Virus record (IMG/VR): IMGVR_UViG_3300013132_000245
Location: 1-24,868 of that record
From: a virus
Length of the DNA: 24,868 nt
Strand: one strand, 5' to 3'
The position numbers and the translations under genes are program-made. This document shows positions 1 to 24,868 of the stretch, piece after piece; within the stretch, counting starts at the first letter, position 1, and each line of letters starts with the position of its first letter. The notes beneath the pieces were generated by a model, which saw nothing but the letters and a program-made list of their open reading frames with translations, made no database searches and was not told the origin of the DNA.

Positions 1-45
1 AACCCTGAAATCATGGACGTATCAGATATCCCAGATAGGTCCTAA
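1..45 (+). CDS. 3' end of an upstream gene (partial)
   Basis: Reading from base 1 gives a 14-residue tail, NPEIMDVSDIPDRS, ending in TAA at 43-45. The stop shares its last A with the ATG of the next gene (TAATG). This is the same coupling seen at several other junctions in this operon, which is the main reason to accept it. The tail is too short to assign a function. Confidence 0.5.
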   Translation, partial: NPEIMDVSDIPDRS

Positions 46-248
46 TGTCCAGACCAATCTCAGAACTCAGACCGAGTTATGACAAGGCGATGGATATCCG
101 TGGTAATCCAACCACGGTGTGCATCTGTGGGAGTTTCGTATGGAATCTCAAGGTAGTCTTCGCAGAAGATAATACCATTGGGATGTATTTTCTAGATATG
201 GAGTGTGCTGACTGTGGAACGCAGGCAACCGCGCCTATTGAGGAGTAA
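45..248 (+). CDS. Small zinc-ribbon-like protein, 67 aa
   Basis: The protein has two Cys pairs, C26-x-C28 (followed by G) and C54-x2-C57 (followed by G), about 26 residues apart. This is the pattern of a small treble-clef or zinc-ribbon fold. It has no signal peptide or membrane segment. The start overlaps the previous stop as TAATG, so translation is probably coupled. Its 3' end carries the GAGGAG that acts as ribosome-binding site for the lysis gene that follows. Zinc binding is inferred from the Cys spacing. The molecular role (DNA, RNA or protein contact) is unknown. Confidence 0.72.
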   Translation: MSRPISELRPSYDKAMDIRGNPTTVCICGSFVWNLKVVFAEDNTIGMYFLDMECADCGTQATAPIEE

Positions 249-250
249 AC

Positions 251-676
251 ATGAAACTATCAACAGTATCAACAATATCCGCGATTGCAATCTTTGTGGC
301 AACCTTGCCCCACGGTGTGGGTGCGTGGCTAGTGAAGACAACTCAGCCTATAGTCCAAAAACTATCGGCAGAGCAGGTCGTTCTCGCAAGCCCTAGGATG
401 TACGCAAGGCAATACGCGAAGAAAAAAGTGAATAAAATGTTTAGCAATCCTAACCAAGAATGGAAGGCACTTGCTAAGTTATGGGGTAAGGAATCTGCTT
501 GGAACTGGAAAGCCAAGAACCCTCATTCGAGTGCTTATGGTATTGCCCAAGTCTTGGGTACGCCATTAGACTCAACAATTGAATATCAAGTGAATATGGG
601 GATTAAGTACATAGTCCACCGCTACGATAATCCCACCAATGCGTGGAATTTTTGGCAGAGGAACGGCTGGTACTAA
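251..676 (+). CDS. Secreted SLT-type lytic transglycosylase (endolysin-like)
   Basis: This is a probable peptidoglycan-cleaving enzyme. The N-terminus (residues 1-24) has a Lys at position 2 followed by a hydrophobic stretch ending in GVGA, which reads as a signal peptide or signal anchor. Residues about 68-141 form a compact lysozyme-like domain: W71...LW-GKESAWNW with the candidate catalytic Glu81, then SSAYGIAQ (93-100), a conserved GIKYI, and the terminal AWNFW...GWY typical of actinobacterial and phage transglycosylase SLT domains. The start is set by GAGGAG about 6 nt upstream of ATG 251. The enzyme probably acts on the wall outside the membrane, at lysis or during entry. No holin is recognisable beside it. 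At 141 aa it is short, essentially one catalytic domain with no wall-binding repeats. Confidence 0.82.
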   Translation: MKLSTVSTISAIAIFVATLPHGVGAWLVKTTQPIVQKLSAEQVVLASPRMYARQYAKKKVNKMFSNPNQEWKALAKLWGKESAWNWKAKNPHSSAYGIAQVLGTPLDSTIEYQVNMGIKYIVHRYDNPTNAWNFWQRNGWY

Positions 677-1024
677 ATGTCAAGCAAGTCCAAGATTAAA
701 GGGTCGCAAGCAGAACGCGATGTAGTCAAGTATCTCCAAAAGTGGTTCCCGTACGCAGAAAGACGGCTTGCGGGAGCCACCTTGGATAAGGGTGACATCT
801 CCGGTATCAATGGTGTCTGTATTGAGATTAAAAATCATGCAAAGTTAGATTTGGCTGGATGGCTAGCAGAATTAGAAGTTGAGACCAAGAATGCTAAGGC
901 ATGGACTGGTGTTGTGATTCATAAACGTAAAGGCAAAGGAAACCCTGCTGAGTGGTATGCTACGTTACCTGTATCAGTATGGGTGGAACTATTGCGAAAG
1001 GCTATAGATGACGGAAAAGCCTGA
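677..1024 (+). CDS. PD-(D/E)XK nuclease, Holliday-junction-resolvase-like
   Basis: This 115-residue protein shows the PD-(D/E)XK layout: an N-terminal helix with E13 (GSQAERDVVKYL), an acidic residue at D40 in a GDI motif, and the EIK core (E50-I51-K52). An AKAWTGVVIHK strand follows. Small phage resolvase-like nucleases have this size and motif order. It would cleave branched DNA during replication, recombination or packaging. The ATG immediately follows the previous stop (TAAATG) with no clear ribosome-binding site of its own, which suggests coupling. Its 3' end overlaps the primase zinc-binding gene by 17 nt, placing it in the replication group. Substrate specificity for Holliday junctions is a family-level inference. 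Confidence 0.78.
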   Translation: MSSKSKIKGSQAERDVVKYLQKWFPYAERRLAGATLDKGDISGINGVCIEIKNHAKLDLAGWLAELEVETKNAKAWTGVVIHKRKGKGNPAEWYATLPVSVWVELLRKAIDDGKA

Positions 1025-1385
1025 TATTACAGTAGTTTTAGAGCACTATGGTGCTCGTGTGCCAACAAGGCACGGATGGTTCTCTATGAAGTGTCCGTTC
1101 CATGATGACAGGCATAACAGCGCATCAGCAACTAGGGATGAGAATGCTTTCTGTTGCTTTGCTTGTCAGATAAAAGGCGATGCGTATGCTATAATTATGG
1201 CAAAAGAGGGGGTAAACTTCATTGAAGCAGTCAACATCGCAAAGAGAATCTTTAATGAGAGCGGCAAAGTATTACCACAGCGCTCTCGCAGAAGCGGAGG
1301 ATTACCTCGTAGAGCGAGGAATCACAATGGAAGCGGCTCAGAAGGCACGCTTGGGCGTCGTCTTAGACCCGCTCACGGGTCATGA
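1008..1385 (+). CDS. DNA primase, zinc-binding (CHC2) part
   Basis: Residues 1-80 match the DnaG-type zinc-binding domain: C29-P-F-H32 with F-H-D-D-R-H-N-S-A-S following, then C50-x2-C53 in FCCFAC. A helix (FIEAVNIAKRIF) closes the domain. This domain recognises the template during primer synthesis. After about residue 83 the frame becomes Arg/Gly/Ser-rich and unlike a folded domain, while the TOPRIM half begins in the +1 frame at 1255. The two primase halves therefore overlap by about 130 nt. They may be two proteins, with the basic tail genuinely translated, or one protein joined by a +1 frameshift near 1251-1257. An AAAGG precedes the ATG. Confidence 0.85.
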   Translation: MTEKPDITVVLEHYGARVPTRHGWFSMKCPFHDDRHNSASATRDENAFCCFACQIKGDAYAIIMAKEGVNFIEAVNIAKRIFNESGKVLPQRSRRSGGLPRRARNHNGSGSEGTLGRRLRPAHGS

Positions 1386-1845
1386 AGCGTATACGAATCG
1401 GCTCTCTATCCCGTACGTCACAAGGTCAGGTGTTGTTGACATACGATTCAGAAGTCTTGGACACGAAGAACCCCGCTACATGGGTATGGCTGGGGCAACG
1501 ACACACTTGTACAATGTGGGAGCGTTTTTCCGTGCATCGTCATACATTTGTATTTGCGAAGGTGAAATCGACACCATTACTTTGGACATGGTTTGTGACA
1601 TTCCCGCGGTTGGTGTTCCCGGTGTCAACAATTGGAAGAAGCATTATACAAGGCTCTTGGCGGACTTCGATAAAGTTTTCCTCTTCGCGGACGGGGACAA
1701 TGCAGGCAATGACTTTGCTAAATCTCTTGCCCGAGAGTTGTCAAATCTCGTTGTCGTCCAAGCCCCGGAAGGCGAAGATGTCAACTCGCTTTACAGGACG
1801 CATGGCGCGGACTATTTTAAAGAAAAGATAGCAGGTGCTCAATAA
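1255..1845 (+). CDS. DNA primase, TOPRIM catalytic part
   Basis: This 196-residue protein contains a TOPRIM core: the Glu motif ICEGEIDTITL, then VGVPGVNNWKKH, then the metal-binding DxD in FLFADGDNAGND. The preceding region (DYLVERGITMEAAQKARLG) matches the stretch before TOPRIM in phage primases and primase-helicases. It would synthesise RNA primers or act as a primase-like catalytic unit. ATG 1255 is preceded by AAAGAGA. A TTG at 1222 is the upstream limit of this frame and is less likely as a start. The stop overlaps the next ATG as TAATG. No helicase domain is attached, so the partner helicase must lie outside the window. Confidence 0.85.
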   Translation: MRAAKYYHSALAEAEDYLVERGITMEAAQKARLGVVLDPLTGHEAYTNRLSIPYVTRSGVVDIRFRSLGHEEPRYMGMAGATTHLYNVGAFFRASSYICICEGEIDTITLDMVCDIPAVGVPGVNNWKKHYTRLLADFDKVFLFADGDNAGNDFAKSLARELSNLVVVQAPEGEDVNSLYRTHGADYFKEKIAGAQ

Positions 1846-2192
1846 TGTTCATGCCTAATGACGATGGTTATTACACTTGTGAACATGATGACTTTGAGAC
1901 CGGTAACGTATTTAGTTACATGGAACATGCTGGCATTCATTTTGACTGGATGGTACGGCTAAGTCCTAAATACAATTTGAATCTGTTTACTTTTTTAAGC
2001 GAACTGACTTATTTTATGAACGAAGAGCGTTATCAAGATGTATGGGAACACGTCCAAAGCGTTACTTTGCTTCTTATGAACTCGTGTACAGATGACTTTG
2101 ATAAGTTCATCCACGAGGCTGAAGTTTTATCAGGAACAGAAAGTATGTTCGACCAAATAGAGAGATACTTGGATGAAAACAGAACTGACTGA
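1845..2192 (+). CDS. Hypothetical acidic protein, 115 aa
   Basis: I do not recognise a family. The protein is acidic, rich in Asp/Glu and aromatic residues, and has no Cys cluster, signal peptide or membrane span. It is predominantly helical in character (FLSELTYFMNEERYQDVWEHVQSVTLLL). It is coupled to the primase by TAATG and overlaps the next gene by 20 nt, so it is certainly part of the replication operon. Its acidity could suit a DNA mimic or an adaptor to a basic partner, but nothing in the sequence proves that. Confidence 0.7.
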   Translation: MFMPNDDGYYTCEHDDFETGNVFSYMEHAGIHFDWMVRLSPKYNLNLFTFLSELTYFMNEERYQDVWEHVQSVTLLLMNSCTDDFDKFIHEAEVLSGTESMFDQIERYLDENRTD

Positions 2193-2472
2193 GCCTACTC
2201 AGTTTGACTTAAACGTATGGCAAATGTATGACGAACTTGCCGAACTTTTATTAAGAAAGCATAACGATTATGGACCCAAAAATATTTCAGAAAGTCCCGG
2301 TGGACCACTAAACGGTTTGCGAGTCAGGATGCACGATAAGTTGGCTCGCATTAACAACTTAATAGATAACAATAAACAACCTGAAAACGAATCCCTTGAG
2401 GATTCATTCAAAGATATGGCTAACTACGCAATTATAGGATTGCTAGTCCTGAGAGGACAATGGGAAAAATGA
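2173..2472 (+). CDS. DUF1599 / Nmad1-like (nucleotide-modification-associated) protein
   Basis: This 99-residue all-alpha protein carries the characteristic run KHNDYGPKNI (29-38), then SPGGPLNGLRVRMHDKLARINNL, then ESLEDSFKDMANYAIIGLLVLRG (73-95). This matches the family called DUF1599 or nucleotide modification associated domain 1. The acidic residues (E21/E24 and E76/D77/D81) have the arrangement of MazG-like metal-dependent nucleotide pyrophosphohydrolases, so control of the nucleotide pool is a reasonable guess. No DNA-base-modifying enzyme is visible in this window. The gene begins inside the 3' end of the previous one and its own 3' end overlaps the HNH gene by 13 nt. Confidence 0.72.
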   Translation: MKTELTEPTQFDLNVWQMYDELAELLLRKHNDYGPKNISESPGGPLNGLRVRMHDKLARINNLIDNNKQPENESLEDSFKDMANYAIIGLLVLRGQWEK

Positions 2473-2771
2473 AAAAGTTCGGACCTTACAAAGGCAGTAA
2501 ACAAAACGGTGGCAGACCTATTTACGTCTTCAAAAAAAAGAAGAACGGTAAAACTGTTACTACTTCTTCTAACAAAGCCCGTGTTGATTTTGAAGAGTCT
2601 ACCGGAAAAACTTTACCACGTAATAGTGAAGTAGACCACAAGAACAACAAGGGTCGTGCCGGTGATGACCGCAAGCGTAATCTTCGTGTAGTTTCTAAAT
2701 CTAAAAACGTTGCTATGGAAAACAAGAGACGTGCCAAGAAAAAAACAACCAAGCGAAAGAAGAAACGGTGA
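2460..2771 (+). CDS. HNH endonuclease, small and very basic
   Basis: The HNH core is at residues 57-87: EVDHKNNKG (D59-H60), then DDRKRNLRVVSKSKN with N74 and N83. The N-terminal half is an AP2-like or NUMOD-like strand-rich region with many lysines, and the C-terminus (88-103) is an almost uninterrupted Lys/Arg tail. It would nick or cut DNA. It could be a free-standing homing endonuclease or a nuclease working with the packaging or replication machinery. AGAGGA lies just before ATG 2460. The in-frame ATG at 2469 is an alternative. It overlaps its neighbours on both sides, so it sits within the operon rather than as an obvious late insertion. Confidence 0.82.
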   Translation: MGKMKKFGPYKGSKQNGGRPIYVFKKKKNGKTVTTSSNKARVDFEESTGKTLPRNSEVDHKNNKGRAGDDRKRNLRVVSKSKNVAMENKRRAKKKTTKRKKKR

Positions 2772-3547
2772 GCAAAAAGAAACCGAAAGTTAAGCGGGTA
2801 GTCGTACTCTCTGACATACAGGCACCAAGCCACGATGCTAGAGCAATTACGGCACTTCAGGACTTCGTATACGATTTCGAACCTGATGAGTTGTACTGCG
2901 TTGGTGACGAGGCTGATAGCCCGGAGCCATCCCGTTGGAACAAGGGTAGAGCAGGCGAATACGCTAAAACTTTGCAATCAGGTTTAGACAAGACATCTGA
3001 GATTATGGAAGGGTTCAAAGATGTTCTTGGGGACAAGCCCTTCCATACCATGAGGAGTAACCATGGAGACAGAATTGACCACTACATCTCAAAGTACGCT
3101 CCAGCACTTGCAAGCCTCCGCGCTTTGGAATATGAGGAATTGCTCAGATACCGTGAACTCGATATTACGTATCACAATAAAATCTGGCAGTTTGCCCCAG
3201 GATGGGCTCTTGCTCATGGAGATGAAGGGTCTCTTATACAAACTTCGGGCGGAACTGCGCTTAACCTTGCGAGACGTATCGGACTTTCTGTCGTATGTGG
3301 ACACACCCACCGCCAAGGCATCCAGCACTATCACGTTGGTTACAATGGACGAATTAGTGCAAGACTCTTTGGAGTTGAAGTCGGACACTTGATGGACTTG
3401 AATAAAGCGGATTACTTGTCTACCGGCGCAGCCAACTGGCAACAAGGGTTTGCTATCTTGTACATCCGTCGTACCAATGTCACACCTGTGACTGTTCCTA
3501 TAATTGGTCGTTCCTTTACCGTGGAGGGTAAAACCTACGCATGGTAA
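2768..3547 (+). CDS. Calcineurin-like metallophosphoesterase
   Basis: The 259-residue protein shows the metallophosphoesterase signature in order: SDIQAP (D16, with Gln in place of the usual His, as in many phage members), VGDEAD (D47), NHGD (98-101), AHGDEG (H150) and GHTHR (178-182). These residues bind two metals. The substrate is unknown; phage members may act on nucleic-acid ends, cyclic nucleotides or phosphoproteins. The start is GTG 2768 in a GTGA overlap with the HNH stop. The gene ends by overlapping the sigma-like gene by 7 nt. Confidence 0.88.
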   Translation: MSKKKPKVKRVVVLSDIQAPSHDARAITALQDFVYDFEPDELYCVGDEADSPEPSRWNKGRAGEYAKTLQSGLDKTSEIMEGFKDVLGDKPFHTMRSNHGDRIDHYISKYAPALASLRALEYEELLRYRELDITYHNKIWQFAPGWALAHGDEGSLIQTSGGTALNLARRIGLSVVCGHTHRQGIQHYHVGYNGRISARLFGVEVGHLMDLNKADYLSTGAANWQQGFAILYIRRTNVTPVTVPIIGRSFTVEGKTYAW

Positions 3548-4251
3548 TAGAGCGATACGAGAACCTAGTCTCATATGTAGCCTATGAGTTCTCCCGCAAG
3601 TTTAAAATGGTAGAAGTCGCAGACCTACGACAAGAGTTGTGGTTGTGGTTCCTTGAACATCCCAAAAAGTTGAAACATTGGGAGAAGGAACATGACGAGA
3701 AAAACCTATCTAAACTTGTGGCTAAGAGCCTACGTAACGCAGCAAAAGATTACTGCCAACGTGAGAAAGCAAAGGCTCTTGGGTATCGAATCGAAGACAA
3801 CTATTATTATGATAAGCAATTATTGGAAGCCATACTTCCAGCAGTATTTACAGGCAGTAGAACACCTCCGTCGCTAACGGATATGGGTTATAGCAACACC
3901 AAGAAGGTGCTCTCTGAAGGCAACAACTGGTTGGCTATGTGTGCGGACGTTGACAAGGCTCTTACTAAGATGAGTCTAGAACAATGGGATATTTTGCGTA
4001 CCCGTTACGCTCATGGTCTTGAGATAACTAAAATGGGTGAAGAATTAAACGCATCACAAGATGCGGTGCGTATGCGTATCAATCGTGCTCTGAATACACT
4101 TCTAAATATACTTGGTGGGAATAAACCTCGCAAAGAACGTGATTACGTTGAAAGCGAAGAGCCGGAGACAGCAAGTAATGAGCATGACAACGAGCAATGG
4201 GAAAATCCAACACAAACTTTTTCGGAAGAGGCTGAGGAAAATGATTTGTAA
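3541..4251 (+). CDS. Sigma-factor-like protein (sigma70/ECF type)
   Basis: The 236-residue protein resembles a short sigma factor. Residues about 1-60 hold a region-2-like segment (LVSYVAYEFSRKF, then the core-binding-like DLRQELWLWFLEHP). Residues about 143-192 form a region-4-like helix-turn-helix (MSLEQWDILRTRYAHGLEITKMGEELNASQDAVRMRINRALNTL). The last 45 residues are an acidic, probably disordered tail. It could redirect host RNA polymerase to phage promoters. The gene is the penultimate member of the rightward operon and overlaps both neighbours. Whether it activates transcription or acts as a sigma decoy cannot be told from sequence. Confidence 0.75.
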   Translation: MVIERYENLVSYVAYEFSRKFKMVEVADLRQELWLWFLEHPKKLKHWEKEHDEKNLSKLVAKSLRNAAKDYCQREKAKALGYRIEDNYYYDKQLLEAILPAVFTGSRTPPSLTDMGYSNTKKVLSEGNNWLAMCADVDKALTKMSLEQWDILRTRYAHGLEITKMGEELNASQDAVRMRINRALNTLLNILGGNKPRKERDYVESEEPETASNEHDNEQWENPTQTFSEEAEENDL

Positions 4252-4393
4252 TCCGTGTGCTGTTGGTGGATATCTGAATAGTAAAGGCGACAAAGACGCG
4301 GTTGAGTCTCATAAGTTATGTAAGGGTTGTACCTGCCAGCATAAGACCGGCATTGGTTGGGTAATAAAAAAGCCCCTACCGCCGAAGCGGTAA
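4241..4393 (+). CDS. Small Cys-rich protein, 50 aa
   Basis: This 50-residue protein (starting MICNPCAVGG) has C3-x2-C6, then H24, C27-x2-C30, C32 and H34, a likely single zinc site. The start overlaps the end of the sigma-like gene by 11 nt, and GAGGAAA precedes it closely. It is the last rightward gene before the convergent junction. Its final codons (KPLPPKR-stop) are encoded by the 5' arm of the leftward terminator hairpin, so coding and termination share DNA. Function is unknown; proteins of this type recur in actinophages next to regulatory genes. Confidence 0.68.
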   Translation: MICNPCAVGGYLNSKGDKDAVESHKLCKGCTCQHKTGIGWVIKKPLPPKR

Positions 4394-4399
4394 GGGCTT
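4362..4399 (-). terminator. Intrinsic terminator of the leftward operon (UUCG tetraloop)
   Basis: A 13-bp stem is formed by 4370-4382 and 4387-4399, with one C-A mismatch. Read on the minus strand the loop is C(TTCG)G, an exceptionally stable tetraloop. It is followed by TTTTTTATTA (4369-4360). The T-tract exists only on the minus strand, so it should stop leftward transcription. It overlaps the 3' end of the last rightward gene. Confidence 0.85.
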
Positions 4400-4402
4400 A
4401 GT

Positions 4403-4417
4403 GTACGATTATCGTAC
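4403..4417. promoter_or_regulatory. 15-bp palindrome, copy 1 (GTACGATTATCGTAC)
   Basis: This is a perfect 7+1+7 inverted repeat. It lies between the stop of the last leftward gene and the terminator hairpin, only 3 bp from the hairpin. It is one of nine copies limited to the leftward arm. Confidence 0.85.
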
Positions 4418-4430
4418 AGTAGCAGTAGCG

Positions 4431-4586
4431 TTAGGCTACGTGTAATATGCCAAGACAGAAGCGACACGATTTTGCGTGTCGTGTAGTATCTGCGCCGAAT
4501 ACGCCTGAAGCGACATCAACGCGACAACTACGGAATAACAAACACGCGAATTCTGCGTCTGTTAATTCCTGTTCTTCTTGTGACAT
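4431..4586 (-). CDS. Small Cys-containing protein, 51 aa
   Basis: The ATG at 4586 is preceded by AGAAAGGAGAAAA, one of the best ribosome-binding sites in the window, which makes this short gene convincing. The product begins MSQEEQELTDAEF and has Cys15, Cys21, Cys41 and Cys44, the last two as C-R-F-C, with His37 nearby. A small metal site is possible. It starts 10 nt downstream of the preceding gene's stop and is the last gene of the leftward operon. No family is recognised. Confidence 0.62.
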   Translation of the reverse strand: MSQEEQELTDAEFACLLFRSCRVDVASGVFGADTTRHAKSCRFCLGILHVA

Positions 4587-4596
4587 TTTCTCCTTT

Positions 4597-4794
4597 CTAG
4601 GATACATCTACCCACTTGAGGGCAGTACGGAGAAGGGCGTCATAATCGCCCTCCATCGATTCGGCAAGGTAATTCTCTACCTCGCTAGCAGGGACACCCT
4701 CCTTGCGGAGGGCGCCCGATACCTTTGCCATAACGGCAAAAGCGTTTCCGTCTGAACCTGTCAGACGTACTTTGATGTGGTCGTACTTAGCCAT
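4597..4794 (-). CDS. Conserved actinophage protein of the MAKYDHIKVRLTG type, 65 aa
   Basis: The product starts MAKYDHIKVRLTGSDGNAFA and ends GDYDALLRTALKWVDVS. I recognise this as a short protein common in actinophages and actinobacterial prophages, of unknown function. It has a beta-rich start (HIKVRLTG) and helical remainder. The ATG at 4794 follows AGAAAGAAAAC. An upstream in-frame start would read through the palindrome at 4808-4822 and is rejected. The palindrome ends only 13 nt before the start codon, so a protein bound there would sit beside the ribosome-binding site. Confidence 0.82.
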   Translation of the reverse strand: MAKYDHIKVRLTGSDGNAFAVMAKVSGALRKEGVPASEVENYLAESMEGDYDALLRTALKWVDVS

Positions 4795-4807
4795 TAGTTT
4801 TCTTTCT

Positions 4808-4822
4808 GTACGATTATCGTAC
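4808..4822. promoter_or_regulatory. 15-bp palindrome, copy 2 (GTACGATTATCGTAC)
   Basis: A perfect copy in the 29-nt gap between the 37-residue membrane protein and the 65-residue gene. It lies directly upstream of the latter's ribosome-binding site. Confidence 0.88.
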
Positions 4823-4823
4823 A

Positions 4824-4937
4824 CTAGAGTATGAAAATGAATAGGGAGAACGCTACGCCAAGAGTAATGACGACACTCCAAGCGATAATGCGTAATGACT
4901 CCATTACACTTATCTCGAAGTATTCATCATCTTTCAT
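4824..4937 (-). CDS. Tiny single-span membrane protein, 37 aa
   Basis: From ATG 4937 the product is an acidic N-terminus (MKDDEYFEISVMESLR) followed by about 20 hydrophobic residues (IIAWSVVITLGVAFSLFIFIL) up to the stop, a clear single transmembrane helix. The start overlaps the whiB-like stop by 11 nt. AAGGAAGGAG lies upstream but about 12 nt away. The in-frame ATG at 4904 would give a 26-residue version that keeps the whole helix. Possible roles include a small holin-like or superinfection-related protein. No family is recognised and nothing in the sequence decides between these roles. Confidence 0.5.
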   Translation of the reverse strand: MKDDEYFEISVMESLRIIAWSVVITLGVAFSLFIFIL

Positions 4938-5265
4938 CAGGTAGCGACACTCCTTCCTTGTATAAGCGGGAATCATACGTATCCAGCATGAAGATAGGCG
5001 TGATTCCTAACTTTTCTTGTATGACACGACGCTCTTGGTAGTCGAGACCACCCCAAATGCCGGCTAGACCGGAGTAGGCAAGAGCGTAATTGAGGCACTC
5101 ACGTTGCGCCGGACAACCTTCGCAGATTTTCCTAGCCTTCATCGCTTCGGGAGTGCGCGACCATTGTTGAGAAGTACCCGCAACTTCTTGCGGGAACCAC
5201 CAATCAGCCGGATAGTCTTGACATAAGGCTCGCTCTGTGAGTACGGGCATGTGGTTATCTATCAT
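4927..5265 (-). CDS. whiB: WhiB-family transcriptional regulator
   Basis: The 112-residue product has the four-Cys iron-sulfur motif C15...C48-x2-C51-x5-C57, then the WhiB-specific turn GIWGG (69-73). The C-terminal region carries basic residues as well as a tail ending LYKEGVSLPDER. WhiB proteins bind a 4Fe-4S cluster and usually act by contacting region 4 of the principal sigma factor. Phage versions can alter host transcription. ATG 5265 is chosen because AGGAG lies 6 nt upstream; an in-frame TTG at 5271 is less likely. The gene sits mid-operon, overlapping the zinc-ribbon gene (11 nt) and the small membrane gene (11 nt). It is the clearest indication of an actinobacterial host. Confidence 0.93.
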   Translation of the reverse strand: MIDNHMPVLTERALCQDYPADWWFPQEVAGTSQQWSRTPEAMKARKICEGCPAQRECLNYALAYSGLAGIWGGLDYQERRVIQEKLGITPIFMLDTYDSRLYKEGVSLPDER

Positions 5266-5383
5266 GCCCAACTCCTATCTTTGAGAAAGCACATGCCTGA
5301 CAGTAGGCGTAAGTGCTATCGTCATAGTCCGGCACTACTAATGCCACACCACACTTATAGCACTCGCGTTTCTTGTATGTCAT
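5255..5383 (-). CDS. Small zinc-ribbon protein, 42 aa
   Basis: The product begins MTYKKRECYKCGVALVV and contains C8-x2-C11 and C28-x2-C31, a classical two-knuckle zinc ribbon. ATG 5383 follows AGAGAAAGAG about 7 nt upstream. The stop lies 11 nt inside whiB, and whiB's AGGAG is embedded in this gene. Both point to real translation and coupling. The role is unknown; the short length suggests an adaptor or nucleic-acid contact module. Confidence 0.68.
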   Translation of the reverse strand: MTYKKRECYKCGVALVVPDYDDSTYAYCQACAFSKIGVGHDR

Positions 5384-5573
5384 TTTGTATCTCTTTCTCT
5401 AGCGGTAATTCTCCCGCTAGGGTTCGATACTCAGAGGCTCTGAGCATCAGGGCGTTGTATTTGGATACGTCACCCTCCGCCAACGCCGTATGAGCGCTGG
5501 CGGATAGCATGTCGGCTCGCTTACTTAGGTAGTAAGGAGTCGGCGGAACCGGCTTCCACGGCTTCTTAGCCAC
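5355..5573 (-). CDS. Hypothetical helical protein, 72 aa
   Basis: The start is GTG 5573, overlapping the end of the preceding gene by 8 nt with no distinct ribosome-binding site, so expression is probably coupled. The product has a Pro-rich N-terminus (MAKKPWKPVPPTPYYLSKR) and a helical remainder (ADMLSASAHTALAEGDVSKYNALMLRASEYRTLAGELPLEKEIQ) resembling a short helical hairpin. The 3' end overlaps the zinc-ribbon gene by 29 nt. No family is recognised. Confidence 0.6.
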   Translation of the reverse strand: MAKKPWKPVPPTPYYLSKRADMLSASAHTALAEGDVSKYNALMLRASEYRTLAGELPLEKEIQNDIQETRVL

Positions 5574-5742
5574 GATTGAACACCGGAGTATAGACAGGTT
5601 CTACTACTGTCTCAAGTGTCATATTACTTGCCCATTCGTGAGCAGATTCTCTGGATTGAAACAACCCATAGATAAGTGATTCCTGCTCATAGGGCAGTAG
5701 TGAGCGGACTATAAATCCGCTCACATACATACCTTCTATCAT
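5566..5742 (-). CDS. Hypothetical protein, 58 aa
   Basis: ATG 5742 overlaps the stop of the amidotransferase gene as TGATG and is preceded by GGGGGTGG. An upstream in-frame ATG at 5793 would abut the palindrome at 5794-5808 with no room for a ribosome-binding site, so the internal start is preferred. The product (MIEGMYVSGFIVRSLLPYEQ...) has a SRESAHEWA helix and no obvious motif. Direct coupling to the amidotransferase suggests a linked function, but no family is recognised. Confidence 0.6.
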   Translation of the reverse strand: MIEGMYVSGFIVRSLLPYEQESLIYGLFQSRESAHEWASNMTLETVVEPVYTPVFNRG

Positions 5743-6605
5743 CAGTACCACCCCCAAGCAGGTGATTCTCCGGCTTTGAGTCGTAACTGCCATGTACGAT
5801 TATCGTACGACTTGTTATAGCATAAGTCCTCAGCCTTATGCGTACCGCATTGAAAGCATGAAGCGCAGGTAGGGCAGTATGAATCCTGACCCTGCTTGAG
5901 CAACTCCCAATAGTCACTAAAGTATCCGCATACGTCGCATACGACATACTCCTCATCTTCCTCATACATAGTCGTATCGACCATAGATGCGGCTTTCTGA
6001 GCATAAGTATTAGCGCCGTACTTAGAATACCAAGTCTCAAGATAGCAGGTACTATTAGACCACCACACACCTGACGAATCTTCGAAACCCTTGTTTTCAT
6101 GGAGCAGGTATAATTGATGTTTAGCACTAGGATTGACAGTAAGCACCGCAACCTTAGAGCCGGAAGTGAAATCCTCTAGCATGTTCCACACTTGAGGATT
6201 ATCGAGAGAGGCAACACCACCGATAATGGGTAGCAACTCCTCAGCGAAGATACGCGTATCGCTCCGGTCGTCTTTGTGGTACTCAACCACCGGAAGGATT
6301 CCGTTGTGACCTAGATAGGTCATGTCGTCTTTGCCCACCATGAAAGGGTGACAATTTTCGATAGTATTGGAGCCATGAGTAGCGTACCTAGCATGCCAAA
6401 TGGCATAGCCACTAAGGTATCGCTTTCTATCCTCCATGAATCGGTTGATACACTCATCAGCGTTCATGGTACGGAACGTGACGATACGTCTATCTTCCGG
6501 TACTGCTATCGCATAACCGAAGCCATGCGGATTGTTGAGTGCTGAGTTTTCTAACTTGTCACGTGAAGGCACAACGTTAGGTGGCACTACGCATAACATA
6601 CACAT
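5742..6605 (-). CDS. Class II glutamine amidotransferase with C-terminal zinc ribbons
   Basis: This 287-residue protein starts Met-Cys; Cys2 would be the N-terminal nucleophile after Met removal, as in Ntn-type glutamine amidotransferases. Matching motifs follow: HGFGYA (27-32), WHARYATHG (70-78), NCHPF (84-88), LGHNGIL (98-104) and SDTRIFAE (115-122). It would hydrolyse glutamine and channel ammonia to a synthetase or ligase. Residues 223-262 add a Cys-rich module (C223, C226, C244, C247, C250, C253, C262) not found in the basic family. AGAAAGG precedes the ATG, and a palindrome copy ends 15 nt upstream. It directly follows the amidoligase gene, its likely partner. It lacks a fused synthetase domain, so it is not a free-standing asparagine or glucosamine synthase. 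Confidence 0.85.
   Translation of the reverse strand: MCMLCVVPPNVVPSRDKLENSALNNPHGFGYAIAVPEDRRIVTFRTMNADECINRFMEDRKRYLSGYAIWHARYATHGSNTIENCHPFMVGKDDMTYLGHNGILPVVEYHKDDRSDTRIFAEELLPIIGGVASLDNPQVWNMLEDFTSGSKVAVLTVNPSAKHQLYLLHENKGFEDSSGVWWSNSTCYLETWYSKYGANTYAQKAASMVDTTMYEEDEEYVVCDVCGYFSDYWELLKQGQDSYCPTCASCFQCGTHKAEDLCYNKSYDNRTWQLRLKAGESPAWGWY
5794..5808. promoter_or_regulatory. 15-bp palindrome, copy 3, inside the amidotransferase gene
   Basis: A perfect GTACGATTATCGTAC copy near the 3' end of the amidotransferase coding sequence. On the minus strand it encodes part of S-Y-D-N-R-T. It lies about 50 bp upstream of the next start codon. Confidence 0.82.
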
Positions 6606-6620
6606 AGGTAAAGCCTTTCT

Positions 6621-6635
6621 GTACGATTATCGTAC
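6621..6635. promoter_or_regulatory. 15-bp palindrome, copy 4 (GTACGATTATCGTAC)
   Basis: A perfect copy that fills most of the 31-nt gap between the amidoligase stop and the amidotransferase start. It directly precedes the ribosome-binding site. Confidence 0.88.
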
Positions 6636-6636
6636 G

Positions 6637-8199
6637 TTAGTCGTCTTGATTCTCCACGTCGCGCTCATCACGGAAAGCCTTGAGCATGAGTGCGTTTAGG
6701 TTTGAGTATTGCTTTTGATTAGCATGAACGTGACCACAGAAAGCGAGCCATGACAGCGCATTATTCGTGGCGTTCACTTTGAGATTGCGAGTGTATTCGA
6801 CTCCGGCATGTACGAACTCGATAGCACCGAGTACGCGTTCAGGTCGAAGTGAACCCTTGAAGATACGAACCTCCAGCGTAGTATCGTTCTCAGTATTGAC
6901 CGCAGTATGCCGGTCGAATCCCTGCTCACGAACCTTCTGCCAGAGATGACCCTTATCTTGGAAATTAGCATAGCCGGACTTACGACCTGCCAACTTACAG
7001 ACTTGGGCTTCGTTGTCATACACGAGTTTGATGAATCGTAATTCGTGTGTCTGACGTGACGAGATGTGTTCTGAATAGTTATCTGTACGAGAATCGTACG
7101 GAATACCGAACGCGTCACGAGAGACGTGAACGTGAAGTCCGCAAGTGTTAGTATCCCACGAGCGCAGACCTAAATTACGGAATGAGGCGAATCTATCGAA
7201 CCCGAAGTCCTTACGAAACGCCTCAAGCGTGTGTGGGTGGCTAACTATCTCGAACCCATTGTTGAGCGAGCCGTCGTACTTGAGATAGACACGCTCGCCT
7301 AGACTATCCTGAACGCTTTGAGCGCAATCTAAACGCTCGCCACGCACAGACTCGACTTCTAACTCAATGCCAAAGTAGAGGCGAGTCTCAGGGTCTCGCT
7401 CTTTTGGAGGGAAGAAGTAGGGTCGTGGCTTGTAGCCGTAATCATGGATAACGCCCGAGTCGTAATCGTCGTCACACTCGTGGTCGTCTCCGTCCCAATA
7501 ACCCACGTCACATGTGGAGCAGAAGAAGCGGTGTCTGTTGACACAACGTTCACAGAATTCCTCGCCGTCAATGTGATTGATGTAGTCGTTGTGGTGATAA
7601 CTATGACACCACCCGCACTCGAAGTAGTCTTCATCTAGGTTAAATCCGTTCTCTTGGAGGATAGAATCTACGCAGCGTTGGCACTTATCATGACCCTCGA
7701 AAGAGATGATACGTACGTATTCTTCGTATTCCGGCTTTTCTGAAGCATCTCTAAACGAATTCCAATGGAATCCGCTAGAGATGTACCACATGTCGCAACA
7801 CCGAGCGTGATGCCGACAATGTTGGTGAACTTGTACGATAATCGTACAGTCGTCTTGCCGGTGAGCCGAATCTAATGGGTTGGTTTCTGAAGCGGGTGTA
7901 CCGCATGCGTAGCAGATAGGGGTATCAGCCACTATCGGATAAGTCTCTACGGATACAATAGGCGTCGTTTGCCTGAGATAGTCGAAGCCGACCTCATCTT
8001 CCATACTGAGATGGGCACCCATTAAATGCCGCCACATCTTCTTATGACACCCGAGGCAAGCAACGTATGGCGTATCGCCAACACCGCAATTTCTGTACGA
8101 ACTATGATTAGCGAGTGAGTGCGTGAATAGAAACTGTGTTGTATAACACGTCTCGCACTTCTCGACTTCGACCATAGCCCATGAGGGCTGATTAGTCAT
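6637..8199 (-). CDS. Zinc-finger / amidoligase (COOH-NH2 ligase) protein
   Basis: The C-terminal part (about 274-495) matches the phage amidoligase family, which has a glutamine-synthetase-like fold: FGIELEVE (276-283), YDGSL (308-312), EIVSHP (317-322), GLHVHVSRDAF (354-364) and EVRIFKGSLRPE (443-454). Such enzymes are predicted to join a carboxyl to an amine using ATP. The first 270 residues are packed with Cys/His knuckles (CxxC at 15-18, 48-51, 96-99, 173-176, 195-198, 216-219 and 227-230) and probably bind several zincs, perhaps for targeting. ATG 8199 is chosen for its CGAGAG ribosome-binding site and 8-nt overlap with the membrane-protein gene; ATG 8214 is the alternative. The neighbouring class II amidotransferase is the expected ammonia donor. 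Two palindromes lie inside the gene. Confidence 0.82.
   Translation of the reverse strand: MTNQPSWAMVEVEKCETCYTTQFLFTHSLANHSSYRNCGVGDTPYVACLGCHKKMWRHLMGAHLSMEDEVGFDYLRQTTPIVSVETYPIVADTPICYACGTPASETNPLDSAHRQDDCTIIVQVHQHCRHHARCCDMWYISSGFHWNSFRDASEKPEYEEYVRIISFEGHDKCQRCVDSILQENGFNLDEDYFECGWCHSYHHNDYINHIDGEEFCERCVNRHRFFCSTCDVGYWDGDDHECDDDYDSGVIHDYGYKPRPYFFPPKERDPETRLYFGIELEVESVRGERLDCAQSVQDSLGERVYLKYDGSLNNGFEIVSHPHTLEAFRKDFGFDRFASFRNLGLRSWDTNTCGLHVHVSRDAFGIPYDSRTDNYSEHISSRQTHELRFIKLVYDNEAQVCKLAGRKSGYANFQDKGHLWQKVREQGFDRHTAVNTENDTTLEVRIFKGSLRPERVLGAIEFVHAGVEYTRNLKVNATNNALSWLAFCGHVHANQKQYSNLNALMLKAFRDERDVENQDD
7085..7099. promoter_or_regulatory. 15-bp palindrome, copy 5 (variant), inside the amidoligase gene
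   Basis: GTACGAGAATCGTAC, one mismatch in the inner arm. On the minus strand it encodes Y-D-S-R-T within the amidoligase domain, just after the HVHVSRDAF motif. Confidence 0.75.
7833..7847. promoter_or_regulatory. 15-bp palindrome, copy 6, inside the amidoligase gene
   Basis: GTACGATAATCGTAC, a perfect 7+1+7 repeat. Here it is read in a different frame, encoding T-I-I-V within C-T-I-I-V-Q, in the zinc-finger region of the amidoligase protein. Confidence 0.82.
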
Positions 8200-8350
8200 G
8201 TTGCTCTCGTTCATAAGTGAGAGCCAAGTCGCGCCATGATTTAAGGCTACGACTTAGACGAGCGTTTGCTATGGCGGTTGTGAGTACGAGCGCCATAGAC
8301 GAGATGAGTGCGATAGTAATACCGACTATCTCGATAGGGTATAGATACAT
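8192..8350 (-). CDS. Small single-span membrane protein, 52 aa
   Basis: ATG 8350 is preceded by AAAGGAAAG. The product has a short N-terminus (MYLYPIEI), a hydrophobic helix at about residues 8-30 (VGITIALISSMALVLTTAIANA), and a basic amphipathic tail (RLSRSLKSWRDLALTYEREQHD) that should lie in the cytoplasm. It is the first gene after the promoter at 8481-8509 and overlaps the amidoligase start. The juxtaposition suggests a membrane anchor or regulator for the amidoligase module, but this is inference only. No family is recognised. Confidence 0.65.
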   Translation of the reverse strand: MYLYPIEIVGITIALISSMALVLTTAIANARLSRSLKSWRDLALTYEREQHD

Positions 8351-8385
8351 GTCTTTCCTTTCGTCTAGGGTACTCCTTCTCTACT

Positions 8386-8400
8386 GTACGATTATCGTAC
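8386..8400. promoter_or_regulatory. 15-bp palindrome, copy 7 (GTACGATTATCGTAC)
   Basis: A perfect copy in the leader of the main leftward operon. It lies about 80 bp downstream of the promoter at 8481-8509 and 35 nt before the first start codon. A bound protein here would act as a roadblock rather than occlude the promoter. Confidence 0.87.
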
Positions 8401-8404
8401 GATA

Positions 8405-8437
8405 GGTAGGCTACGCGGGGGGCATAGCCCACCTACC
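8405..8437 (-). promoter_or_regulatory. Leader hairpin of the main leftward operon
   Basis: On the minus strand GGTA/TACC and GGCTA/TAGCC form about 9 bp of stem with a small bulge and an 11-nt C-rich loop. It lies immediately upstream of palindrome copy 7, between promoter and first gene. There is no T-tract, so it is not a simple terminator. Confidence 0.5.
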
Positions 8438-8480
8438 ACCGCAGTATCGAGAAAAGGATAACGAGACCTGCGGTAGCATT

Positions 8481-8509
8481 ATTATCCCATAAGCAACCCC
8501 GTAAGTCAA
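8481..8509 (-). promoter_or_regulatory. Sigma70-type promoter for the main leftward operon
   Basis: On the minus strand there is TTGACT (8509-8504), a 17-nt spacer and GATAAT (8486-8481). Each box matches the consensus at five of six positions with ideal spacing. Transcription should begin near 8474 and run through the membrane protein, amidoligase, amidotransferase, WhiB and the small genes to the terminator at 4362-4399. Confidence 0.72.
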
Positions 8510-8524
8510 GCCTCCGTTGGTCGT

Positions 8525-8593
8525 GGCAACTAGGCAACTAGCACCGGACTAGGCAACGAGAACAAGACAACGAGAGCAAGGCTAGCGATAGCC
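8525..8593. repeat. Cluster of short direct repeats (iteron-like) plus a small palindrome
   Basis: GGCAACTA occurs twice in tandem (8525-8532, 8533-8540). It is followed by two adjacent 14-mers, GGCAACGAGAACAA (8552-8565) and GACAACGAGAGCAA (8566-8579), which match at 12 of 14 positions. All four share the core CAAC. A hairpin GGCTA-GCGA-TAGCC follows at 8580-8593. The cluster lies just upstream of the leftward promoter, so it could be an activator site or replication iterons. Confidence 0.5.
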
Positions 8594-8661
8594 GACACAA
8601 ACTCGGTGGCTGAGTTCAGCAACCAATGTTCCCTACACAAACTTTTTTTCCGGCGCGAGCC

Positions 8662-8676
8662 GTACGAAAATCGTAC
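8662..8676. promoter_or_regulatory. 15-bp palindrome, copy 8 (variant GTACGAAAATCGTAC)
   Basis: This intergenic copy has one arm mismatch. It lies between the orphan gene's 3' hairpin and the T-run at 8643-8649. Confidence 0.75.
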
Positions 8677-8692
8677 ACACGCTCCGGACATG

Positions 8693-8732
8693 GCGTAGCG
8701 CCCCACCCGCCGGAACGAGTGAGGCGCTACGC
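8693..8732 (-). other. GC-rich hairpin after the 202-aa gene
   Basis: A perfect 10-bp stem (8693-8702 with 8723-8732) encloses a 20-nt loop. It starts 8 nt past the stop codon of the leftward 202-residue gene. No T-tract follows on the minus strand, so it may stabilise the transcript end or act as a non-canonical terminator. Confidence 0.45.
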
Positions 8733-8740
8733 GCTAGGGC

Positions 8741-9349
8741 TTAGGAAGCCTTAGAGATAGAAGGGTGATTTGGAGTTTTGACTTGCTTGGAGTGCTTTAC
8801 GCAAGCCCCCAACTGCTTGGCAAGAGCCTCGGCGCCCTCGACGTTTTCAATAATTCCGCCGAAGTCTTCAGCCTCGAGAGCCTCGAGCAGAGCCACGATT
8901 AGAGCCTCCACGCCCTCGACTTTAGGGGAGCGTGTTTTCTCCTTATCGGGAGCCTCGGAGACAACTTTAGCGAGTTTCCCGAAGGAAGTCGCTACATCCA
9001 CCAACTCAGCGAAGCGTTTCTTTCCAAGTTTCCGCGTGCCTTGAATTGTGACGTTTAAGAGAGCCTTGAGAGGAGCCTCGTTAGCCCCTGCCACTTTCAC
9101 GAGTACCACGGAAGCGCTCTGAAAGTATTGAACGGACGAGACCGCGATAGTGGGGAGGGCGCCGGTTTCAGCATTGACCGCCTCTATTGTTGCCTTACCG
9201 CCACGAACGGAGAGTTCGCCTTCATTCATTAGCCCGACCATGTCGAGCCACAATTCGCGCTCCTTCTCAATTACGGGAAGGAGTGAAGCCTTAAACGAGG
9301 TGACTAGCGAGGTGTTCGCCATGTCCTTGCTTGATGTTGCTTGTGTCAT
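8741..9349 (-). CDS. Hypothetical protein, 202 aa, first gene of the leftward arm
   Basis: I do not recognise a family. ATG 9349 is chosen for the strong AAAGGAAAAG upstream; the frame stays open to 9403 but lacks a start signal there. The product (MTQATSSKDMANTSL...) has an N-terminal helix (FKASLLPVIEKERELWLDMVGLM), a central strand-rich part (ATIEAVNAETGALPTIAVSSVQYFQSASVVLVKV), a basic segment (GTRKLGKKRFAELV), a Glu/Ala-rich helical region (about 133-180) and a basic Ser/Lys/Pro tail. It appears soluble. It has its own promoter-like sequence and an upstream palindrome copy, and a 390-bp gap separates it from the next leftward gene. That makes it a separate transcription unit and a candidate regulator, but no DNA-binding motif is evident. 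Confidence 0.75.
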   Translation of the reverse strand: MTQATSSKDMANTSLVTSFKASLLPVIEKERELWLDMVGLMNEGELSVRGGKATIEAVNAETGALPTIAVSSVQYFQSASVVLVKVAGANEAPLKALLNVTIQGTRKLGKKRFAELVDVATSFGKLAKVVSEAPDKEKTRSPKVEGVEALIVALLEALEAEDFGGIIENVEGAEALAKQLGACVKHSKQVKTPNHPSISKAS

Positions 9350-9394
9350 GTCTTTTCCTTTTCTCGGGTTGAGCCATTCCCAACCACTAAGAGA

Positions 9395-9423
9395 AGAATA
9401 CACGAACCCAACCCCAAACGCAA
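9395..9423 (-). promoter_or_regulatory. Candidate promoter of the 202-aa gene
   Basis: On the minus strand there is TTGCGT (9423-9418), a 17-nt spacer and TATTCT (9400-9395). This is about 45 nt upstream of the start codon, leaving room for the AAAGGAAAAG ribosome-binding site. Palindrome copy 9 lies 22 bp upstream of the -35 box. Confidence 0.5.
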
Positions 9424-9445
9424 CTCAAGCCACCGAGCGCCAGCC

Positions 9446-9460
9446 GTACGATAATCGTAC
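9446..9460. promoter_or_regulatory. 15-bp palindrome, copy 9 (GTACGATAATCGTAC)
   Basis: A perfect copy upstream of the candidate promoter of the 202-aa gene, and the rightmost member of the set. None was found in the 15 kb of virion genes beyond it. Confidence 0.85.
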
Positions 9461-9628
9461 GCTCAGGCTCACGCTCAGGCTCAGGCATACCCCACGCAGA
9501 GAGCCACCCACCACACCCACCGGCACAAACTACAACGAGCAACCGAACCGATAATAAAAATCGCGCTCGCTCCCTGCGGTCGCTCGCGGAAACGCGGTGC
9601 GCACAGCGCACTCGCTCGTGCCGGGCGC

Positions 9629-9674
9629 ATAGCCCCGGGTCGCCCGCGACCCCGGTGCTATAAACGCGCACCGG
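9629..9674. repeat. Two overlapping, mutually exclusive GC-rich palindromes
   Basis: The first pairs GGGTCGC (9637-9643) with GCGACCC (9646-9652) and extends outward with ATAGC/GCTAT (9629-9633 with 9657-9661). The second pairs CCGGTGC (9652-9658) with GCACCGG (9668-9674). They share 9652-9658, so only one can form at a time. Neither is followed by a T-tract. Confidence 0.6.
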
Positions 9675-9736
9675 CGGTATACTACACTATCAAGAAATAT
9701 ATTTTTAAGGTTAAAGAATGCCTAGTATGTCCTATT

Positions 9737-9745
9737 TTATACACA
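9737..9745 (+). promoter_or_regulatory. DnaA-box-like 9-mer (TTATACACA)
   Basis: It matches the bacterial DnaA-box consensus TTATNCACA exactly and lies in the most AT-rich part of the intergenic region. It is a single copy, so chance is possible. Confidence 0.35.
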
Positions 9746-9759
9746 TTATTTATAACAAT

Positions 9760-9807
9760 TTGATAACAAAGCGTTCGGTTTGGTATATCTGAACGGGTTA
9801 GTATATA
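9760..9807 (+). promoter_or_regulatory. Candidate rightward promoter(s) for the virion genes
   Basis: Two overlapping possibilities are seen: TTGATA (9760-9765) with TATATC (9784-9789) at 18-nt spacing, and TTGGTA (9780-9785) with TATATA (9802-9807) at 16-nt spacing. Either would start transcription 130-150 nt before the terminase gene. The matches are moderate. Confidence 0.4.
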
Positions 9808-9852
9808 TGTAAGGAAACGAACGGAAGTCCCTAGTGAGTTTCCTTCTCGCTC

Positions 9853-9910
9853 GGCAGGCTTGGTGCCTGCCTCGCCTTACGGGGGTAGTGAGGCGCTCTT
9901 GGGGAGCGCC
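9853..9910 (+). promoter_or_regulatory. Two perfect hairpins in the terminase leader
   Basis: Hairpin 1 is GGCAGGC/GCCTGCC (9853-9859 with 9865-9871, 5-nt loop). Hairpin 2 is GGCGCTC/GAGCGCC (9892-9898 with 9904-9910, 5-nt loop). They lie between the candidate promoter and the terminase ribosome-binding site, with no T-tracts. They may be RNA-processing or packaging-recognition structures. Confidence 0.5.
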
Positions 9911-9941
9911 GAACGAAGGGGGGATGAAGAAGGGTTAAATA

Positions 9942-11813
9942 GTGGGTGCTATATCAGGAGACGAACATTACTCCGTAAAGGCTGCCAAAGAGGCTAAAGC
10001 CAAAGTTTTAGAATTTTTACGCCAAGGTCTCCCTCTCCAAGAAGCCATCCTTAGGGCAGACCGCCAGCCTGATGTACTCAAGGACTGGAAAAAGGACACC
10101 AAGTGGTGGAAGGAAGTTGAGAGGGCGAAGGAAGAGGGGGAGCGCGCTCTTAGTATCGTATCTGGAGACGCTAAATATAAAATCGGCTTTGCCGAGTTCT
10201 CCCGCGAGTTCCTTGACTCCCCCATCTTCCCACATCACCAATCATGGATAGACGTACTGGAGAGCCGCGAGCCTTCATGGTTAGACCCTGTCATGACCTA
10301 TGAGCCTGCCAGCGCCAAACGGTTACTGATTAACGTACCCCCTGAGCATGCCAAGTCCACGGTCATCACAGTCAACTACTGTGTCTACCGGATAGCCATG
10401 AACCCTAACGTTAAAATTACGATTGTCTCTAAAACTCAGGAACGTGCTAAGGAGTATCTCTACTCCATCAAGCAGCGCCTCTCTCACGAGAGGTGGGCTA
10501 AGATGCAAGCCATCTATGGAAGCACCGGTGGCTGGAGGGAAGACGCCGACTCTTGGAAGGCTGACCGAATCTACATAGCCCGTGACTCTACCGAAAAAGA
10601 CCCTACCGTACAGGCTTTGGGTATCGGAGGTCAGATTACTGGTGCTCGTTCAGATTTGATTATCTTGGATGACGTTGTGACCACTTCCAACGCTCATGAA
10701 TGGGAAAAGCAACTACTCTGGCTACAGAGGGATGTCATAACTCGTTTAGGTGATATCGGCAAGTTGCTTATCGTAGGGACGCGTATTGCTCCTAATGACC
10801 TATATCGGGAGATAAGAAACCCAGAACATTGGACTGGTGGCAAGACTCCTTTCACATACTTTGCCATGCCTGCAGTTTTAAGTTATGACCAAAACCCAGA
10901 GAACTGGAAAACTTTATGGCCTAAGAGCCATATACCATGGGAGGGTTCTGATGAGGGTATACTTCCAGATGACAAAGGGCTTTACCCTAAGTGGGATGGC
11001 CCCGCTCTATTTCGTCGTCGTTCCGAGGTCAGTCCTTCAGCATGGGCATTGGTTTACCAACAAGAGGACGTACAGGAAGATTCGATTTTTCCGCCTATAT
11101 GCGTACAAGGTTCAATCAACCGGATGCGCAAGCGAGGAAACCTAAAACCCGGAGTACCCGGACATCCTAAAGAACGAGGCGCTTGGTATACCATTATGGG
11201 CCTAGACCCAGCAATGAGTGGTAATACTGCTGCTGTAATTATGACAGTAGACCGCAGTACCCGCATGAGATATATTTTAGATGTAGAGAATATGCAGGAC
11301 CCGACACCTCAAAAGATTCAAATGTTAATTGAGGAGTGGGTAGAGAAATACCAACCTCAAGAATTACGTATTGAGATTAACGCACATCAAAAGGCTTACG
11401 CCCTTGATGACGACTTGCGTTCATACCTAGCAACTAACGGGGTAAGATTCTCGAGTCAGTTTACTGGTAAAAATAAATGGGATACGTCTTTTGGTATAGC
11501 CGCTATGTCAGGTCTTTTTGGGACTATGCGTAATGGTGAACATCAAGATGACAACCTGTTAGAGATGCCATCTCAAGATGGCTCTGAAGGAATCAAGGCA
11601 CTAGTACAGCAACTTATTACATGGAGACCTGAAACCAAAGGTAAGACCGACTGTGTTATGGCTTTATGGTTCTGTGAACTACGTGCCAGAGAAATTATAG
11701 GTTCTTCGCAATTCAGTCAAAGTCATATAAAAAATAGATGGGCTACGCGCAGACAACTTAATAATCGCTATACAGTCAATGTAAACGATTATGAAATGTC
11801 GATGTACGAATAG
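9942..11813 (+). CDS. terL: Terminase large subunit with small-subunit-like N-terminus
   Basis: The 623-residue protein packages DNA into the prohead. The ATPase part shows a Walker A-like NVPPEHAKST (131-140) and Walker B DLIILDD (238-244), then IVGTR motif III. The nuclease part shows MGLDPAMSGN (D422), LRIEIN (E478) and KTDCVMALW (D570), the acidic triad of the RNase-H-like terminase nuclease. Residues about 10-70 (AKVLEFLRQGLPLQEAILRADRQPDVLKDWKKDTKWWKEVERAKEEG) resemble the helix-turn-helix of small terminase subunits. No separate small-subunit gene is seen upstream. The start is GTG 9942 with AGAAGGG upstream. It opens the virion operon and follows a long structured leader. Confidence 0.93.
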   Translation: MGAISGDEHYSVKAAKEAKAKVLEFLRQGLPLQEAILRADRQPDVLKDWKKDTKWWKEVERAKEEGERALSIVSGDAKYKIGFAEFSREFLDSPIFPHHQSWIDVLESREPSWLDPVMTYEPASAKRLLINVPPEHAKSTVITVNYCVYRIAMNPNVKITIVSKTQERAKEYLYSIKQRLSHERWAKMQAIYGSTGGWREDADSWKADRIYIARDSTEKDPTVQALGIGGQITGARSDLIILDDVVTTSNAHEWEKQLLWLQRDVITRLGDIGKLLIVGTRIAPNDLYREIRNPEHWTGGKTPFTYFAMPAVLSYDQNPENWKTLWPKSHIPWEGSDEGILPDDKGLYPKWDGPALFRRRSEVSPSAWALVYQQEDVQEDSIFPPICVQGSINRMRKRGNLKPGVPGHPKERGAWYTIMGLDPAMSGNTAAVIMTVDRSTRMRYILDVENMQDPTPQKIQMLIEEWVEKYQPQELRIEINAHQKAYALDDDLRSYLATNGVRFSSQFTGKNKWDTSFGIAAMSGLFGTMRNGEHQDDNLLEMPSQDGSEGIKALVQQLITWRPETKGKTDCVMALWFCELRAREIIGSSQFSQSHIKNRWATRRQLNNRYTVNVNDYEMSMYE

Positions 11814-11820
11814 GAAAATA

Positions 11821-13551
11821 ATGGTAGATATTAATGCTATTGCACGGAAAGTAGATGCGCTTAAAGCACGCAACTCTAGCCGTGATGCAAGGATGCAGGA
11901 TGTTCTTGCTATACGCAAAGGTCAGATGGCTGATATCTATCCAGACCTATTTCCAGAAGGTCTTGATAAGACCATGGTTGCTAACTTTGTCGATGTCGCG
12001 GCGCGTGACTTGGCTGAGGTATTAGCACCACTCCCATCTTTTAACTGCTCTACTACTAATGTAACTAATGACAGGGCTAGAATTTTTGCTGACAAGCGCA
12101 GCATGATAGCCAATAACTACGTATATCATTCACGTTTACAGTCTCAAATGTATTGGGGAGCAGACTGGTATTTTACTTATGGCTTTTTGCCTATCATTGT
12201 AGAACCAGATTTTGATGCAGACTTACCTCGTATTCGAGTAGAAGACCCAATGGGTGCCTACCCAGAGTTTGATAGATTCGGAAGATGTGTTTCTTATGCT
12301 AAACGTTACTACAAAACTTTAGGTGAATTAGCAGCAGAGTATCCTGAGTTATCTTATCAACTGCTTGGTCGAGAAGGTTTTAATCAAGATACAAGTAGTT
12401 TTATTGAAATGATTCGTTATACCGATAAAGAGATAACAGTTCTTTATCTACCAACACGCGGGAATTTAATTTTAAATGAAGCGACCAATCCACTAGGCAA
12501 AATGCTTGTTAGCGTGGCACGTCGCCCCGGTGTCGATGAAGAGTCTCGTGGTCAATTTGATGATGTAATTTACGTACAACTTGCAAGAGCGCGATTTGCT
12601 AACCTTGCTATGGAGGCTGCTGAAAAAGCCGTACAGGCTCCGTTAGTTGTTCCAACAGATGTTATGGATATGCCTATGGGGCCGGATGCGATTATTCGCA
12701 CAGCCACTCCACAAGCAGTAGGCAGAGTACGTCTTGACGTTCCTGCCGCGGCTTTCCAAGAACAGGCTGCTTTACAATCAGAATTGCGTCTTGGTGCTCG
12801 TTACCCAGAGGGTAGAACAGGCACTATTGATGCAAGCATCATTACAGGTCAGGGTGTGCAAGCGTTGCTTGGTGCATTCGACTCTCAGATTAAGGCTGGA
12901 CAAACCATCCTTGCTGAGTCTTTTGAAGATGTAATAAAACTATGTTTCGAAATGGACTCAGTCCTTTTCGATAAAGAAAAGAGTGTCAAGGGAGTTGCGC
13001 AGGGAACTCCGTACGAGTTAAAGTACAAACCATCCAAAGACATCAAGGGTGATACTTCTATTGAAGTACGTTACGGCTTGATGGCTGGACTAGACCCATC
13101 GCGTGCCTTGATTTTCTCTTTGCAAGCCCTTGGTGCTGATTTAGTATCAAAGGACTTTATTCGTCGTGAATTACCGTGGAGCGTAAATGTCTCTATGGAA
13201 GAGCAGCGTATCGAAATTGAAAAAATGAGAGATAACTTGTCTGCTGCTATCACGGCAACTGCTCAATCAATTCCAGCCATGGCGGCTCAGGGTCAAGACC
13301 CATCGCCACTAATTCAAAAGATTGCTGATGTGATTGAAAGACGACGCAAGGGGGACACTATAGAGGCTGCTGCATTGGCGGTTTTCGAACCGCAACAAAT
13401 GCAGCCAGAGATGACACCTCCGGGCCAACAGGCTCCGGTTGAGCAGGCTCCCCCGTCCCCAGCCGCTCCCGGACAACCTGCCGGTGGTGTCCCTCAAATG
13501 GGTGGAGGCGCACCCGACCTAGCATCAATACTGGCTGGCTTAGGAGGATAG
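11821..13551 (+). CDS. Portal protein
   Basis: The 576-residue product lies directly after terminase, the usual portal position. It has the composition of a portal: an N-terminal helical part, a central region with VEDPMGAYPEFDRFGRCVSYAKRYYKTLGELA, the segment RTGTIDASIITGQGVQALLGAFDSQIKAGQ resembling the portal stem, and an ITATAQSIPAMAAQGQDPSPLIQKIADVIERRRKGDTIEAA crown-like end. The last 50 residues are Pro/Gln/Gly-rich and probably disordered. It forms the ring at the DNA-entry vertex. ATG 11821 is chosen because TAGGAAAA lies just upstream; ATG 11791 would overlap the terminase gene without a ribosome-binding site. Confidence 0.85.
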   Translation: MVDINAIARKVDALKARNSSRDARMQDVLAIRKGQMADIYPDLFPEGLDKTMVANFVDVAARDLAEVLAPLPSFNCSTTNVTNDRARIFADKRSMIANNYVYHSRLQSQMYWGADWYFTYGFLPIIVEPDFDADLPRIRVEDPMGAYPEFDRFGRCVSYAKRYYKTLGELAAEYPELSYQLLGREGFNQDTSSFIEMIRYTDKEITVLYLPTRGNLILNEATNPLGKMLVSVARRPGVDEESRGQFDDVIYVQLARARFANLAMEAAEKAVQAPLVVPTDVMDMPMGPDAIIRTATPQAVGRVRLDVPAAAFQEQAALQSELRLGARYPEGRTGTIDASIITGQGVQALLGAFDSQIKAGQTILAESFEDVIKLCFEMDSVLFDKEKSVKGVAQGTPYELKYKPSKDIKGDTSIEVRYGLMAGLDPSRALIFSLQALGADLVSKDFIRRELPWSVNVSMEEQRIEIEKMRDNLSAAITATAQSIPAMAAQGQDPSPLIQKIADVIERRRKGDTIEAAALAVFEPQQMQPEMTPPGQQAPVEQAPPSPAAPGQPAGGVPQMGGGAPDLASILAGLGG

Positions 13552-13552
13552 T

Positions 13553-13816
13553 GTGGCTACCAAAAAGAAGCCAACTAAAAAACTCGTCAAGAAAATGACG
13601 CGGAGACCCAGGACAGTAAAAGAACCAGTTTTGACTAAATTAGATTTTTGGGCTATAGCAACCAAAGAAGTTTATGATGCGTTGCGCAAGGCAGGGATGG
13701 ATGAAGGAATTGCATTAGCATTTGCTATGGACAGGGCAAGTTATCCTGATTGGATAGTTGACCCAAGTGACCCAATTAAGAATCCATTGGATGATTTCGA
13801 CGAAGATGAGGACTAA
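13553..13816 (+). CDS. Hypothetical protein, 87 aa, basic head and acidic tail
   Basis: GTG 13553 has an ideal AGGAGG 5 nt upstream, inside the end of the portal gene. The first 20 residues are Lys/Arg-rich (MATKKKPTKKLVKKMTRRPR). The middle is helical (FWAIATKEVYDALRKAGMDEGIALAFAMDR) and the C-terminus is acidic (DDFDEDED). The polarity suggests a small accessory or DNA-associated virion protein. No family is recognised. Confidence 0.72.
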   Translation: MATKKKPTKKLVKKMTRRPRTVKEPVLTKLDFWAIATKEVYDALRKAGMDEGIALAFAMDRASYPDWIVDPSDPIKNPLDDFDEDED

Positions 13817-13818
13817 AT

Positions 13819-14253
13819 ATGGCAGAAGGTATGAGAACATCTGGAGTCGGCAAGAATTCCAAGCGTATCGACTTAGATAAAGCCAGAAAAGTTCAACGTC
13901 AGGCTAAGATTCAGAACGCACCCGGTGGTGCTTATGGTCAACGCGCTGAGTTAACTGAACTTGCTAGTGGCGCTCCAATGCCACAAGGTCCACAACCTGC
14001 TGCTGTACCGCAGATAGCATCTCGTCAACAGATGTCTCAGATTCCTTCTGTTGGTATTTTTGAACCTACGCAGCGCCCTGATGAACCAATTACTGCTGGT
14101 TTAGCAACTGGCGATGGTCCCGGTCCTGAAGTATTACAGACTCCCGTAACCGCACCTGACCAACTTGCTGTTCTTGCTCGCGCTATGTTTGCTGCTAACC
14201 CTACACCTCAGTTACGTAGACTTGTCGAAGCCTTCATGCAAGAAGGACGGTAA
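13819..14253 (+). CDS. Hypothetical Pro/Gln/Ala-rich protein, 144 aa
   Basis: ATG 13819 follows GAGGA at the end of the previous gene. The product is low in complexity and probably disordered in the middle (GAPMPQGPQPAAVPQIASRQQMSQIP). Short helices lie at the start (DLDKARKVQRQAKIQ) and end (DQLAVLARAMFAANPTPQLRRLVEAFMQEG). It couples to the giant gene by TAATG. It could be a linker or chaperone for the giant protein. No family is recognised. Confidence 0.7.
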   Translation: MAEGMRTSGVGKNSKRIDLDKARKVQRQAKIQNAPGGAYGQRAELTELASGAPMPQGPQPAAVPQIASRQQMSQIPSVGIFEPTQRPDEPITAGLATGDGPGPEVLQTPVTAPDQLAVLARAMFAANPTPQLRRLVEAFMQEGR

Positions 14254-17200
14254 TGCCACAATTAGGTAAGGATTGGAACAAGTACCAGTATACAAGTGTT
14301 TTCGACACCACAAATACTAATCGTGTACTTGCCAACGCCGTAGATACCCAGTTACAAGGTCTTAACCCAGAGATAAATAATAATTTTAATTCGCTTGTTA
14401 ACAAGTTTCCTAATCAAAGTAAAGATTTCTTACTAGGTGCTGCTAAGTTAGGCTTAAATTCTAACAGCAAAGGTATCGAAAGACTAGCCTCTGTTGATGG
14501 TTTAGCGCAACTAAAGCAAGATTTGGCTAACGTAGATAATTTAAAGTCTGTAGCAAAAGAAGATAAAGGTTTACTTCAGGGCATCAAAGATGCTTTGTAT
14601 GCTGGAGTTAAGGGTACAACTCGCGTACTGTTTGCTACTTTACAGGCTCCTTATCAATATACAACCACATTAGCACGTGAAATATACTCTACTGCACGTG
14701 GCGAAAGCACAGGTTCTGTATCAGAACGCTTTCAAAGAATAAATCCTTTAACTGGTTTGACATCGGAAACTACAAACCTAGGTCAATTACTTGAAGCAAC
14801 CAAAAAAGGAATTGCTGATGGTAAGAAAATTGATACCGGTGCTGGTTTCTTCATAGCGCATGACTCTAAAGTTGCTAAGTCACAGGCTAAAGCAATGCGT
14901 GCCTATGGTCGTATTAATGACCAGTCATTCACAATTGGACGTATGGCTCTTAATGGGCTAGGTGCTGACCCTAATGGAACGCCTTATCGCGTTATGTCAG
15001 GTGTAGTTGATGCAGTATTAGCCGTTGGAACTGACCCATCTGTATGGGTAGGACCCGGTAGCGTTACTAAAATCATCAAGAGCGGAAAAGAACTACAAGG
15101 CGCTACAGAGTCAGCAAAGCGTGTAGTAGCAGCACGTGATGAAAAAATCGCAGCCAAGCAAATTGAAGACATTAAGGCTGAAACTTTGGCTGAAGAAAAA
15201 CGTATCAAAGAGTTTCATGGTCAGAAGAAAGATGTTATTCGCGAAGTAGATAATACTTATCTAAAGGCTGAACGTAATCTTAAGAGAACTAAGCAGTCAA
15301 CAGAACGCGCTAGAGTGCGTATTGCTGCTCAACAGTTAACTCAAAACCTATCAAGAGTAAAAATTGGCGAGGCTGGACTTGGTGCCCAACTCGATAACAA
15401 TGCTATCGGTAATTTTGCCCTAGACATTGTCCAAAATGGCAAGAACAGAGAGACGATTGATTATCTTGGCCAGATGTCTGCTGACCTAACTAACACCAAG
15501 AGAGCGTTTACAGGTTTATATTTTGAAGAAGTTCCCGATGCTGGTAGGTTACATCTTGGGGCGTACGGTGACGATGAGTTTATTGTTGCTGTTTCGGATA
15601 AAGCCCCGCTCAACATCTACGACATTAACACAACTTATGAGTCTGCGACGCTTGCTGAAAGAGCGCTAGAGACAGAACGACGTGGCGCATTCTTTGATGA
15701 ACTATTCCGTTTAACTAATGACCCAGATTTACCATTAGCAACACGCGAAGGTATAGATGAATTTATCGGAGCAACTACTCCGGGTAACACTTTGATGAAA
15801 TCATCTTATGATGATGTCCTCTTTGGTGAAGGTTCTGAATCTGTAGCACGACTTATCCAGCGTGCTATTGATACACAGAACGATGATGTAGTACAGTTAG
15901 TTGTATCTGCTATACAGAATGCTTGGAAGGCAGATGGATTCTCCAATATCCGTGCTATCCATGGTGGTACTGGCGGAGTCGTACTAACCAACTACGAGAA
16001 GTTCTCTGCTCGCTATATCAGCATTAGCGATGTACTTGATGAGACAGCCGAAGGACGTATGGGGCCTGAAGCCTTTGCTAGACTGCTTGGCTCCATCAAG
16101 GGTGCAGAAGACCAACTTGCTGATGCTCAGAAAGCATTTGATGATGCTCAGTTAACTTATAGCACCGTTAATCGTGACCTTAAAGAGATAGATATTCTAC
16201 AAGAGTTCGTTAAGAGAGACCCCGAACTCTATGACCAGATAATTAAAGACCCTAAAAATGCCGGTATTGCCCGCCTTATGGACATTGCAGATAAAATTAA
16301 GTCTGGCGAATCGCGCAAAGAGTTGATTCGTTCTGAGGTAGGTTTGCTTGATTCCTTTGGTGGCACTCTCAAAGCCGACCTTAAAAAAGCAGCAGGATAC
16401 GTACTAGGAAAGCGATTTGCACAAGTTGCTCAAATCGTAGCCCGTGAGACAGACCATGCTAGATTAAATCGTCTTTTTGGCCGTAAATTAGACCAAGCAA
16501 TGGTAAAGGACCTTGTAGATGCGCAAAGTTCTGATGAGGTTATTAGCATTTTCCTTAAGCATCTTGCTGCTCCTGAGTCTGACCCTTCTATTTATCGTTC
16601 TCTTGCCCTCCGTGGCGAAGCGGCTCTTAACTCAAGTAACCCATTATACAAGATGGTTGCGCCAGTTGCTCGAAAGGCTCTACCAATTGTTGAAAAAACT
16701 GAGCGTAATTTTGGTAGATACTTTTCGCGTTCGGTAGTATTACCACTTGATGACCTAGATAGGCTTATCAATGGAATTGAAGATTGGATGTCTTCGGCTC
16801 AAATACCTGAGAACATTATCGATGATGTTATTAATCGTCTGTCCAAGGCTGATACTTCAGAGGTTCGCTCTGGTATTGTCTTCCAAGAAATTGAAAGAGC
16901 ACAGGTTTTAATTGCTGACCAGATTGCTCCGGGCGATAGAGCACTAGCAGAGGCTATCAAAGAGACCTTCCGTGCTACAGGTAGACAGAACGCAGTTGTC
17001 AAGCAATACGTTGCTGAGAGACTTCCTAAGAACGAAGTACCTCAAGTGGCTATGCTCAATGGCGAGATGTTCAAGTTTAACCCTGACCAAGCCATCTTTG
17101 AGTATCAATTCCTAGATGACGTAGTTCGTTTGCCTGATACTCGTGACATCAAGAAGATGGTTACTAAGTATACAGAGCATAAGGCTAAGTATGGTGCTTC

Positions 17201-20066
17201 TAGAGCACTAGATATCTTTAACGATACTATCGGAGATGCTTGGCGTACTGCTCAGTTGGCTTTCCGTGGTGCTTACATCATACGCAACATTGGTGAAATG
17301 CAGTTCCGTCAGTACTTCTCCGGACACGATAGCATATTTAATCACCCATTGTCTTACATTGCGATGATTGCAGCAGACCCAGAGGGTGGCGCTTTCCGTA
17401 AATTTTTGGCTCAAAATGCTCGTTACAAGAAAGACGTATTAGGGCAAAGCCTACTTGCTAAAGATGTAAAGGCTCAAAAAGAATTTTCTAAGGGTATTGA
17501 GGCTGTTCTTAACCAAATTGGCAGACAACATAACTCTAATGACCCACGTTTTGCTTTCGTAGGTCGTATTTATGAAGCCGTAACACCTGAACAGCCACAG
17601 TATCACTTGGCTTTAGCCAATACTATCATGAGAGCGTACTCTGATAGCCTTATTCCGCTAGTTGCTGCGGTACGTAAAGTGGAACAACAAGATGATTTTA
17701 TCTATGCTTTGATTAAAGGCGAAGGTAAGTACAAAGGAATCATCAAAAACCTTATTGAAGGTGGTCGTAACGGTGTAGAACCGCAAGACTTTGCTAAGTT
17801 GTTCCTCAAGGATTCCGTTCCAACTAGCAAGGGTGTCTACAACCTAAGCCCTGATAACTTCATTTTCGAGAACGTTAAGAACTTCGTCTTTGATGCAAAG
17901 AACTCCACTGGTTCTGTAGAGCGCTATATCCAGAACTTAACTGGTACAGGTGAGGGTTCTGTCTACATTCGTGACTTGCTTGCCTATGGCAGAGCAATTG
18001 TTGATGGAGAAGAACTCTTAGTACCCGGTTATGGCAAAGTAGATAATATTATTGATGTGGGGGATGTTGATACTGCCTTTAGAAAGGCTATCACTAAATA
18101 CTTCCCGGCAGAAAAAATGCCTAATGCTACTGCTATTGGTCTTCGTGACCAAGCCTTCGGAGCACAGGACATCAAGTATTTGGATGCTGCTGTTAACTGG
18201 TTCTTCAAGGGTGCTACCAAGGTTGAGAACTTAGTCAACTTCGTACCTGAAGCACAGATGGCTTATTGGGACCATGTAGGTCGATACGTTAATATGCTCA
18301 ACGATGCAGACCTTAAGGCTTTGCTACCTATCGCAGATGAGGCTCTAAAAGGCTTTACAGTAGGCGGTAAGCCACTTCGTAGACATCCAGTACTTAAAGC
18401 ACTCAAGGCTGAGGTACGTGCCCGCAAGAAGGGTAAGTCTGTAACCGATGGAATCACTAGACAACAACTAGATTCCATGGCCGGTAAGAAGGCTGCCGAG
18501 TATACTGAGAATCTTTTCTATAATGCTGCTAAACAACGCCAGCACGCTAATGCTATGCGAGCAATTTTCCCCTTTGCTCAGGCTCAATTCAATACCCTGT
18601 ACAAGTGGACAAAGTTGCTTAAAGATAATCCGATACAGTTCTATAAGTTAGGTCGTGCGTATAACGCTTTGACCCAGCCCGGTTCTAGTGCTATCTATGA
18701 CTTGACTGGCGTAGAGTATGATGAGAACCAAGGATTCTTCTATGAAGACGAATTTGGTGAGACTAGATTCCGTTATCCGCTTGCTGGAAGCGTTATAGGG
18801 GCTTTAGCAGGCAAAAACTTTGATTCTGCCCAAGCACTACAACTAACAGCCCCCGTACAAGCCCTTAACTTGGCTTTTGGGGCAGTAAACCCAGCAGTAC
18901 CCGGTATTGGACCTGCCGGACAGATTTTATACGCTGCTAGCGGCAAATCTGGCGCTTTTGGACCTGAATGGAACTTTTTACGTCAGATTATCTTCCCATT
19001 TGGTGAACCTGAAGGTGTAGATGACTTAGTTCTACCTGCGTGGCTACGTAAATCCTTCTTTACCTTCATGAACAACGATGCTATAGTTGAGCGTGGAGTC
19101 AAGGATTGGGCTTCATACCTAGCATCTACAGGTGATTATGGTGATAATCCACTGGCAGATGATGCTGCTCGTACCGAATTATTCAATGATGCACGTAGTC
19201 TATCCCGCTGGGCAGGCTTCTTTACGGCTCTATTCCAGAATATTGCTCCTGCTACACCATCGCAAGAGGTGTTTGCTAAGGATAAAAACGGGATGTTCCG
19301 AACACAAACTGCTATTTACAGCGCATGGGACCAGATAGCCAAGAAACACCCCGGTGACTACTTCAAGGCTGTAGGTGAATTCGCTGATACTTTTGGCGCC
19401 AAGAACCTTTTAATCATCTTAGGTGGCTCTACAAGAGCGGTACGTGGCACAGAAGATGCTTGGGCATTCTTAAATAACCACCCAGAGGCTGCTGATAAGT
19501 ATGCTACCTCAGAGGCAGACATAGTTCCGTACTTCTTCCCCGGTGGAGAAGCGGCTACTGCGTACTATAACTGGCAAAAAGCATCAGGAAGACGTCGCCC
19601 TCTCAAGCCTGAAGAGTTAGCAGAGCAGGCTCAGAACATTGTATATCAGATGGCTAAGTCACAGGTATCCGAAGAGCAGGCAGAAAACGGTTATTCAGAC
19701 GTTTGGTACACCGAACAGATGATTAACTTGAATAATAGATTTGAAGGCGTACCTACAGTAAGCGTGAGAATCGGACAGGCTGAGGCTAAGGCTGAACTAA
19801 TCGGTAAAGCCTTAAAAGACCCAGCATTCAAAGATTCGCCTATCTATGAAGATACAAAAACCTTCTATGAGGCTTATACAAGGGCTAAGAAGTACTTACA
19901 AGAGGTACGTACTACGGCTCAACCAGACCTTTCAAGCACGTTCTGGTACACCCAAGAAATATCTAAGGAACTACAGGGACTTGCTATGCAACTTATGGTC
20001 AAAAACCCAGCGTTCTCGCGTATGTATTACGGTGTATTTTCAGGACTGATAGAGACAAAGGAATAA
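14253..20066 (+). CDS. Giant virion protein, 1937 aa (possible ejected internal protein)
   Basis: This single reading frame takes up nearly a quarter of the window. Residues about 300-350 are a charged, coiled-coil-like region (AAKQIEDIKAETLAEEKRIKEFHGQKKDVIREVDNTY...). Residues about 419-590 (FTGLYFEEVPDAGRLHLGAYGDDEF ... AWKADGFSNIRAIHGGTGGVVLTNYEKFSARYI) have a layout reminiscent of ADP-ribosyltransferase-like domains in phage polyvalent proteins. This is tentative, because I cannot place a full catalytic triad. Residues about 600-650 look coiled-coil. The C-terminal third has hydrophobic and aromatic patches (FPFAQAQFNTLYKWTKLLKDNPIQFYKLG). Its position between portal and scaffold, its size and its multidomain build suggest a protein packaged in the head or ejected with DNA. 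A tail tape measure is less likely because it precedes the capsid genes and lacks a typical repetitive helix. Confidence 0.7.
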   Translation: MPQLGKDWNKYQYTSVFDTTNTNRVLANAVDTQLQGLNPEINNNFNSLVNKFPNQSKDFLLGAAKLGLNSNSKGIERLASVDGLAQLKQDLANVDNLKSVAKEDKGLLQGIKDALYAGVKGTTRVLFATLQAPYQYTTTLAREIYSTARGESTGSVSERFQRINPLTGLTSETTNLGQLLEATKKGIADGKKIDTGAGFFIAHDSKVAKSQAKAMRAYGRINDQSFTIGRMALNGLGADPNGTPYRVMSGVVDAVLAVGTDPSVWVGPGSVTKIIKSGKELQGATESAKRVVAARDEKIAAKQIEDIKAETLAEEKRIKEFHGQKKDVIREVDNTYLKAERNLKRTKQSTERARVRIAAQQLTQNLSRVKIGEAGLGAQLDNNAIGNFALDIVQNGKNRETIDYLGQMSADLTNTKRAFTGLYFEEVPDAGRLHLGAYGDDEFIVAVSDKAPLNIYDINTTYESATLAERALETERRGAFFDELFRLTNDPDLPLATREGIDEFIGATTPGNTLMKSSYDDVLFGEGSESVARLIQRAIDTQNDDVVQLVVSAIQNAWKADGFSNIRAIHGGTGGVVLTNYEKFSARYISISDVLDETAEGRMGPEAFARLLGSIKGAEDQLADAQKAFDDAQLTYSTVNRDLKEIDILQEFVKRDPELYDQIIKDPKNAGIARLMDIADKIKSGESRKELIRSEVGLLDSFGGTLKADLKKAAGYVLGKRFAQVAQIVARETDHARLNRLFGRKLDQAMVKDLVDAQSSDEVISIFLKHLAAPESDPSIYRSLALRGEAALNSSNPLYKMVAPVARKALPIVEKTERNFGRYFSRSVVLPLDDLDRLINGIEDWMSSAQIPENIIDDVINRLSKADTSEVRSGIVFQEIERAQVLIADQIAPGDRALAEAIKETFRATGRQNAVVKQYVAERLPKNEVPQVAMLNGEMFKFNPDQAIFEYQFLDDVVRLPDTRDIKKMVTKYTEHKAKYGASRALDIFNDTIGDAWRTAQLAFRGAYIIRNIGEMQFRQYFSGHDSIFNHPLSYIAMIAADPEGGAFRKFLAQNARYKKDVLGQSLLAKDVKAQKEFSKGIEAVLNQIGRQHNSNDPRFAFVGRIYEAVTPEQPQYHLALANTIMRAYSDSLIPLVAAVRKVEQQDDFIYALIKGEGKYKGIIKNLIEGGRNGVEPQDFAKLFLKDSVPTSKGVYNLSPDNFIFENVKNFVFDAKNSTGSVERYIQNLTGTGEGSVYIRDLLAYGRAIVDGEELLVPGYGKVDNIIDVGDVDTAFRKAITKYFPAEKMPNATAIGLRDQAFGAQDIKYLDAAVNWFFKGATKVENLVNFVPEAQMAYWDHVGRYVNMLNDADLKALLPIADEALKGFTVGGKPLRRHPVLKALKAEVRARKKGKSVTDGITRQQLDSMAGKKAAEYTENLFYNAAKQRQHANAMRAIFPFAQAQFNTLYKWTKLLKDNPIQFYKLGRAYNALTQPGSSAIYDLTGVEYDENQGFFYEDEFGETRFRYPLAGSVIGALAGKNFDSAQALQLTAPVQALNLAFGAVNPAVPGIGPAGQILYAASGKSGAFGPEWNFLRQIIFPFGEPEGVDDLVLPAWLRKSFFTFMNNDAIVERGVKDWASYLASTGDYGDNPLADDAARTELFNDARSLSRWAGFFTALFQNIAPATPSQEVFAKDKNGMFRTQTAIYSAWDQIAKKHPGDYFKAVGEFADTFGAKNLLIILGGSTRAVRGTEDAWAFLNNHPEAADKYATSEADIVPYFFPGGEAATAYYNWQKASGRRRPLKPEELAEQAQNIVYQMAKSQVSEEQAENGYSDVWYTEQMINLNNRFEGVPTVSVRIGQAEAKAELIGKALKDPAFKDSPIYEDTKTFYEAYTRAKKYLQEVRTTAQPDLSSTFWYTQEISKELQGLAMQLMVKNPAFSRMYYGVFSGLIETKE

Positions 20067-20067
20067 G

Positions 20068-21366
20068 ATGGCTGAAACCAATTGGAAGTCGGCTCCGGGT
20101 CCTAGCGAAGTCGCTGCCTATAACTCAAAAAGAACAGCATTTCAACAGGCTGGAACCTTTGCTAATCAGAATTACGACCCTACAGCAGAAGGTTCTTTTG
20201 AGTTAAAGTCTCGCCTTTATACTGACCCAGCAGCCTATTCCTTTGCTATTAATAATTGGGTATCCGGCTGGCGTAACGACACTACTAGTGTTCCTAACTC
20301 TAATTTCAAGAATCGCCTAGATTACATTCAGTTTTTGCTACGTGGTAGTGGTCTATCGACTGAAAAAGGTGGCGTATCTCGCGGTATCTTAACCGTAAAA
20401 GACCTTGCCGGTCTACGTAATGCATCTCAAATAGCCCTTGCCAATGGCATTGGTTTTGAGGATGTAATGCTTTCTATCTACCAGAGCAAGCAGGCTGCTG
20501 GCGGAGATGGTGGTCCTAAGTATAGCAAGCAGATGTCTACATCGCTTAAATTGCTTGATTTAGGTGACGCTACCAATAAACTATCTACTGCCTACTTCAA
20601 TATGTTTGGTGTATACCCAACTGAAGAAAACATTAAGTCTTTTAAGACTTATTGGAACACCGAGGCTAGAGCACAAGTTGGTACTGTAACCACATCTCAA
20701 GTTACTGAAAAGGGCAAGGTTAAGGTAGGAAAGAAGACCGGAACTGGCAAAGTTAGTACTACCGATACGGTTACAAAAGGTTATGGATTTACCGAGGAAG
20801 AACAAGCCCAAACAATGGCTAACTACCTCGCTAAACAATTCAATGTAGACCCAAGCAAAATGATGCAGGGAGGGGCGGTCAAACGTGTATATGACGGTAT
20901 TAGAGAGATTTATAGAAACAACCTTTTGCAGGAACCTGCTTTCGAATCTGTCGCTGGTGTTATCAAAGACTTACTCTCAACCCCAGACGAGACAGCCTAT
21001 ACAACCAAACTCACCGCAATTCAGCAAGGAGTAAGGGATAAGGCTGCTAAATTCTACCCTACTCTTGCAGAAGACCTAAAGAACGGTAAAAACATCAGCG
21101 AATACTCAGATGTATATTATGAACTCCTTGCTAATACTTGGGGAGTTACATCGGCATCTGCCTTAAAATCCAATAAGGATGCTACTGCCTTGGTTCAAAA
21201 TGCTTTTAACTATACCGATGCTAAAGGCAATGTGCGTATGCAAAATTTGACAGAGTTTCTTGCGAGTGCTCGAAATAGCAAAAATTATCTTGAAGGTTCA
21301 CAGGCTATTGCTGGAGCAGGTCGTCTAGGTGACAAGATTATCGCAGCGATGGGTGGTGGTCGATAG
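20068..21366 (+). CDS. Hypothetical virion-associated protein, 432 aa
   Basis: ATG 20068 follows AAAGGAATAAG, one base after the giant gene's stop. The product starts MAETNWKSAPGPSEVAAYNSK and is mostly helical. It has a Lys/Thr-rich linker at about residues 211-238 (VTEKGKVKVGKKTGTGKVSTTDTVTKG) splitting it into two parts, and a Gly-rich end (AGAGRLGDKIIAAMGGGR). No enzymatic motif is evident. Its place among the head genes suggests an internal or ejected protein working with the giant protein. No family is recognised. Confidence 0.72.
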   Translation: MAETNWKSAPGPSEVAAYNSKRTAFQQAGTFANQNYDPTAEGSFELKSRLYTDPAAYSFAINNWVSGWRNDTTSVPNSNFKNRLDYIQFLLRGSGLSTEKGGVSRGILTVKDLAGLRNASQIALANGIGFEDVMLSIYQSKQAAGGDGGPKYSKQMSTSLKLLDLGDATNKLSTAYFNMFGVYPTEENIKSFKTYWNTEARAQVGTVTTSQVTEKGKVKVGKKTGTGKVSTTDTVTKGYGFTEEEQAQTMANYLAKQFNVDPSKMMQGGAVKRVYDGIREIYRNNLLQEPAFESVAGVIKDLLSTPDETAYTTKLTAIQQGVRDKAAKFYPTLAEDLKNGKNISEYSDVYYELLANTWGVTSASALKSNKDATALVQNAFNYTDAKGNVRMQNLTEFLASARNSKNYLEGSQAIAGAGRLGDKIIAAMGGGR

Positions 21367-23189
21367 TGGCTAGAAAAAAAATTGTAGAGACCATTGTAGG
21401 CGTAGTAAGCAAAGTTTCTAAAACACCTGAAATCAATAAACAAATTGATATTATCAATGATGCTACTAAGGCCGCTGCAAAGATTGCTGAAAAACCAACT
21501 TTAACTAAATCAGATGCCGCTAAACTTGAGAAACTTGATGCTAAAGTAGAACAGGCTGTTCAAAAGGCTGAAGACCTAGGTGCTTCTACTTCTAAGAACA
21601 GTCCTTTAACTAAAGCAGAAAACTCTTACAATAAGTCTGCTGCTCAGGCTGAGAGCAAAGGTACTGCTAAAACTGCTGATGAAGCAAAAGCAAGAGCAGA
21701 GGCTCCAAAACCCACTCCTAAGGTAACTCCTGAGCCTACAGAAGGTCCTAAACCTACACCTAAGGCAACGCCTAAAGCCACTCCAAAGGCTACGGAAGAG
21801 CCTCAGGGCACCCCTAAAGCAACCCCTAAGGCTACCCCTAAGGCTACCCCTAAGAAAACTGACGAACCTGAGCCAACCCCTAAGGTAACCCCTAAAGCAA
21901 CTCCTAAAGCAACTCCTAAAAAAACTGACGAACCTGAGCCAACGCCTAAGCCAACTGTTAAGGGTACGCCTAAACCTACTATTAAAATACCAGTTCCTCC
22001 AGTAACTCCTGACGGCACACCGAGTGAAACACCCGAAGGTACACCTAAAGAAACACCAGCAGGTACACCTGAGGGTACTCCTGGTGGTACACCGGGCGGA
22101 ACTCCGGGTCAAACACCAAAAAGTACGCCAAAGGAAACACCAGACGGTACGCCAGATGGTACACCGGACGGCACACCGGATGGAACGCCTGAAGGTACTC
22201 CAGAGGGTACTCCTGAAGGAACACCTGAAGGAACACCTGAATCAACACCATCTCCAACTCCTGAAGTATCCGGAGAGGAAATGTGGTGGAAAATTCTTCA
22301 GGCTAAATTGCTTGCTGCGGGTATGCCCCGTGCTACCATTAACAAGTCTTACAGTTATTTTAAGCAATTTATAGTTGACTTTGGCGATAATGAAGACCAA
22401 TTGAATATCGCCATTGACCAGTTTTTCTACATGAAAGACTATAAAAGCATAACTTCGCCTTATTACCAAGACTTTGGTTTCTTCAATGAAAAACTAGAAC
22501 GTCCTAAACTACCTAAAGATTTGGTTCCATTAGTACTTGGATACCGTGATTTGGCTAAACGCTATAACATATCTGATAAGTATTCTAACAATGATGCTAT
22601 TCAGAAATATCTAATCAACGATGTATCTATCGCAGAGTTTGATGACCGTTTGAATACAGCCAGCCTAAAGGCTATTATGGCTGACCCGTTCTATGTCAAG
22701 TCATTGATGGAACTTGGATATATTACTGCGTCTTCACAATTAACTGACTTTTTCCTAGACCCAAATATTGGAACTATGGAAATGCAAAATCGTCAGAAGA
22801 ACGCAGCCTTCGTAACTGAAGCGGTACGTAGAGTAACGCCTGAAACTCAACTACAAGTTGATTTGGACTTTGCTAAACAACAGGCTGCTCGTTACTCTGC
22901 CCAAGGTTACACAGAAGCGCAGATTTCTACTTTAGCGGCTACTGGCTTTGAAAATGTAGCGGAGGCACTACCAACAACAGTTAAGTTGGCTAATATCTAT
23001 GACAGACCTACTGCCCCTGAATCAGCCTTGCGCAAAGATATCCAGTCTGAACTACAGCAAGAAGAGTTTATGAACCTTGCTTCTGCTCGTAGGAAGAGAG
23101 TTAAAGAGCGCGAAATATCTGCTTTCTCTGGTGGCTATGATATTGCACGCGGTGGACTTGGTGGCGCTTCCTCAGCAGGAATAATATAA
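21366..23189 (+). CDS. Virion-associated protein with long Pro/Thr repeat, 607 aa
   Basis: GTG 21366 overlaps the previous stop (TAGTG). Residues 1-110 are a Lys/Ala/Glu-rich helical region. Residues 114-300 are a repeat tract in two blocks: a Lys-rich one built on TPKA (114-207) and a Gly/Glu/Asp-rich one built on GTPE/GTPD (216-297). Residues 300-607 are a folded helical domain (EEMWWKILQAKLLAAGMPRATINKSY ... GYDIARGGLGGASSAGII). The tract is likely an extended flexible spacer joining two folded parts, possibly glycosylated on Thr. It is not collagen-like because Gly is not at every third residue. The gene ends the group of large proteins before the scaffold. No family is recognised for the folded end. 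Confidence 0.75.
   Translation: MARKKIVETIVGVVSKVSKTPEINKQIDIINDATKAAAKIAEKPTLTKSDAAKLEKLDAKVEQAVQKAEDLGASTSKNSPLTKAENSYNKSAAQAESKGTAKTADEAKARAEAPKPTPKVTPEPTEGPKPTPKATPKATPKATEEPQGTPKATPKATPKATPKKTDEPEPTPKVTPKATPKATPKKTDEPEPTPKPTVKGTPKPTIKIPVPPVTPDGTPSETPEGTPKETPAGTPEGTPGGTPGGTPGQTPKSTPKETPDGTPDGTPDGTPDGTPEGTPEGTPEGTPEGTPESTPSPTPEVSGEEMWWKILQAKLLAAGMPRATINKSYSYFKQFIVDFGDNEDQLNIAIDQFFYMKDYKSITSPYYQDFGFFNEKLERPKLPKDLVPLVLGYRDLAKRYNISDKYSNNDAIQKYLINDVSIAEFDDRLNTASLKAIMADPFYVKSLMELGYITASSQLTDFFLDPNIGTMEMQNRQKNAAFVTEAVRRVTPETQLQVDLDFAKQQAARYSAQGYTEAQISTLAATGFENVAEALPTTVKLANIYDRPTAPESALRKDIQSELQQEEFMNLASARRKRVKEREISAFSGGYDIARGGLGGASSAGII
21705..22265 (+). repeat. Tandem 12-bp-type coding repeats (TPKA then GTPE/GTPD)
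   Basis: Degenerate 12-bp units encode four-residue repeats. The first block uses forms of ACCCCTAAGGCT, and the second uses ACACCTGAAGGT or ACACCGGACGGC. Synonymous positions vary widely between units, especially in the second block. This argues for selection on the peptide, with only some recent duplication (for example the near-identical units around 21811-21855). Confidence 0.85.
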
Positions 23190-23311
23190 AAGAATCCCGA
23201 CACGGACCGACCAGCCCCGTGCGGTGTAAAAGACTGGTAGTACGAGCCAATATGGATTCCCCAGTTCATATTGAGGCGTGCGACAACTACTAACAGATGG
23301 GAGAGGTTGCT
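23190..23311 (+). promoter_or_regulatory. Structured leader before the scaffold gene
   Basis: In this gap three short complementary pairs appear in crossing order: CACGG (23201-23205) with CCGTG (23217-23221), ACCG (23206-23209) with CGGT (23222-23225), and ACCAG (23210-23214) with CTGGT (23234-23238). A separate 7-bp hairpin CAATATG/CATATTG spans about 23248-23273. Such crossing could form a pseudoknot. It may control expression of scaffold and capsid or mark an RNA-processing site. Confidence 0.5.
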
Positions 23312-23791
23312 ATGAGCAACGACCGCGATAACTATTGGGATGACGAAGAAGAAGGCGATACTGAACAGTACGACTTTTCTTCCGATACGGACCTAGTCAA
23401 AAAACTTCGTAAAGCCTTGAAGGCTGAACAGAAGAAGGCTAAGGAACTCGAGTCAACTCTTGGAGAGTTGAGTAAAGCCCAAAGAGAGCGGGTACTTAAG
23501 GATGTTCTTACATCCAAGGGTGTCAACATGAAAATCTCAAAATTCATACCCGCAGATTTAGATTCAAACGAAGAATCAATTTCAGCATGGCTTGATGAAA
23601 ATGCCGATGTATTCGGTTTTGAAGTTAAGAAAGATGCTCCAATTGGTCAACGTGACATTGCAAATCTAAGGCAAATGGATGTTGTGACTCAGAATGCTTA
23701 TTCACCCGAACGAGCAGATGAATTGAACATGAGGATTGACAACGCTGAAAGCGCTGACGAACTTCTTGCTCTCCTTCGCTCGCAACAGTAA
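23312..23791 (+). CDS. Capsid scaffold-like protein, 159 aa
   Basis: ATG 23312 is chosen for GGGAGAGG upstream; the in-frame ATG at 23297 lies within that signal. The product (MSNDRDNYWDDEEEGDTEQYD...) has a very acidic N-terminus, a long coiled-coil-like helix (DLVKKLRKALKAEQKKAKELESTLGELSKAQRERVLKDVL), a middle domain and a helical end (ADELLALLRSQQ). This is the standard build of phage scaffolding proteins. The capsid gene follows 30 nt later, as expected. Scaffolds direct procapsid assembly and then leave. Sequence identity to a named scaffold is not established. Confidence 0.75.
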   Translation: MSNDRDNYWDDEEEGDTEQYDFSSDTDLVKKLRKALKAEQKKAKELESTLGELSKAQRERVLKDVLTSKGVNMKISKFIPADLDSNEESISAWLDENADVFGFEVKKDAPIGQRDIANLRQMDVVTQNAYSPERADELNMRIDNAESADELLALLRSQQ

Positions 23792-23801
23792 ATCCGTTCA
23801 T

Positions 23802-23815
23802 AGTCTAAGGAGACT
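23802..23815 (+). promoter_or_regulatory. Ribosome-binding site displayed in a hairpin (capsid)
   Basis: AGTCT (23802-23806) and AGACT (23811-23815) can pair around the loop AAGG, part of the Shine-Dalgarno AAGGAG. The capsid ATG is 6 nt downstream. The same design recurs before the next gene. Confidence 0.5.
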
Positions 23816-23821
23816 AAATAA

Positions 23822-24772
23822 ATGGCAAACGTCTATACAAGTACCACCACCCCTGGTGGTACCGCTGGTGGCGCTGGTCTAGTTCAGAAGGCATATGACC
23901 GCCTTCTTGAGTTCGCTCTCCGCTCAGAACCTCTAATCCGTTCTGTCGCAGATAAGCGTCCAGCCCGTCAAGCAATTCCAGGCTCAACTGTAGTTCTACA
24001 ACGCTATGTTGACCTAACCGCAAACACCACCGCTCTTACTGAAGATACTGACCCAGATTCAGTCGGAATTTCAACTCCGACCTCTGTAACCATCACTCTT
24101 GCTGAGTATGGTAATTCAGTTCTCGTAACTCGTGCGTTGGAACTCTTCAGTCTTGCTGATGTAGACCCAGCAATTGCAAATATCATTGCATATAACCTTG
24201 CTGATTCTATTGACAAGATTGCTATGGAAACACTCCGCGCTGGTAGCAACGTAATCTACGCAGGTTCCACCGCTACTTCTACAGCAACAATCACCGCTGC
24301 TGCTACTATCGCTTCTTCCAACATCCGTAAGGCTGTTGCTAAGTTGCGTACCAACCAGGCAAAGGGACGTAAAGGTTCTCTTTATTGGGTTGGTATTCAC
24401 CCAGAGGTTTCACACGACCTTCGTGCAGAAACAGGTTCAGCAGGTTGGTTGCTTCCAAATCAGTATGGTTCCGCACAGGACCGCATTTGGAATGGCGAAA
24501 TCGGAACTTACGAAGGTGCATACTTCGTAGAGTCTGCTCGTCTTTACAATGCAACTGATGGAGCATCTTCTGCTCGTAACTACCGCACAATTGTTTGCGG
24601 TCAGCAAGCACTTGCAGAAGCAGTGGCAGAAGAGCCACACGTAGTCATCGGACCAGTAGTTGACAAGTTGATGCGTCACCGCCCAATGGGTTGGTACGGC
24701 GTACTCGGTTTCGCTCGCTACCGCGAAGAGGCTTTGTTCCGCATTGAAAGCGGTTCTTCAATCGCTTCATAG
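23822..24772 (+). CDS. Major capsid protein (N4-gp56-like, HK97-type fold)
   Basis: The 316-residue product follows the scaffold gene and has the features of the N4-gp56 capsid family. These include the PGSTVVLQRYVDLTANTTALTEDTDPDSVGIST segment, VTITLAEYGNSVLVTRALELFSLADVDPAIANIIAYNLADSIDKIAMETLRAG forming the spine-helix region, and a C-terminal AEEPHVVIGPVVDKLMRHRPMGWYGVLGFARYREEALFRIES typical of the A domain end. It assembles the head shell. Codon choice is noticeably biased to C-ending codons compared with the large genes before it, as expected for a highly expressed gene. AAGGAG precedes ATG 23822 within a small hairpin. The N-terminus is Gly/Thr-rich and probably flexible. Confidence 0.88.
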   Translation: MANVYTSTTTPGGTAGGAGLVQKAYDRLLEFALRSEPLIRSVADKRPARQAIPGSTVVLQRYVDLTANTTALTEDTDPDSVGISTPTSVTITLAEYGNSVLVTRALELFSLADVDPAIANIIAYNLADSIDKIAMETLRAGSNVIYAGSTATSTATITAAATIASSNIRKAVAKLRTNQAKGRKGSLYWVGIHPEVSHDLRAETGSAGWLLPNQYGSAQDRIWNGEIGTYEGAYFVESARLYNATDGASSARNYRTIVCGQQALAEAVAEEPHVVIGPVVDKLMRHRPMGWYGVLGFARYREEALFRIESGSSIAS

Positions 24773-24785
24773 TTGATTGATTCTG

Positions 24786-24816
24786 TAGGGCAGGCATATT
24801 AGAAAAGTCTGCCCTA
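24786..24816 (+). other. Hairpin after the capsid gene
   Basis: A perfect 8-bp stem TAGGGCAG/CTGCCCTA (24786-24793 with 24809-24816) encloses a 15-nt A-rich loop. No T-tract follows, so it is more likely a processing or partial-termination structure that sets the capsid/downstream ratio than a full terminator. Confidence 0.5.
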
Positions 24817-24823
24817 TGGGATG

Positions 24824-24841
24824 AGTCCATTAAGGAGGACT
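24824..24841 (+). promoter_or_regulatory. Ribosome-binding site displayed in a hairpin (gene after capsid)
   Basis: AGTCC (24824-24828) and GGACT (24837-24841) pair around ATTAAGGA, so the Shine-Dalgarno AAGGAGG straddles loop and stem. The next ATG follows at 24843. It is the same arrangement as at 23802-23815. Confidence 0.45.
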
Positions 24842-24842
24842 A

Positions 24843-24868
24843 ATGACAGAGTACATCTTTCAAACACC
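24843..24868 (+). CDS. 5' end of the gene after capsid (partial)
   Basis: ATG 24843 follows AAGGAGG at a suitable distance. Only the first eight codons (MTEYIFQT) lie in the window. By position it should be a head-completion or connector gene, but no function can be read from so short a piece. Confidence 0.6.

Follow-up and report, generated by a model that had tools for sequence, protein, structure and literature searches.

Two neighbouring minus-strand genes in the virus record IMGVR_UViG_3300013132_000245, one for a ligase and one for a glutamine amidotransferase (GATase), raise the question of what their products do together, and to what target. An association of amidoligases with amidotransferases in phages was reportedly predicted by Iyer et al. 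in 2009 (cited in PMC10580990). Later literature still describes the function of such pairs as to be explored, and we found no experimental or biochemical test of an amidoligase-GATase pair in the literature. The pair described here is a member of this already known kind, which is found in numerous phages and mobile elements. The window, that is, the whole stretch of DNA that was analysed, is the 24.9-kb virus record, itself a fragment.

The ligase and GATase genes lie in a leftward block

Both genes called by the original prediction were found on the minus strand, within 5742–8199. The plus strand of the window carries replication and head genes, while the pair sits inside a block of leftward genes that begins near 9.4 kb and ends at a terminator-like hairpin (4370–4399; Table 1). 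Two starts are available to the ligase, and the one at 8199 is more likely than the one at 8214 because a GAGAG stretch, Shine-Dalgarno-like when the sequence is read directly, stands just 5' of its ATG and because this ATG overlaps the stop of the 52-aa open reading frame. About 29 of 114 related loci have a similar frame at this position, its likeness to the window's own frame being judged by eye, and further small open reading frames lie downstream of the GATase gene in the leftward block. Since the window has a WhiB-like gene and a TerL closest to those of Streptomyces phages, leaving aside one unplaced contig, the host is probably an actinobacterium. Of the 114 related loci, 76 have a WhiB-like gene downstream of the ligase, at a distance of about 2.2 kb. 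A promoter scan of the window gave four sites against 6.2 expected by chance, none of them assignable, and a search of four related contigs (37–43 kb) turned up no tyrosine integrase.

Table 1 Features of the leftward block and of the two encoded proteins
Feature	Position	Strand	Remarks
Palindrome sites	4403, 4808, 5794, 6621, 7085, 7833, 8386, 8662, 9446
WhiB-like gene	4927–5271	−	Pfam 2.7e-15; downstream of the pair
Stand-alone class II GATase gene	5742–6605	−	287 aa; begins MCMLC
Cys-rich C-terminal GATase tail	5820–5939	−	Residues 223–262
Ntn glutaminase domain	6036–6605	−	Residues 1–190; Cys2, Arg73, Asn101-Gly102, Asp116
Palindrome copy	6621–6635		Between ligase stop and GATase start
Ligase gene (Amidoligase_2 / glutamine synthetase-like carboxylate-amine ligase)	6637–8214 or 6637–8199	−	525 or 520 aa
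Glutamine synthetase-like catalytic region	6715–7449	−	Residues 256–500; motifs GIELE, K-DGSL..GFEIV, CGLHVHVS, N..N..TLEVR
N-terminal zinc array of ligase	7474–8157	−	Residues 20–247; seven CxxC; LIM-like/treble-clef by weak profile similarity
52-aa predicted membrane open reading frame	8192–8350	−	Upstream of ligase; stop overlaps ligase start at 8199
220-aa gene, family unrecognised	8741–9403	−	First of operon; upstream of ligase

Both proteins have the expected folds and intact active sites

The window GATase matched Pfam GATase_4 (1.8e-5) and gave partial matches to the NCBIfam families glmS and purF. Its structural model matched GlmS (best, 2.7e-7), PurF and EgtC (2.4e-4). Met1-Cys2, Arg73, Asn101 and Gly102 are invariant in the GATase family and Asp116 is present in more than 90% of members; in the window protein the glutamine-binding Arg73, the oxyanion pair Asn101-Gly102 and Asp116 are all in place. 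Cys2, singled out in the original prediction, is not mutated in homologues: it is present in the window and kept in 147 of 148 viral and 46 of 47 cellular loci.

Taken alone, the window ligase had no match to Pfam Amidoligase_2 (PF12224) at E ≤ 1, and an NCBIfam search gave none either. At the same threshold, 35 of 38 aligned members of its family did match Amidoligase_2, the best at 3e-9; when five records were searched, three scored over the curated cut-off, the window's record not being among these. The C-terminal half matched PHROG families of unknown function (1e-33). An alignment of the 38 ligase sequences, which reach down to 26% identity, holds 42 invariant positions. The AlphaFold2 model of the ligase (mean pLDDT 84), compared with the PDB by Foldseek, matched glutamine synthetase (GS; 8.6e-6), the gamma-glutamylmethylamide synthetase GmaS (2.0e-5) and YbdK (6.0e-5), with TM-scores that are low by query length (0.25–0.29), about 250 of the query residues being the zinc array. 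Glu284, Glu286, Glu322, Glu448, Asp314, His361, His363 and Arg450 are conserved in the window ligase and in its viral and cellular relatives; by analogy, these acidic, histidine and arginine residues may be metal- and ATP-site ligands. About 150 viral loci, and most of 78 cellular ones, retain intact catalytic residues. We regard both folds and the intact active sites as almost certain, and the enzyme classes first proposed, an amidoligase-family ligase with a GS-like fold and an Ntn-type amidotransferase, agree with these results.

The ligase zinc array is a family trait and the GATase tail is phage-specific

The count of seven CxxC knuckles ahead of the catalytic half of the ligase proved exact. 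Twelve cysteines (Cys101, 104, 133, 140, 178, 181, 200, 221, 224, 232, 235 and 247) are invariant in all 38 sequences despite their divergence, so the array is not due to chance. Similar CxxC numbers are carried in the corresponding region by most relatives (5–9; mostly 6–8 in viral and 6–9 in cellular ones), and the array is therefore a trait of the family rather than the unusual addition for which it had been taken. In the GATase, the C-terminal cluster holds the seven cysteines originally noted (C223, 226, 244, 247, 250, 253 and 262). Of 145 viral loci, 138 encode such a tail with four CxxC, against 0–2 CxxC in cellular loci; of the two Cys-rich parts this one alone is restricted to phage relatives, and it is absent or reduced in bacterial ones.

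LIM domains have proteins as their main binding partners. They were the best solved-structure matches of the ligase array, at a borderline E of about 0.001, and because the array looks LIM-like a protein target is weakly favoured. Targeting to a nucleic acid, which had also been suggested, found no support: LIM domains were the sole informative matches, and they would point to protein binding.

The two genes are paired and co-inherited

Among viral contigs, 68 loci came from a scan for the GATase and 80 were kept from a ligase profile scan, the two sets sharing some contigs. The GATase immediately follows the ligase in 144 of 149 viral ligase loci. These loci do not all represent independent genomes, since some contigs entered the set twice (114 loci are left once identical ligase ends are removed). 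Three of the five exceptions are contig ends that stop at the ligase (L190, L202 and L209). The fourth, L188, is a broken join still holding parts of both genes; we rejected it as fusion proof of a partnership, since the join lacks the beginning of the GATase and the last part of the ligase. In the fifth, from Clostridioides phage AR1086-1 (L075, 5731–6843), an RlaP-like gene follows the ligase in place of a GATase, and because of this case some ligase members may work alone. The adjoining RlaP-like gene belongs to RNA repair, and the same phage also carries kptA.

A sample of bacterial and archaeal contigs, with one genome per species, gave 78 ligase loci, and in at least 63 of them a class II GATase, recognised by its motifs, adjoins the ligase. 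Seven others end too soon to tell, and the remaining eight comprise four short or truncated ligases, three with a GATase recognised by profile and one (L146) with none. These loci come mostly from Clostridia, and also from Actinobacteria, Proteobacteria, Ignavibacteria, a spirochaete, a Bacteroidota bin and one Lokiarchaeota bin; in the last, the pair (L148) is on a 4-kb contig and may reflect contamination or a virus. Recombination or resolvase genes neighbour the pair in several cellular loci, which suggests that these copies sit in mobile elements. A 681-aa frame from Atopobiaceae (L121) that spans ligase and GATase was likewise not accepted as fusion proof of a partnership, since its join appears to result from a frameshift and would leave Cys2 inside the chain.

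The two genes usually overlap or lie less than 50 nt apart, and this spacing suggests that they may be translationally coupled. Pairing is fixed, and the partners are co-inherited: ligase and GATase distances are correlated over 148 loci (r = 0.87), and in 66 phages the ligase-GATase correlation (0.86) compares with 0.59 for ligase and TerL and 0.75 for GATase and TerL. With pairing nearly universal, we consider a functional partnership of the two proteins, as originally proposed, highly probable.

Known systems that resemble the pair

The genes gp105/gp106 of Mycobacterium phage Marvin, found in 19 mycobacteriophage records, have the same order as the window pair, with about 33% identity in the ligase catalytic half and about 31% in the GATase; both are annotated in these records as glutamine amidotransferase domain proteins or as hypothetical. 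Marvin in Mycobacterium smegmatis mc2 155 offers a tractable model for the pair. A two-gene amidoligase and GATase unit like that of the window is also present, at about 28% identity, in the Methylophilales phages MEP401/402, which have a proteobacterial host. In LUZ24, too, Amidoligase_2 adjoins a class II GATase, but the cluster also has a COOH-NH2 ligase, an ATP-grasp protein and a gamma-glutamyl cyclotransferase. None of these three was matched in the 24.9-kb window or in four related contigs of 37–43 kb, and the LUZ24 positive control of the PF14395 search was matched. The LUZ24-type module was checked in LUZ24 itself, whereas for phiEco32 and phiRIO-1 it is taken from the literature.

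Among cellular systems, EgtA/EgtC of mycobacteria is part of a biosynthetic pathway with further enzymes and, to our knowledge, has no zinc array. It likewise sets a ligase, here for gamma-glutamylcysteine, with a stand-alone class II GATase homologue, in ergothioneine synthesis (PMC9103826). MurT/GatD of Staphylococcus aureus is a two-gene ligase and glutaminase like the window pair (PMC3267633), but it joins a Mur-ligase type to a CobB/CobQ-like (class I) glutaminase, whereas the window pair has a GS fold and a class II enzyme.

A glutamine-fed ligase is the favoured function

Free ammonia or an amine is the usual donor for GS-family ligases, and we know of no characterised GS-like ligase that is fed by a class II glutaminase. 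We nevertheless favour, with a probability of about 0.55, a two-subunit, glutamine-dependent ATP ligase that works by ammonia transfer. Removal of Met would expose the N-terminal Cys of the GATase subunit, which would split glutamine and pass the ammonia to the GS-like ligase subunit; there, a carboxylate activated with ATP would be converted into an amide, and the zinc array ahead of the ligase would dock the substrate, for which a protein is likelier than a nucleic acid. We infer the physical complex, the ammonia transfer and the direction of the reaction. Neither protein has an obvious signal peptide or membrane segment by inspection, and the likeliest class of target is for this reason a cytoplasmic host component; any particular target that might be named would be improbable at best. 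In a speculative and rather improbable extension, a mobile two-subunit system, spread over phages and mobile elements of several bacterial phyla, would use a GS-fold ligase with a zinc-finger docking array, fed by a class II glutaminase, to amidate or tag particular host proteins. Near-fixed pairing, intact active sites and a conserved zinc array across many phages and mobile elements make the function of the pair a well-defined two-protein question that could be settled in the test tube.

The two enzymes might instead write and erase the same mark, in the manner of EgtA/EgtC: the ligase would join the gamma-carboxyl of glutamate, or of a glutamyl-peptide, to an amine carried by a small molecule or a protein, and the GATase-like Ntn enzyme would hydrolyse the gamma-glutamyl amide. 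Sequence cannot decide between a glutaminase and a gamma-glutamyl hydrolase such as EgtC, because their catalytic residues are of the same kind. The fold matches of the GATase include EgtC, itself a stand-alone class II GATase homologue in a pathway with a gamma-glutamylcysteine ligase (PMC9103826), and LUZ24 has related genes together with a gamma-glutamyl cyclotransferase. We rate this alternative, the main rival, as possible but rather unlikely, given that the GlmS matches are stronger, that the cyclotransferase was not found in the window or the four related contigs, and that successive pathway steps need no tight gene coupling. Modification of peptidoglycan, blocking superinfection or preparing lysis, concerns role rather than chemistry and so overlaps with the two-subunit ligase. 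Such a role is predicted for related gene sets of phiEco32, LUZ24-like and phiRIO-1 phages in three reports (PMC10580990, PMC11945000, PMC11318856), and MurT/GatD is a ligase-glutaminase pair able to amidate wall precursors (PMC3267633). It seems doubtful here: every citation traces to prediction, the partner enzymes of the module were not found in the window or the four related contigs, and the pair also occurs in an archaeal metagenome bin, though that case may be contamination or a virus.

Some base-modification pathways use glutaminases, but we think it very improbable that the pair modifies DNA bases or nucleotides of the phage, as it is spread over unrelated mobile elements and as no genes of such a pathway were recognised among open reading frames of at least 90 aa in the first 40 kb of two related, only partly annotated contigs of 41–43 kb. 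Hosts own a glutamine synthetase, and a dedicated substrate is suggested both by the zinc array and by the fixed pairing. These points leave very little room for auxiliary metabolic genes that give the host general help in nitrogen metabolism, as was suggested for Phage-ZRK32 (PMC10945688). A defence role was also considered and set aside; PADLOC gave no match for the window pair.

A repeated palindrome marks the leftward operon

A 15-bp palindrome, GTACGATAATCGTAC, occurs nine times in the window (expected, 0.03), always within 4403–9460 and only in the leftward operon. Several copies stand just 5' of ribosome-binding sites and three lie within the ligase and GATase genes. In many related phages there are 4–11 copies (four being the lower limit applied) in similar places, often of another sequence but of one type per genome, and the palindrome appears stoperator- or operator-like. 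In 34 loci, with half-sites taken from the strongest repeat of each, palindrome distance tracked the divergence of the 220-aa protein (partial r 0.56, Mantel p 0.001); it did not track that of the ligase (−0.06). This fits the 220-aa protein as a candidate DNA-binding protein and the palindromes as its putative operators. The link is a lead, since the half-sites are those of the strongest repeat and no DNA-binding domain was recognised in the protein. Facing the operon is a sigma-factor-like gene (3541–4251, plus strand) that is kept in 79 loci. Farther along the same strand, a 1937-aa protein (14253–20066) has almost no family match, and one of similar size is present in related phages.

Follow-up and report, generated by a model that had tools for sequence, protein, structure and literature searches.

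A cysteine-free giant protein encoded between the portal and scaffold genes is probably an ejection protein of an actinophage-type virus with a short tail

We analyzed a stretch of 24,868 bases, here called the window, which is an IMG/VR virus record (IMGVR_UViG_3300013132_000245) and possibly a fragment of a genome. Its 1937-residue giant protein is probably a large internal virion protein that is ejected with the DNA and is the main member of a four-gene cassette in a short-tailed actinophage-type virus. We read it so because of its podovirus synteny and homology, a near-zero cysteine content as in proven ejected proteins, and a cassette partner whose relatives carry wall hydrolases. The gene is a single unbroken forward-strand open reading frame of 1937 codons, with ATG at 14253 and a stop ending at 20066, and the product has a mass of 214.5 kDa and no cysteine. 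Since the frame is far longer than expected by chance and is conserved in relatives, it is a genuine gene, as the first-pass annotation of this DNA had it. That annotation also placed the gene between portal and scaffold; the location held, but the gene adjoins neither, since 87- and 144-residue genes stand on the portal side and 432- and 607-residue genes on the scaffold side (Table 1).

Table 1. Features of the window discussed in the text
Feature	Coordinates	Strand	Basis or remark
TerL (terminase large subunit)	9942..11813	+	phrog_38, E 1e-68
Portal	11791..13551	+	phrog_104, E 5.5e-30
g144, small cassette gene	13819..14253	+	phrog_8200; cysteine-free
Giant gene, 1937 aa	14253..20066	+	ORF list and translation
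Conserved stretch around D..DP, residues 248-270	14994..15062	+	common to the E7 giant (segment 200-300: hhalign 80%)
Confident alpha/beta domain with flanking helices, residues 336-650	15258..16202	+	AlphaFold2; 348-594 weakly matches the fold of A4 pre-ejectosome chain B
Near-invariant RTAQLAF...RNIGEMQFRQYFSGH stretch, residues 998-1025	17244..17327	+	common to Streptomyces giants (hhalign 77%)
Most conserved stretch, residues 1437-1512	18561..18788	+	structure poorly predicted; within 1390-1600, common to Streptomyces giants (96%)
g432, cassette gene	20068..21366	+	homologous to FlowerPower gp11/gp12
g607, cassette gene	21366..23189	+	long TP-rich repeat, conserved C-terminal part (phrog_8424)
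Scaffold-like gene	23297..23791	+	phrog_7813 (E 1.8e-34; no assigned function); also phrog_648, a named scaffold family (E 2.7e-05)
Major capsid protein	23822..24772	+	phrog_1357, E 1.7e-79

Scans of IMG/VR confirmed relatives of the giant in 119 stretches, 80 of which were kept. The frame was open over 1918-1951 residues in 26 of the 27 extracted relatives and broken in one (L033), and all 37 more distant relatives had 1908-1991 residues. L033 and contigs with a partial gene were excluded from the alignments, and L107, which also has a broken frame, from the whole-length profile comparison. The giant lay between portal and scaffold in every one of 81 loci, with a complete run from TerL to capsid in 29, and one scan of bacterial genomes with two peptide patterns found no relative. 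Judged by sequence, the giant belongs to a widespread family, as yet without a name, found across short-tailed phages that infect Actinobacteria and in their relatives. An unannotated giant of Streptomyces podoviruses, phrog_10618, matched the window giant (E 1.7e-7) and 9 of 13 of its relatives. hhalign matched residues 1390-1600 to the Streptomyces giants at 96% (E 4.4e-9), and the two families were collinear over their whole length (84%); on these profile comparisons they are remote homologues. The giant of Planktophila phage LanE43AprE7 (E7; OX376640) is remotely homologous as well, more weakly than the Streptomyces giants, with hhalign values of 80% and 72% by segment and only 11% over the whole length. 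A tblastn search with the window giant found no direct match in the E7 giant, and no counterpart of residues 300-640 was found in either the E7 or the Streptomyces giants.

The loci of these cultured relatives resemble that of the window. FlowerPower gp9 and Abafar_00008, from Streptomyces podoviruses of the Beephvirinae, also lie between portal and scaffold/capsid, are cysteine-free and have g432- and g607-type neighbours; they are ~300 residues shorter than the window giant, and the g432-type partners bear NlpC/P60 and SLT domains, unlike the window g432, in which none was found. The E7 giant (8727-14021) has the same position and no cysteine, with 1764 residues as against 1937; the capsid and terminase of E7 are 80% and 62% identical, respectively, to those of the window phage. 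The Streptomyces relatives of the giant were named 'hypothetical protein' throughout the 29 annotated records found, duplicates among them. No paper on virion proteomics of the group of the window phage was recognised among the matches listed, and the main text of the E7 paper contains no microscopy. hhalign matched g432 to FlowerPower gp11, which bears the NlpC/P60 domain, at 99.8% (E 1.5e-28), with no shared loci; gp12, which bears the SLT domain, is also a g432 homologue. Pfam scans found no hydrolase domain in the window g432 or the giant. We used only the comparisons of g432 with FP11, FP12 and E7_442 (0 shared loci) because other family pairs have loci in common (g607C/FP13 38, g607C/E7_530C 11, g144/E7_147 17, g144/FP7 2 and FP11/FP12 26).

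Cysteine was almost absent from the cassette. In the family-A loci the four genes together had 3 cysteines in 183,280 residues (giant, 1 in 120,489; g432, 0 in 25,452; g607, 1 in 26,517; g144, 1 in 10,822), while TerL, portal, capsid and scaffold of the same loci had 7.1, 5.0, 0.73 and 0.54 per 1000, respectively. The rate in the giant was thus ~90 times below that of the capsid (0.008 vs 0.73 per 1000); at the capsid rate, the chance of a single cysteine-free protein of 1937 residues is 24%. Three Streptomyces-type copies (L095-L097) had a cysteine at residue 6-9, upstream of the start that matches the annotation, which is probably an artefact of the start chosen by the script. The FlowerPower giant was missing from the list of cysteine-free frames, probably through an upstream mechanical start; its annotated protein has no cysteine. 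We found no cysteine in T7 gp15 and gp16, in P22 gp7, gp20 and gp16, or in N4 gp50, gp51 and gp52, all of them ejected proteins according to the available text of the sources (PMC8954989, PMC12633501, PMC8402733). On the other hand, T7 gp14, which is ejected, has one cysteine, and the lambda tape measure, the N4 capsid and N4 gp57 have none. Since T7 gp14 and the cyanophage A4 proteins described below each have one and those three proteins have none, a missing cysteine is neither a sure nor a specific mark. Near-zero cysteine as a trait of ejection proteins is an observation of our own, without standing as an accepted criterion, and the giant fits it. The part of the literature covered yielded no usable printed remark on it, and the word 'cysteine' does not occur in the available text of PMC4496689 and PMC12633501.

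AlphaFold2 predicted one confident alpha/beta domain, at about residues 340-650, and a mostly helical remainder. This domain appears to be an extra module specific to the lineage of the window giant. Scans of the giant and 13 or 34 relatives against Pfam, NCBIfam and PHROG found no consistent known domain, the only consistent match being phrog_10618, and no known enzyme domain by sequence; the Pfam scans of the 34 relatives were run on two protein halves, for one of which 25 of 39 families were listed. Among the families listed, the Pfam scans showed no RNA polymerase, although an N4-type enzyme may escape them. The first-pass annotation had proposed a multidomain protein with several distinct regions that is carried in the virion and injected. 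Injection is the reading best supported by synteny, homology, cysteine content and the partner, but the distinct regions were borne out in part, with one confident domain and none in the helical rest, and no known enzyme domain was found by sequence. An S4 RNA-binding-like stretch at ~1220-1275, which reached E 0.0068 at best in 3 of the 13 members and E 0.18 against S4 chains, was put down to chance: in the deeper set 2 of 34 members showed it, and the repeat profile search of PDB sequences did not recover it. In VIA-align, chains from coiled coils and flagellins headed the list for the N-terminal model, with Z reaching 7.2, and unrelated helical chains that for the C-terminal model, with Z reaching 6.0; we take these to be arrangements that many proteins have. 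At an E cutoff of 0.001, BFVD gave nothing similar to the N-terminal model. It gave four matches to the C-terminal model, with E between 1.8e-14 and 1.9e-5; each of these proteins is unnamed or uncharacterized, and two come from uncultured phages of the Caudovirales. By simple hydropathy there was no conventional membrane-spanning segment (top 19-residue value 1.15), and when profiles of the giant family were run on the sequences in PDB, with E values as high as 10 allowed, no solved ejection protein was among the matches listed.

The fold of the alpha/beta domain points weakly to the pre-ejectosome of cyanophage A4. Foldseek gave A4 pre-ejectosome chain B a probability of 0.93 (E 0.053), the others among the matches listed having 0.18 or less, while VIA-align placed the same chain at rank 31 (Z 5.3, rmsd 5.3 over 153 residues). 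No probability exceeded 3.1% when hhalign compared the giant with the A4 profiles, which are shallow. The idea that the giant fuses A4L_27- and A4L_26-like proteins looked promising by eye but gained no support from hhalign, and we retain it only in the doubtful extension given below. The A4L_27 region matched by the domain has an HG[TS]..Y pattern in all 7 aligned relatives, which we take to be ADP-ribosyltransferase-like, with H and Y as the active site.

That pattern, together with the seemingly lineage-specific character of the domain, would suit an injected effector enzyme of the polyvalent type, likewise ejected, whose alpha/beta domain acts on the host as an ADP-ribosyltransferase or otherwise. 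However, residues 340-650 of 34 sequences had no H or Y in invariant or 90% columns, and no ADP-ribosyltransferase-type Pfam family was found at E up to 1 in the 34 members among the matches listed (25 of 39 families), so that we hold an effector to be quite improbable. An internal head protein, that is, a core or inner scaffold that arranges capsid or DNA at the portal and stays behind when the DNA exits, is somewhat less improbable, though still unlikely. The grouping with portal, scaffold and capsid genes and the mostly helical chain are consistent with it, and cysteine is scarce in capsid and scaffold proteins too; against this, the giant is poorer still by the ~90-fold difference from the capsid proteins of its own loci, and it is adjoined by the g432 family, some members of which carry a wall hydrolase.

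A tail tape measure protein is the least credible alternative and very improbable. The length, helicity and zero cysteine of the giant recall lambda gpH (0 in 853 residues). At 1.5 Angstrom per residue, the rule given in the available text of PMC11536984, 1937 residues would correspond to ~290 nm, whereas the same text reports a short tail of 16 nm by electron microscopy for Abafar, a relative kept in the DSMZ collection. The gene also lies before the scaffold, and none of nine E7 proteins encoded 3' of the capsid matched a tape measure; such matches as they had were to tail-fibre, tail and glycosyltransferase families or to families of unknown function. For the remark in the first-pass annotation that the protein lacks a clear tape-measure character, the basis is the tail of a relative and not the window phage itself.

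If the giant is ejected with the DNA, as we consider probable, it would be packaged with g144, g432 and g607 in the head close to the portal. At infection these proteins would exit through the portal and short tail before or with the DNA, partly unfolded, and would regain their fold in the cell envelope, giving the DNA a way through. In the Streptomyces phages, the peptidoglycan hydrolase domains borne by the g432-type partners would open the wall. Avoidance of cysteine, which correlates with ejection, would suit chains that unfold, thread a narrow channel and then fold again without being caught in disulfides. Since phi29-like podoviruses of Gram-positive hosts are said to lack ejection proteins in the available text of a review (PMC8954989), it is reasonable to ask how a thick wall is crossed by podoviruses that infect Actinobacteria, a question that the cultured relatives Abafar and E7 bring within experimental reach. 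We suggest, tentatively and as a doubtful extension, that short-tailed phages of Actinobacteria have an ejectosome of their own, in which the giant joins what are two proteins in A4 and works with three cysteine-free partners, and that cysteine avoidance marks proteins threaded through the portal. Were this true, ejected proteins could be recognised straight from genome sequence; if the cysteine pattern holds more widely, the lack of this residue could offer an easy way to spot portal-passing proteins.

The A4 proteins A4L_27 and A4L_26 (PDB 9k3a chains B and A) are large internal proteins likened to the giant by their working mode; they are encoded by two separate genes after the tail tube genes, unlike the single giant of the window, and have one cysteine each. 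Likened to it in the same way are T7 gp15 and gp16, P22 gp7, gp16 and gp20, and N4 gp50-gp52, as cysteine-free virion proteins whose genes lie with those of the head or tail, although we found no sequence relation to the giant and the gene order differs. The hosts of T7, P22 and N4 have an outer membrane, whereas those of the closest cultured relatives of the window phage are Actinobacteria. Ejection proteins of the gp14 and gp16 types have predicted membrane-spanning segments, according to the available text of PMC8954989, whereas simple hydropathy showed none of the conventional kind in the giant.

The giant gene in the window was found to be a single open frame of 1937 codons that begins at ATG. 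Upstream of it lie the genes for TerL and the portal, followed by genes of 87 and 144 aa (g87 and g144), and downstream are genes of 432 and 607 aa (g432 and g607), then a scaffold-like gene and that of the capsid. The first-pass annotation had placed the giant between portal and scaffold, and this was correct, with two genes intervening on either side. The virus record, of 24,868 bases, may be a fragment.

Coordinates of the features discussed (window positions unless a locus is named)
Feature	Position	Strand	Match or remark
Small protein with hydrophobic start	251-676		aggregation-promoting-factor C-terminal model (NCBIfam E 4.7e-20; SLT E 0.001)
Weak metallophosphoesterase match, then sigma-70-type factor	2768-4251		E 0.0075; TIGR02937, E 4.2e-12
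Class II glutamine amidotransferase-like protein	within 5742-8214	-	PF13230, E 1.8e-05
525-aa protein adjoining the amidotransferase-like gene	within 5742-8214	-	phrog_16683 (unknown), E 1.1e-33
Giant protein (P0001)	14253-20066	+	
607-aa protein (g607)	21366-23189		long TP-rich repeat
E7 counterpart of g607	L042:15339-16928		long run of GT repeats
A4L_26	L121:16766-20110		'tail fiber protein; host specificity' in records and phrog_19395, as for its relatives

Two scans of IMG/VR identified 39 loci and later 119 confirmed relatives (35-100% identity), 80 of which were kept. The length of the giant is kept across complete copies: among those reaching both ends, it was 1918-1951 aa in 26 of 27 in the first set, one being broken, and 1908-1991 aa in all 37 of the second. 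In the 81 loci compared, the detected genes shared a single order and a single strand; the full run of TerL, portal, g144, giant, g432, g607, scaffold and capsid was seen in 29, and g87 was detectable in 13 of these. L033 and L107 carry a broken copy of the giant gene, through sequencing error or real damage.

The closest named records were OX376640 and OX376641, whose capsid protein is 80% and terminase 62% identical; by record name they correspond to E7 and F5, phages in culture that infect a 'Ca. Planktophila' strain (PMC10202952). The next-closest relatives were Streptomyces podoviruses of the Beephvirinae. A giant gene occupies the equivalent position in both groups. A tblastn search of phage records with P0001 gave no match at E 0.01. 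Within the loci compared, the same tblastn query hit 18 of the 28 Streptomyces-type loci, chiefly over residues 1360-1600 (E 2.5e-6 to 0.067, values that refer to a small locus set), and none of 10 E7-type loci. In profile comparison, the whole chain scored 84% with the Streptomyces family and just 11% with that of E7; segments gave 96% (1390-1600) and 77% (980-1050) against the former and 80% (200-300) and 72% (1390-1600) against the latter. The giant of the Streptomyces phage Abafar matched phrog_10618 with 2377 bits, and this phrog also picked up P0001 (E 1.7e-7) together with 9 of the 13 relatives scanned. The Streptomyces giant is annotated 'hypothetical protein' in 29 phage records, all from Streptomyces phages. 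In the JXY1 records (MN994275/NC_048854), the giant matches as four separate stretches spread over three genes annotated as hypothetical, reflecting sequencing error or real damage.

We found that g432 is homologous to the families of gp11 (99.8%, E 1.5e-28) and gp12 (98.8%, E 8.4e-17) of the Streptomyces podovirus FlowerPower, sharing no locus with either. FlowerPower gp11 has an NlpC/P60 domain (residues 17-125, E 1.7e-29) and gp12 an SLT domain (residues 8-95, E 3.6e-5); the part in common with g432 lies mainly behind these domains, and a domain scan of the window's g432 found no hydrolase domain. In L058, g432 was not detected and the protein at its position groups with the gp11 set. The hydrolase-bearing homologues indirectly suggest that the cassette (g144, the giant, g432 and g607) is linked to passage through the cell wall. 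The repeats of g607 and its E7 counterpart are fast-changing linkers ahead of a conserved C-terminal part.

AlphaFold2 models of the giant as two pieces had mean pLDDT of 67 and 63 and low pTM (0.40 and 0.32), and therefore only local parts are trustworthy. Residues 340-650 (mostly pLDDT 75-94) were modeled as an alpha/beta domain flanked by long helices, and since segment 300-640 had no match to the E7 and Streptomyces families (<=0.2%, profile comparison), this lineage probably carries the domain as a module of its own. Foldseek ranked chain B of the pre-ejectosome of cyanophage A4 third (E 0.053, probability 0.93), and among the matches listed no other was above probability 0.18. VIA-align placed it at rank 31 (Z 5.3; 153 residues superposed at rmsd 5.3, model positions 348-594), too low a score to exclude chance. 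In that structure, A4L_26 of phage A-4L is chain A and A4L_27 is chain B. In each of the 7 relatives aligned, the A4L_27 segment covered by the match carries HG[TS] and, after it, G[ST][AG].Y, a pattern that we take to be ADP-ribosyltransferase-like; neither H nor Y was among the conserved columns of the matched region in the giant family, and profile comparison of A4 proteins with that family gave no match. The most conserved part of the giant, about 1425-1555, had pLDDT below 50 and may fold only with partners. The label of A4L_26 is probably wrong, since an identical sequence forms chain A in the pre-ejectosome structure of A4.

Elsewhere in the window, the two opposite-strand genes are cysteine-rich and possibly form a protein or peptide modification pair, the 525-aa protein being presumably amidoligase-like by its motifs. 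The small protein is perhaps a secreted lytic enzyme. Abafar has a neighbouring pair similar to the metallophosphoesterase/sigma-70 pair.

P0001 contains no cysteine. Across the family loci, the giant had one in 120,489 residues (61 of 62 complete copies had none), and complete copies of its partners had 0 in 25,452 (g432), 1 in 26,517 (g607) and 1 in 10,822 (g144); cysteine per 1000 in the same loci was 7.1 for TerL, 5.0 for portal, 8.0 for g87, 0.73 for capsid and 0.54 for scaffold. Cysteine-free giants made up 63/64 in the present family, 10/10 in the E7 type and 15/18 in the Streptomyces type, the remaining three having one cysteine each, close to an uncertain start. At the capsid rate, the chance of none in a single protein is 24%, which is unremarkable; the weight of the argument lies in the family-wide contrast, among copies related to one another. 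In the gp11 set, 19 of 29 rows had exactly one cysteine, in the D-C-S-G stretch of NlpC/P60, where it is presumably the catalytic residue. Cysteine thus seems to be excluded unless needed.

The evidence favours the giant being an internal protein that is ejected through the portal together with the cassette: the cassette proteins would be packaged in the particle, leave through the portal and build a conduit. Directly observed are the open reading frame, the family, synteny, homology, the cysteine pattern and the hydrolase-bearing homologues of the neighbour. Reading the giant as a tape measure is opposed by the short tail (16 nm) of the relative Abafar, as given in PMC11536984, an argument drawn from a relative. 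We conclude that this is an unnamed family of giant proteins that are probably ejected, and its cultured relatives make a test straightforward. Among model phages, 9 of 37 ORFs of at least 400 aa in T7, P22 and parts of N4 and lambda were without cysteine; six of these encode ejected proteins, and the other three are the tape measure of lambda and, from N4, gp57 and the capsid protein. In A-4L, 0 of 8 ORFs were cysteine-free and both pre-ejectosome proteins have one each. T7 gp14 likewise has one, and T7 gp15 and gp16, P22 gp7, gp20 and gp16, and N4 gp50, gp51 and gp52 are cysteine-free.
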